DNA from: Sabellastarte sp. h YS-2021
Taxonomy: Eukaryota > Annelida > Polychaeta > Sabellida > Sabellidae
Assembly (NCBI GenBank): GCA_964017235.1
Contig: OZ024933.1
Span: forward strand, 6,389,962-6,453,961
Reading direction: 5' to 3'
DNA length: 64,000 bases
Of this stretch, positions 1 to 64,000 are shown one piece after another. Each line of letters starts with the position of its first letter. Within the stretch, counting starts at the first letter, position 1. Under the pieces are notes generated by a model, which made no database searches, had not been told where the DNA came from, and was given only the letters and a program-made list of their open reading frames with translations. The position numbers were made by a program, and so were the translations under genes.

Positions 1-370
1 CTTATATCTATATTTTGTCTCTACCGATAATAGACAAATTTCTTTGGTCAGTAGTTGTTTCGACTGTTTCACCTGTGGAACATGCAGATGAGATAAAAAT
101 TCGACATAAAGCACGGAAATCTCATGAGAATACCCGAACTCTCACGTGAATTACTGTTAGCTGGATGTATCAAATAAAATAAACTCACTGTCATGTCTTT
201 CTCACCTATTTCTATGAGGAAATATGTATGTCGTCACTTCTGATAATAGACGTGAATAACTGTTAGGTGGATATATAAAATAAAATAAACTGCTTTTCAT
301 GATTTTCTCACCCCTTTCTATGAGGAAATACGTATGTCATCGCTTCCAATAATAGACAAATGTCTTCAGT
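1..370. repeat. 106-bp tandem repeat, about three copies
   Basis: Blocks containing 'ataatagac', then 'ctgttag.tggat', 'aaataaaataaac' and 'ctatgaggaaata.gtatgtc' recur with a spacing of 106 bases (for example 'cgtgaat' at 145 and 251, 'ataatagac' at 243 and 349). The copies are diverged and the array starts outside the window. No coding signal is visible. Confidence 0.6.
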
Positions 371-1080
371 CCAGAGTGTGTACAAACTCGCGAAATCGTG
401 CTCGAGAGTGAACACTGGCACTGGGCTCTGACTTGGCATAGGGACCTGTCACCTTTGGGTGACTTGTCCAAAATTGGGGCCAGGGCTGAAATTACCATAG
501 GGACCACAGTGTTTGGGCCTTCTTTGGTCAGCTGGTTCTTGGGTAGAAAGATGTCCCTCTGACATTTAATGGGTGAAATTCCCAGATGTCTGCAATGACT
601 TATCTGTGGGCATCAATGGTGCTTAGCTTGCCCTGGAACAGATACAAGAGTAAGTTTGCTATGGGGGGTGTCCTGAAGTCCACCTGATTACTGTGGTCCC
701 ACTTGTAAGAATGGTCTACTTGTCTCATAGACTGATCTGGTTAAGACTCTTGAGGAGTCTCAATTCCTGCTACCACTACCTCAAAAATCCCTGCTCCTTA
801 ATGGATGAAGTGCTAGAAGCCAGGCATTCCGGTTTGGCAGATTCCGGTGAAGAATCTGATTGAATGGTTGAGTCAGCAGGTTGGGCAGGCACAATAGAAT
901 TTGGCTCGACATGGCCACTAAGTCCCAAAACCAAGGCATGTTGGGCCACTTTGGAGCAATTAGAATGGTTCTCTTGCACAGGTGGTCCTGCGACTTCTCC
1001 ACCACTTGCCTAATGCCCCTGTTCCACCAAAGGATTAAGCCCCGATCCTTTCGGCGACCCTTAATCCTGGACAATCAGTG
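371..1080. other. Unassigned DNA left of the Harbinger element
   Basis: This stretch has no convincing gene. A minus-strand reading frame of about 67 codons (979 to 776) has somewhat protein-like composition, but no motif I recognise and no extension. It could be a relic of an older element split by the Harbinger insertion. Confidence 0.3.
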
Positions 1081-1500
1081 AAAAAAGGTAAAATGGGCGG
1101 GAATACTGAATCGGTATTGAAGTACAGATCGGTCTCAGGAAGCCTGAGGAGGCTCCAGGCGGCCCCACACAGTCCCCAACTGTTCTGGGACTAAGAACCG
1201 ACTAAGCCACTTTTCTGGTTGGTTTGAAGCATGATCTTTTCGTACACATACCGACTGGGTCCCTGGACACCTCAGGCCTCCTGGGACTAAGCCCCGACTA
1301 ACTCCCGATTAAGTCTCGGCTTCCTCATGCGTTCTCAGGCCTCCTCAGTCTTCCCCAGACCAATGTAGCCGATTCTTGTTTTGCAAAATTACTGAATTTT
1401 CTCAGTATATACATAAATCTAATTGTCACTACTTTTCTAGGAACACAGCAGGATGCCACCTTTTCAGTTACATATAATGATGTATTTGCTATTTCAACAT

Positions 1501-2688
1501 TGACCACAGCAAGCAGCACCATCACCACCACCACCACCAGCCAGACAGAGACCTAGAAGAAGGCACAACATGTGGGTCAGGCCATGGCTACTACAGAGAG
1601 AGGGGGCCTACAACAACATTATGGCTGACCTGTATGCCACAGATATTCCAGGATTCACCAATTACATTAGGATGACCCCAGAATTTTTTGAAATGATAAA
1701 GACCAGACTGGAACCACATATAGGCAGGCAGGCTACCAACTACAGAGCTCCAATCAGTGTTGGGGAGAAGTTAGCCCTCACCATCAGATATCTGGCCACT
1801 GGAGAGTCATACACATCATTATCTTGTTAGTTCAGGGTTGGCAGATCCACCATCTCCAAGTTTCTACCAGAGGTCTGCAGGGCCATCCAGGATGAGTTCA
1901 CCAGAGAGTACCTCAGATGCCCTACTACTCCAGATGAGTGGAAAGAACTGGAAAGGGAATTCAGGATCAGATGGAATGCTCCACATGAACTGGGAGCCCT
2001 TGATGGAAAGCATGTGGCCCTGAAGAAACCCAAGAACACTGGAGCCCTGTACCACAACTACAAGGGATTCTTTTCCATAGTAATGTTGGCCTTGGTAGAT
2101 GGATAGTATAAGTTCAGATGGCTGGATGCTGGTACAGCTGGATCTTGCTCAGATGCCCAGATATTTAATGCAAGTCGGCTGAAGAGAAAGATTGAGGATG
2201 GAAGGGTAGGCTTCCCTGACCCAGCACCTATAACCCAGGGTGGTAGAGATGTCCCCTACTTCATTCTGGCAGATGATGCATTCGCCCTGAAGACCTGGCT
2301 CATGAAACCCTATGGCAGAAGGATCTTAACCAGAGAGGAAAGGATTGCCAACTACAGAATATCAAGGGGCAGGAGAGTTGTTGAGAATGCTTTTGGCATC
2401 CTGGTCTCAAGATTGAGAGTGATGTTGACCACTATTGAACTACCCCCAGCAACAGTCAGGGAAGTGGTCTTTACCTGTGTGGTTCCACACAACTTACTGA
2501 GAAGCCAGTATCAAGGTGAACATGGTGGTCAACAGCCTGGTGATGATGATGATGATGTGCCTGGTGATTGTCAATTGATTGGTGGTGCTGCTGCTGGTGT
2601 TCCAGACAGAAACCCTGCTAGAGAAGCCAAAAGACAGAGGGATTACCTGAAGGACTACTTCAATAATGAGGGAGCAGTTCCCCCCTGA
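1501..2688 (+). pseudogene. Harbinger transposase (HARBI1-like DDE nuclease), two nonsense codons
   Basis: One frame reads through the region: a proline-rich start near 1504, a basic stretch, the first ATG at 1570, and the nuclease core to a stop at 2686. HARBI1-family landmarks are visible: 'GALDGKH' (first Asp, about 1997), 'AGSCSDAQIF' (second Asp, about 2145) and 'RRVVENAFGILVSRLR' (Glu, about 2380). In-frame TAG codons at 1828-1830 and 2104-2106 break it into three pieces; otherwise it is in register. A splice acceptor-like 'ttgaccacag' just before 1510 suggests an upstream exon. The family cuts and joins transposon ends with the help of the Myb/MADF-like partner. An Asp-rich loop near the C-terminus (2540-2560) is typical of its tail. 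Confidence 0.75.
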
Positions 2689-2748
2689 TAACCAGTCCTT
2701 TTCAGGACTACCAAATGCTGTGCTTTTTCCAAATATCACCACCATTTT

Positions 2749-2960
2749 CCAACATGTTTCCCCCAACAAAGTAACAGACAAACCCAATGCCCAACATAAC
2801 TCACACAAACAACAGACAAACGCACTGCTCAACATAATTCCCCCAACAAACAAACAGACAAACCCAATTCCCAACATAACTCACACACAAAAAAACAGAC
2901 AAACGCACTGGCCAACATAATTCACCCAACAGACAAACAAACCCAATGGCCAACATAACA
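2749..2960. repeat. 'acaaacagacaaaccca' minisatellite inside Harbinger
   Basis: Alternating blocks of 'acagacaaaccca', 'acagacaaacgcactg' and 'caacataa.tc' repeat about every 55-65 bases just after the transposase stop. The same minisatellite, with extra units, follows the matching point in the second Harbinger copy (56775-57065). Confidence 0.65.
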
Positions 2961-3700
2961 GACTGAATGGAATAATTTTAGCATACATTTTTAAATCTAC
3001 ACCCCAACTCCAGTTACATTTTTTGTGTGTTTTTGTAGAAATAACACAAACTAAAAGGTTTTATTTGTTGCGAATTTCAAAATAAAATTTTTTTACTTCT
3101 ACTTCCATACAATTTAGAGAAATTTACAAAATATAACCACTGAAATGGTTACCTTTACATTTTGGTTTATCTGTCTGTTTATCTGTGAGGACTTATGTTT
3201 GCAAATTTTTTCGTCAGTTTGTTGGTTAGGGTTATGTTTGGTGTTGGGTTTGTCTGTTAGTTGGTTGGTGGCTATATTTTAACTCTAGGGATAGTGTCAG
3301 TGTTGGACTTTTTCATTACAAATTTAAAGGTATCCCATGGATTTTTAGTTATAAATGGGCAGATTATTGGCCATATTTGGAGTTAATTTAACTATTTTTT
3401 TCTATGTGGCCTTCTTTTGTTATTTGCATTACCATGGGTTATTTATTTTATGTTTGGGGTGGTGTTGGGTGTTGGGCTTTTTGGGGGGCTTCTTTTTTTC
3501 TTGTGATAAGTATTTGTACTGAACTGTTTCATTTTGGGAGGGGAATATGAGCAACATGTAGCTTAATAAATTGTTTTTTGGAATATTTGGGTGGCCCTGA
3601 AAAGGGCCTGGCAGGTCAAAGACCTGCCCTGACTGGATGGCTACTGAGGAGGCTGCTGCTGTTGAGGCGGTGCTGTGGTGGTGACAGTAAAAAGTTGCGG
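2961..3700. other. Non-coding middle of the Harbinger element
   Basis: AT-rich DNA between the two convergent Harbinger genes, with no reading frame that I can support. It is conserved with 57070-57760 of the second copy, which shows it is part of the transposon. 'aataaa' motifs on both strands (for example 3082 and, in the minus sense, near 3565) could end the two transcripts. Confidence 0.5.
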
Positions 3701-3706
3701 CGGCTG

Positions 3707-4567
3707 CTACTGAGGCTGCTCAATGATCTGTGTTGATGTCAGATCAGGTAACTGGCTTAGTATTCCACTTAAGTTGTGTCTACTGTCCTCGTCCTGTACT
3801 GTGAGAACTGATGGAGGGTTTCCAAAGCCAATGGGGCTGGGTGTGCAGTAGACGTAACTGCTGCTAGCTGCTGCTTGGGTGGAAGTAGAAGTCTGTTGAG
3901 TGGTAGTTGGCAGTATCCCGACCCTCTGGGACTCCGTGGTGATAGTGGCTGATCTTCTAGGTAGTGGTTGACGTCTACGGTTGCTCTTGATGCTTTCAAT
4001 GTCTCTAAAAATTCTGCCCTTGAGGTCATCAAACTCCTCTTGGGTCATCTTCTCAGCCTATGAAGTCACGTAGTCAAAGAAGGGCTGCCTGTCTGACTTC
4101 TGCTGCAGGAAACCTGAGATCAATGTCCTCATCTGGTCAAAGTGCTCGAGTATCTTGGAGTCTGTTGAAACTGGTGTAGATGTAATCATAGATTGATTCC
4201 TACTCTCCCTCAGGACACTGGACTCTAGGTGTTCTGTATCAGTAGTAGATCCACAAGATTCATCCCGCCTGCTGGTGTTTGGACTAGCCTCAAACCCTGA
4301 GCTGAATGTTGCACAGACCCTGGCTCTCTTGGCTGAGTGGAACTCTGAATCTTCCTCACACCTCTCATATTCTTCGCAAGCTTCCTCAGTAACTTCTGAA
4401 TGTTCCCCTCTCTCTTCTGTACCCTCCTCTGTCTTTTCCCCTGTCCTTTCCTCTGCCCTTTCCTCCACCTCTCCACCTTCCTTCTCCATCTCCTCTTGCC
4501 TCTCATCCATCTTCTTCTTTCCTCTCTTCCATCCTTTCTCTTTCCTCATAACTCCAATCAATAGCAA
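3707..4567 (-). pseudogene. Harbinger accessory DNA-binding protein, C-terminal part, one nonsense codon
   Basis: A single minus frame runs from the ATG at 4567 to 3707, broken by one TAG at 4055-4057. The N-terminal third is very Lys/Glu-rich (KKMDERQEEMEKE and repeats of 'EERTEE'), followed by a serine/threonine-rich middle, then 'DRQPFFDYV', 'EEFDDLKGRIFRDIESIK' and a low-complexity tail. This order (charged linker, then a short BESS-like helix motif) is seen in Myb/SANT- or MADF-type partners of Harbinger transposases, which bind the transposon ends and import the nuclease. The N-terminal Myb/MADF domain itself is not visible in this window and would lie on an upstream exon. The second copy (58686-57761) has the same TAG at the same place. 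Family assignment is inferred mainly from context. Confidence 0.55.
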
Positions 4568-5240
4568 AAAATAAGGAAAAAACTAAAATGTGTTTCCTAA
4601 CTGTAAAATTTGCCTTTAGCTCAAGTATTATATTTTAAAAAAAACTGAAAACCCCTAAAAACAGTGACACATGTCTCTCAGTAGCCAACCAGTCAGTAAC
4701 AAGGAGAACATGTGCGCGGTCGCTTAGTCTCAGACCCCCTCATTGCCTCGTTTTAATTTCCGACGCGGAAAATAGTCGGCTGTTAATCGGTACTTAATCC
4801 CAGGCCTCCTGGGGCATCCTCAGACTGTCGCAAACTAAATTTGTGTGGTCCCAGGTGTCCCAGGTTTGGGTCGGTTTCTCTTAGTCGGGGCTTAGTCCCA
4901 GACCTTGATTTTTGGGTCGCAGGACACCTGAGACAGTCTGAGGCTTCCGGGGACTAATGAAACCAATTCCTTTTCACACGCATGAAACTTCAAAGGTCTG
5001 TAATGAGTCGGGGACTGGCAAACAGGCCTCCTGGGACTAAGGGTCGCAGGAAGCCTGGGACAACATAGGACTGTGTAAATTTGGGTTTGAGGAAGCCTGT
5101 GATTGGACATTTTATTTACGGCAGGAAAAAAGAATCGGTTTGGAAACATGTTTGATATTTCTCACAGCCACAACCGACAACAACCGACCCTTACAGAACG
5201 CCTGGGACTAAACAAATTTTTGAAACTGACTCCCAAAAAC

Positions 5241-5740
5241 CCTTAATCAGGAAGCTTAGTCATGTGGTGGAACACCCACATAAGATGGTTACCGGTGGGA
5301 AGGCATATGGGTCCCATGGCAGACTGACTGCATCCACTGTCCATGTTAGGGGGTGTCGCATTGGTGATACAAGCTAAGGCAGTTTGTTCTTGAATCTGAT
5401 GGCAAAGCAGGTCCACTTGGGGCACCAGGAGCATATTGCTTGGAAGATCTCTGGCAGGAGGAACTATTCTTTCTGGATGGTCTAGCCTGGATAGCTAGTG
5501 TGCAGTGTGTTCCCCTAAGAGAGTGCCCCACCTTTCTTTTGATGTATCTGTAAAAGTATATTTTAGTGGGTGTTATGGTTGACCTTGAAGCACAGTACCT
5601 TCCTGCAGCCACCATTTTAGGTAGGGGTATGAACTGGGAACGGGGATCATCTTTTCTAGTGATTCTGGTACTCTCTAGTGTTCAAGCTGACACCTGCACA
5701 TGTACAATGTATGTTTAAACCATAGAAGCTTTAGGAGTTC
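5241..5740. other. Unassigned DNA right of the Harbinger element
   Basis: Two overlapping minus-strand frames (5615-5346 and 5434-5243) contain protein-like stretches, but show no family motif. They may be remains of an older retroelement into which the Harbinger jumped. This could not be confirmed by matching the left flank. Confidence 0.3.
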
Positions 5741-6232
5741 CTAATATTACATTTCGACACAAAGTGCATTTCTTATTAGTTCTGCACACGTCTCACAACT
5801 GCGCTGATGGATGCATGGTAGAAGTACTATAATATTGCCATCCATAAAAAATCTTAAAAGGTGGTGCTATATCCGATTTTATCCTCTGCTGAATCCCACT
5901 TTTCTCACATAAACTTTCAATTTCACATATTTTATGCCATAAATCCACAGCTTTAGTAGTATTATATTTTAATATTTGCAACCTATATCAGTCATATCAG
6001 AACACCCCAACTGACATTCAATTTTTCTGCACTTTTGTGTATGGAACACTGGGTCATACTGATGTTATCCTGATTTAAACTTTCAGCTGCACATAATTTC
6101 ACCACAGAAAGCACATTTCACTCTGTTTCCAGGTCCACAGAGGAATAACCCAGCTTTAACTAATTCAAGTGGTGACATATTTTCATCATTTGGCAATTTT
6201 TCCCAGAAGCAAGCCAAACGAAGATCTGATGC
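5740..6232 (-). pseudogene. Decayed IAP-like fragment: BIR domain plus partial RING
   Basis: The minus strand from 6230 to 5995 reads as a BIR-type zinc-binding repeat: 'SDLRLACFWEKLPNDENMSP', then 'LELVKAGLFLCGPGNRVKC', the C-x2-C pair 'CAFC', and a later 'FH.QKC....C'. One TGA and one TAA interrupt it, and the spacing between the Cys pair and the His is about four residues longer than in the family. Further along (5815-5750) is the second half of a RING finger: 'MHPSAQL', a TGA where a Cys is expected, 'DVCRTNKKCTLCR'. BIR plus RING is the architecture of inhibitor-of-apoptosis proteins, which are greatly expanded in bivalves. It is clearly not functional. The call rests on motif spacing alone. 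Confidence 0.5.
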
Positions 6233-6780
6233 ATAACATTAAGTCTACAACGTTTGTCATTTTATGTTTTTTCATGAAACCTCAAATAGTTAACCTTATT
6301 TAATGTGATGACCAAATCCTCATCAGAGAGAGAATTGAGCTACAAAAAGAGCATTAGATATTGATTTTTGTAAATTAATAAATATACTCTGAAATATACT
6401 TCAAGGATTCATAGAATCTCCAAGCTTATAGACCTGTCACCTATAACGATTCAAAATTATGCACTGTGGACATATTTAAATTTAAGCTTTTTATATCATA
6501 TTGCATAATTTAAATGTTTTTTCACACACTAGAATGATTCCTCTTTCTTCATTTTGAGCAAGTATCCAATTTTATCTTTGTTTTCAGACTGCAGTCCTTT
6601 GTAGACAGATAAAAATTGCTTCTCCCTGAAAATAGAAGAATTGCACACAACCAATCACTGAAAAAACATATACATTTATAATGCAGAAATAAACAATAAT
6701 AAACTAGACCTACGCTTCGGAGAACCGATGCAAATTTGTATTCACTGGAAAGGCAACTCACCAAAGCCAGTGAACCATCG
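6233..6780. other. AT-rich intergenic DNA, nothing recognised
   Basis: No coding, structural or repeat signal that I can support was found between the IAP-like fragment and the tandem array beginning near 6783. Confidence 0.4.
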
Positions 6781-6782
6781 GT

Positions 6783-7705
6783 TGACCTTGAAGGAGTGGC
6801 CAAAGGTCAAATCTAACATCAGAAGATTCCTAGCCCAAGATTTCGTATGAGTTGGTTTTGTACTGTAAACATCTAGGATCAATAATAAGCAAGTTACAAG
6901 CACTTTTAAGTTTAGCTATCCTCATTTGACCTTGAAGGAGGGGCCCAAGGTCAAATTCAACCACACCAAAAGATTCCCTGCCCATGATTACCTATAGGTT
7001 GGTTTACCATCCCAAACTCTACGTCCAATAATAAGAAAGTTATAAACACTTTTCACTTTGGCTATCCTCATTTAACCTTGAAAGAGGGGCCTAAGGTCAA
7101 ATGTGACCACACCAAAAGATTTCCAGCCCATCATTACCTATATGTTGGTTTGCCATCCAAAACCTCTAGGACCAATAATAAGCGAGTTATAAACACTTTT
7201 AAGATTGGCTATCCTCACTTAACTTTGAAAGAGGGGCCCAAGGTCAAATGTGACCACACCAAAAGATTCCTAGGTCACGATTTCCTATAGGTTGGTTTAC
7301 CATCCCAAACCTCTTGGACCAATAATAAGCGAGTTATAAGCAATTTTAAGTTTGGCTATCCTCATTTGACCTTGACCGAGGGTACAATAACGACCAATAA
7401 TAAGTGAGATATAAGCACTTTTAACTTTGGCTATCCTCGTTTGACCTTGAAGGAGGGGCCCAAGGTCAAATCCGTCCACACCAGAAGATTCCCAGCCAAT
7501 GATTTCCTATATGTTGGTTTACCATCCCAAACCTCTGGAACCAATAATAAACGAGTTATAAGCACTTTTGAGTTTGGCTATCCTCATTTGACCTTGAACA
7601 AGGGGTCTTAGGTCAAATTTGACCACACAAAAAGATTCTCAGCTCACGAATTCCTGTAGGTTGGTTTACCATCCCGAACCTCTAGACCAATAATAAGCTT
7701 TTATA
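6783..7705. repeat. 147-bp tandem array with paired AGGTCA half-sites
   Basis: Units start with 'gaccttgaaggaggggcccaa' and contain 'accaataataagcgagttat'. Starts at 6783, 6928, 7074, 7221, 7368, 7443 and 7590 give a period of 145-147 bases, with one half-length unit (7368 to 7443). Most units carry an outward-facing pair, TTTGACCTT and AAGGTCAAA, about 13-15 bases apart. Divergence between units is moderate. Confidence 0.8.
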
Positions 7706-7734
7706 AGGCATTTAGTCAATAATAAGCGTTAATA

Positions 7735-8872
7735 AGGCATTTAGTCTTTAGGCATTACTGTGAAATACAAAGCTGCAGTTCCGCAACTATACTATGTAGC
7801 AGATCATTCCAAAGTAGGTGAAGGAGTTATTTAGAAGAAATTGCCTATCTGTAACACTTTTAGCAATAAATAAAATTTGCTCATTTTAGTAGCTATTACT
7901 CTGCCTTCCAAAGAGCTGCAGTTCTACAATGTCACTATGTGGCAGATCACCCCAAAGTAGGTGAATAACTTATTTAGAAGAAATTGCCTATCTGCAATAC
8001 TTTTACAGATAAAAGACATTCACTCGTTTTAGCAGGTATGACTCAGCTATGCAAAGAGCTATGGATGTGCAACTTCACTATGTGGTTGATCACACAAAAG
8101 ATGAATGAGTTATTTAGAAGAAATTGCCTATCTGTAACACTTTCAGAGATAAAAGACTTATTATATTAAATTAGAAGAAACTGCCTATCTGAAATACTTT
8201 TAGAGATAAAAGGTATTGACTCATTTTAGTAGCTATTACTCAGATATGCAAAGAGCCACAGTTGTGCAACTTCAATATGTGGTAGATCACCCAAAAGTAG
8301 GTATAAGGCTTATTTAGAGGAAATGGCCTATGTGCAACACTTTTAGAGATTAGACATTTATTCATTTTAGCAGGTATGACTCAGCTATGCAAAGAGCTAC
8401 ATGCAACTTTACTGTGTGATAGATCAGCCAAAAGTATGCAAATGACTTACAAGAAATTGCAGATCTGTAATACTTTTAGAGATAAAATACATTTACTCAT
8501 TTAGTAGCTATGACTGTGCTATACAAAGGACTATAGATCTGAAACTTCACTATGTGATAGATCACCCAAAAGTAGGTGAATGACTTATTTAGAAGAAATT
8601 GCCTATCTGTAATACTTTCAGAGATAAAAGACATTTGCATATTTTAGTAGCTATTACTCAGCTAGCCAAAGAGCTACAGTTCTGCAACTTCACTATGTGG
8701 CAGATCACCCAAAAGTCGGTAAATGACTTATTAAAATTGTGTATTTGCAATACTTTTACAGATAAAAGGCATTTACTAATTTTTGTAGCTACGACTCAGC
8801 TTTGTAAAGAGCTATAGATCTGCAACTTTAGAATGTGGCAGATCATGCAAAAGTAGGTAAATGACTTATTTA
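7735..8872. repeat. Tandem array, period about 140-143 bp
   Basis: Recurring blocks are 'agaaattgcctatctg.aa', 'cttttagagataaaa', 'agctatgactcagctatgcaaagagctac' and 'cactatgtggcagatcaccc'. Starts of 'ttgcctatctg' at 7841, 7984 and 8124 give the period; later units have deletions. The array is a diverged, reverse-oriented relative of the 58917-60235 array. Confidence 0.75.
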
Positions 8873-9195
8873 TCACTAAAATTACTCTCGCACCATTTCC
8901 AAGATAATAAGTTTTTTGCATTTTTACGCATAAATTGGCCATCAAAAATGCAAAAATTGGGAAAACAATTTTGTGTACACCCTCAGGGTTAAAAATTTTG
9001 TCATAATCGCTCTATCTCACTCCGTTTCCAAGAAAACAAGTTTTTCCATTTTTACGCAAAAATTAAAGATGGCCGCCAAAAGTGGTGGGAAAATTATTTT
9101 TGGGAAAAGTCACCAGGAGACTCTGGAGATACTCTGCGGGTCAAAAATTTCAGCGAAATCGGTCTATCTTGTTCCGTTTCTGACATACACGTGTA
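8873..9195. repeat. Two-unit module with 'gatggccgccaaa', linking array to satellite
   Basis: Two related blocks carry 'catttttacgca', 'ggccatcaaaa/ggccgccaaaa' and a 'cgctctatctcactccgtttcca' type end. A related module in the opposite orientation follows the 133-bp array at 60240-60590. No gene is visible. Confidence 0.5.
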
Positions 9196-9199
9196 GCGA

Positions 9200-9478
9200 G
9201 CCTGATATCTGTAGATGTGAACCTGGAATACTCTCAAAGTGGGCAATTTCATGATTTTACAGGGTGTAGGAACTTCAAAATGTATAATTTTACAGGTTGG
9301 AGGAACATGTGGATGAGGTGGTGTTTGAATAAAATGTGTCAGCTCAAAGCATTTCAGTGTAGATGTGAACCTGGAATACTCTCAAAGTGGGTGATTTCAT
9401 GTTTTTACAGGGTGGAGGAACATCAAAATGTGTGATTTTACAGGGTGGAGGAATGTGTGGATGAGGTGGTGTTTCAAC
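9200..9478 (+). repeat. 148-bp satellite, short left block
   Basis: Two units of the 'acagggtggaggaac' satellite described at 13326-22960. The array is cut near 9478 by the 9479-13325 insert and resumes at 13326 at the matching point of the unit. Confidence 0.75.
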
Positions 9479-9639
9479 TAGAAATTGCGTCTCGACGCAG
9501 TGTATCCCCAGACGGGACATAGTTAAGGCATGAATATGTCGGTCTTGAGCCTGTTTCCTGGAGTACCAGGTCAGGATTCTCCATAGTACCAGATTACTCC
9601 CAAAAGCTAATCACTAGTTCTTTCACTTATATCTGTCTT

Positions 9640-10110
9640 TAAAAATTACATTTCATGGATCCAGAAGATCCATATAGTGATCCGGATCACTTCCAAAATT
9701 CAATCATTTCATCCTTTTACCTTTTCAGACATATCCTGAAAATTTCATCAAAATCTGTCCATAAGTTTTTGATTTATCTTGTACACAAACATCTGGCAGC
9801 CTGGATCCAGATGATCCAGATCACTCCCAAAATCTAATCACTTGTTCCTTTTCCCATTTAGGACATTTCCTGAAAATTTTATCAAAATCCACCCATGACT
9901 TTTTGAGCTATTTGTCTTTAAAAATTATATTTCATGGACCCAGAAGATCCAGATAGTGGTCCAGATCACTCGCAAAATTGAACCATTTCTTTCTTTTACC
10001 TCTTCTTCCTTTTACCATTTGTAACATATCCTAAAAATATCATCAAAATTCATCCTAAAATTATGTTGCAGCCTGGATCCAGATGATCCAGATCACTCCA
10101 AAAATGTAAT
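9640..10110. repeat. ~146-bp tandem array, left part
   Basis: Units contain 'catggatccagaagatcca', 'gatcactcccaaaat', 'cctgaaaatttcatcaaaat' and 'gttttgagctat'. The array continues at 12393-12920 on the other side of the LINE; in that part unit starts at 12490, 12638 and 12782 give periods of 148 and 144. Confidence 0.75.
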
Positions 10111-12387
10111 TTTTATTTTTACTTTTTTTATTTTATTTTCATTTATTATAGTGACATGTAACAATCACATTTAAACACAAAACAGGAATAATAAAAAGAA
10201 TATTACCCAGCCCTCTGATGGGCTTATAAGTCACTATTACAATCTAATATACTGTTACATATAGTGTGGAAAGTGGACTATACCTCTTAAAATTATAAAA
10301 GGAGCCTGCTTTTTCGTTTAAACCAGTTTTTTTCGACATATTGACCAACAATTTTATTGTCAAATAACATGATATGTATAAATTGTTCATTTAAGGAGTA
10401 ATTTCGAAAATCTGGGCAGCACAATATGATTTTTTTAAACAGGGCTTCACGTTCTTCTACAAAAAATTTACAAACACAAATAAAATGAATTTCATCTTCA
10501 ATAACATTTTCATCACATAACCTACAGAGTCTATTAGCTAAAGGTATCCTATAATATCTATCTGTTTCAACGGCTAAAGGTAAAATTCCAAGTCGTAATT
10601 GTGCAAGTAAGGAGCGCTGTGTTCTTGTTATGTTTGCTTTCAAATAGGATGCTGTTACAATGTCAGATTTAAATTTCACATAGTATCTTAATTTTGGCAA
10701 TGTTGGTATTTTATTAGCCCATTCTTCTTGCATAAGACAGAGTAGTTTCTCTTGAACGTATTTAAGGTCAAATGTTTCACCCTTAATTAAAACATCTTCC
10801 ATCTGGAGTTTTTCAGCAATAAATAAAATTTTGCCTGACCAGTTGGCACTTTTAATATGTGTGAAATCGTACTCAAAAATTTTTCTCGTCAACCGACAAG
10901 AATCCATTTTCATTAATCTGTTCCAATATCTTAACATACATAAGAGGAAGTGAAATTTAATGTTAAGCCATCCCATTTCAGAGTGGAGACCTAGTATTGG
11001 AGTAAATCTATGTACTCCCAAGTAATAGCGCACCGCTCTGTCCTGAATACGTTGACCAAGCCTTTCATTGTTAAAACCCCAGATCGAGGCCCCATAATCT
11101 AGGATAGGACGAACACAGCTTGTGAATATCTTGGTAAAACTTTCAAAATTAACTTTACTGAATGTGAATTGTTGAAGCTTAGAAATTATCGAGGACAGCG
11201 CTCTTCCGGCAGACTCACTTAAGCTTTCAGCACAATTTTTAAATGTCAGATGCTGATCAAACAGAACACCAAGGTACTTATAACATGCAACTTTTTCAAT
11301 TTCATTTTCTCCTATCTTGAATTTATATTTTGTTTCGTTTTTCCGTATTTTCCTAAAATGGATGACTTTTGTCTTACTAATGTTTACTTTCATTTGCCAC
11401 TTGGAGCACCACTTGTCAACCAATTTGAGCATCTTTTGGAGGTTTTTCTCATTTTCACTAATAAGGACAATGTCATCAGCATATAGCAAAATTGATAATC
11501 TTGAATTGTCAAATTCAACCCCTAAGTTTTGTGCATTGATTTCAAGGGCTAAATCATTAACGTATAGAGCAAATAAGGTTGGAGATAAGTTGTCCCCTTG
11601 TCTGACACCTGATTCTGTTATGAACCAGTCTGTTAGAACATCATTAACTAACACTGCTGACAGTGTGTTGGAATAAACTGCTTTTATAGCATAATAAATA
11701 TTTCCAGTGATGTTATTATGCAAGAGTTTGTAGTAAAGAAAGTCTCTATTGATACAGTCAAACGCTTTGTTCATATCGATGAATGCTGCAAAGGTTTGCT
11801 TTTTTTCTAACATTCTGTTATTTATCACTGATGACAATGAGAAGATGTGATCCTCACAGGACCGGTTTTTCCGAAATCCATTTTGCCCATCAACAATTAT
11901 ATTTTTAGATTCTAGGAATTCATTTAATCTTGTGTTTAATATATTTGAGTATAATTTGCCAATACATGATAACAAACTAATACCCCTGTAATTAACAGGC
12001 ATATGCGGGTCTTTATCACTACTTTTTGGGATAGGCTTAATTATTGCTTTTGCCCATAGGTTTGGCACAACATGATTTATGAAACAGACATTAAACAATT
12101 TGTATAAAATTCTTTTGAAATTATCATTTTTAATTAATTAATTTGGTATTTTATCGACACCTGTTGCCTTTTTACACTTACATTTTGCTAGTGATAGACT
12201 AATTTCAACCATTGATATTTCAGTGTTCAGTTTTTCATTTTCAGAATTTAGGCAATTCTCCAAAGTTTCTTTTTGCCTTTTTATCTCTGTTTCAAAATCA
12301 ATTTGGGTTGTAGTTTTTTCAAGTGTTGGATTATACAAATTCTTAAAGTCGTGCTTCCATTTGTGTCTAACATAATCTGGATCGGAG
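10111..12387 (-). mobile_element. 5'-truncated non-LTR retrotransposon (LINE)
   Basis: The element reads on the minus strand and has interrupted the ~146-bp array. The flanks share GTAAT (10106-10110 and 12388-12392), a plausible 5-bp target duplication. Its 3' end is an AT-rich tail of 'ataaa'-like units (10111-10150). The 5' end is missing, as is usual for LINE copies: there is no endonuclease domain. The 3' untranslated end is related to a relic at 46168-46275. Confidence 0.8.
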
Positions 12388-12395
12388 GTAATCAC
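10293..12395 (-). pseudogene. LINE reverse transcriptase, 5'-truncated, one nonsense codon
   Basis: One minus frame runs from the 5' truncation near 12387 to a stop at 10293, with a single TAA at 12138-12140. Reverse transcriptase motifs are in order: 'KCKKATGVDKIPN', 'NYRGISLLSCIGKLYS', 'GQNGFRKNRSCEDHIFSL', 'AAFIDMNKAFDCIN', 'SGVRQGDNLSPTLFALYVND' and the catalytic 'YADDIVLIS'. The C-terminus has a zinc-binding motif 'CRLCDENVIEDEIHFICVC'. After the TAA about 600 residues are open. It would copy LINE RNA at a nicked target. I place it loosely in the Jockey/CR1-like group; the clade cannot be settled by eye. The endonuclease that normally precedes the RT is absent. Confidence 0.85.
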
Positions 12396-12920
12396 TTGTT
12401 CCTTGTACCATTTAGGTCATTTGCTGAAAATGTCATCACAATCCATCCATAACTTTTTGAGGTATCTGTCTTTAAAAATTACATTTCATGGATCCAGAAG
12501 ATCCATATAGTGATCCAGATCACTTCCAAAATTCAACCATTTCATCGTTTTACCTTTTCAGACATATCCTGAAAATTTCATCAAATCCATCTATAAGTTT
12601 TTGAGCTATATTGTACACAAACACATCTGGCAGCCTGGATCTGGATGATCCAGACAGTGATCCAGATCACTCCCAAAATCTAATCACTTGTTCCTCGTCC
12701 CATTAAGGACATTTCCTGAAAATTTCATCAAAATGCACCCATAAGTTTTTGAGTTATCTGTCTTTAAAAATTAAATTTCATGGATCCAGAAGATCCAGAC
12801 AGTGATCCGGATCACTCCCAAAATTTAATCATATCTTCCTTTTACCATTTTGGACATATCCTGAAAATTTTATCAAAATCCATCCGTCAGTTTTTGAGTT
12901 ATCTTGTTCACAAACAAACA
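12393..12920. repeat. ~146-bp tandem array, right part
   Basis: Continuation of the array at 9640-10110, with the same 'ggatccagaagatccagacagtgatcc' type units. It ends in a short (ACAA)n tract near 12910-12927. Confidence 0.75.
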
Positions 12921-13298
12921 AACAAATAGAGGGCCAAAAATGACCCTCGGTCAGGTACTTTGGCGGTCAGTGGATGACCTTCAATGAAGAACTTCAAGGT
13001 CAAATTTCTGCATGCTTACAGATGACATATATATGTATTATATATACCAGCCATAGGATGATCTGACTTTCTGTATAGGAGAACTGGGCCAAAAAGTGAA
13101 AAAATGGCCAAAATCTGACCTTTAAGAGGCCACCAGTGACCTTGAGATTGAAGGTCAAGGTCACAAAACAATAGCGTTCGTGGCATTGGCCATATATACC
13201 CACATACCAAATTTGAAAGTTCTAACTAAAATATTTTTTAAGTTATCGCGTCCAAAAGGAAATCTCTGCGGCGGCGGCGTGGCCGTACTGAATCCTAA
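12921..13298. other. Non-coding tail of the insert, rich in AAGGTCA motifs
   Basis: No gene. The stretch begins 'gagggccaaaaatgaccctcgg' (an imperfect palindrome) and holds several AAGGTCA/TGACCTT half-sites. It leads to the terminal hairpin at 13299-13325. Confidence 0.45.
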
Positions 13299-13325
13299 GT
13301 ATCCCCGACTTTCGTCCGGGGATAC
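13299..13325. other. Terminal hairpin of the insert
   Basis: GTATCCCCGAC and GTCCGGGGATAC face each other across a loop of about four bases, giving an 11-12 bp GC-rich stem exactly at the point where satellite sequence resumes. 3'-terminal hairpins are a hallmark of Helitron-type elements, but no replication-initiator gene is present here. Confidence 0.6.
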
Positions 13326-16300
13326 AATAAAATGTGTCAGCTCAAAGCATTTTAGTGTAGATGTGAACCTTGAATACTCTCAAAGTGGGCGATTTCATGC
13401 TTTTACAGGGTGGAGGAACATCAAAATGTGTGATTTTACAGGGTGGAGGAACATGTGGATCAGATGATGTTTGAATAAAATGTGTCCTGTCAAATCATTT
13501 TAATCAGGATGTGTACTTTGAATAATCTCAAACTGGATGATTTCATGCTGTCACAGGGTGGAGGAACTTCAAAATGTGTGATTTTACAGGGTGGAGGAAC
13601 ATGTGGATAAGGTCGTGTTTGAATAAAATGTGTCACCTCAAAGCATTTCAGAGTAGATGTGAACATGGAATACTCTCAAAGTGGGGGAATTCATGCTTTT
13701 ACAGGGTGGAGGAACATCAAAATGTGTGATCTTACAGGGTGGAGGAACATGTGGATGAGGTGGTGTTTGAATAAAATGTGTCCTGTCAAATCATTTTAGT
13801 CAGGGTGTGCACATGAAATACTCTCAAACTGGGTGATTTCATGTTTTACAGGGTGGAGGAACATCAAAATGAGTGATGTTACAGGGTGGAGGAACATGTG
13901 GATGAGATGGTGTTTGAATAAAATGTGTCCTGTAAAATAATTTAAGTGAGAATGTGAACATGGAAAACTCTCAAACAGGGTGATTTAATGCTTTCACAGG
14001 GTGGAGGAACATCAAAATGTGTGATCTTACAGGGTGGAGGAACATGTGGATGAGGTGGCGTTTGAATAAAATGTGTCCTGTCAATGCATTTTAGTCAGGG
14101 TATCCACATGGAAAACTCTCAAGCTGGGAGATTTCATACTTTCACAGGGTGGAGGAACATCAAAATGTGTGATCTTACAGGGTGGAGGAACATGTGGATG
14201 AGGTGGTGTTTGAATAAAATGTATCCTGTCAAATCATTTTAGTGAGGATGATAACCTAGAATACTCCCAAAGTGGGTGATTTCATGCTTTTACAGGGTGG
14301 AGGAACATCAAAATGAGTGATGTTACAGGTGGAGGAACATGTGGATGCGGTTGCGTTTGAATAAAATGTGTCATATCAAAGTGTCTTTATCAGGATGTGA
14401 ACCTGGAATACTCTCAAACTGGGTGATTTCATGCTTTCACAGGGTGGAGGAACATCAAAATGAGTGATCTTACAGGGTGGAGGAACATGTGGATGAGGTG
14501 GTGTTTGAATAAAATGTGTCCTGTCAAATCATTTCAGTCAGGGTGTGCACATGGAAAACTCTCAAACTGGCTGATTTCATGCTTTCACAGGGTGGAGGAA
14601 CATCAAAATGAGTGATGTTACAGGGTGGAAGAGCATGTGGATGAGGTGGTGTCTGAATAAAATGTGTCCTGTCAAATCATTTTAGTCAGGGTTAGCACAT
14701 GGAATAGTCTCAAACTGGGTGATTTCATGCTTTCACAGGGTGGAGGAACGTCAAAATGAGTGATGTTACAGGGTGGAGGGACATGTGGATGAGGTGGTGT
14801 TTGAATAAAATGTGTCCTGTCAAATCATTTTAGTGAGGATGTGAACCTAGAATACTCCCAAAGTGGGTGACTTCATGCTTTCACAGGGTGGAGGAACATC
14901 AAAATGTGTGATGTTACAGGGTGGAGGAACAAGTGGATGAGGTGGTGTTTGAATAAAATGTGTCCTGTCAAATCATTTTAGTGAGGATGTGAACCTAGAA
15001 TACTCCCAAAGTGGGTGATTTCATGCTTTCACAGGGTGGAGGAACATCAAAATGTGTGATCTTACAGGGTGGAGGAACATGTGGATGAGGTGGTGTTTGA
15101 ATAAAATATGTCCTGTCAAATCATTTTAGTCTGGGTTAGCACATGGAGTAGTCTCAAACTGGGTGATTTCATGCTTTCACAGGGTGGAGGAACATCAAAA
15201 TGAGTGATCTTACAGGGTGGAGGAACATGTAGATGAGGTGGTGTTTGAATAAAATGTGGCCTGTCAAATCATTTTAGTCAGGGTGTGCACATGAAATACT
15301 CTCAAACTGGGTGATTTCATGTTTTACAGGGTGGAGGAACATCAAAATGAGTGATGTTACAGGGTGGAGGAACATGTGGATGAGATGGTGTTTGAATAAA
15401 ATGTGTCCTGTAAAATAATTTATGTGAGAATGTGAACATGGAAAACTCTCAAACAGGGTGATTTCATGCTTTCACAGGGTGGAGGAACATCAAAATGAGT
15501 GATCTTACAGGTGGAGGAACATGTGGATGCGGTTGTGTTTGAATAAAATGTGTCATGTCAAAGCCTCTTCATGAGTAGGTGAACCTGGAATACTCTCAAA
15601 CCGGGTGATTTAATGCTTTTACAGGGTGGAGCAACATCAAAATGAGTGATCTTACAGGGTGGAGGAACATTCGGATGAGGTGGTGTTTGAATAAAATGTG
15701 TCCTGTCAAATCATTTCAGTCACGGTGTGCACATGGAAAACTCTTAAACTGGGTGATTTAATGCTTTCACAGGGTGGAGGAACATCAAAATGTGTGATGT
15801 TACAGGGTGGAGGAACATGTGGATGAGATGGTGTCTGAATAAAATGTGTCCTGTCAAATCATTTTAGTCAGGGTTAGCATATGTAATAGTCTCAAACTGG
15901 GTTTTTTCATGCTTTCGCAGGGTGGAGGAACATCAAAATGAGTGATGTTACAGGGTGGAGGGACATGTGGATGAGGTGGTGTTTGAATAAAAGGTATCCT
16001 GTCAAATCATTTTAGTGAGGATGTGAACCTAGAATACTCCCAAAGTGGGTGACTTCATGCTTTCACAGGGTGGAGGAACATCAAAATGTGTGATGTTACA
16101 GAGTGGAGGAACAAGTGGATGAGGTGGTGTTTGAATAAAATGTGTCCTGTCAAATCATTTTAGTGAGGATGTGAACCTAGAATACTCCCAAAGTGGGTGA
16201 TTTCATGCTTTCACAGGATGGAGGAACATCAAAATCAGTGATCTTACAGGGTGGAGGAACATGTGGATGAGGTGGTGTTTGAATAAAATGTGGCATGTCA

Positions 16301-19300
16301 AATCATTTTAGTCAGGGTGTGCACATGAAATACTCTCAAACTGGGTGATTTCATGTTTTACAGGGTGGAGGAACATCAAAATGAGTGATGTTACAGGGTG
16401 GAGGAACATGTGGACGAGATGGTGTTTGAATAAAATGTGTCCTGTAAAATAATTTATGTGAGAATGTGAACATGGAAAACCCTCAAACAGGGTGATTTCA
16501 TGCTTTCACAGGGTGGAGGAACATCAAAATGAGTGATCTTACAGGTGGAGGAACATTTGGATGCGGTTGTGTTTGAATAAAATGTGTCATGTCAAAGTGT
16601 CTTCATGAGGATGTGAACCTGGAATACTCTCAAACCGGGTGATTTCATGCTTTTACAGGGTGGAGTAACATCAAAATGAGTGATCTTACAGGGTGGAGGA
16701 ACATTTGGATGAGGTGGTGGTTGAATAAAATGTGTCCTGTCAAATCATTTCAGTCAGAGTGTGCACATGGAAAACTCTCAAACTGGGTGATTTCATGCTT
16801 TCACAGGGTGGAGGAACATCAAAATGTGTGATGTTACAGGGTGGAGGAACATGTGGATGAGGTGGTGTTTGAATAAAATGTGTCCTGTCAAATCATTTTA
16901 GTGAGGATGTGAACCTAGAATACTCCCAAAGTGGTTGATTTTATGCTTTCACAGGGTGGAGGAACATCAAAATGAGTGATGTTACAAGGTGGAGGAACAT
17001 GTGGATGAGATGGTGTTTGAATAAAATGTGTCCTGTAAAATAACTTAAGTGAGAATGTGAAGATGGAAAACTCTCAAACAGGGTGATTTCATGCTTTCAC
17101 ATGGTGGAGGAACATCAAAATGAGTGATCTTACAGGTGGAGGAACATGTGGATGCGGTTGTGTTTGAATAAAATGTGTCATGTCAAAGTGTCTTCATGAG
17201 GATGTGAACCTGGAATACTCTCAAACCGGGTGATTTAATGCTTTCACAGAGTGGAGCAACATCAAAATGAGTGATCTTACAGGGTGGAGGAACATGTGGA
17301 TGAGGTGGTGTTTGAATAAAATGTGTCCTGTTAAATCATTTAGTCAGGGTGTGCACATGGGAAACTCTCAAACTGGCTGATTTCATGCTTTCACAGAGTG
17401 TAGGAACATCAAAATGAGTGATGCTACAGGGTGGAGAAACATGTGGATGAGATGGTGTCTGAATAAAATGTGTCCTGTCAATTCATTTTAGTCAGGGTGT
17501 GCACATGGAAAACTCTAAAACTGGGTGATTTCATGCTTTCACAGGGTGGAGGAACATCAAAATGTGTGATCTTACAGGGTGGAGGAACATGTGGATGAGG
17601 TGGTGTTTGAATAGAATGTGTCCTGTCAAATCACTTTAGTGAGGATGTGAACCTAGAAAACTCCCAAAGTGGGTGAGTTCATGCTTTTACAGGGTGGAGG
17701 AACATCAAAATGAGTGATGTTGCAGGGTGGAGGAATATGTGGATGAGGTGGCGTTTGAATAAAATGTGTCCTGTCAATGCATTTTAGTCAGGGTATCCAC
17801 ATGGAAAACTCTAAAACTGGGAAATTTCATGTTTTCACAGGGTTGAGGAACATCAAAATGTGTGATCTTACAGGGTGGAGGAGCATGTGGATGAGGTGGT
17901 GTTTGAATAAAATGTGTCCTGTCAAATCATTTTAGTGAGGATGAGAACCTAGAATACTCCCAAAGTGGGTGATTTCATGCTTTTACAGGGTGGAGGAACA
18001 TCAAAATGAGTGATGTTACAGGTGGAGGAACATGTGGATGCGGTTGTGTTTGAATAAAATATGTCATGTCAAAGTGTCTTCATGAGGATGTGAACCTGGA
18101 ATACTCTCAAACTGGGTGATTTAATGCTTTCACAGGGTGGAGCAACATCAAAATGAGTGATCTTACAGGGTGGAGGAACATGTGGATGAGGTGGTGTTTG
18201 AATAAAATGTGTCCTGTCAAATCATTTCAGTCAGGGTGTGCACATGGAAAACTCTCAAACTGGCTGATTTCATGCTTTCACAGGGTGGAGGAACATCAAA
18301 ATGAGTGATGTTACAGGGTGGAAGAGCATGTGGATGAGGTGGTGTCTGAATAAAATGTGTCCTGTCAATTCATTTTAGTCCGGGTGTGCACATGGTAAAC
18401 TCTCAAACTGGCTGATTTCATGCTTTCACAGGGTGGAGGAACATCAAAATGAGTGATCTTACAGGGTGAAGGAACATGTGGATGAGGTGGTGTTTGAATA
18501 AAATGTGGCCTGTCAAATCATTTTAGTCAAGGTGTGCACATGAAATATTCTCAAACTGGGTGATTTCATGTTTTACAGGGTGGAGGAACATCAAAATGAG
18601 TGATGTTACAGGGTGGAGGAACATGTGGATGAGATGGTGTTTGAATAAAATGTGTCCTGTAAAATAATTTAAGTGAGAATGTGAACATGGAAAACTCTCA
18701 AAGTGGGTGATTTCATGCTTTTACATGGTGGAGGAACATCAAAATGAGTGATCTTACAGGTGGAGGAACATGTGGATGCGGTTGTGTTTGAATAAAATGT
18801 GTCATGTCAAATCATTTCAGTCAGAGTGTGCACATGGAAAACTCTCAAACTGGGTGATTTCATGCTTTCACAGGGTGGAGGAACATCAAAATGTGTGATG
18901 TTACAGGGTGGAGGAACATGTGGATGAGGTGGTGTTTGAATAAAATGTGTCCTGTCAAATCATTTTAGTGAGGATGTGAACCTAGAATACTCCCAAAGTG
19001 GTTGATTTTATGCTTTCACAGGGTGGAGGAACATCAAAATGAGTGATGTTACAAGGTGGAGGAACATGTGGATGAGATGGTGTTTGAATAAAATGTGTCC
19101 TGTAAAATAACTTAAGTGAGAATGTGAAGATGGAAAACTCTCAAACAGGGTGATTTCATGCTTTCACATGGTGGAGGAACATCAAAATGAGTGATCTTAC
19201 AGGTGGAGGAACATGTGGATGCGGTTGTGTTTGAATAAAATGTGTCATGTCAAAGTGTCTTCATGAGGATGTGAACCTGGAATACTCTCAAACCGGGTGA

Positions 19301-22300
19301 TTTAATGCTTTCACAGAGTGGAGCAACATCAAAATGAGTGATCTTACAGGGTGGAGGAACATGTGGATGAGGTGGTGTTTGAATAAAATGTGTCCTGTCA
19401 AATCATTTCAGTCAGGGTGTGCACATGGAAAACTCTCAAACTGGCTGATTTCATGCTTTCACAGGGTGGAGGAACATCAAAATGAGTAATGTTACAGGGT
19501 GGAAGAGCATGTGGATGAGGTGGTGTCTGAATAAAATGTGTCCTGTCAATTCATTTTAGTCCGGGTGTGCACATGGTAAACTCTCAAACTGGCTGATTTC
19601 ATGCTTTCACAGGGTGGAGGAACATCAAAATGAGTGATCTTACAGGGTGAAGGAACATGTGGATGAGGTGGTGTTTGAATAAAATGTGGCCTGTCAAATC
19701 ATTTTAGTCAAGGTGTGCACATGAAATATTCTCAAACTGGGTGATTTCATGTTTTACAGGGTGGAGGAACATCAAAATGAGTGATGTTACAGGGTGGAGG
19801 AACATGTGGATGAGATGGTGTTTGAATAAAATGTGTCCTGTAAAATAATTTAAGTGAGAATGTGAACATGGAAAACTCTCAAAGTGGGTGATTTCATGCT
19901 TTCACATTGTGGAGGAACATCAAAATGAGTGATCTTACAGGTGGAGGAACATGTGGATGCGGTTGTGTTTGAATAAAATGTGTCATGTCAAATCATTTCA
20001 GTCAGAGTGTGCACATGGAAAACTCTCAAACTGGGTGATTTCATGCTTTCACAGGGTGGAGGAACATCAAAATGTGTGATGTTGCAGGGTGGAGGAACAT
20101 GTGGATGAGGTGGTGTTTGAATAAAATGTGTCCTGTCAAATCATTTTAGTGAGGATGTGAACCTAGAATACTCCCAAAGTGGTTGATTTTATGCTTTCAC
20201 AGGGTGGAGGAACATCAAAATGAGTGATGTTACAAGGTGGAGAAACATGTGGATGAGATGGTGTTTGAATAAAATGTGTCCTGTAAAATAACTTAAGTGA
20301 GAATGTGAAGATGGAAAACTCTCAAACAGGGTGATTTCATGCTTTCACATGGTGGAGGAACATCAAAATGAGTGATCTTACAGGTGGAGGAACATGTGGA
20401 TGCGGTTGTGTTTGAATAAAATGTGTCATGTCAAAGTGTCTTCATGAGGATGTGAACCTGGAATACTCTCAAACCGGGTGATTTAATGCTTTCACAGAGT
20501 GGAGCAACATCAAAATGAGTGATCTTACAGGGTGGAGGAACATGTGGATGAGGTGGTGTTTGAATAAAATGTGTCCTGTTAAATCATTTAGTCAGGGTGT
20601 GCACATGGGAAACTCTCAAACTGGCTGATTTCATGCTTTCACAGAGTGTAGGAACATCAAAATGAGTGATGCTACAGGAACATGTGGATGAGATGGTGTC
20701 TGAATAAAATGTGTCCTGTCAATTCATTTTAGTCAGGGTGTGCACATGGAAAACTCTAAAACTGGGTGATTTCATGCTTTCACAGGGTGGAGGAACATCA
20801 AAATGTGTGATCTTACAGGGTGGAGGAACATGTGGATGAGGTGGTGTTTGAATAGAATGTGTCCTGTCAAATCACTTTAGTGAGGATGTGAACCTAGAAT
20901 ACTCCCAAAGTGGGTGAGTTCATGCTTTTACAGGGTGGAGGAACATCAAAATGAGTGATGTTGCAGGGTGGAGGAATATGTGGATGAGGTGGCGTTTGAA
21001 TAAAATGTGTCCTGTCAAGGCATTTTAGTCAGGGTATCCACATGGAAAACTCTCAAACTGGGAAATTTCATGTTTTCACAGGGTGGAGGAACATCAAAAT
21101 GTGTGATCTTACAGGGTGGAGGAACATGTGGATGAGGTGGTGTTTGAATAAATTGTGTCCTGTCAAATCATTTTAGTGAGGATGAGAACCTAGAATACTC
21201 CCAAAGTGGGTGATTTCATGCTTTTACAGGGTGGAGGAACATCAAAATGAGTGATGTTACAGGTGGAGGAACATGTGGATGTGGTTGTGTTTGAATAAAA
21301 TATGTCATGTCAAAGTGTCTTCATGAGGATGTGAACCTGGAATACTCTCAAACTGGGTGATTTAATGCTTTCACAGGGTGGAGCAACATCAAAATGAGTG
21401 ATCTTACAGGGTGGAGGAACATGTGGATGAGGTGGTGTTTGAATAAAATGTGTCCTGTCAAATCATTTCAGTCAGGGTGTGCACATGGAAAACTCTCAAA
21501 CTGGCTGATTTCATGCTTTCACAGGGTGGAGGAACATCAAAATGAGTGATGTTACAGGGTGAAAGAGCATGTGGATGAGGTGGTGTCTGAATAAAATGTG
21601 TCCTGTCAATTCATTTTAGTCCGGGTGTGCACATGGTAAACTCTCAAACTGGCTGATTTCATGCTTTCACAGGGTGGAGGAACATCAAAATGAGTGATCT
21701 TACAGGGTGAAGGAACATGTGGATGAGGTGGTGTTTGAATAAAATGTGGCCTGTCAAATCATTTTAGTCAAGGTGTGCACATGAAATATTCTCAAACTGG
21801 GTGATTTCATGTTTTACAGGGTGGAGGAACATCAAAATGAGTGATGTTACAGGGTGGAGGAACATGTGGATGAGATGGTGTTTGAATAAAATGTGTCCTG
21901 TAAAATAATTTAAGTGAGAATGTGAACATGGAAAACTCTCAAAGTGGGTGATTTCATGCTTTCACATGGTGGAGGAACATCAAAATGAGTGATCTTACAG
22001 GTGGAGGAACATGTGGATGCGGTTGTGTTTGAATAAAATGTGTCATGTCAAAGTGTCTTCATGAGGATGTGAACCTGGAATACTCTCAAACCGGGTGATT
22101 TAAAGCTTTCACAGGGTGGAGCAACATCAAAATGAGTGATCTTACAGGGTGGAGGAACATGTGGATGAGGTTGTGTTTGAATAAAATGTGTCCTGTCAAA
22201 TCATTTCAGTCAGGGTGTGCACATGGTAAACTCTCAAACTGGGAGATTTCATGCTTTCACAGGGTGAAGGAACATTAAAATGAGTGATGTTACAGGGTGG

Positions 22301-22960
22301 AAGAGTATGTGGATTATGTGGTGTTTGAATAAAATGTGTCCTGTCAATTCATTTTAGTCCGGGTTAGTACATAGAATAGTCTCAAACTGTGTGATTTCAT
22401 GCTTTCACAGGGTGGAGGAACATCAAAATGAGTGATGTTACAGGGTGGAGGGACATGTGGATGAGGTGGTGTTTGAATAAAATGTGTCCTGTCAAATCAT
22501 TTTAGTGAGGATGTGAACCTAGAATATTCTCAAAGTGGGTGACTTCATGCTTTCACAGGGTGGAGGAACATCAAAATGTGTGATGTTACAGGGTAGAGGA
22601 ACGTGTGGATGAGGTGGTGTCTGAATAAAATGTGTCAGGTCAAAGCATTTCAGTGTAGATGTTAACCTATAATACTCTCAAAGTGGGCGATTTCATGCTT
22701 TTACAGGGTGGAGGAACATCAAAATGTGTGATTTTACAGGGTGGAGGAACATGTGGATGAGGTGGTGTTTGAATAAAATGTGTCAGGTCAAAGCAATTCA
22801 GTGTGGATGTGTACCTGGAGTACTCTCAAAGTGAGTGATTTCATCCTTTTACAGGGTGGAGGAACATCAAAATGTGTGATTTGTACCTGGAATACTAAAA
22901 AATGTGCGATTTTCTGGGTGGAGGAACATGTGGATCAGGTGGTGTTTCAACAAAATATGC
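13326..22960 (+). repeat. 148-bp satellite array, about 65 units, with higher-order structure
   Basis: Each unit holds 'acagggtggaggaacatgtg', 'gatgaggtggtgtttgaat', 'aaaatgtgtcctgtcaaatc', 'gatgtgaacctagaatac' and 'gggtgatttcatgctttcac', followed by a second 'agggtggaggaac'. Starts of 'ttgaataaaa' at 13471, 13619, 13767, 13914 and 14062 give 147-148 bases. Between about 16740 and 22045 a long block of about 14 units, a short block of about 8 units and the long block again are nearly identical: landmarks at 16931, 18998 and 20179, and at 18361, 19542 and 21602. Edge units (22640-22960) are more diverged. No coding potential. Confidence 0.95.
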
Positions 22961-23468
22961 GTATTTCCAGCGTATTTCCTCAGATCAACAGATTCGCTTG
23001 TGTTGTGACTTGAATCTGAATCTGCATTATGAATCCGTTGATCAATGTATTCAGATTCATTGGATTACCCAAAATTCTTGGTAAAATAATGGTGGCAACA
23101 TGTGGCTGGAAATTTTAATGTTTGGGATATTTTTATTAAACTGTGATATTATAATATTATATCACTGCATCATAATTTATAATACTATATGATATTTATG
23201 TTTGTTTGTGTTATGTTTTAAATTTGGATTCAGATCTACGTACAGAAAATTGTATTTCACAAATCTAGCTAATCCAAAGAATCCAAATCTGAATCTACTG
23301 CATCCCCACAGTCATAAGTTGGCCGCCCTCACCACAGCTTCACAGGGCTTTAACATGAGTGGCCTACTACACTCTGAAACCATGTATTATTGTTAAACTT
23401 ATTATATGCAACAGTTTTTATTGGTGGGTCATTGGTGTACAATAACCTATTTGTCTTTCTGAAGCCTG
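22961..23468. other. Satellite edge and unassigned AT-rich DNA
   Basis: Contains imperfect copies of 'gattcagattcattgga' in both orientations and no gene. The right part (23271-23322) is one arm of a small inverted repeat listed separately. Confidence 0.4.
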
Positions 23469-23755
23469 TAGTGGTGGTGGACCAGTTCACGCCCGCGTAC
23501 CTATTCACGCCCACCCCCTAATTTCTCCAAAACAATCAGTTGCACAATAAATTACCAATGTATATGATCAATTTGATAATTATCTACGATGTGGTAAACA
23601 TCTTCTCTATGAAACATTATATATCTTCAAGAAAATTGGGGGTGGGCCTGAATTGGTACCCGGGCGTGAATTGGTCCACCACCACTAGATGAGCCGTGGC
23701 CAACTTATGACTGCGGCAACTTATGCAGGGTAGCAGTAGATTCGATGGATTACAG
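23271..23755. mobile_element. Small inverted-repeat element hosting a nested MITE
   Basis: 'gaatctactgc' and 'cagtcataagttggcc' on the left (about 23283-23322) reappear inverted on the right ('ggccaacttatgactgc', about 23699-23715, and 'gcagtagattcgatggatta' further on). The arms are about 50 bases and diverged, and the DNA between is mostly the MITE at 23471-23685. This suggests a non-autonomous element that was itself a target. Outer limits are approximate. Confidence 0.5.
23471..23685. mobile_element. MITE, 215 bp, TA target duplication
   Basis: The left end GTGGTGGTGGACCAGTTCAC and the right end (inverted) GTGGTGGTGGACCAATTCAC form terminal inverted repeats of about 55 bases, continuing through 'gcccg.gtacc.attca.gcccaccccc'. 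TA lies on both sides (23469-23470 and 23686-23687), as for Tc1/mariner-derived elements. It encodes nothing. Confidence 0.75.
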
Positions 23756-24610
23756 TTGTGAAATACTACAGTACAGTACAGTACGCCTAATGCATTAAGT
23801 GAGAATGCTTACACAAAAACGTTCCTCATAATATGTAAAGAATAAGTTATTATTGAAACGTCTGTAAAAATCATATTAAATTACCATATTTAAGCTATTT
23901 TATTTTCCAAATAAGGCAAGGAATACTAATCAAGCAACAAAAAGTACTGTAATTTCGCCCAAAACAGAAGGATAGCTCCGCCCAAAATGACGTATGTTCC
24001 TCGACTCCATTCTCTCGCGAGACTTTTTCCTCTCGAAAAAAGATCTCTCTCAGAAACCGTCGTGTCTATGGCCCGTTGTATACCTACGCGCCACTTTACT
24101 GTGTTAATGCGCCAACAAGAATAATTTTTAAAAAACATTTTTTTCCTACAGCAATCGTATAAAATAGTTTGAAAATTCATAAAATTGTTATTTCTTGCTC
24201 GATTTTGACAAGTAATACACCATTTTAAAGCTTACAACACGTGGCATCTATCTAGACATCCCATTTATGGTGAAAATGTCATGAATTCATTGTCACAAGT
24301 TTCCTTATCTAACTTCATCAAAATCTTAAATCCTCTAAACAAGACATGCATATTTTATACTGGAAACAAATATTTTAGATGGCTGCATACAATATTGTAA
24401 CCTATAATTAATTCTTCAGAGAAACAAATATAAGGACATGGAAAATATTATCAGAAATTGATGTTTGCTTAAAATGTTGCAGACAAATTATTTTATAATT
24501 TTCAGAAACCTTAATTATTGTGTTTTGTATTGTGTTAATTTTTTTATGAGACATCTTTTTGCTATTTATGTTTAATTTTTTGTTAGTGTAATTTCATATA
24601 GCTTTTTTGT

Positions 24611-24826
24611 AGGGGCCATGGTGGCAGAGTGGTAACACTCTCGCCTCCCACCTCTGATGCCGGGGTTTGAAGTGGGAAAGCTGGTAGTTGCTTGCCGTTG
24701 GTCGGCAGTTTACAGTACAGAACCCTAACGAACTGTATATACTGGTTTCCTCTGCCCTTCCAACTATCGGTCGTGATATGACCTGTACAGTGTTGAAAGC
24801 GACGTAAAACCCCAAATAAATATAGC
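24611..24826 (+). mobile_element. tRNA-derived SINE in arm A
   Basis: An A-box-like 'ggcagagtggt' (24622-24632) and a B-box-like 'ggtttgaagt' (about 24664-24673) form a tRNA-type RNA polymerase III promoter. The body ends 'gcgacgtaaaaccccaaata', a tail seen in many invertebrate SINEs. Flanks 'tatagcttttttgt' on the left and 'tatagctttttttgt' on the right form a ~14-bp target duplication. The copy at 43917-44124 in arm B is the same insertion duplicated with the arm. Confidence 0.8.
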
Positions 24827-24829
24827 TTT

Positions 24830-26334
24830 TTTTGTGTATTTCATTTATTTCTTTTGACGTTTTTTTGTATATATTACTTGGTTGTCATATAATTTCAAAG
24901 CAAAACAAAAAATAAATAAATAAAATAAATAATAAAAATAATATTAATAATTTTTATATTCTATAATGAAATTGTTAAATGTTTGCATGTATAGGTACGA
25001 ATTGAAATAAACGATTATTATTATTACTATTATTAATAAAATATCTTCAATGTTATTTTTTCATACTATTTTTTCAATAATTTTTGCAGCTTTCTAGTAA
25101 ATTTTAATGACTTTTGGGTTGAACATATACAATTTCCATTCAAAAATATATTTTACTAATATACCATTTTAAAGCTTACAACACTTGGTATCTATCTATA
25201 ATGACAAGACATCCCAGTCGAATGAAGAAGCATGAGATTTTTTTTATTATTTAAGAGAATGTGAGATATTTTTCATTTTCAGTAACTAAGCTAATTCTAT
25301 GTTTTGTATTAATTTATTGTTGCTTTATTCATTGATTTTCATGTTACATATCTTTGTTTTAAATATACTTGAAAATTTAAAATTTCATTGTGGTTCCAAT
25401 CCCAAATACATGTTGATTGGTAATATTTAAAAAAAATTATAACCCAGAGCTAATGTATGCTGGTTAATGAGCATCTCAGCCAACTAGTACAAAAATGTAA
25501 AAAAAAAAACTCTGGCATCTGGGGTTGTTGTGGTATGTCGGGCTAATCACCTGAACTAATTTTTTTTAAATGCTTAAACAAATGTTAATAAAAAATGCTA
25601 AAAGATCATTTTCAGAATACATACTGAAAGTAACATTTTTGTATATAATCCTTGGCTGTTAAAAATTATAATTCCAATGCAAAAAAAAATAAAATAAAAT
25701 AAAAAAATAAAATAATCAAATAGTATTAATAATTTTCAAAATTCTACAAAACATTTGTTAAATGTACACATGTATAGGTATGTAGAATTAAAATTAATCA
25801 TTATTATTGTTAAAACGTCTTTAATGTTATTTATTTATTTTTTTCATTAATATTTATTACTCTCATGCATTATCAATGTTTTTCTTCGGCATTGTAGCAA
25901 ATTGTAATGAATTTTGGGGACGAATATATGTAAATTTACATTCATAAAATTTATTTTACTTTGAAAAAGTATTTGTGACAATCTTCAAAGCAATTATACA
26001 GGTTTAACAGCAAGAAAAATCCACGGATCACCACTTTAAACACAGTCGCCAGGGACCGTCGTGCGTCGGCGATAATACAACAACTCACCCATGTATATAT
26101 ATATAGAAAGAAAAAAAACAAGTTTGGCAACATGCCCAAATGAAATATTCTACCTGCACTCAATTCAACTTCAATTACTTGTTATAAAAAGGGTATTTAA
26201 GCCTGTAATTAGTGTCAAACTGTTAATGGATGATTGATCTATCTATTGCTGACAAAACTTGGAATTAGAATATGCTGTATCCATTTAAAACCATGTCTTA
26301 AAATTCATTTCACATCAGCTTTTGGTTCTTCTGC
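24830..26334. other. AT-rich non-coding DNA of arm A
   Basis: Long runs of 'aaataaaata' and 'attattaat' with no open frame of note. The same sequence, inverted, occupies 42450-43915. A short TATA run ('tatatatatatag') sits near 26095. Confidence 0.5.
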
Positions 26335-26339
26335 ATGTG
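26335..26339. other. Target-site duplication, left (ATGTG)
   Basis: ATGTG precedes the 5' LTR and recurs directly after the 3' LTR (33327-33331). The uninterrupted counterpart in arm B has a single copy within 'gcatgtgtcactg' (inverted, about 42440-42450), confirming a 5-bp duplication. Confidence 0.9.
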
Positions 26340-27304
26340 TGTTACATATATTGGAAACTATATTATTACATTGTATATTACATATATTAGGCCCTATATT
26401 AGTGCATTGTTTAATTTAAGCTTTATGATTATAAATTGTCATAAAAGATAATTGTGTTGTTGGTTCTTTTTATGTGCTGACATTTAAAGTAAGGGAGTTA
26501 TTGATTTTTGTGTTTTAGTGTTTATTGATCTGTTCACAGACTTGGGGAAATCCCCCCCTCAGTGGTTATGTTAGATTTGGGGAAACCCAATTGCCAGTAG
26601 TTTCTAGAACTTCCTCCTTTGGCCTAGATGGCTCAATCTTCTTTTGAGTTGGTTCTGTACAATTCCAGAAGGAATCTGTGAATGTATATAAGGAATGTAC
26701 ATCTGACCACAAGTGAACTTTGTATTCGCTGGCTATAAGGAGAGCTATTGTGTTTTGGAATATAATATAACTTGTGTTGCTGTGAACTTTTACTGGAGTG
26801 AACTAGATACATTGTCTGGACAGATTTATTGCATTTTGGATATTTTTGGATATTGTACAGTTATATAACAGAGAGTGGATTTACTGCATTTTGGACATAG
26901 TCCATATCTTGGAGCAGACAGTACAGTTGTGTTAACTCCCTATCTCCAGGCAGACATTTTGTGTGATTGGATATACAAAGGATAGCAGGACAAGGACATT
27001 TTGTGTTAGACATTGGACAGATCACAGGACAGATCACAGGACATTGGACCAATCACAGAATGTACCACAGGACGGATTACAGAACAGATTGTTGGATACG
27101 GCAGATAAACTTTACTCTTAATCTCAGTGGTCAGGTCAGCTAGATCTTATTATTGTATTTGTGTGTTTGGTTAAGAGCATACCAGTTGACTGTAATCATT
27201 ATTGTTGACTATTAAATAAATTTGTTAAGTTTAACTTTTTGCTTTTTCTGTTACAACTTAAAGACAACCGGTAATTGCTACCGCGCTTGCCCGTGACCGT
27301 AACA
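26340..27304 (+). repeat. 5' LTR (965 bp)
   Basis: Begins TGTTACATATATTGG and ends CCGTAACA. It holds a TATA box ('tatataag', 26695-26702) and a polyadenylation signal ('aataaa', 27215-27220), which place transcription start near 26725-26735 and the R/U5 boundary shortly after 27230. Short repeats of 'cacaggacagat' lie at 27010-27060. Confidence 0.93.
26695..26702 (+). promoter_or_regulatory. TATA box of the 5' LTR
   Basis: 'tatataag' about 515 bases before the poly(A) signal in the LTR, preserved in the 3' LTR (32703-32710). It is the likely promoter of the genomic retrotransposon RNA. Confidence 0.6.
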
Positions 27305-27311
27305 GGAAAAT

Positions 27312-27329
27312 TGGGGGCTCGTCCGGGAT
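27312..27329 (+). other. Primer binding site, tRNA-Pro type
   Basis: TGGGGGCTCGTCCGGGAT, seven bases after the LTR, is complementary to the 3' end of animal tRNA-Pro (same 18 bases as the primer site of gammaretroviruses). It is the start of minus-strand DNA synthesis. Confidence 0.85.
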
Positions 27330-27424
27330 CCAACCATTTGATTACAACCATTTGATCAACCGTTCAATTAACATTTTGAAAATCCATTTGATTTAGTAAT
27401 TGGTTACAGTCAACAGTGCTCAAA

Positions 27425-27751
27425 ATGGCTAGTGCTAAAGAGTTTGTACAGTCACCATCTATGGAAGTTCTAGAAACTTTTAAGAAAGATATGTTAATGC
27501 AAATAGCACAAGAGTTACAGTTAGAGGTGAAAAGGTCAACACGTAAACATGAACTTAAAAGGCTTATTGTTGAACAGTTAGTTGATGAAGATGTTTTACC
27601 TGATAGTTGTTTAGAAGTGTATAAGCCTCTACCAATGGAACCTTCTGGGCAATATGAGATCAGGCGATTAGAAATTGAAAGAGAGTTAAGACTTAAAGAG
27701 CTTGAAACTCAAGCTCAACAGCGAAAAGAAGAGCTTGAAGCTCAACAATGA
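27425..27751 (+). pseudogene. Gag N-terminal part, ended by a nonsense codon
   Basis: The first ATG after the primer site (27425) opens a frame with a short helical domain (MEVLETFKKDMLMQIAQEL) and then a Glu/Lys/Arg-rich coiled coil made of 9-residue repeats (KEELEAQQR). A TGA at 27749-27751 stops it. At the equivalent place in neighbouring repeats the codon is CGA, so this looks like a simple C-to-T change. The frame resumes directly with the Gag-protease part, so the two belong to one original gene. Confidence 0.85.
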
Positions 27752-29578
27752 AAAGAAGAGCTTGAAGCTCAACAACGAAAAGAAGAGCTTGAGGCTCAAC
27801 AGCGAAAAGAAGAGCTTGAAGCTCAAAAGGAAGAGCGTGCACTTAAACATGAAAGAGAAATGAGAGCTTTAGAACTCAATGCTCGCAGAATTGCCCATGA
27901 AGAGTCCATTGCTACCAAATTTGATTTGGGTAAAAATGTGCGACTGGTACCACCTTTTAATGAGTCAGAGGTCGATAAGTACTTTCAACACTTTGAAAGA
28001 GTAGCTCAAAATTTGAAATGGCCTACCGACCAGTGGCCTTTATTGCTGCAAAGTGTTTTGAGGGGAAAGGCCCAGGAGGCATACACAGCTTTGCCAATTT
28101 CTGAATGTGTGGACTATAACTCTGTCAAAAATGCTATTTTGAAAGCATATGAGCTGGTACCAGAAGCATATCATCAAAAATTCAGAAATTATCGTAAACA
28201 AGAAAGTCAAACTCATGTTGAATTTGCCCATGAGAAAGAAGTGTACTTTGACAGATGGTGCAATTCTAGGGAAGTAGGTACAGACTTTGAGAAACTTAGG
28301 CAAGTTATTTTGATTGAAGAGTTCAAAAGGTGTGTTCGTGATGACATTAAAACCTATCTAGATGAACAGAAAGTTGAAAATTTGGCAAAAGCAGCAGCTT
28401 ATGCTGATGACTATGCGCTAACTCACAAGTCCACTTTCAACAAGAATAAGTCCTTTGGTCCTGCTAAAAAGTCTTATCCAGAAATAGGAAAGAAATCTGA
28501 AAATGTAGCTCCAGAAAAGAGTTCAGATAAGGGTCAAACCTCAAATCAGACTATGAGTAAGGATAGGAAACCCAGATCCTTTGCTCCTGTTTGCCACTAT
28601 TGTAAGAAACCTGGGCATGTTATGTCTGACTGTTGGCTCTTAAAGAAGAGAAGAGAAAAGGAGGCAATGCCCAACGCCTTTGTGTCTAGCAAGTCTAACT
28701 GGCGTTCAAATCCCAATAGAGCAGAGTCTAGTATTGGTTTAGACAAGTCTGAGATTATTAGGGAAGAGTTCAAACCTTTTGTGTCTGAGGGTTTTGTATC
28801 CTTGGAAAGTAGTTCCAGTCAGGTCCCCATTAAGATATTAAGAGACACTGGAGCTACTCAGTCCTTACTTTTAGAAGGTGTATTGCCATTGAGTGTAAGC
28901 ACATCTACTGGTGAGAGTGTCATTGCTCAAGGTATTGAAGGAGGCTGTGTGAACGTTCCCTTGCATAAGGTCAAGTTAGTATCAGACTTAGTTACTGGTT
29001 CTGTTGTTGTGGGTACCAGGCCCACTTTACCCATTAAAGGGGTATCTTTGTTGTTGGGAAATGATCTTGCAGGTGGAAAGGTAGTTGCTGATCCTAAGGT
29101 TACTTCTAAGCCGATCACTTTGGTTAGCACTGAGAAATTAGAAGAGGTTATTCCTGGTATTTTTCCCTCCTGTGCTGTGACTCGAGCTATGGCCAAAAAG
29201 GCCCAAGAAGAACCAAAAGATTGTAAACAATCTACAGATGTCTTAGTTGATTTGTCAGATACATTCTTAAACAACTATGACCATGATGTGCAGAATTCTA
29301 GTGATACAAATCCCAAGGCCAGAGTAGATTCTGAAAAACAAGACTCAATTGACTGTCAAGATGTATCACTTTCAAAATCAAAATTGATTTCAGAGCAGGA
29401 AAATGACCCTGAATTAGCTCCTTTATTCAAGTTGGTCTTGCCACCAGTAGAGCTAGATAAGGTCCCTGTAGGCTATTATGTCAGAAATGGTGTGCTTATG
29501 CGAAAGTGGAGGCCACCAAATGTCCCTGCATCTGAAGAATGGTCAGTAGTACACCAGATTGTTGTGCCAAAAGTGTAA
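27752..29578 (+). pseudogene. Gag (SCAN-like capsid), zinc knuckle and protease
   Basis: Same frame as the preceding piece. After the rest of the coiled coil come a capsid-like region related to the vertebrate SCAN domain ('VDKYFQHFERVAQNLKWP', 'YHQKFRNYRKQESQTHVEFA', 'RQVILIEEFKRCV', about 27960-28420), a CCHC zinc knuckle 'CHYCKKPGHVMSDC' (about 28591-28632) and an aspartic protease with 'LRDTGATQS' and 'LLLGNDLAGG' (28840-29080). Gag packages the RNA; the protease cleaves the polyprotein. The piece ends at TAA 29576-29578, just before the integrase zinc domain, which continues in the same frame. The first ATG in this piece is at 27860. SCAN domains are held to descend from Gmr1-like Gag, which fits the pol order downstream. 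Confidence 0.88.
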
Positions 29579-32175
29579 GAAAGAGAGATACTGAAATTGG
29601 CCCATGAGTCTCCAATGGGTGGCCATTTAGGCATCAACAAAACTTACAACAAGATAACCAAACATTTCTATTGGCCTCAAATTCGGCACTGTGTGGCAGA
29701 ATTTTGCAAAACTTGTCACACTTGTCAAATGGTAGGGAAGCAAAAAACCAAAAAATTCCTGTAGCTCCTCTGAAACCCATTCCAGCATTTGAGGAACCAT
29801 TTAGCAAAGTGATAATTGACTGTGTAGGTCCCTTACCAAAAACTAAATCCAGAAACCAATATCTTTTGACCATTATGTGCGCCTCAACCAGATTTCCCAA
29901 AGCCATACCATTGACCAACATAACAACTCCCAAAATCTCAAAAGCTCTGGTTAATTTCTTTACTCTAGTTGGCTTACCAAAAGAGATCCAGTCAGATCAA
30001 GGGTCAAATTTTATGTCAGGACTATTTCAACAGGTTGTATTTCAGTTAGGTGCCAAACAGATCAAATCTAGTGCTTATCACCCAGAATCCCAAGGTGCAC
30101 TTGAAAGGTTCCATTCCACTTTGAAGAATATGATTAGGACATATTGTTTAGACAATGAAAAAGATTGGGATGAAGGCATCAGCTTATTATTGTTTGCAGT
30201 TAGAGAGTCTGTTCAAGAGTCTTTAGGCTTTAGTCCCTTCGAGTTGGTCTTTGGCCAGTCAGTCCGTGGTCCTCTCAAGCTGTTGAAGGAAAATTGGTTA
30301 TCTGAGAACACCGAGAGCCTAAATCTGCTAGATTATGTTTCAAAGTTCAGAGATAAGCTGAAGAAGGCTTGTGAGCTGGCGCAACAAAATTTGAAAAATT
30401 CTCAGTCAAAAATGAAGATGCTTTACGATAGGAAGTCGCAAAACCGTACTTTCAAACCAGGTGACAAGATTTTAGTGTTACTACCTGTCCAGGGAAATAC
30501 ATTACAGGCCAGATATCACGGGCCATACAAAGTGTTAAAGAGAGTAGGTGACCTGGACTATGTCATTGAAACCCCGGACAGAAGAAAGTCAACCCAACTA
30601 TGTCATGTAAATATGGTAAAACCATACTTTGAAAGGGGTGTGAAAAAACCTGTTATGGTTACTGACTGTAGTATAGAAAGTAACAGTAATCAGGAGCGTG
30701 AAATATGGGACGACACTCCTGATCTTGATGTTGAATGTAAAATTAGGTTGAGTAATTCTGAGATCCTTGATGATTTGGAAACCAAACTGAGTCATGTACC
30801 ACCAGATAAGAGGGTTCCACTCATTGAATTGCTCTTAAAGTACAAGTCAGTGTTCCCAGATGCCCCTAATAGGACAAATATACTCATGCATGATGTCGAT
30901 GTCGGCGATGCCCGTCCGATCAAACAGCATCCGTATCGGGTAAATCCTATGAAACTCGAAAAATTAAGGCAGGAAGTGCAATACATGCTAGAAAAAGATA
31001 TAATTGAACCAAGTCAAAGTAGTTGGGCAGCTCCTTGTGTTTTGGTCCCGAAACCAGACGGTTCAATCAGATATTGCACTGACTACAGAAAAGTCAATGT
31101 TTTGAGTAAAACGGATTCCTTCCCTATCCCAAGGATGGAAGACTGTATTGATCGGATTGGCAATGCCAAATACATCACAAAGTGTGATTTACTGAAAGGA
31201 TATTGGTGTGTGCCTCTTACTGAGCGGGCCAAAGAAATATCAGCCTTCGTGACCCCTGATGGTCTATATCAGTACAAGGTAATGCCATTTGGCATGAAGA
31301 ACTCCCAGGCCACATTTCAAAGACTAATGAATGTATGTTTAAAAGACTTAGAAGGTGTTGAAGTGTATGTGGATGATATTGTCATCTTTAGTGATACTTG
31401 GGAAGAACATTTAAAAAGGCTTGAACAAGTCTTGTTTCGGCTCAAAGAGGCAAACCTCACTGTAAATTTGTCAAAGAGTGACTTTGTAAAAGCAAAGGTT
31501 GTGTACTTAGGGCATGTAGTAGGTCATGGAGTTGTGACACCAATCAAAGCTAAAGTGAAAAGCATCATTGACTATCCCATTCCTGAAAATAAGAAAAGCT
31601 TAATGAGGTTCCTTGGAATGGCGGGATATTATAGAAAATTTTGCAAAAACTTTTCAGAGGTCACTGCTCCACTGACTGAACTACTGAAAAAGAATGTAAA
31701 ATATCACTGGTCAGAGACTTGTCAAAAATCATTTGACAAAGTAAAGAACCTTCTCTGTTTACAGCCCGTACTAACTGCTCCGGACTTCAGTAAACCTTTC
31801 CGGCTGGCTGTAGACGCCAGTGATGTGGGTGCAGGTGCAGTTTTACTGCAATGTGATAATGAAGATATTGAACATCCCATCTGCTATTTTTCAAAAAAAT
31901 TTAATGTTCATCAAAAGAACTACTCTACAATAGAAAAAGAATGTTTAGCACTCATTTTGGCCATCCAGCATTTTGACATATACATATCTTCATCATCAAA
32001 ACCCACCGTTGTATACACAGATCACAATCCTTTAGTCTTCTTGCACAAAATGAAAAACAAAAACAGAAGATTATTGAACTGGAGTTTAATGTTGCAAGAA
32101 CACAATCTTCAAATAGAACATGTTAAAGGAAAGGATAATATCTGTGCGGACGCCCTGTCCAGAAGCTGTATTTAA
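29579..32175 (+). pseudogene. Integrase - reverse transcriptase - RNase H
   Basis: Integrase comes first. Its zinc domain ('HLGINKTYNKITKHFYWPQ', 'CKTCHTC') follows the TAA at 29576 in the Gag frame. A frameshift in the A-rich tract near 29741-29765 moves the rest to the next frame, which stays open from 29671 to 32175. The D,D-35-E core is complete: 'IIDCVGPL', 'QSDQGSNF' and 'GALERFHSTLK', with 35 residues between the second Asp and Glu. RT follows: 'VPKPDGSIRYCTDYRKVN', 'KCDLLKGYW', 'MPFGMKNSQATFQR' and catalytic 'YVDDIVIFS' (about 31363). RNase H has 'LAVDASDVGAGAVL', 'STIEKECLAL', 'YTDHNPL' and 'NICADALSR'. No envelope gene follows; the stop is 170 bases before the polypurine tract. Confidence 0.92.
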
Positions 32176-32347
32176 TGTGTGATTTATATACCTGTAATTA
32201 GTAAGTTTATAAAAGTTATACATGGTATCAATTTTACTTTTGTATTTAGATAAATATGTTTTGTAAAAAGTTATTACCTGTGTATATATACCTGGTGAAA
32301 ATCTCTTGTAAAATTTAGTAACCCCTTGGTTTCCAAAATTTTTCTTT

Positions 32348-32358
32348 AAGGGGGGAGG
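32348..32358 (+). other. Polypurine tract
   Basis: 'aaggggggagg' directly abuts the 3' LTR, the standard primer for plus-strand DNA synthesis. Confidence 0.85.
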
Positions 32359-33326
32359 TGTTACATATATTGGAAACTATATTATTACATTGTATATTAC
32401 ATATATTAGGCCCTATATTAGTGCATTGTTTAATTTAAGCTTTATGTTTATAAATTGTCATAAAAGATAATTGTGTTGTTGGTTCTTTTTGTGTGCTGAC
32501 ATTTAAAGTAAGGGAGTTATTGATTTTTGTGTTTTAGTGTTTATTGATCTGTTCACAGACTTGGGGAAATCCCCCCTCAGTGGTTATGTTAGATTTGGGG
32601 AAACCCAATTGCCAGTAGTTTCTAGAACTTCCTCCTTTGGCCTAGATGGCTCAATCTTCTTTTGAGTTGGTTCTGTACAATTCCAGAAGGAATCTGTGAA
32701 TGTATATAAGGAATGTACATCTGACCACAAGTGAACTTTGTATTCACTGGCTATAAGGAGAGCTATTGTGTTTTGGAATATAATATAACTTGTGTTGCTG
32801 TGAACTTTTACTGGAGTGAACTAGATACATTGTCTGGACAGATTTATTGCATTTTGGATATTTTTGGATATTGTACAGTTATATAACAGAGAGTGGATTT
32901 ACTGCATTTTGGACATAGTCCATATCTTGGAGCAGACAGTACAGTTGTGTTAACTCCCTAACTATCTCCAGGCAGACATTTTGTGTGATTGGATATACAA
33001 AGGATAGCAGGACAAGGACATTTTGTGTTAGACATTGGACAGATCACAGGACAGATCACAGGACATTGGACCAATCACAGAATGTACCACAGGATGGATT
33101 ACAGAACAGATTGTTGGATACGGCAGATAAACTTTACTCTTAATCTCAGTGGTCAGGTCAGCTAGATCTTATTATTGTATTTGTGTGTTTGGTTAAGAGC
33201 ATACCAGTTGACTGTAATCATTATTGTTGACTATTAAATAAATTTGTTAAGTTTAACTTTTTGCTTTTTCTGTTACAACTTAAAGACAACCGGTAATTGC
33301 TACCGCGCTTGCCCGTGACCGTAACA
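32359..33326 (+). repeat. 3' LTR (968 bp)
   Basis: Nearly identical to the 5' LTR. By eye there are about four substitutions, one base fewer in a C run and a 4-base 'taac'-type insertion near 32960. TATA box at 32703-32710 and poly(A) signal at 33237-33242. It ends GTAACA, followed by the target duplication ATGTG (33327-33331). Confidence 0.93.
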
Positions 33327-33617
33327 ATGTGTCACTGATCATGTGACCAATGTTTACAAGGAGGAACAGTTTTGCAATAACATATTTTATTGGCTGAAGC
33401 TTAACAATACACTGCTTTGTAAAAAGTTTGTAACCCACTAGGCTTAAGCACACATAAATGTTGTACACTAACCAAAATGTTTCATGTATATGTTTTAAAA
33501 GAAATGCTGTACTTGTCAATTGACTAATATGTTCAGTGTGATTTATGAATAAGCTAGTTACAGATAATTTGGTATTTTTCTCTGCAAACTAGAGTTGCCA
33601 TGCAAACAGATAAATTT

Positions 33618-35168
33618 TTATTTTTTGGACTTTCCAGAGTTTTTAGATGATTGCTTAGACTTTCCAGACTTTTTACAAGGTGATGGCTTTATTTTGCATA
33701 GTTTGCAAATCCATTTTGCATATACTGACTTCAGAAATCTCTCAGTGCCAGTTATATCACAACATTTATAATGTAACCATTTCTTGCACTTTGCACATTC
33801 AATACTTTGATCACCAAGATCTATTGGATCATCAATGCATTCATCTTTGCATACTGGACATGGATATGACTCAGTGTCACTGTTTACAGAAGTATCTACT
33901 GCCTCATCAAAAGCCTGTGAAGCTGTTTTTCTCTTTTAGCTTCTTGACCAGAAGTAGATGGAACTGCAATATTTGTTCTCAAGGCCTTTGTTTTTTTTAC
34001 AGAAGCTGTCTCTTTGAAGTTGCATGCACAATTTTAAGATAGTGATGGACAATCTCCTCAAATAATAGCACCAGACTGGACATCAGATCATCTTCATCTT
34101 CAGTGAGACTGTCAGCTGATAGGAGGGAAAACAGAGCAAACCACTTCTGCAGGAGAACTTCATCATTTTGGAGATTGGTGAAAACCATAAGAAACAACTT
34201 GGAACCATGGCGGTGGAGGTTTTGTATATTGTCAAGGGCTGAAGCTTTAGAAGCAAGTAACAGGAAGAACTCATAAGCTTCATCGGTAATATGTGTCAAA
34301 CCACAGCCTTCATTTTGTTTGCGCTCAGTCTCAGCCAAAGATAGCTGGTATGAACTTGACTCTAGAATGACATTTCTTTGTACTTCCAGAACTCGAAGTA
34401 ATTTCCACATCAGACATTGTCTGCGGAGTATTGGGGATGTGGGGCAAAAGGTCCTCTTCACTCTAAAGTATTAGATTAAGTTGCAATATAAGCATGGCCA
34501 TTTACACTACTTTAGGCACCTCATGCAGATGCACACACACATGCACCCCCACACACACAGAGACACACACACAACTATATATGTCACATATTAACAACTA
34601 CACTTTAAAATCTATTTGATAAAGGTCAATAAATCAATTATTTCTATATTTAATTAACTGTGAAGTATGAAATGATCACTAATAGAGTCCATACATGGAT
34701 GCTTGCTTTTGAAAGTGAAAAGACTCACAAGGAATATCTTAAAGATGGGGTTTTCTTGAAACTAATAAAATCACTGATTAGCTTTGAACCTGAATCACTT
34801 GTTGAAAATGAAAAAAATGTCTTACTAGCCTAACATAACTATTCATACCTTTTCCTCAAAGCGACCACACAAGATCCTCCTATATAGCGAATTTTGTTTT
34901 GAGTTAGCTCATCAAACTCTCTTGGACAGTCTCAAGATGTTAAACTTGATGTCTGAGTGTCTTTCTCTGAAGCTTTCGCTGCAAAGACTGCCTTAATTGC
35001 ATTTAGAGTGAACTTAAAAACCAGTTTATGTTGGGCATTGGTAACAGTAACACACTGAAACAGTTCTTTTTTTAGGCGTTCATATTCAGGATTACTGTTC
35101 AAGAAATGCAATAAACTTGAACAATAACTGGTCCATTCTTTGGTACTTGGGCTAAAGTTCAATTTTGC
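33618..35168 (-). pseudogene. PHD-finger 3' exons of the PIF1-like gene, arm A copy (broken)
   Basis: Minus-strand counterpart of the 40591-42156 exons. Compared with arm B it has four lesions: the splice acceptor before 35168 reads CAA instead of CAG (base 35169), a TGA at 34932-34934 where arm B has a Cys codon, a 13-base deletion near 34020 that shifts frame, and a one-base deletion near 33936. The PHD codons (about 33860-33690) remain recognisable. These exons lie directly downstream of the helicase in the spacer, so the helicase is joined to a non-functional tail. Confidence 0.8.
34520..34576. repeat. (CA)n microsatellite in an intron
   Basis: 'acacacacacatgcaccccc' followed by 'acacacacagagacacacac'. 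The inverted copy lies at about 41187-41235 in arm B. Confidence 0.7.
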
Positions 35169-35394
35169 TTGAAAGAAAAAAATCTATCTCACTTAACGAA
35201 ATTTGAACATTTAACATATGTCAACAGAAGATTCAACTCCAAGTCTTACTAATTTTCCAAAAACAATTAAAGTAATTGTTACTTGTTAATAATATCCAAG
35301 TAATGTTAATTAATTTACTGTTCGTGCAATTTACTCATCATTTGCAAATTTATCAAATATTGTTCTGATGTATCTATTTATTTATTTTTATTTA

Positions 35395-35605
35395 TTTGTT
35401 TTCACTTGGGGTTTTACGTCCCTTTCAACACTGTTCAGGTCATATCACGAAACCAATACATACAGTTGGTCAAGGTTCTGTACTGTAAACTTTGGACCAA
35501 TGGCAAGCAACTACCAACTTACCCACTTGAGGTAGGGCCGGGAACAGAACCCCGACCTCAGAGGTGGGAAGCGAGAGTGTCACAACTGTGGCCCCTTTAT
35601 CTGAT
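35395..35605 (-). mobile_element. tRNA-derived SINE in the intron, arm A
   Basis: Reverse-oriented member of the SINE family: 'ggggttttacgtccctttcaacactg' tail and the tRNA-like head near 35600. The same insertion is in arm B at 40160-40378, so it predates the duplication. Confidence 0.75.
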
Positions 35606-35774
35606 GTAATACACATGTGCCTGATGAGTAACATAAGCAACACCACTTTAAAAATCAGTTAGGCTAAGTTGCTTGAGACACTTTTAAATTAGAATCATCA
35701 AAGTATTCTGATTGGCCATGAGCTGTATTAAGTGTGTCTAGAAAGAATTAACTGTTTTAATGATTCATACTTAC

Positions 35775-37775
35775 TCGTGCAAAATCGATAACATAGTTCC
35801 ATACTATAATCAGTTTGGGGGAGCTTTCAATTTGGCCAAAGAGTTGCAACATTTCTTTTTGCAACTCAGTCAAACACTCGCTGTTTGTATCAAAAGTAAA
35901 GATGCTTTTATCAATGGGTAAAATTGGATGTAGCATGTCAGCTGTTGTCTGTTCAACGTTTTCTCCCTCAAGATTTATATCAATTTGTAAGCCTTGTGCA
36001 GGTATTTGCACCAGCGCTTCCACCTCAAGTAGGTCACCACCTTCCGATTCCTTATGACAACATATCAATTTTTCATGTGGGTGCTCATTTTGTAATGAGT
36101 CATAAAAGTTCTGGACACTCACTGGATGTGATATAATAGAGTGTGGGCTAAAATTTCTCACTCTCAAACCACTAATGGTGATTGCTCTACCGACAGCAAC
36201 TGCAAGCTGGCCTGGAGCAAAGATTCCATCACAGTCAATATCAAGAAATGGAATTGACATGCCTTGAGCTTTGTGGATAGTGATAGCGTAACCCAAGGCT
36301 AGAGGTATCTGTTCCCTTAGAAAGGATATCTTCTGGCTTGTAGGGTCAAATAAGGTAAATTGTACTACTGAGATTTCGGTATCAGCTAAATGTGGTCCAA
36401 AGTTAACAATCACAGTGTCTCTATCAGAAAAGCTGGAAACAGTTCCACATAAGCCATTTACCAAAGCTTCTTAATATCTATGTTGTAGGTAAGCAACACT
36501 GGTGAACCCAACTTCAGCCGCACACATCTAGGAGCCTTTATGTGCCTTTCTACTTTTGTCTTACTGACGTTCAAGTACTTTTTGTCCTTACACCTAAACA
36601 CCTTTTCTTCCCCAGGGTGTTCACTCAGTTTTAGCTCATTAAACATTTCAACATCCATCTTCTGTGCAAAAAGATGAACTATAGCATTGGGGGGAGCATC
36701 AAGGGGTCTATCCAAACTTCTCAAAAGTTTTATACTGTCATCTGAAACCTGGCCAGATTCAAGTTCATTTATGCATTGAATTAGACTGAAGTCATCTTGC
36801 CGTAGCACATCATCTAAAGCAATTTGATGAGGAAATGCTTGCTTGAATTGAGAACTACTGAAACAATATTCACCATTGTCACCATACAAGTGGTTAGCAA
36901 CTGGTGGCAACTGTCTGAAAGAGCCACATCCTATGATTTGGACCCCTCCAAAATGTTGGTGACTGTTCCTGACATGCCTAAGAAATACAGATTGTTCAAA
37001 ATAACTTAGATTACATAAGCTTTGAGTAATTCCTTTAAACTGTCACAATTATGCTCAAGTACTGAAAACACCAAGTATTATTGGGTAATTTAATTTGTAA
37101 AAGGTAATATACATTGACAGAGTATGTAATTGTTGTACTTCCAGTTTCATGATATAAACTATTTTAAGAGAAACATGCTAAAGTAAAATATGCATAACAG
37201 AAATTGGGTTTGATATTTTGTTGACAATCACCTAGTGATCTGATCAAGTGTTTCAAATTGCCTGCAGCTGAGCATGGAGATCTCATCTATAATCAGAATA
37301 TCGGTGCTTATAATTCGATTCTTTATATCTTTGCAGTCTTCAGTATTATCAATAAGGTATGTTAGTTTTTCGCTTGTTTAACGACCATCCAATAAACCTG
37401 CCCAACTGTGTATTGTGGTTCCTTTCATGTGGGAAGGAAACTGTCTGGTTGCAATTCCTGTTGTGGCAGTAAGAGAAACTTAAACCGAAAAGAATAGTTA
37501 AGTGTGACACTGCATGATAATTTACAGAAATTCAATAGGTCATTAAGTTATACAAAAAAAGAACATGTATCAAAATTCTATTATTTAAAATTTGATGGTC
37601 CATTTGCACTTTTCCATGCCACTGAGGGGTCACTACTTTCTTCAATTAATATTGTTTTAAGTGAAAACATGATTAAGCTCAAACCAGTACCTGCTTGGCC
37701 AGTTATGAAAACATTATGTCCTGAGCAAATTAGTTCAAAGGCTTCTTGTTGCTTCGGTGTGAATAATTGAGCCAT
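35775..37775 (-). pseudogene. PIF1-like helicase (SF1), multi-exon, decayed
   Basis: On the minus strand: 'MAQLFTPKQQEAFELI..GHN' and Walker A-like 'VFITGQAGTG' (37775-37690; the Lys of GKS is not seen in the continuous frame, so an intron may start at the 'caggtactgg' donor); motif Ia 'TATTGIATRQF' and 'GTTIHSWAGLLDGR' followed by TAA (about 37475-37385); Walker B 'DILIIDEISMLS' (about 37310-37275); 'GCGSFRQLPPVANHL' (about 36935); 'VRLKLGSPVLLTYNI' (about 36490); a frameshift near 36462; then 'LGYAITIHKAQGMSI' and 'FAPGQLAVAVGRA' (about 36300-36185). This is the motif order of PIF1-family 5'-3' DNA helicases. The exon ends at a GTAAGT donor (35774-35769, phase 0), which would splice to the PHD exons of arm A. 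Confidence 0.85.
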
Positions 37776-39852
37776 ATTTATTGTTACAACATAAATGGCA
37801 GCCTGAAATAGGAGAAGGTATAACGGAATGTCTGTTAAGAAATAAATACAGCAAGTGTGGTTAGTTATGAAGAGCTGGACAGTTTGATAGTTTCTAAACT
37901 GCAGTTTGTGTAAGCAATCTGAGACACAGATAATCTAATTATAGATAACAGGTTCAAGAAAAGAAGTTAATTAAGTGCAAGATACATTTTTATCTTCACA
38001 GACAATTAGTCCGTTAACAGTAATCAGGTGTTAGAAAATTGTTACCTGAACACTGGAATAGACACATTTGCAGGCATGTTACAAGAAAGACATTCAGAAT
38101 AACCGAATCTGAACTAGTTACAAAATATGTATGAAAGATGTTGGCATAGAACACCTATTTTACTGCATATTGTAAATCATAGCCATGTAAAGCTACCTAA
38201 ATTTGGCCATAATAACAAAGTTAAACAAAGAATGGTTTGCATGAAATCCATGAGGTTAATACTTATGATAATCGATTTCTTAATTATTTTCAATAACATT
38301 GGTGCAAAACCATTCTATGTCAGAAAAAAATAACACTTTACATCACCAGACTAAAGTTTAAACATAAAATGATAGTTTTTTAACGTGGCAAACTCTTTTT
38401 TTTAGCAGAAACAGTTGGCTTTACAAATTTGTATGGTGTTACACGACTCTGACCACTTGTGTTAGATTTCTTTGAAATTGCAGTTTGTGTCAGTATTATG
38501 GCATTTGTAGACTTAGAGTAGGATGCATAATTTGGATTGGTGTTCAGTCCATTTCTGACTCCCCTCTGTTGGCAAAAGAAATTTTCAACGGCATCTGAAT
38601 TCAGTCTTGCTGGAACCAAAACATTATAGCCTCGTTGGCTCACTTGGTTATGCAAAGATATCATGCCCAGAAGATATGAGAATATGTCCTCCATACATTG
38701 TGAAGAAAGCTTTTCTTTTGGAGGTGATTTATCCCAAGTCAAAAAGAAATTCTTCAGTTCATGCAGTGTCTCAATTCGCTGATCAAACTGAGTGAGAGGT
38801 CGGATATCCTGTGCAAAAGAGACCAGCTTTGACGTTTTTTTCCAGTAAAGCTATTGTGCCATTATACTGAAGACAGTCAGAACCTTTGGATTTCTTGAGT
38901 TCTCTAAACAAGTTCAGCATTTCTGAGTCTAATACGTCTTCTGCTAATTTGTTTCTCATTTTGTTTGGCCCAGTCAATTCAAAATGTTCATCACTCAATT
39001 TCTGATGGATTTTCCAAAGATGAGACTTATTGTAATCGTGGGCCTCTTGAAAGTGGGACCATTTAACAGCACTACCAGCAACTTCAAGGCTTTTATCAAT
39101 TCCATTGCTTTTCAACAGTCCATTTCGGATTTTCTTGAGGTTATGTTTCACATCCATTAAAAAAATCATTTTCTTTTCAGGATTTATTGGACTGATAGAC
39201 ATGAAACCTTTTTCAAAAGCATCTTGCAGAAAGTGAATCTTCAAAAATTGCCTGTTTGACATAGCACCGTCGGTACTACAATATTCTACCTTAAACCCAT
39301 AATCATCAAGGAGGTCCACTCCTTCCCAAAAATTGAAGAAGAGATGATGTGCCTGTGCTGTTGTAACTGGAAAATGAGCAACTGGAAAACGGAATCCTGT
39401 GTGGCCAAGGAATATGAACTGTAATACAGATTTGGCAAGTTCTAACTTTGTTTGCTCTTTAGATATTTTGTCAGCTAAATTTCCCAAGCTCCCAATGTCA
39501 TGATTTCCAACTAAGCACATATCATGCCCCTTTTTGATAATTTGAAGATCTTGTTGGATTGACATTTCATCTATTAGAATTCCGCCCCACCAGCCTTGTT
39601 CTGGGAGTGACAAACGTATGGCCTCATTTCTCATCCATTGTAAAACCTAATCCTGGTAACAGAATTAAGAAAGGGTAAAGGTAAATTTCAAATGTTTAAA
39701 TTTTAAAGCATCCCTTACACATAAAAGAATTTACATTCCTTTAAACAGCCTACATTTGAAGACAGACGCTCAGAATTTAAAACATGCCATCACAAGTTTG
39801 ATTTGAACCCACGAAAGAGGTGACAGCCGACCCATTAAATACAAAAGTTGTT
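35876..39852. other. Spacer between the inverted arms
   Basis: Unique DNA of about 4 kb between arms A and B. It holds most of the PIF1-like helicase and the P-like transposase fragment, both on the minus strand. The part between them (37780-38375) shows no gene. Inverted repeats of this size around a spacer permit inversion of the spacer by recombination. Confidence 0.8.
38380..39645 (-). pseudogene. P-element/THAP9-like transposase, 5'-truncated, one frameshift
   Basis: The minus strand from a probable acceptor ('ccaggattag', about 39655-39646) encodes an RNase H-type P-element transposase: 'GGILIDEMSIQ' (first Asp), 'VEYCSTDGAMSNRQF' (second Asp), 'LMDVKHNLKKIRNGL' (the 'HLLK..RN' block of the family), 'KMRNKLAEDVLDSEM', and, after a one-base shift in an A run near 38840, 'LNSDAVENFFCQQRG' (catalytic Glu) and a short basic tail. 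It shares strand and orientation with the helicase downstream. The N-terminal THAP DNA-binding domain is absent: arm B begins about 200 bases upstream (39853), so the 5' part appears to have been replaced by the inverted copy. P-family transposases cut DNA and leave 8-bp duplications; none was found at the arm ends. Confidence 0.8.
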
Positions 39853-39855
39853 AGT

Positions 39856-42156
39856 TGACTGAGTTGCAAAAAGAAATGTTGCAACTCTTTGGAGTTGCAA
39901 AAAGAAATGTTGCAACTCTTTGGCCAAATTGAAAGCTCCCCCAAACTGATTATAGTATGGAACTATGTTATCGATTTTGCACGAGTAAGTATGAATCATT
40001 GAAACAGTTAATTCTTTCTAGACACACTTAATACAGCTCATGGCCAATCAGAATACTTTGATGATTCTAATTTAAAAGTGTCTCAAGCAACTTAGCCTAA
40101 CTGATTTTTAAAGTGGTGTTGCTTATGTTACTCATCAGGTACATGTGTATTACATCAGATAAAGGGGCCACAGTTGTGACACTCTCGCTTCCCACCTCTG
40201 AGGTCGGGGTTCTGTTCCCGGCCCTACCTCAAGTGGGTAAGTTGGTAGTTGCTTGCCATTGGTCCAAAGTTTACAGTACAGAACCTTGACCAACTGTATG
40301 TATTGGTTTCGTGATATGACCTGAACAGTGTTGAAAGGGACGTAAAACCCCAAGTGAAAACAAATAAATAAAAATAAATAAATAGATACATCAGAACAAT
40401 ATTTGATAAATTTGCAAATGATGAGTAAATTGCACGAACAGTAAATTAATTAACATTACTTGGATATTATTAACAAGTAACAATTACTTTAATTGTTTTT
40501 GGAAAATTAGTAAGACTTGCAGTTGAATCTTCTGTTGACATATGTTAAATGTTCAAATTTCGTTAAGTGAGATAGATTTTTTTCTTTCAGGCAAAATTGA
40601 ACTTTAGCCCAAGTACCAAAGAATGGACCAGTTATTGTTCAAGTTTATTGCATTTCTTGAACAGTAATCCTGAATATGAACGCCTAAAAAAAGAACTGTT
40701 TCAGTGTGTTACTGTTACCAATGCCCAACATAAACTGGTTTTTAAGTTCACTCTAAATGCAATTAAGGCAGTCTTTGCAGCGAAAGCTTCAGAGAAAGAC
40801 ACTCAGACATCAAGTTTAACATCTTGTGACTGTCCAAGAGAGTTTGATGAGCTAACTCAAAGCAAAAATCGATATATAGGAGGATCTTGTGTGGTCGCTT
40901 TGAGGAAAAGGTATGAATAGTTATGTTAGGCTAGTAAGACATTTTTTTTCATTTTCAACAAGTGATTCAGGTTCAAAGCTAATCAGTGATTTTATTAGTT
41001 TCAAGATAACCCCATCTTTAAGATATTCCTTGTGAGTCTTTTCACTTTCAAAAGCAAGCATCCATGTATGGACTCTATTAGTGATCATTTCATACTTCAC
41101 AGTTAATTAAATATAGAAATAATTGATTTATTGACCTTTATCAAATAGATTTTAAAGTGTAGTTGTTAATATGTGACATATATAGTTGTGTGTGTGTCTC
41201 TGTGTGTGTGGGGGTGCATGTGTGTGTGCATCTGCATGAGGTGCCTAAAGCAGTGTAAATGGCCATGCTTATATTGCAACTTAATCTAATACTTTAGAGT
41301 GAAGAGGACCTTTTGCCCCACATCCCCAATACTCCGCAGACAATGTCTGATGTGGAAATTACTTCGAGTTCTGGAAGTACAAAGAAATGTCATTCTAGAG
41401 TCAAGTTCATACCAGCTATCTTTGGCTGAGACTGAGCGCAAACAAAATGAAGGCTGTGGTTTGACACATATTACCAATGAAGCTTATGAGTTCTTCCTGT
41501 TACTTGCTTCTAAAGCTTCAGCCCTTGACAATATACAAAACCTCCACCGCCATGGTTCCAAGTTGTTTCTTATGGTTTTCACCAATCTCCAAAATGATGA
41601 AGTTCTCCTGCAGAAGTGGTTTGCTCTGTTTTCCCTCCTATCAGCTGACAGTCTCACTGAAGATGAAGATGATCTGATGTCCAGTCTGGTGTTATTATTT
41701 GAGGAGATTGTCCATCACTATCTTAAAATTGTGCATGCAACCTTAAGAAAAAACTTCAAAGAGACAGCTTCTGTAAAAAAAACAAAGGCCTTGAGAACAA
41801 ATATTGCAGTTCCATCTACTTCTGGTCAAGAAGCTAAAAAGAGAAAAACAGCTTCACAGGCTTTTGATGAGGCAGTAGATACTTCTGTAAACAGTGACAC
41901 TGAGTCATATCCATGTCCAGTATGCAAAGATGAATGCATTGATGATCCAATAGATCTTGGTGATCAAAGTATTGAATGTGCAAAGTGCAAGAAATGGCTA
42001 CATTATAAATGTTGTGATATAACTGGCACTGAGAGATTTCTGAAGTCAGTATATGCAAAATGGATTTGCAAACTATGCAAAATAAAGCCATCACCTTGTA
42101 AAAAGTCTGGAAAGTCCAAGCAATCATCTAAAAACTCTGGAAAGTCCAAAAAATAA
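39856..42156 (+). pseudogene. PHD-finger 3' exons of the PIF1-like gene, arm B copy (open, lacks the helicase)
   Basis: Three exons in register: end of the helicase C-terminal exon to 39984 (GTAAGT donor), 40591-40910 (acceptor 'tttctttcag', donor AAG/GTATGA) and 41298-42156 (stop TAA). Phases agree (0 and 2). The protein part has an alpha-helical region ('EYERLKKELFQCVTVTNAQH', 'KWFALFSLLSADSL'), a basic linker, a PHD-type zinc finger 'CPVCKDEC', 'CAKCKKWLHYKCC', 'WICKLCK', and a Lys/Ser-rich tail. All reading frames are open, unlike arm A. No helicase domain precedes it, so it is 5'-truncated here and may not be expressed. PHD fingers of this type bind histone H3 tails. Confidence 0.8.
40160..40378 (+). 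mobile_element. tRNA-derived SINE in the intron, arm B
   Basis: 'ggggccacagttgtgacact' head with a B-box-like 'ggggttctgttcc', tail 'gggacgtaaaaccccaagtg' then an A-rich 'aaataaataaaaataaataa'. 'tacatcaga' on both sides (about 40151 and 40386) is a likely target duplication. Confidence 0.75.
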
Positions 42157-42449
42157 AAATTTATCTGTTTGCATGGCAACTCTAGTTTGCAGAGAAAAAT
42201 ACCAAATTATCTGTAACTAGCTTATTCATAAATCACACTGAACATATTAGTCAATTGACAAGTACAGCATTTCTTTTAAAACATATACATGAAACATTTT
42301 GGTTAGTGTACAACATTTATGTGTGCTTAAGCCTAGTGGGTTACAAACTTTTTACAAAGCAGTGTATTGTTAAGCTGCAGCCAATAAAATATGTTTTTGC
42401 AAAACTGTTCCTCCTTGTAAACATTGGTCACATGATCAGTGACACATGC

Positions 42450-43915
42450 AGAAGAACCAAAAGCTGATGTGAAATGAATTTTAAGACATGGTTTTAAATG
42501 GATACAGCATATTCTAATTCCAAGTTTTGTCAGCAATAGATAGATCAATCAACCATTAACAGTTTGACACTAATTACAGGCTTAAATACCCTTTTTATAA
42601 CAAGTAATTGAAGTTGAATTGAGTGCAGGTAGGATATTTCATTTGGGCATGTTGCCAAACTTGTTTTTTTTCTTTCTATATATATATACATGGGTGAGTT
42701 GTTGTATTATCGCCGACGCACGACGGTCCCTGGCGACTGTGTTTAAAGTGGTGATCCTTTTTCAAAGTAAAATAAATTTTATGAATGTAAATTTACATAT
42801 ATTCGTCCCCAAAATTCATTACAATTTGCTACAATGCCGAAGAAAAACATTGATAATGCATGAGAGTAATAAATATTAATGAAAAAAATAAATAAATAAC
42901 ATTAAAGACGTTTTAACAATAATAATGATTAATTTTAATTCTACATACCTATACATGTGTACATTTAACAAATGTTTTGTAGAATTTTGAAAATTATTAA
43001 TACTATTTGATTATTTTATTTTTTTATTTTATTTTATTTTTTTTTGGCATTGGAATTATAATTTTTAACAGCCAAGGATTATATACAAAAATGTTACTTT
43101 CAGTATGTATTCTGAAAATGATCTTTTAGCATTTTTTATTTTGTAAAAATAACATTTGTTTAAGCATTTAAAAAAAATTAGTTCAGGTGATTAGCCCGAC
43201 ATACCACAACAACCCCAGATGCCAGAGTTTTTTTTTTACATTTTTGTACTAGTTGGCTGAGATGCTCATTAACCAGCATACATTAGCTCTGGGTTATAAT
43301 TTTTTTTAAATATTACCAATCAACATGTATTTGGGATTGGAACCACAATGAAATTTAAAATTTTCAAGTATATTTAAAACAAAGATATGTAACATGAAAA
43401 TCAATGAATAAAGCAACAATAAATTAATACAAAACATAGAATTAGCTTAGTTACTGAAAATGAAAAATATCTCACATTCTCTTAAATAATAAAAAAAATC
43501 TCATGCTTCTTCATTCAACTGGGATGTCTTGTCATTATAGATAGATACCAAGTGTTGTAAGCTTTAAAATGGTATATTAGTAAAATATATTTTTGAATGG
43601 AAATTGTATATGTTCAACCCAAAAGTCATTAAAATTTACTAGAAAGCTGCAAAAATTATTGAAAAATAGTATGAAAAAATAACATTGAAGATATTTTATT
43701 AATAATAGTAATAATAATAATGGTTTATTTCAATTCGTACCTATACATGCAAACATTTAACAATTTCATTATAGAATATAAAAATTATTAATATTATTTT
43801 TATTATTTATTTTATTTATTTATTTTTTGTTTTGCTTTGAAATTATATGACAACCAAGTAATATATACAAAAAAACATCAAAAGAAATAAATGAAATACA
43901 CAAAAAAAGCTATAT
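42450..43915. other. AT-rich non-coding DNA of arm B
   Basis: Mirror of 24830-26334: poly-A/T tracts, 'ttatttatttt' repeats and no gene. The segment of about 52 bases present in arm A near 25970-26025 is missing at 42755-42760. Confidence 0.5.
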
Positions 43916-43916
43916 T

Positions 43917-44124
43917 TATTTGGGGTTTTACGTCGCTTTCAACACTGTACAGGTCATATCACGACGGGTAGTTGGAAGGGCAGAGGAAACCAGTATATAC
44001 AGTTCGTTAGGGTTCTGTACTGTAAACTGCCGACCAACGGCAAGCAACTACCAGCTTTCCCACTTCAAACCCTGGCATCAGAGGTGGGAGGCGAGAGTGT
44101 TACCACTCTGCCACCATGGCCCCT
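43917..44124 (-). mobile_element. tRNA-derived SINE in arm B, distal
   Basis: Reverse-oriented counterpart of the SINE at 24611-24826, with the same flanking 'agctata' duplication. Single-base differences from the arm A copy include a CpG-type change in the B-box region. Confidence 0.8.
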
Positions 44125-44741
44125 ACAAAAAAGCTATATGAAATTACACTAAAAAAAACAATTAAACATAAATAGCAAAAAGATGTCTCATAAAAAAATT
44201 AACACAATACAAAACACAATAATTAAGGTTTCTGAAAATTATAAAATAATTTGTCTGCAACATTTTAAGCAAACATCAATTTCTGATAATATTTTCCATG
44301 TCCTTATATTTGTTTCTCTGAAGAATTAATTATAGGTTACAATATTGTATGCAGCCATCTAAAATATTTGTTTCCAGTATAAAATATGCATGTCTTGTTT
44401 AGAGGATTTAAGATTTTGATGAAGTTAGATAAGGAAACTTGTGACAATGAATTCATGACATTTTCACCATAAATGGGATGTGTTAGCAGTCTAGATAGAT
44501 GCCACGTGTTGTAAGCTTTAAAATGGTGTATTACTTGTCAAAATCGAGCAAGAAATAACAATTTTATGAATTTTCAAACTATTTTATACGATTGCTGTAG
44601 AAAAAAAATCTTTTTTTAAAAATTATTCTTGTTGGCGCATTAACACAGTAAAGTGGCGCGTAGGTATACAACGGGCCATAGACACGACGGTTTCTGAGAG
44701 AGATCTTTTTTCGAGAGGAAAAAGTCTCGCGAGAGAATGAG

Positions 44742-45266
44742 TGGTCTTTTTACCCGCTTTCACGCCATCGCGCATGCGCAGAAAACACTTTATTTAATAT
44801 AATATCCAATATATTGTTGAAAGTTATCGATACCCGTATATGTACATTATATTTCTGAAACTATCATTTAACAGCAATAAAATACAGTAATTGACCGTTC
44901 CATAGGCCACGCCCACTTCCTGGTTTACGGTATTTTAGTTGTCTCCATGTCAGGCCTTGTCTGACAAACAAATGGCGAAAATGGCGGGAAATCAAACGTA
45001 AACATTGAGTATTTTAAGATATACGATAAATAACACGTATTTTAAATGATTGGATGGAGTATAAAATAAGAAATAATATAATAAAGTATATTTGTTTCAT
45101 TATGACAAAAATTAGAAAATAAATAAATAAACACTTTATTGATCAAAACAAATCCTCGTGCATTGCAGTAATATGTAAACAATGGCAGCTTGGGAACATA
45201 TGTATGCATTGCGGACATTTTAAAGTACGTAGGATTGATGATATAACTTTTTCATGAAATTACACT
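44742..45266. other. DNA between arm B and the Mutator-like element
   Basis: No gene recognised. Contains GC-richer pieces ('acgccatcgcgcatgcgcag', 'ccacgcccacttcctgg') and AT-rich tracts. Confidence 0.4.
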
Positions 45267-45275
45267 GTGGTTTCT
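45267..45275. other. 9-bp target-site duplication, left (GTGGTTTCT)
   Basis: GTGGTTTCT here is repeated exactly at 53204-53212 at the other end of the element. A 9-bp duplication is characteristic of Mutator-family transposition. Confidence 0.92.
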
Positions 45276-45360
45276 GGTGCTTCCTAAAAGTCAGACTTCT
45301 GTCCAACTTGGACTTTTACTTGGACAAAGCGGCGATAGCGGCGATGGGGGGGGGCGGCGA
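45276..45360. repeat. Left terminal inverted repeat of the MULE
   Basis: Outer part GGTGCTTCCTAAAAGTCAGAC pairs with the inverted right end with few mismatches; an inner part 'tttacttggacaaagcggcg' and the 'gcgatagcggcgat' block pair with the right end at 53040-53095 but at different spacing. Confidence 0.85.
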
Positions 45361-45376
45361 TTGGTTTTCCCATTGT

Positions 45377-46700
45377 TTGGATGAATGTGTGTTTTATAGA
45401 AGAGAGTGAAGGCCAGTCAATCAAACTATTTATGAGGCATATCCCCACTCAGCTCAAGGGAAGCTGTGTTATGCATCACTTCAGCCAATCAAATGAATTG
45501 CCACATTTGTCAATCAAACCAATTGCCCCATCTCCACTAGGACAAGGGGAGGGGCTGTATTATGCAGTAAGTTAGCCAATCAACAAATCCCATGTAAAAC
45601 CAATAGCATTTTTTAAGGTTTAATTTTACATGCCCAATACCAATCAGATGCACTTAGGGTGTGGGTTTATCTGTCAATCTTAATTAGTCAGGGTTTGATC
45701 AGCAACTGTTCACATGATCAGTGTGTTGAAAGCCTTTGTGTTGAAAGCCTTTCTAATATTAATCATTTAATGGGTATGATTACTAGAAAATCACCCCACC
45801 TGGAGCCTCACTTTTCCAGTCCTGAGAAGCCTTTCACTTGTGTGTGATACAATATTTACCAGCACAGCTATCATTGGGTTAACCCTTTTCTCCAGTCTTT
45901 TTTTTTTTTTTGCAATCCATATATCTTTTTGTCAAAAACACACTGTAAAAGCACTGAGACTTCAGTTGTCAATGCACAGTTTTATGCTTCATAGATTCAT
46001 AGATGCCAAATATCATCATTTTGATTATAATAGCCCCAGTTGTTAGATGAAAAATTACATTTGTTTTACCTCTTGTTACTAAATAAACTGGATTTTCTTT
46101 GTATTACTACTAGATTTAATGAACATGTATGTATAGATAGATAGATAGATGGGGGGAGATGAATTGTTTATTATAGTGTCCTGTTTCATTTACAAATACA
46201 TATATACATGAAATACAATATCAAAATACAAACCCAGCCTCATTTGGGCTTATAAGACACTTTAAACTATTGAAATATCATTAAATGACATTTTGGCAAT
46301 AAAAAGAGGTGAACAAATCTAATATAGGGGCATTTGCTTCTATTTAAAATCTATATAAACAAGAAAGTTTATGTATATTATGTCCACTATATAATTTCAA
46401 CAATTGCAACTAACTAACACAGACCTCTCATTTGCAATTGCAGTATCACATTGAAATTTTAAATATTTGTACAACTTATTCATTGCATGTAGTTTGATAG
46501 ATGGAATTGGCAATAGATAAATTGCAATGACAAGTGAGCAACAATTACCCCTTTATAATTGAAAATACTTGTACAAGTAACTGATTGCATTTAGTTGGTT
46601 GTACAGAAATAGGTAAATTACACTAAGAAGTTAGAAATAATTACCCTTAAACATTTAAAAAAATTTTACATTACTCTTTAATTGTAATTGATTGTACAGT
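45377..46700. other. MULE 5' non-coding region
   Basis: About 1.3 kb before the gene. It holds several 'caatcaaa/ccaatcag' CCAAT-like motifs (45417-45660), a (GATA)n run (46134-46150) and a LINE 3'-end relic. No reading frame is convincing. Confidence 0.45.
46168..46275 (-). mobile_element. LINE 3'-end relic
   Basis: 'tttattatagtgtcctgt', 'cccagcctcatttgggctta' and 'taagacact' match 'tttattatagtgacatgt', 'cccagccctctgatgggctta' and 'taagtcact' in the 3' end of the LINE at 10143-10235. It is a short 3' fragment of the same or a sister family. Confidence 0.55.
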
Positions 46701-46708
46701 CCAAGGTG

Positions 46709-46716
46709 TATATATA
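46709..46716 (+). promoter_or_regulatory. TATA box of the MULE gene
   Basis: 'tatatata' 166 bases before the chosen ATG, in otherwise mixed sequence; a likely core promoter for the transposon gene. Confidence 0.55.
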
Positions 46717-46881
46717 GAGGGTAACTCATTAGTTCTACATTGTAGTTTCAACAGTGTTTATCACAGTGAAGCAGTTCAAGAAAGTTCTAACAGATCACAA
46801 TTTATTAATTATTAACACATTGTCATAAAATCTGTTTGAGTGCCTACACTAGTACACTTTGGATTTATCTATAGTCAGGGT

Positions 46882-49763
46882 ATGCATCCTATCAGGTTTA
46901 AGGGGGTACACAGTGTCCTCAGTAACTTTCACCCAAACTGGATCCATGCAGAAGACCTAGGCATGTGGTGCTACAGTGTTGAGCAAGGGTATCAACAGCA
47001 ATGTGCAATGTACAATGGTTATGATGATGTTGCTGACAAAATCATGGCTGTTCCTGCAACCCAGAGCACAGGAAAAATTTGCAAGCAACTGGCCAAAGAA
47101 AGGATTAGGATGAAGAGGACAAGCTGGAGTGATGTCAAGGAGGCCATTTTATATGATTTCCTTAAACTGAAACTTGAACAGTATCCACCATTTAGGCATA
47201 CTCTTTTAGCCACTGAGAGACCCCTCCACCATACAGTGGCAAGTGACTACTGGGGCATGGGAAAGGATGGAAGTGGAAGGAACAGATTTGGCAAGCTTTT
47301 GATGAGACTAAGGAAGTCTGTGAGGTCCACCTGGCCAACCCCAAATAAAAATGTAAGAATTCTAGCCTATATAAAACTAAATTTGATATAATGCTCCCTG
47401 TACCATTTATACTCTTTATAATCTTGCTGCTTTTAAGAAAGTGCATGTTATTCAATGTATTTGCTAGTTCCTTTTACTCCATACTATTTAATATCTTTAA
47501 TAATTTCAATGTTTATATACACATTTACATAATTTTTTTATTTTTTGTTTTGTAGGTCTTAGTGTACAGTGATTCGATTTTCAAGTATTTACCAGCCCAA
47601 CTTGAAGAAATTGGATTTGAAGTACATGCGTTACCTGGAGCATCAGTAGAAGGCAGAAAGAAGATTGGAGACTACATCCAAAAACATGTGTCTACAGAAA
47701 GTCCAGACGTGGTTATTCTTCATGTGGGCACAAATGATTTACCATTTCTACAACAATACCCAGGTTTTATTCACTCCACAGTGAAACAGCATGTACAACT
47801 GATCAAGAAGTTGAGGCATATATACAGTGGATGTAGTGTCATAGTGTCATTGCCACTACCACGACTGGATGGGTTGGATGAAATGAGGTCCTCCTACTGC
47901 CATTGCCTCAGTAATGCACTGACAGGGGAGTCCGTTGGGATCATGTCTTGGGATGACTTCCCAACAGACCATCTATCCATGGATCTGTTGCATCCATCTG
48001 CTGAGTTGGGGCTTGCATCCCTCCACTGGTCTCTGCTTAAAAAGCTCAGGACTGTGCATGTAATGAAGCAAGCCACTGTGAATAAGAATGTAACCGAGAT
48101 GAAACCTGCCAGTAAGCCTGTCCCTGTGAAGAAGAATGTTCCTGAGATCAAGCCTGCAAGTAAGACGAAGCCGGTAAGTGAGACGAAGCAAGTCGCTGAA
48201 TTGAAGCCTGTCAGTAAGATTAAGCCTGCCAGTGAGACTAAAGAAGCCAATGACACGAAGCCTGTCCCTGAGAAGAAAACTCCAAGTCAGTTGAAGCCAG
48301 AGATGAAGGTAGGCCCTGTGAAGAAGCCTGGCGCTATGAAGGCTATCCAAGAGATGAACCCTGTCTACAAAATTAAGACTGACACTGGGAAGAGGCCTGG
48401 TACCATGATCCAGTCTATCCAGGGAACTGTTCTAGAGTTTAAAAATGCTGCTGTGGTGATTCCTTATGCTGGTTACCTTCGAACATCATCCAAATCACAG
48501 AAGTCCAATCAGCCTCAGAAGAAAGTGAAGAAGTCACCTCCTGCCAAACTATTGCAGGTCCCTTCGAACGGCAGACGAATCCATGGAGGGGGAGATCCTG
48601 ACTTAGACTCCATGAATGAAGATTTGGCACAGGCAGTGAACAAAGTGAAACCAGTGGCTCCTCAACTTCGTTCTTCAAGGATCTACAAGGAGAAGGGTAA
48701 ACTGAGGATTAAAGTACGGCTTGCTGATAAAAAAGAATTTAGCAGGTATTTCAATGTTTGTGATTTTGATAAGGTTCCAGATTTTTGTAAGTATGGATTT
48801 CTTGAGTGGGTCAGTGGTAAGTTAAATGTCGCATGTAATGAAGAGCATAAATTAAAGCCTGAAGTGTGCACTGAGATGACAGAGTCTGTACCCCAAATGT
48901 GCAAAAAAATGGAAAACACAGACATTAAGGTGAGTAATTCAGAGGGAATTCACATAGAAAGAAAACAAGAACAAAAAGGTGAGTGTGTGGAAACTTTACC
49001 TAACAGTGTTGAAATAGAAGAAGGTGGAAAAACAAATACAGGTTCTGCTATTGCTTATAGTCACATTGAGGAAACCCAGGTTGTAAATGACATTGATTTC
49101 AAAGCAAATATACATGAAGGTGAAAAGACTGAGGAAAAAAGCATCACACAGGTCAATATAATGGACACAAGATCTGAATCTGAAACTGTCAATGAAGGCA
49201 GTGAGTCACTTACAGAAAAAAGTAATTTCTCATTTGGTGGGGCTTTTTCAATTGGACTGAAAAATACTACATTAGGTTTGGATGAGGCAATAGAGTTTCT
49301 GTTGAAAGCTGAGGAATATAAAACCAGCACTGTTCCTGCAACACAACCTCATGGTGGACATATTTTCTTGTTTTACTCAGGTGGGGAGATTGCTAGATTA
49401 AATGACTGGAGATGTGACCAATACAGATGGGGTGTGAATAATGGCAACAAGAAAAGGGTTGGGAAATCAGGCCAAACCGTGATTAAGTGTTATCACAAAT
49501 TAAATAAAGAAAGTTCCTTTCAGCGTCATGCTTGGTGGTTACTAGACAACCCCCACACTGTTCTTATCCAATACATAGGTAAACCACATGGAAACAGTGT
49601 TACTAACAATAGAGAACACCATAGGACTTGTCCCTCCGTATTTAAAGCAGTAAAAGAAAAACCACATGATGACAATATCACAACATACCAGACCCTGATT
49701 GCAAAAGAATGTGATAATGACTTGCAAGCTGTGCTAAAACCGAGAAATCTGAAGCAAGTTTAG
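46882..49763 (+). CDS. NADAR - SGNH hydrolase - zinc-binding protein (N-terminal half of the MULE polyprotein)
   Basis: Exon 1 is 46882-47352 (first ATG, 157 codons); donor AAT/GTAAGA, acceptor 'ttttgtag', exon 2 from 47556, phase 0. Residues about 4-150 are a NADAR domain ('FKGVHSVLSNFHP', 'YSVEQGYQQQ', 'DYWGMGKDGSGRNRFGKLLM'), the YbiA-like family of N-glycosidases that act on ADP-ribose-type and riboflavin-precursor substrates. Residues 158-325 are an SGNH/GDSL hydrolase: 'VYSDSIFKYLP' (nucleophile Ser), 'HVGTNDL' and 'DLLHPS' (Asp-x-x-His). Then come a Lys/Pro/Val linker (KPVSETK-like repeats, 48080-48420), an acidic stretch, and a zinc-binding domain 'WRCDQYRW', 'IKCYHKL', 'RHAWWLLDNP', resembling FLYWCH/GCM-type DNA-binding domains. 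The TAG at 49761 ends it at 892 residues, but the frame continues into the transposase. Coding evidence is strong; the combined function is unknown. Confidence 0.85.
49761..49763 (+). other. In-frame TAG joining the two MULE reading frames
   Basis: The only stop between 47556 and 52440 in this frame. The sequence on both sides ('PRNLKQV', then 'KEKLSHDDYYNL') reads like continuous protein, so a single C-to-T change in this copy is the simplest explanation. No known readthrough context follows it. Confidence 0.7.
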
Positions 49764-52442
49764 AATATTAAATACTGTACACGAAAGAAGGAAAAACTGT
49801 CACATGATGATTATTATAACCTCATGCTTATTTCGCATGAGTTAAAGGACTTTATGTTTGAAATAATATGTTTTCCTGATCTTTCATGTTTTTTTGGCAA
49901 CAAGGATATTCTCGAAGAATTTAATAAGCTCTTAGAGTTAGCTGAAAGTGAAAAAGACATGAAATTATACTGCAGTTATGATACAACCTTTAATCTTGGG
50001 AACTTTTATTTAACTCCCTTAGTATTCAGGCACACCTTATTTCAATTAGATCCAGTGATTCCTTTGGCATTTATGATCCATGAGAGAAAATTTCAATTCG
50101 TTCATGAACGATTTTGGGAACATCTGGTCAAAAAAATTCCAAATTTGAAAAAAAGTAAAATACCAATAGTGGTAGATAAAGAAGTAGGTATATCAAATGC
50201 AATTAAAAAAATTGTACCTGAGATGCCCATTTTACATTGCTGGAATCATATCAAACAAGACTTCAAGTTCTGGTTAGGGAAGCAACATGTTACCTCTGAT
50301 GAGAAACTAGTATACAAGAATGACCTGGATACAATTATGAATTCAAATAACATAGAATTATTTAACCAAAACTGTGACAATTTAACTGCCAAGTGGAGTC
50401 AATTAGCAGTGAATTACTTTGCGAAACATATAAAAGAAGATTTTGTAAAGCATTCAGCTAAGTGGGTTCTTAAAAGTTATAATCTATTCAATCCATACTC
50501 TGGTATCACAAACAATACTTCCGAAGGAATGAACACAGTCATTAAGCGTCTCATGAAATGGAAGGAAGCCCCATTGGATACTATTGTGTTGTGTTTAAGT
50601 TACCTTCAAAATTATTACTGGAACGAACTTTTGAGAGGGTTTTGTGACATGGGGAACTATGTTCTTAAAACAGATTTTGGGTATTTAGTACAGTCCCCGA
50701 GTGAGTTGGATTTCCCAAATAATATTTGTAGACCAGATCTTATAATTGAAAAATGTCAGGCTAGAGTAAGGTCTATACTGCATGAAAATAAAGATATACT
50801 CAATGAGAAACATAAATCTGAAGAAGAAACTTGCGCCTCTGAACCAAATAATAATGATCATAACAATGTCCCAAACAGAAACCTTACCCAAACTGCTTTG
50901 GCCCATGCTGTTATAGAAGAAAATAGAATAGTACATGTTGCAAAAATGAGTGCCTTTATGGTGAGTGGGACAAAGGGAGATAAATATGCAGTCTCACTAT
51001 TTCCAAATGAATCTTGTCAATGTCCAGCCACTGGTACATGTTATCACATTTTAGCAGCTAAACTATCAATTGGTAAACCTATAGAACAACGAAAAGGTCC
51101 TATTAACATGATGCAATTATCTAAAAATAAACGTAAAAGATGTGATAGGAATGCAGGCAGAAAAAAACCACGGACACTCGATTATGAAGTTATTCCCGCA
51201 CCTGATTCGAGAATAATGGAGGATTCAAGAATATCAGTGAAATCAGATGTAAGCATCATTGAGTCCAGACAAGATGAATGTTTAACCCCAATCAAACCGA
51301 TTTTAAAAACGCCCGTGTCAAAATCTAAGAAAAAGGATGTTAAATTTAAAGAAAACTTAATATATTCCGACAATCAAACCAGTACTCCAAAAATCCAAAA
51401 TGACTTAAGACAGGGAAGCAATAAAAGTAACACTGAGGCTAACATGAAATATAAAAAGTCATCTCTTTCAAAAGCCAAAAAGAGTTTGAGTTTTGAGCAC
51501 ATTTTACCCACTTCCCCATCCAGTGGTACCTTACAAGATATAATGGTAGATGTAAATTTAAACTCAACAGCTACGATAGCTGGAGTTGATTCTGAGATGC
51601 ATGAAGAAGTTAAATCTACATCTTATGTAGAACTTAATTCTGAAGAAATATCATCAGGTGCTGTAACTAACTACTGGCTGAAGGATCTTCACTTAAAAGA
51701 TTCAGATAAAACTATTTTAGAACTTAAAGGTAAATGGCTAAATGACAATATAATAAATGCTTCAATGAAAATTCTAAGAAAACAATTTCCACACATAGGT
51801 AGCATGCAAGATTGTTGTCTCATTCCGATATGGTGTATTGAAAGCAAAGAATGGATTTATGAAAGTAAATTTCAATTTGTATCTGTGAAATCTGGGGCTC
51901 AAATTCACCACAATGGAAAAAATCACTGGTTCACCTCAGTAAAATTATCAAATACAAATGAAATAGTTATTTTAGACTCGGCAGGCTATACTAAACTCAA
52001 CAGCTGTAGTCAAATCCAGTTAGCAAAACTGTATACAAAGCCCAGGACAGTTTATCAGCTAATTTTCCCTAAGATACAACCCCAGTACAGCGGGGACTGT
52101 GGTGTGCATGCTATTGCAAATTTGGTTGAACACTGTTTTTTCAAGTTTTATGGAAACACAGACATCCAGTTTGACAGAGAAAAGCTAAGGCAACATTGTA
52201 TTGACTGCCTTGAAAGAAATGAATTTCAACCATTTCCCAAAAAAAAACGGTTGGGAAAGTCAAAACTAAAATGCACCATAAACAAAAAAATCACATTTAC
52301 CACCCAATGTTTCTGTGGAATGCCGGACCTATTTGAAAATATGGTTCAGTGTGATATTTGCATTAAATGGTGTCATTTTACTTGTGGGGGCTACACTGAA
52401 GATAATGACAGTCAACCATTTGTTTGTAAGGAATGTTCATAA
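49764..52442 (+). CDS. MULE transposase - SWIM - Ulp1 protease - PHD finger
   Basis: Open in the same frame as the preceding gene from the TAG to 52442; the first ATG is at 49824. The transposase has 'YCSYDTTFNLGNFYL' (Asp codon 49980), 'IPIVVDKEVGISNAI' (Asp codon 50175), 'HCWNHIKQDFKFWL' and 'NNTSEGMN' (Glu codon 50523), the D-D-E layout of the MULE family. A SWIM zinc finger 'CQCPATGTCYH' follows (about 51020-51052), then a basic linker, an Ulp1-type Cys protease with 'WLNDNIIN', 'KNHWFTSV' (His), 'VILDSAG' (Asp), and 'QYSGDCGVHAIAN' (Gln/Cys), and a C-terminal PHD finger 'CFCGMPD', 'MVQCDICIKWCHFTC', 'FVCKEC'. It should cut and join the transposon ends. Ulp1 domains cleave SUMO-like modifiers, and PHD fingers read histone tails. 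Either one giant protein lost to a nonsense change, or two proteins. Confidence 0.9.
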   Translation, partial: NIKYCTRKKEKLSHDDYYNLMLISHELKDFMFEIICFPDLSCFFGNKDILEEFNKLLELAESEKDMKLYCSYDTTFNLGNFYLTPLVFRHTLFQLDPVIPLAFMIHERKFQFVHERFWEHLVKKIPNLKKSKIPIVVDKEVGISNAIKKIVPEMPILHCWNHIKQDFKFWLGKQHVTSDEKLVYKNDLDTIMNSNNIELFNQNCDNLTAKWSQLAVNYFAKHIKEDFVKHSAKWVLKSYNLFNPYSGITNNTSEGMNTVIKRLMKWKEAPLDTIVLCLSYLQNYYWNELLRGFCDMGNYVLKTDFGYLVQSPSELDFPNNICRPDLIIEKCQARVRSILHENKDILNEKHKSEEETCASEPNNNDHNNVPNRNLTQTALAHAVIEENRIVHVAKMSAFMVSGTKGDKYAVSLFPNESCQCPATGTCYHILAAKLSIGKPIEQRKGPINMMQLSKNKRKRCDRNAGRKKPRTLDYEVIPAPDSRIMEDSRISVKSDVSIIESRQDECLTPIKPILKTPVSKSKKKDVKFKENLIYSDNQTSTPKIQNDLRQGSNKSNTEANMKYKKSSLSKAKKSLSFEHILPTSPSSGTLQDIMVDVNLNSTATIAGVDSEMHEEVKSTSYVELNSEEISSGAVTNYWLKDLHLKDSDKTILELKGKWLNDNIINASMKILRKQFPHIGSMQDCCLIPIWCIESKEWIYESKFQFVSVKSGAQIHHNGKNHWFTSVKLSNTNEIVILDSAGYTKLNSCSQIQLAKLYTKPRTVYQLIFPKIQPQYSGDCGVHAIANLVEHCFFKFYGNTDIQFDREKLRQHCIDCLERNEFQPFPKKKRLGKSKLKCTINKKITFTTQCFCGMPDLFENMVQCDICIKWCHFTCGGYTEDNDSQPFVCKECS

Positions 52443-53203
52443 ATAGTTGTATGTAGTTCTATAACAGGTACATGTATACTTTGTTTTCAAATGTATAACA
52501 TATATTTACTATTAACTGTTTGACATATAAATAATAAATATTTAAAAAATTATAAATAAATAACACTTACCTCACTATATTGTTTTATTGAGCATATCTT
52601 CCTCCAAGCAATATCTTCCTCCAAGCAATGGAGAAATAGGGTTAACCCCTGGCCGCCGCTTGTGGCTGTTAATTGAGGAAACATGAGGCTCCAGTTGGGG
52701 GTTTAGTGAGTGAACTGCTGGATTATATATTTGTAAAAGATTGTTAGAAACCCCATCGTAGCCTCATGTTTTCAAATAAAATATAAAATGCTGGTACTTG
52801 TACACACACAGAGTGCTGAAAACGTGAGGTTACGATGGGGTTTCTAACAATATTTTACAAATATATAATCCAGCAATATTTACCTGTCGCCGCACCTAAT
52901 ACTGCCTTCACGAAATATTTAAAACAAATAAAATATAAAATGCTGGTACTTGTACACACATAGAGTGCTGAAAACGTGAGGCTACGATGGGGTTTCTAAC
53001 AATATTTTACAAATATATAATCCAGCAATATTTTACTGTCGCCGCACCTAATACTCCCCTCCCCATCGCCGCTATCGCCGCTTTACTTGGACTGTCGCCG
53101 CTATCGCCGCTGGCCATCTACCCCTCCTCACTTCTTCTCAATTAAAATTAACATCGCCGATATTAGTCCAAGCGGCGCTTTTGTCCGAGTTTTAGGAAGA
53201 ACC
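52443..53203. repeat. MULE 3' non-coding region with nested direct and inverted repeats
   Basis: 'aataaa' at 52533-52538 may end the transcript. Beyond it, a ~110-base block ('gtgctgaaaacgtgagg', 'cgatggggtttctaacaata', 'aatataatccagcaatatt') occurs twice in direct orientation (about 52812 and 52968) and once in part, inverted (52680-52775). GC-rich 'atcgccgctatcgccgct' follows at 53045-53110, then the right terminal inverted repeat, ending GGTTCTTCCTAAAA (inverted) at 53203. Confidence 0.75.
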
Positions 53204-53212
53204 GTGGTTTCT

Positions 53213-53885
53213 TTTTGTTCCATTGTCAGAAAGCAATAATATTTACAAATATGTCCCTAAAAATGACCACGTTTTTGTGATTCAAAATGGCGCCGATGAA
53301 AACCGGAGGAAATGATTGGTTGTTGCCATTGTAGTAAACAGGATATATGCCGATTTGCGGTATTTTGATTGACACCGTGGAAAGGTCCACAAATGAAATC
53401 CGTGGTTTAGAAGGGACCTAGAAGAAAAAATTTACTTCCGGGAAAAATTCACGTTACACCACGGTAGAAAAATTTCACGGGACATCGGTTTCGGTTTCTG
53501 TTTTCGAGGAAAAGCAATCTCGCGTGAGGGTGGCTTTGCTTGGAAACCGAGATCTATTAGATCTATAAGGGGTTTGTGAGATAAATTCTTGTCCTGTCAT
53601 ATAGAGCAAGGTTATTGGAAAATATGTATGAAATAATTATCAATTGATACATAAATGATATTTTGATACATTTTATGACAATTGCAATGTTTAATTTTTA
53701 CTGTATTTCGCTTGCGAAATGGGCGATAATAAGGGTATTTAAGATTCAAACAGTCTGTCAAGAGTGCTTAATTACTTGTTTTCACGTTGGTTCTACTGAT
53801 TGCTGCCGCCGGATTATGGTCTCCCTAGCATAACACCTTGTCACCCTATTGTGAAAAAATACATTTACACCAGCCAAACTTAATT
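53213..53885. other. Unassigned DNA right of the MULE
   Basis: No gene. The part 53485-53535 ('cggtttctgttttcgaggaa', 'tctcgcg') resembles the outer end of the fold-back arms (44690-44741). Confidence 0.4.
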
Positions 53886-53890
53886 GTCAC

Positions 53891-54140
53891 ATACACCCGT
53901 GGACGGTAAATCGGACAGGACAGTGGAGTCGGACACCAATATAAATTGTACTAGATTTCTGTTAAAAAGAAAAAAAATACATATGTGAACACACTCACAC
54001 TTCTTGTGTTTTATATTCTTTTTGTATTTCTCTATTTCTTTTCAACACTGATATTCAATACAAATGTATCTGGCACGATTTATATTGGTGTCCGACTCCA
54101 CTATAGTGTCCTGTCCGATTCACCATCCACGGGTGTATAT
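53891..54140. mobile_element. MITE, about 245 bp, long terminal inverted repeats
   Basis: Left 'acacccgtggacggtaaatc' and right, inverted, 'acacccgtggatggtgaatc' begin arms of about 55 bases that continue through 'ggacaggaca' and 'tggagtcggacaccaatata'. TA lies at both edges (53892-53893 and 54136-54137). No coding capacity. Confidence 0.8.
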
Positions 54141-54655
54141 TAAAGTATGAACTCACCAAGAATATTGTGTCCGCTGTACTTGGTTGTTGTTACCTCACAG
54201 CAACACTAATTGCAATATACAATTCAACAATTTATATACACAGATTATGAAGAAACCTGTGCTGCCCAATAGTTAGCAGCAAAGGCCAACAACTACTTTA
54301 TTTGTTATTTGTGACCATGCACGTTGGCTGTTAGAAGCTAGACTGACGCTATATTTAAAAGGAAAGCCCTTTTCTGTGCAGAGATGAGGAACATTTGACC
54401 TGTCAATCAAATATAAAGACATTTGATTGGCTATAGATATATTTCTGCAACCGAAAACCACAATATGTTCGAATCAGTTCTGGTGAACACTAAATATGAA
54501 TATTACTTACCTCTGTTAAAAACGCAAATTCGGATGTTCCTTTAGCTTGTAAAAACATACAATCGCCCCAACAATTAACTTTATTTTTACAAAAACCTAT
54601 TGAAATATTTTGATAAGACATATTTCTCATCTTGAATATCTCTGCAAAAAATTTG
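54141..54655. other. Unassigned DNA before the inverted satellite
   Basis: Mixed sequence with two minus-strand frames of 62-65 codons that show no motif. Nothing else recognised. Confidence 0.4.
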
Positions 54656-56584
54656 TCACCCTGTAAAATCACAAATTGGGGTGTCATTCAACCCTGTAAA
54701 AACATAAAATCGCTCAATTTAAGGATTTTCCATTTACATATATGGCCTAAAAGGAATGGACACAACACATTTTCTTGATATACCACATCATCCAAATGTT
54801 CCTCCACCCTGTAAAATCACAAATTGGGGTGTTCCCCCACCCTGTAAAAACATGAAATCGCCCAATTTGAGGATTTTTCACCTACATATATGGCCTAAAA
54901 TGATTGGACAAAACATATTTTCTTGATATACCACATCATCCACATGTTCCTCCACCCAGTAAAATCACAAATTGGGGTGTTCCTTTACTCTGTGAAAACA
55001 TAAGATCGCTCAATTTGAGGATTTTCCACCTACACATATGACCTAAAATGATTGTAAAGAACCTATTTTCCTGATATACCACATCATCCAAATGTTCCTC
55101 CACCCTGCAAAATCACAAATTGAGGTGTTCCTAAACCCTTGAAAAACATAAAATCGTTGAATTTGAGGATTTTCCACCTACATATATGGCCTAAAATGAT
55201 TGTAAACAACCTATTTTATTGGTATACCACATCATCCACATGTTCATCCACACTGTAAAATCATAAATTTGGGTGTTCCTCCACCATGTAAAAACACAGA
55301 ATCGCTCAATTTGAGGGGTTTAAAGTAACATATATGACCTAAAATGATTGGACACAACATATTTTCTTGATATACCACAATATCCACGTGTTCCTCAAAT
55401 TGCAAATTTGGGTGTTCCTCAATGAGGTAAATACATAAAATCGCTCAATTTGAGGGTTTTAAAGTAATATGTATGACCTAAAATGATTGGACACAATATA
55501 CTTTCTTGATATAAGACATTATCCATGTGTTCCTCCATCCTGTAAAATCACAAATTTGGGTGTTCCTCAACGAGGTAAATACATAAGATCGCTCAATTTG
55601 AGGATTTTAAACCTACACATATTACCTAAAATGATTGTAAACAACCTATTTTCTCTATATACCACATCATCCACATGTTCCTCCACCCTGGAAAATCACA
55701 AATTGGGGTGTTCCCCCACCCTGTAAAAACATAAAATCGACCAATTCGAGGATTTTTCACCTACATATATGGCCTAAAATGATTGGACAAAACATATTTT
55801 CTTGATATACCACATCATCCACATATTCCTCCACCCTGTAAAATCACAAATTGGGGTGTTCCTTCACTCTGTGAAAACATAAGATCGCTCAATTTGAGGA
55901 TTTTCCACCTACACATATGACCTAAAATGATTGGACACAACCTATTTTCTCTATATACCACCACATCCACATGTTCCTCCACCCTGTAAAATCACAAATT
56001 GGGGTGTTCCTCCACTCTGTGAAAACATAAGATTGCTCATTTTGAGGATTTTAAACCTACATATATGGCCTAAAATGATTGTAAAGAACCTGTTTTATTG
56101 ATATACCACATCATCCAAATGTTCCTCCACCCTGCAAAATTACAAATTGAGGTGTTCCTAAACCCTTGAAAAACATAAAATCGTTGAATTTGAGGATTTT
56201 CCACCTACAAATATGGCCTAAAATGATTGTAAACAACCTATTTTCCTGATATACCACATCATCCACATGTTCATCCACACTGTAAAATCATAAATTTGGG
56301 TGTTCCTCCACCATGTAAAAACACAGAATCGCTCAATTTGAGGGGTTTAAAGTAACATATATATGACCCAAAATGATTATACACAACATATTTTCTTGAT
56401 ATACCACAATATCCACGTGTTCCTCCCCCCTGTAAAATTGCAAATTTGGGTGTTCCTCAATGAGGTAAATACATAAAATTGCTCAATTTGAGGGTTTTGA
56501 AGTAATATGTATGACCTAAAATGATTGGACACAATATACTTTTTTGATATAAGACATTATCCAAATGTTCCTCCATCCTGTAAA
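54656..56584 (-). repeat. 148-bp satellite in inverted orientation, about 13 units
   Basis: Units read 'cacatgttcctccaccctgt', 'aaaatcacaaattggggtgt', 'aaaatcgctcaatttgagg' and 'tggcctaaaatgattggac'. The reverse complement ('acagggtggaggaacatgtg', then 'gatgatgtggtat', 'ccaatcatttta', 'gcgattttatg') aligns with the forward satellite, with clear divergence. Unit starts at 54793 and 54941 give 148. A 7-unit higher-order repeat of 1027 bases is visible (landmarks 55151/56178 and 55290/56317). The array is cut at 56584 by a Harbinger fragment. Confidence 0.85.
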
Positions 56585-56774
56585 ATCAGAGGGATTACCT
56601 GAAGGACTACTTCAATAATGAGGGAGCAGTGGCCTGGCAAGATGGCAGAATATAACTGCTGCTGCAGTAACCAGTCCCTTTCAGGACTAATAACCAGTCC
56701 TTTTCAGGACTACCAAATATTCCAAAAACAATTAATCAGCTGTGCTTTTTCCAAATATCACCACCATTTGCCAA

Positions 56775-57065
56775 CATAATTGCCCCAACAAAGGAACAGA
56801 CAAACTCAATGGCCAACATAACTCACACACAAATAAAAACCCAGACAAACACACTGCTCAACATAATTCCCCCAACAAACAAACAGACAAACCCAATGCC
56901 CAACATAACTCACACAAATAACAGACAAACGCACTGCTCAACATAATTCCCCCAACAAACAAACAGACAAACCCAATTCCCAACATAACTCACACAAAAA
57001 AAACAGACAAACGCACTGGCCAACATAATTCACACAACAGACAAACAAACCCAATGGCCAACATA
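56775..57065. repeat. 'acagacaaaccca' minisatellite, second copy
   Basis: As at 2749-2960 but with more units. Confidence 0.65.
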
Positions 57066-57760
57066 ACAGACTGAATGGAATAATTTTAGCATACATTTTT
57101 AAATCTACACCCCAATTCCAGTTACATTTTTTTGTGTGTTTTTGTAGAAATAACACAAACTAAAAGGTTTTATTTGTTGCCTATTTCAAAATAAAATTTT
57201 TTTACTTCTACTTCCATACAATTTAGAGAAATTTACAAAATATAACCACTGAAATGGTTACCTTTACATTTTGGTTTATCTGTCTGTTTATCTGTCTGTT
57301 TGTTGTGAGGACTTATGTTTGCAAATTTTTTCGTCAGTTTGTTGGTTAGGGTTATGTTTGGTATTGGGTTTGTCTGTTAGTTGGTTGGTGGCTATGTTTT
57401 AACTCTAGGGATGGTGTCAGTGTTGGACTTTTTCATTTCTAATTTAAAGCTATTCCATGGATTTTCAGTTATAAACGGGCAGATTATTGGCCATATTTGG
57501 AGTTAATTTAACTATTCTTTTCTATGTGGCCTTCTTTTGTTATATGCATTACCATGGGTTATTTATTTCATGTTTGGGGTGGTGTTGGGTGTTGGGCTTT
57601 TTTGGGGGCTTCTTTTTTTCTTGTGATAAATATTTGTACTGAACTGTTTCGTTTTGGGAGGGGAATATGAGCAACATGTAGCTTAATAAATTGTTTTTTG
57701 GAATATTTGGGTGGCCCTGAAAAGGGCCTGGCAGGTCAAACACCCGCCCTGACTGGATGG

Positions 57761-58686
57761 CTACTGAGGAGGCTGCTGCTGTTGGGGCGGTGCTGTGGTG
57801 GTGACAGTAAAAAGTTGCGGCGGCTGCTGCTGAGGCTGCTCAATGATCTGTGTTGATGTCAGATCAGGTAACTGGCTTAGTATTCCACTTAAGTTGTGTC
57901 TACTGCCCACGTCCTGTACTGTGAGAACTGATGGAGGGTTTCCAAAGCCAATGGGGCTGGGTGTGCAGTAGACGTAACTTCTGCTAGCTGCTGCTTGGGT
58001 GGAAGTAGAAGTCTGTTGAGTGGTAGTTGGCAGTATCCCGACCCTCTGGGACTCTGTGGTGATAGTGGCTGATCTTCTAGGTAGTGGTTGACGTCTACAG
58101 TTGCTCTTGATGCTTTCAGTGTCTCTAAAAATTCTGCCCTTGAGGTCCTCAAACTCCTCTTGGGTCATCTTCTCAGCCTATGAAGCCACGTACTCAAAGA
58201 AGGGCTGCCTGTCTGACTTCTGCTGCAGGAAACCTGAGATCAATGTCCTCATCTGGTCAAAGTGCTCGAGTATCTTGGAGTCTGTTGAAACTGGTGTAGA
58301 TGTGATCATAGATTGATTCCTACTCTCCCTCAGGACACTGGACTCTAGGTGTTCTGTATCAGTAGTAGATCCACAAGATTCGTCCCGCCTGCTGTTGTTG
58401 GACTGGCCTCAAACCCTGAGCTGAATGTTGCACAGACCCTGGCTCTCTTGGCTGAGTGGAACTCTGAATCTTCCTCACACCTCTCATATTCTTCGCAAGC
58501 TTCCTCAGTAACTTCTGAATGTTCCTCTCTCTCTTCTGTACCCTCCTCTGTCTTTTCCTCTGTCCTTTCCTCTGCCCTTTCCTCCACCTCTCCACCTTCC
58601 TTCTCCATCTCCTCTTGCCTCTCATCCATCTTCTTCTTTCCTCTCTTCCCTCCTTTCTCTTTCCTCATAACTCCAATCAATAGCAA
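57761..58686 (-). pseudogene. Harbinger accessory protein, second copy, same nonsense codon
   Basis: Minus frame with the same Lys/Glu-rich start, Ser/Thr middle, 'RQPFFEYVAS', TAG (58175-58177), 'EEFEDLKGRIFRDTESIK' and Gln/Pro-rich tail as 3707-4567. It ends further downstream because this copy lacks one stop. A frameshift lies near 58395 relative to the first copy ('tgttgttggact' against 'tggtgtttggact'). It presumably bound transposon ends together with a nuclease encoded elsewhere. Confidence 0.55.
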
Positions 58687-58916
58687 AGAAAAAGGAAAAA
58701 ACTAAAATGTGTCTCCTAACTGTAAAATTTGCCTTAAGCTCAAGTATTATATTTAAAAAAAACTGAAAACCCCTAAAAACAGTGACACACGTCTCTCAGT
58801 AGCCAACCAGTCAGTAACAACGAGAACATGTGCACGGTCGCTTATATAGTCTCAGACCCCCTCATTGCCTCGTTTTAATTTCCGACGCGGAAACTAGTCG
58901 GTTGTTAATCGGTATT

Positions 58917-60235
58917 TTTATCAAATAACTCATTCACCTACTTTTGGAAGACCTTTCACTCCGTGAAGTTTCAGACCCATAGCTAATTATTCACCTACTC
59001 AAAATGAGTAAATGCTAATTATCTGTAAAAGTATTGCGGATACCCAATTTTTATCAAATACTCGTTCATCTACTTGTGGGAGAGCTTTCACATGGTGAAG
59101 TTTCAGACCCATAGCTAATTACTCACCTACTCAAAATGAGTAAATGCGAATTATCTCTAAAAGTATTGCAGATAGCCAATTTTTCTCAAATAACTCCTTC
59201 ATCTACTTTTGGGAGAGCTTTCACTTGGTGAAGTTTCAGACCCGTAGCTAATTACTCACCTACTCAAAATGAGTAAATGCGAATTATCTCAAAAACTATT
59301 GCGGATACCCAATTTTTATCAAATAACTCATTCATGTACTTTTGGGAGAGCTTTCACATGGTGAAGTTTTAGACCCGTAGATAATTACTCACCTACTCAA
59401 AATGAGTAAATGCGAATTATCTCTTAAAAGTATTGCAGATAGCCAATTTTTCTCAAATAACTCATTCACCTACTTTTGGAAGAGCTTTCACATGGTGAAG
59501 TTTCAGACCCAAAGCTAATTACTCACCTACTCAAAATGAGTAAATGCGAATTATCTCAAAAACTATTGCAGATACCCAATTTTTATTAAATAACTCATTC
59601 ATCTACTTGTGGGAGAGCTTTCACATGGTGAAGTTTCAGACCCATAGCTAATTACTCACCTACTCAAAATGAGTAAATGCGAATTATCTGTAAAAGTATT
59701 GCGGATAGCCAATTTTTCTCAATTAAATCATTCACCTACTTTTGGGAGAGCTTTCACTTGGTGAAGTTTCAGACCCATAGTTAATTACTCACCTACTCAA
59801 AATGAGTAAATGCGAATTATCTGTAAAAGTATTGCAGATAGCCAATTTTTCTCAAATAACTCATTCACCTACTTTTGGGAGAGCTTTCACTCCATGAAGT
59901 TTCAGGCCCGTAGCTAATTATTCACAAATGCTAATTATCTGTAAAAGTATTGCGGATACCCAATTTTTATCAAATACTCATTCATCTACTTGTGGGAGAG
60001 CTTTCACATGGTGAAGTTTCAGACCCATAGCTAATTACTCACCTACTCAAAATGAGTAAATGCGAATTATCTCTAAAAGTATTGCAGATAGCCAATTTTT
60101 CTCAAATAACTCCTTCACCTATAGCTAATTATTCATCTACTCAAATTGAGTAAATGCGAATTATCTGTAAAAGTATTGCAGATAGCCAATTTTTCTCAAA
60201 TAACTCATTCACCTACTTTTGGGAGAGCTTTCACA
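58917..60235 (-). repeat. 133-bp tandem array, about 10 units
   Basis: Units read 'aactcattcacctacttttg', 'ggagagctttcacatggtga', 'agtttcagacccatagctaa' and 'ttactcacctactcaaaatg'. 'cacctactcaaaatgag' at 59124, 59257, 59390, 59524 and 59657 gives 133-134 bases. The reverse complement shares 'gcaatacttttacagat', 'catttactcatttt', 'agctatg' and 'caaaagtaggtgaatga' with the 7735-8872 array, in the same order. Confidence 0.85.
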
Positions 60236-60239
60236 CACG

Positions 60240-60730
60240 AAAGTGAAAAATTGTGAATATCTCGGTAAAGCTATTTCTTCTCCTTTAATGCTCGGCAGGA
60301 GATACACACCGCGGCAGTGGTCTTGTCAAAAATTTTTGTCTCCCCAAAAATGGTGGCCATTTTGAATTTTCAAAGTTTTTGCAAAACACAAAAATGCTTA
60401 TATCTCGAAAACCGTGCTAGATGGAGCGAACTCAACAAAATTTTTTACCTGCTGGGTATCTCTGCAGAGTAGCCATGCCAATTTTCAAAATATTTTTGTC
60501 TCGCCAAATATAGCGGACATTTTGAATTTTCGAATTTTTTGCAAAACACAAAAATGCTTATATCTTGAAAACCATGCTAGATAGAGCAGACTGCGCTGAC
60601 TTTGGTTACCACAACAGTATAAGGCTAGAAACGAAGCATTTTCTTAATACTTTAGCACTCACCTTTATATCCTTATTGGGGACGCTTTGTTTTTGCTATG
60701 CAAAAACATTATCTTTTTTTTTTTGTGAGC
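60240..60730 (-). repeat. Two-unit module after the 133-bp array
   Basis: Two blocks of about 180 bases with 'gcaaaacacaaaaatgctta', 'atatctcgaaaaccgtgcta' and 'aatggtggccattttgaatt' (60360-60600). The reverse complement resembles the 8873-9195 module. The remainder to 60730 holds a T-rich run and nothing else. Confidence 0.5.
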
Positions 60731-60734
60731 GATC

Positions 60735-63700
60735 CTCTAGTTTTAGTGAGGATGTGAACCTAGAATACTCCCAAAGTGGGTGATTTCCTGCTTTCACAGG
60801 GTGGAGGAACATCAAAGTGTGTGATGTTACAGGGTGGAGGAACATGTGGATGAGGTGGTGTTTGAATAAAATGTGTCCTGTCAAATCATTTTAGTGAGGA
60901 TGTGAACCTAGAATACTCCCAAAGTGGGTGATTTCATGCTTTTACAGGGTGGAGGAACATCAAAATGAGTGATCTTACAGGGTGGAGGAACATGTGGATG
61001 AGGTGGTGTTTGAATAAAATGTGTCCTGTCAAATCATTTTAGTCTGGGTTAGCACATGGAATAGTCTCAAACTGGGAGATTTCATGCTTTCACAGGGTTG
61101 AGGAACATCAAAATGAGTGATGTTACAGGGTGGAGGAACATGTGGATGAGGTGGTGTTTGACAAAAATGTGTCCTGTCAAATCATTTTAGTCAGCATGTG
61201 CACATGAAGTACTCTAAAACTGGGTGATTTCATGTTTTACAGGGTGGAGGAACATCAAAATGAGTGATGTTACAGGGTGGAGGAACATGTGGATGAGATG
61301 GTGTTTGAATAAAATGTGTCCTGTAAAATAATTTAAGTGAGAATGTGAACATGGAAAACTCTCAAACAGGGTGATTTCATGCTTTCACAGGGTGGAGGAA
61401 CATCAAAATGTGTGATCTTACAGTTTGGAGGAACATGTGGATTAGGTGCTGTTTGAATAAAATGTGTCCTGTCAAATAATTTCAGCGAGGATGTGTACCT
61501 GGAATACTCCAAAATTGGCCAATTTAAAGCTTTCACAGGGTGGCGGAACATCAAAATGAGTGATCTTACAGGGTGGAGGAACATGGAGATTAGGTGGTTT
61601 GAATAAAATGTGTCCTGTCAATTCATTTTAGTCAGGGTGTGCACATGGAAAACTCTCAAAGTGGGTGATTTCATGCTTTCACAGGGTGGAGGAACATCAA
61701 AATGTGTGATCTTACAGAGTGGCGGAACATGTGGATGAGGTGGTGTTTGAATAAAATGTGTCCTGTCAAATCATTTCAGCGATGATGTGAACCTAGAATA
61801 CTCCCAAAGTGAGTGACTTCATGCTTTTACAGGGTGGAGGAACATCAAAATGTGTGATATTAGAGGGTGGAGGAACATGCGGATGAGGTGGTGTTTGAAT
61901 AAAATGTGTCCTGTCAATTCATTGTAGTGAGAATGTAAACATGGAAAACTCTCAAACTGGGAGATTTCATACTTTCACAGGGTGGCGGAACATCAAAATG
62001 AGTGATCTTACAGGGTGGAGAAACATGTGGATGAGATGGTGTCTGAATCAAATGTGTCCTGTCAAATCATTTTAGTCAGGGTGTGCACATGGAAAACTCT
62101 AAACCTGGGTGATTTCATGCTTTCACTGGGTGGAGGAACATGTGGATGAGGTGGCGTTTGAATAAAATGTGTCCTGTCAATGCATTTTAGTCAGGGTGTG
62201 CACATGGAAAACTCTAAAACTGGGTGATTTCATGCTTTCACAGGGTGGAGGAACATCAAAATGTGTGATCTTACAGAGTGGAGGAACATGTGGATGAGGT
62301 GGTGTTTGAATAAAATGTGTCCTGTCAAATCATTTCAGCGATGATGTGAACCTAGAATACTCCCAAAGTGAGTGACTTCATGCTTTTACAGGGTGGAGGA
62401 ACATCAAAATGTGTGATATTAGAGGGTGGAGGAACATGCGGATGAGGTGGTGTTTGAATAAAATGTGTCCTGTCAATTCATTGTAGTGAGAATGTAAACA
62501 TGGAAAACTCTCAAACTGGGAGATTTCATACTTTCACAGGGTGGCGGAACATCAAAATGAGTGATCTTACAGGGTGGAGAAACATGTGGATGAGATGGTG
62601 TCTGAATCAAATGTGTCCTGTCAATTAATTTTAGTCAGGGTGTGCACATGGAAAACTCTAAACCTGGGTGATTTCATGCTTTCACTGGGTGGAGGAACAT
62701 GTGGATGAGGTGGCGTTTGAATAAAATGTGTCCTGTCAATGCATTTTAGTCAGGGTGTGCACATGGAAAACTCTAAAACTGGGTGATTTCATGCTTTCAC
62801 AGGGTGGAGGAACATCAAAATGTGTGATCTTACAGAGTGGAGGAACATGTGGATGTGGTGGTGTTTGAATACAATGTGTCCTGTCAAATCATTTTAGTGA
62901 GGATGTGAACCTAGAATACTCCCAAAGTGGGTGACTTCATGCTTTCACAGGGTGGAGGAACATCAAAATGAGTGATCTTACAGGGTGGAGGAACATGTGG
63001 ATGAGGTGGTGTTTGAATAAAATGTGTCCTGTCAATTCATTTTAGTGAGAATGTAAACATGGAAAACTCTCAAACTGGGTGATTTCATACTTTCACAGGG
63101 TGGAGGAACATCAAAATGTGTGATCTTACAGGGTGGAGGAACATGTGGATGAGGTGGTGTTTGAATAGAATGTGTCCTGTCAAATCACTTTAGTGAGGAT
63201 ATGAACCTAGAATACTCCCAAAGTGGGTGAGTTCATGCTTTTACAGGGTGGAGGAACATCAAAATGAGTGATGTTACAGGGTGGAGGAACATGTGGATGA
63301 GGTGGCGTTTGACAAAAATGTGTCCTGTCAATGCATTTTAGTCAGAGTATCCATATGGAAAACTCTCAAACTGGGAGATTTCATGCTTTGACAGGGTGGA
63401 GGAACATCAAAATGTGTGATCTTACAGGGTGGAGGAACATGTGGATGAGATGGTGTTTGAATAAAATGTGTCCTGTCAATTCATTTTAGTCCGGGTTAGT
63501 ACATGGAAAACTCTCAAACTGGGTGATTTCATACTTTCACAGGGTGGAGGAACATAAAAATGAGTGATGTTACAGGGTGGAGGAACATGTGGATGAGGTG
63601 GTGTTTGAATAAAATGTGTCCTGCCAAATCATTTTAGTCAGCGTGTGCACATGGAATAATCTCAAACTGGGTGGTTTAATGCTTTCACAGGGAGGAGGAA

Positions 63701-64000
63701 CATCATAATGAGTGCTCTTACAGGGTGGAGGAACATGTGGATTAGGTGGTGTTTGAATAAAATGTGTCCTGTCAAATCATTTTAGTGAGGATGTGAACCT
63801 GGAATACTCCAAAATTGGCCAATTTTATGCTTTCACAGGGTGGAGGAACATCAAAATGAGTGATGTTACAGGGTGGAGGAACATGTGGATTAGGTGGTGT
63901 TTGAATAAAATGTGTCCTGTCAAATCATTTAAGTGAGGATGTGTACCTGGAATACTCCAAAATTGGCCAATTTAATGCTTTCACAGGGTGGAGGAACATC
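60735..64000 (+). repeat. 148-bp satellite, right array, running off the window
   Basis: About 22 units of the forward satellite. A block of about 559 bases is duplicated in tandem ('gatgatgtgaacctagaata' at 61781 and 62340), each copy containing one unit with a ~40-base deletion between its two 'gggtggaggaacat' motifs. The array continues past 64000. Confidence 0.92.

Follow-up and report, generated by a model that had tools for sequence, protein, structure and literature searches.

The locus considered here raises the question of whether a Mutator-like element (MULE) can carry NADAR and SGNH hydrolase domains as working parts of a single moving unit with its transposase, or whether such domains merely came to lie between its ends by chance. 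Within the window, by which we mean the whole 64-kb stretch of DNA analyzed, the candidate element and its ends were delimited as follows.

45276..53203, forward strand: whole transposon, 7,928 bp
45267..45275, no strand: left target-site duplication, GTGGTTTCT
53204..53212, no strand: right target-site duplication, GTGGTTTCT
45276..45314, forward strand: left terminal inverted repeat, 39 bp
53165..53203, reverse strand: right terminal inverted repeat
45326..45354, forward strand: inner inverted repeat, partner at 53056-53084, 97%
52716..53061, no strand: subterminal repeats, two 137-bp copies at 152-bp spacing plus 59-bp inverted copies

Termini and coding chain of the window element

The original prediction holds for both terminal features, the matching inverted repeats and the exact 9-bp target duplication. 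The outer 14 bp of the two ends agree at 13 of 14 positions and the 39-bp arm pair is 72% complementary. The 64-kb window contains just two instances of the 9-mer GTGGTTTCT (at 45267 and 53204), which directly flank the transposon. In 300 dinucleotide shuffles of both 2-kb flanks, a 13/14 end match with a shared 9-mer never arose, the best match being 12, obtained once. Genome-wide, the terminal 14-mer has 98 exact copies versus 14 for its reversed control, and the termini of the window element are those of a genome-wide family. Of the 21 such 14-mer loci examined, 10 could be paired with an opposite end and a 9-bp duplication (exact in 8, carrying a single mismatch in 2), and no such partner was found for the remaining 11.

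Between these termini, the element encodes a chain running NADAR, SGNH, K/P linker, CG-1, MULE DDE, SWIM, Ulp1 and PHD.

46882..47352, forward strand: exon 1, NADAR domain, 157 codons (Pfam residues 10-147, E 4.1e-14)
47353..47555, forward strand: GT...AG intron, 203 bp
47556..48050, forward strand: SGNH/GDSL hydrolase domain (YSDS, GTND and DLLHPS by eye)
48059..48415, forward strand: K/P-rich repeat linker, repeat family D1
49287..49577, forward strand: CG-1 domain (Pfam E 5.2e-7), predicted WRKY/NAC/WOPR-like fold
49761..49763, forward strand: in-frame TAG, private to the window copy
49974..50560, forward strand: MULE transposase core (D 49980-49982, D 50175-50177, CxxH 50238-50249, E 50523-50525)
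51015..51047, forward strand: SWIM motif CxCx5CxH, invariant in six of six aligned chains
51663..52244, forward strand: Ulp1/C48 protease region (H 51924-51926, D 51975-51977, Q 52083-52085, C 52098-52100)
52308..52436, forward strand: PHD finger C4HC3 (Pfam 24.1 bits, cut-off 24)

Several features place this element among the MULEs. The 9-bp target duplication lies within the 8-11 bp range of the group, the terminal inverted repeats are common to family members, and the Mutator-type DDE residues, with a CxxH preceding the E, are invariant in all six aligned chains. The Pfam MULE model (cut-off 27.6 bits) scores 24.3 bits on the window, which is below threshold, and 29.6, 39.7 and 36.2 bits on the relatives P0002, P0003 and P0005, respectively. 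The His-Asp-Gln-Cys set of Ulp1 (C48) is likewise invariant in six of six aligned chains; Pfam C48 has no match in the window itself and is above cut-off in relatives P0003, P0020 and P0032. The segment upstream of the transposase core, originally read as a zinc-binding domain, is instead a CG-1 domain (Pfam 29.8 bits, cut-off 23.5), with 15 of 16 CG-1 pieces matching at E up to 1, and it is predicted to fold like WRKY/NAC/WOPR DNA-binding domains. It resembles CAMTA transcription factors in having a CG-1 domain above the Pfam cut-off, but differs from them in being joined to a transposase, and Pfam found none of the CAMTA IPT, ankyrin or IQ regions in the window element.

The predicted exon boundaries at 47352 and 47556 are consistent with a GT...AG intron at 47353-47555, and the locus L049 has an intron in the identical place, which is absent in L031. 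The proposal of a single coding unit was right as to domain order, although the window copy itself is split by the TAG at 49761-49763. Since a copy 98.4% identical to that of the window (C11) has a sense codon at this position and the chains of L031 and L049 read through it, the TAG is a private lesion. The window copy probably inserted recently and lost its function through this nonsense codon. An in-frame ATG 60 bases further and the openness of both halves would suit a two-ORF element or programmed read-through, but the uninterrupted copies, as well as the gap-free alignment of the sequence 3' of the stop to its relatives, leave a functional TAG very improbable.

Other copies in the genome

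Support for joint mobility comes from three other loci of the same genome at which NADAR and SGNH accompany the transposase. L031 and L050, found on different contigs, each have a single open frame that spans the complete chain (1876 and 1872 codons, respectively), and the suggested check for the same domain order between other 9-bp duplications succeeded at both, with the different 9-mers CTAAAGGTT and TATCTCTAG. The two insertions lie at C1:42493074-42503110 and from C7:37434218 onward. These two copies are 99% identical and differ by 1 synonymous and 2 non-synonymous substitutions among aligned codons and by 4 codons in length; such near-identical intact copies suggest recent activity of the element. 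The third locus, L049, has an exon 2 frame of 1865 codons, its NADAR in exon 1 and the window-type intron. Two further loci, L010 and L021, are deletion derivatives that are 98-99% identical over long blocks, the latter keeping the start of NADAR. At the level of sequence comparison, these copies show that the NADAR-to-PHD unit enclosed by the termini is mobilized in its entirety and that the element gives rise to internally deleted copies. We regard the existence of a multi-domain mobile unit as nearly certain.

Of 36 transposase clusters, 19 have a NADAR match in the same orientation no more than 8 kb upstream, and none has one downstream or antisense; among the best candidates scored, the other 17 clusters, several of which are short fragments, gave no NADAR match. 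The genome contains 119 NADAR matches, and at 20 of the best 22 SGNH follows NADAR within 240 bp. The gap is 1-10 bp in 13 of these 20 pairs, which therefore lack the intron, and subfamilies at 50-73% identity have NADAR-SGNH in common. MULEs are known to acquire host gene fragments (PMC6446971), and NADAR-SGNH could in principle be such a fragment captured by chance in Pack-MULE style. Its constant order, its open frame shared with the transposase, its occurrence across subfamilies and a NADAR dN/dS well below 1 make this extremely improbable. Similarly, long intact frames under purifying selection might be expected of a domesticated host gene family, but terminal inverted repeats, different 9-bp duplications, dispersed 98-99% identical copies and deletion derivatives all speak against it, and this reading is the least credible of those weighed here.

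Constraint and chemistry of the NADAR and SGNH domains

The original prediction held that NADAR and SGNH are selected rather than randomly captured. This was upheld for NADAR, where 32 of the 35 usable pairs give a dN/dS between 0.13 and 0.38, in addition to its co-occurrence at the 19 clusters. Between the window and L049, pN is 0.136 for NADAR and 0.228 for SGNH versus 0.589 for the linker. Of three comparisons, one gives a weaker constraint on SGNH, and selection on this domain is less firmly shown, given that its pN between L049 and L031 (0.382) is only a little below that of the linker (0.433). Codon comparisons show purifying constraint on at least the NADAR and transposase parts. Such constraint indicates that some function exists, and it does not say which.

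The further claim that all catalytic motifs are intact stands for DDE, SWIM, Ulp1 and PHD, and by eye for SGNH, but not for NADAR. Membership of the NADAR superfamily is clear (53.6 bits in the window and 56.5 in L031, Pfam cut-off 35.1), and the profile matches the YbiA/NADAR enzymes 2b3w and 8bau with E values of 8.5e-20 and 6e-7. Glu34, equivalent to P. nicotianae E43, is kept in all 19 copies examined, and two aligned Trp of the domain are also conserved. Unlike those enzymes, however, none of the 19 copies has the Lys (K50/K95) or the Glu/Asp (E125/D171) of the guanine-ADP-ribose hydrolases. Cys41 replaces the essential Lys and His116 or Leu the catalytic Glu, and hydrolysis by this domain is accordingly uncertain. 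Replacement of both residues in a domain that is nevertheless constrained, and that keeps Glu34 and both Trp, would suit a non-hydrolyzing ADP-ribose reader, or an enzyme of another substrate, tethering the transposase or DNA. Conversely, phage NADARs with His in place of the Glu have likewise been reported (PMC11543638), and a phage NADAR, which may or may not be of the His type, is active on guanosine-ADP-ribose in vitro without protecting cells (PMC11125620); the one phage NADAR we examined carries the standard Lys and Glu. We consider a reader or altered-substrate role a serious contender, if somewhat short of an even chance.

By its motifs (Ser, Gly, Asn, Asp-x-x-His) and its fold, the SGNH domain belongs to its hydrolase class, and among the matches of its model is the ZfL2-1 retrotransposon esterase 4c1b, at rank 30 (E 9e-4). 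This match, together with the NADAR reported in Tx1 LINE ORF1 proteins of C. gigas (PMC12477816), a protein with SGNH followed by NADAR (P0011) and the 13 intronless pairs, raises the possibility that NADAR-SGNH derives from a retrotransposon ORF1 of Tx1/CR1 type, fused to a MULE transposase and retaining an ORF1-like role in lipid or RNA handling rather than in counter-defense. We judge this rather unlikely, and it speaks to origin, with nothing in it against the present co-mobility and constraint.

A proposed mechanism and its relation to known elements

The explanation we favor, and hold to be quite probable as a whole, is a Mutator/Rehavkus-type element that transposes autonomously by cut-and-paste and in which the transposase has grown into a multi-enzyme chain. 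CG-1, with its predicted WRKY-type fold, and SWIM would bind the element ends, the DDE core would cut and insert with a 9-bp stagger, and the PHD finger would dock on histone marks. The NADAR, SGNH and Ulp1 domains may remove or recognize modifications made by the host (ADP-ribose, acyl esters and SUMO), whether these sit on the DNA of the element, on the transposase or on local chromatin. We propose that these three domains, by virtue of such stripping or reading, may work against host restriction, although this specific role is tentative and somewhat less likely than not. Broader still, and doubtful at present, is the notion that a class of animal DNA transposons carry on their transposases a counter-defense kit of ADP-ribose domains (NADAR in certain branches and Macro in a different one), SGNH esterase and SUMO protease, directed against host ADP-ribosylation, acylation and SUMOylation of the transposon's DNA or of chromatin. 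Relatives offer partial parallels to the multi-enzyme chain: a Mytilus coruscus protein joins a NADAR end (34.4 bits, narrowly missing the Pfam cut-off of 35.1) to MULE, a Mercenaria protein joins SGNH (31.6 bits, cut-off 32.9) to MULE, and in one relative SWIM and Ulp1 are separated by a Macro domain, which also belongs to the ADP-ribose domains. Macro and NADAR for the most part exclude each other in animal RNA viruses (PMC9503650). Six edible clams possess guanine-specific DNA ADP-ribosylating activity (PMC11209040), and if the proposal is true, clams would be a site of host-transposon conflict over ADP-ribosylated DNA.

Some of these associations are already known. The Rehavkus group has a 9-bp duplication, terminal inverted repeats of 26-400 bp, one ORF, a PHD finger and a minisatellite before the 3' end (PMC6446971). 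By this feature list the present element is alike, including counterparts of the minisatellite (two 152-bp-spaced copies in the window and 410-bp units in L031), with a single exon only in the L031/L050 type. The main text of that paper, in contrast, does not mention NADAR, Ulp1 or CG-1, all of which the window element has. KAONASHI and other plant MULEs carry an Ulp1-type protease, that of KI-MULEs lying in reverse to mudrA (PMC2528002), whereas here Ulp1 is in frame and C-terminal to SWIM, along with PHD, CG-1, NADAR and SGNH. NADAR is carried by an Ectocarpus Gypsy element as well as the aforementioned Tx1 (PMC12477816), but these are retrotransposons and not cut-and-paste DNA transposons. 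SGNH/esterase proteins are likewise tied to mobile DNA in CR1-type retrotransposons (PMC4021074) and Helitron-linked texim (PMC3905857), and differ from the window SGNH in that the latter is fused to NADAR and a MULE transposase. In the literature consulted, we found no description of a NADAR-SGNH-Ulp1 MULE combination in a DNA transposon.

What emerges is a cut-and-paste transposon whose transposase keeps four further enzyme or reader domains in an open frame, two of which, NADAR and SGNH, are tied in the literature consulted to retrotransposons, Helitrons, phages or RNA viruses. Owing to the near-identical intact copies, the role of ADP-ribose and SUMO enzymes for transposons becomes testable in one system. 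The animal MULE lineage with CG-1 reaches a sponge protein (P0036) and offers a starting point for tracing how CAMTA factors arose; if the broader counter-defense notion is true, the transposase CG-1 would link these factors with the DNA-binding domains of WRKY type in MULEs.

A whole chain moving as one unit

The coding chain of the window copy, within the Mutator-like element (MULE) at 45276-53203, comprises the following recognizable parts.

Domains of the window copy, with Pfam scores
46882-47352, exon 1: NADAR (53.6 bits, cut-off 35.1)
Exon 2: SGNH (26.0 bits, below the cut-off of 32.9)
Exon 2: linker of K/P repeats
Exon 2: CG-1, the zinc-binding domain of the original prediction (29.8 bits, cut-off 23.5)
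Second half: MULE core (24.3 bits, below the cut-off of 27.6)
Second half: PHD (24.1 bits, cut-off 24)

Ulp1 gave no Pfam match in the window copy itself; its score exceeds the cut-off in the related transposases P0003, P0020 and P0032, and its His, Asp, Gln and Cys are kept in all six aligned chains (the window and five relatives), as are DDE, CxxH, and the SWIM and PHD ligands. The window's chain is split by an in-frame TAG at 49761-49763, a site across which the chain is unbroken in four relatives (P0001, P0002, P0003 and P0005). On contig C11 the nearest copy, with 98.4% identity over 2.4 kb, carries a sense codon in place of this TAG but is interrupted elsewhere. The copy in the window belongs to the same lineage and is disabled.

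Intact members are encoded in the same genome (1.79 Gb and 647 contigs searched; the window is G000:C7:6389962-6453961), where the window's 892-aa transposase half has at least 64 matches (51 of 346 candidates scored). The original prediction described the full domain order in a single copy, and this order recurs at three further loci with stop-free frames of 1876, 1872 and 1865 codons and 58-59% identity to the window. The longest frame, at L031, is intronless and carries NADAR, SGNH, linker, CG-1, DDE, SWIM, Ulp1 and PHD in that order, as located by tblastn with the window's domains; in Pfam, NADAR and CG-1 exceed their cut-offs, GDSL, MULE and PHD fall below theirs, and C48 and SWIM have no match. 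The 1872-codon frame, L050, lies on a different contig and shares 99.4% identity with L031 across 9.5 kb, with one synonymous and two non-synonymous differences among aligned codons and a frame shorter by four codons. The L050 element (C1:42493074-42503110) is flanked by two copies of CTAAAGGTT, while L031 has the 9-mer TATCTCTAG at both mapped edges, as identified by eye, automatic terminus searches having returned none there; the last few bases on its right-hand side are unlike those of L050. Since these near-identical chains lie between different 9-bp duplications, the whole NADAR-to-PHD chain has moved as one unit, probably recently. The third locus, L049, encodes NADAR in a first exon and shares the window's intron position; a search for its termini found none.

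Positions 7845-9301, within the 3' end of the L031 element, are made up of 3.5 tandem copies of a 410-bp unit (99% matches), and each unit contains a copy of the inverted-repeat segment.

NADAR and its association with the transposase

NADAR has at least 119 matches in the genome (150 of 558 candidates scored). The 64 scored transposase matches group into 36 clusters, 19 of which have a same-strand NADAR within 8 kb upstream; none has one downstream or antisense. Conversely, of the 75 NADAR matches with at least 40% identity, 22 are located upstream of a scored cluster, compared with 2 of the 44 weaker matches. The others are an unsorted set of unplaced copies, fragments or other NADAR genes. 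Among the best 22 NADAR matches, SGNH follows 1-238 bp downstream in 20. The gap between the two matches is 172-238 bp in five of these pairs, including the window (intron 47353-47555) and L049, 1-10 bp in 13, and 57 and 139 bp in the remaining two, a variation that would reflect intron gain or loss within a DNA transposon. Distant NADAR domains (30-38% identity) also occur in long open frames of up to 837 codons, such as G000:C18:81910826 and G000:C11:50561365, mostly apart from scored MULEs; these are possibly retrotransposon ORF1 or host genes.

The original prediction held all catalytic motifs visible by eye to be intact, which fails for NADAR, because in the alignment to YbiA (2b3w) the conserved Lys is replaced by Cys, and the catalytic Glu by His or Leu. 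Cys occupies the Lys position in 19 of 19 own-genome copies, and none of the 19 has Glu at the second position. In the E. coli C7 NADAR the Lys is essential, and at the Glu position one subfamily is reported to have Asp and phage NADARs His (PMC11543638); a T5-like phage NADAR sequence has both Lys and Glu. Hydrolysis by the NADAR of this family is thus at most putative.

Selection on NADAR was gauged by Nei-Gojobori counts among the best 19 of the 119 matches, a set that includes the window and L031 and has a stop in two members. In 32 of the 35 non-independent pairs with dS below 1.2 (out of 171), dN/dS was 0.13-0.38; the other three were 0 (two synonymous differences, no non-synonymous), undefined (no differences) and 1.36 (one synonymous, five non-synonymous). 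Synonymous sites between the long chains are at or near saturation, and domains were compared by non-synonymous differences per site.

Non-synonymous differences per site between chains
Window v L049: NADAR 0.136, SGNH 0.228, DDE 0.214, Ulp1 0.302, linker 0.589
Window v L031: NADAR 0.267, SGNH 0.345, DDE 0.205, Ulp1 0.287, linker 0.499
L049 v L031: NADAR 0.249, SGNH 0.382, DDE 0.102, Ulp1 0.187, linker 0.433

By this measure NADAR is far slower than the linker in all three pairs, and SGNH is clearly lower than the linker in both window comparisons and slightly lower in L049 v L031.

Relatives, precedents and the CG-1 fold

Where a species is given, the 42 transposase relatives come from Pinctada imbricata (two), Mytilus edulis, M. 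coruscus, Mercenaria mercenaria, Crassostrea gigas, the sponge Dysidea avara and Hydra vulgaris; one more is from a Candidatus Thiodiazotropha bin and probably represents host DNA. Several related proteins carry enzyme domains. P0044 (M. coruscus) joins a NADAR end to MULE and P0042 (Mercenaria) combines SGNH with MULE, both with domain scores just below the cut-offs. In P0012 an SGNH tail similar to that of P0042 (phmmer E 3e-5) accompanies matches to CG-1, MULE, C48 and PHD, and among these four MULE alone exceeds its cut-off. P0004 carries, between SWIM and Ulp1, a Macro domain scoring 115.8 bits, which is likewise an ADP-ribose module. Because these four fall in different branches of the DDE tree, on which a single clade was rejected for every trait tested, the enzyme domains must have been acquired or lost repeatedly, provided that the gene models are right.

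NADAR is known from Ectocarpus Gypsy elements and the C. gigas Tx1 LINE ORF1 (PMC12477816), and Ulp1 from plant MULEs (PMC2528002). A MULE survey credits Rehavkus with PHD and a minisatellite, a cnidarian MULE with an ovarian-tumour (OTU) gene and Phytophthora MULEs with SET; NADAR and Ulp1 are absent from its main text (PMC6446971). No paper placing either NADAR or SGNH in a MULE was found among the literature matches listed, a coverage that excludes most subscription journals and Repbase. The multi-enzyme DNA transposon lineage is real and its mobility probably recent; its architecture is a variation on Mutator/Rehavkus not previously described in the literature found.

WRKY-GCM1-type domains are reportedly in common use by MULEs. 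For a CG-1 model built with 27 sequences (pLDDT 89), Foldseek ranked NAC first and WRKY second to fifth and seventh, with a lowest E of 0.006 and no match reaching 0.001, and VIA gave SSR4 8.7, WOPR 7.6, NAC 6.5 and WRKY 6.3. A profile of 16 CG-1 domains matched eight PDB sequences, seven of them WRKY (E 0.03-0.8) and the eighth, second in rank, an unrelated VHH (E 0.043); three of the 16 domains matched Pfam WRKY (best 5e-4). Each line is marginal alone, and the model and profile matches together would place CG-1 with WRKY-type domains. The literature search found no paper linking CG-1 with MULE transposase or treating its fold together with WRKY, CAMTA and transposons, and the word WOPR was absent among the matches listed.

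Termini, short derivatives and neighbouring elements

GTGGTTTCT occurs on both sides of 45276-53203 and nowhere else in the 64-kb window (37.6% GC). The outer 14 bases of the element's ends match at 13 positions, and none of 300 shuffled flanks gave 13/14 together with a shared 9-mer. The 14-mer GGTTCTTCCTAAAA has 98 exact genome sites, against 14 for the reversed control. We surveyed 21 loci: the first 20 of these 98 sites (9.9 kb inward from each) and one 2.7-kb region picked for two ends close together. Ten have a second end and a 9-bp duplication (eight perfect, two with one mismatch) and span 586 to 5,560 bp; in the other 11 no such partner end was found. The majority of these surveyed elements are short derivatives that retain no coding domain. 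L010 (2.1 kb) and L021 (4.5 kb), related loci of this genome, retain long blocks 98-99% identical to the window and lack the middle, L021 keeping the NADAR start.

The window contains several other elements.

33327-42447: palindromic unit of about 9.1 kb, its arms (33327-35867 and 39892-42447) inverted repeats 99-100% identical in four blocks
38783-39643, minus: P-element-like transposase (TNP-like), inside the palindrome
36461-37042, minus: piece of a PIF1-like helicase, inside the palindrome
41290-42153: PHD finger frame, in a palindrome arm
27752-32172: Gypsy-type retroelement, its first frame matching Pfam SCAN and its second ordered integrase, then reverse transcriptase and RNase H
10296-12137, minus: non-LTR-like reverse transcriptase frame
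2107-2685, plus: DDE_Tnp_4 transposase frame
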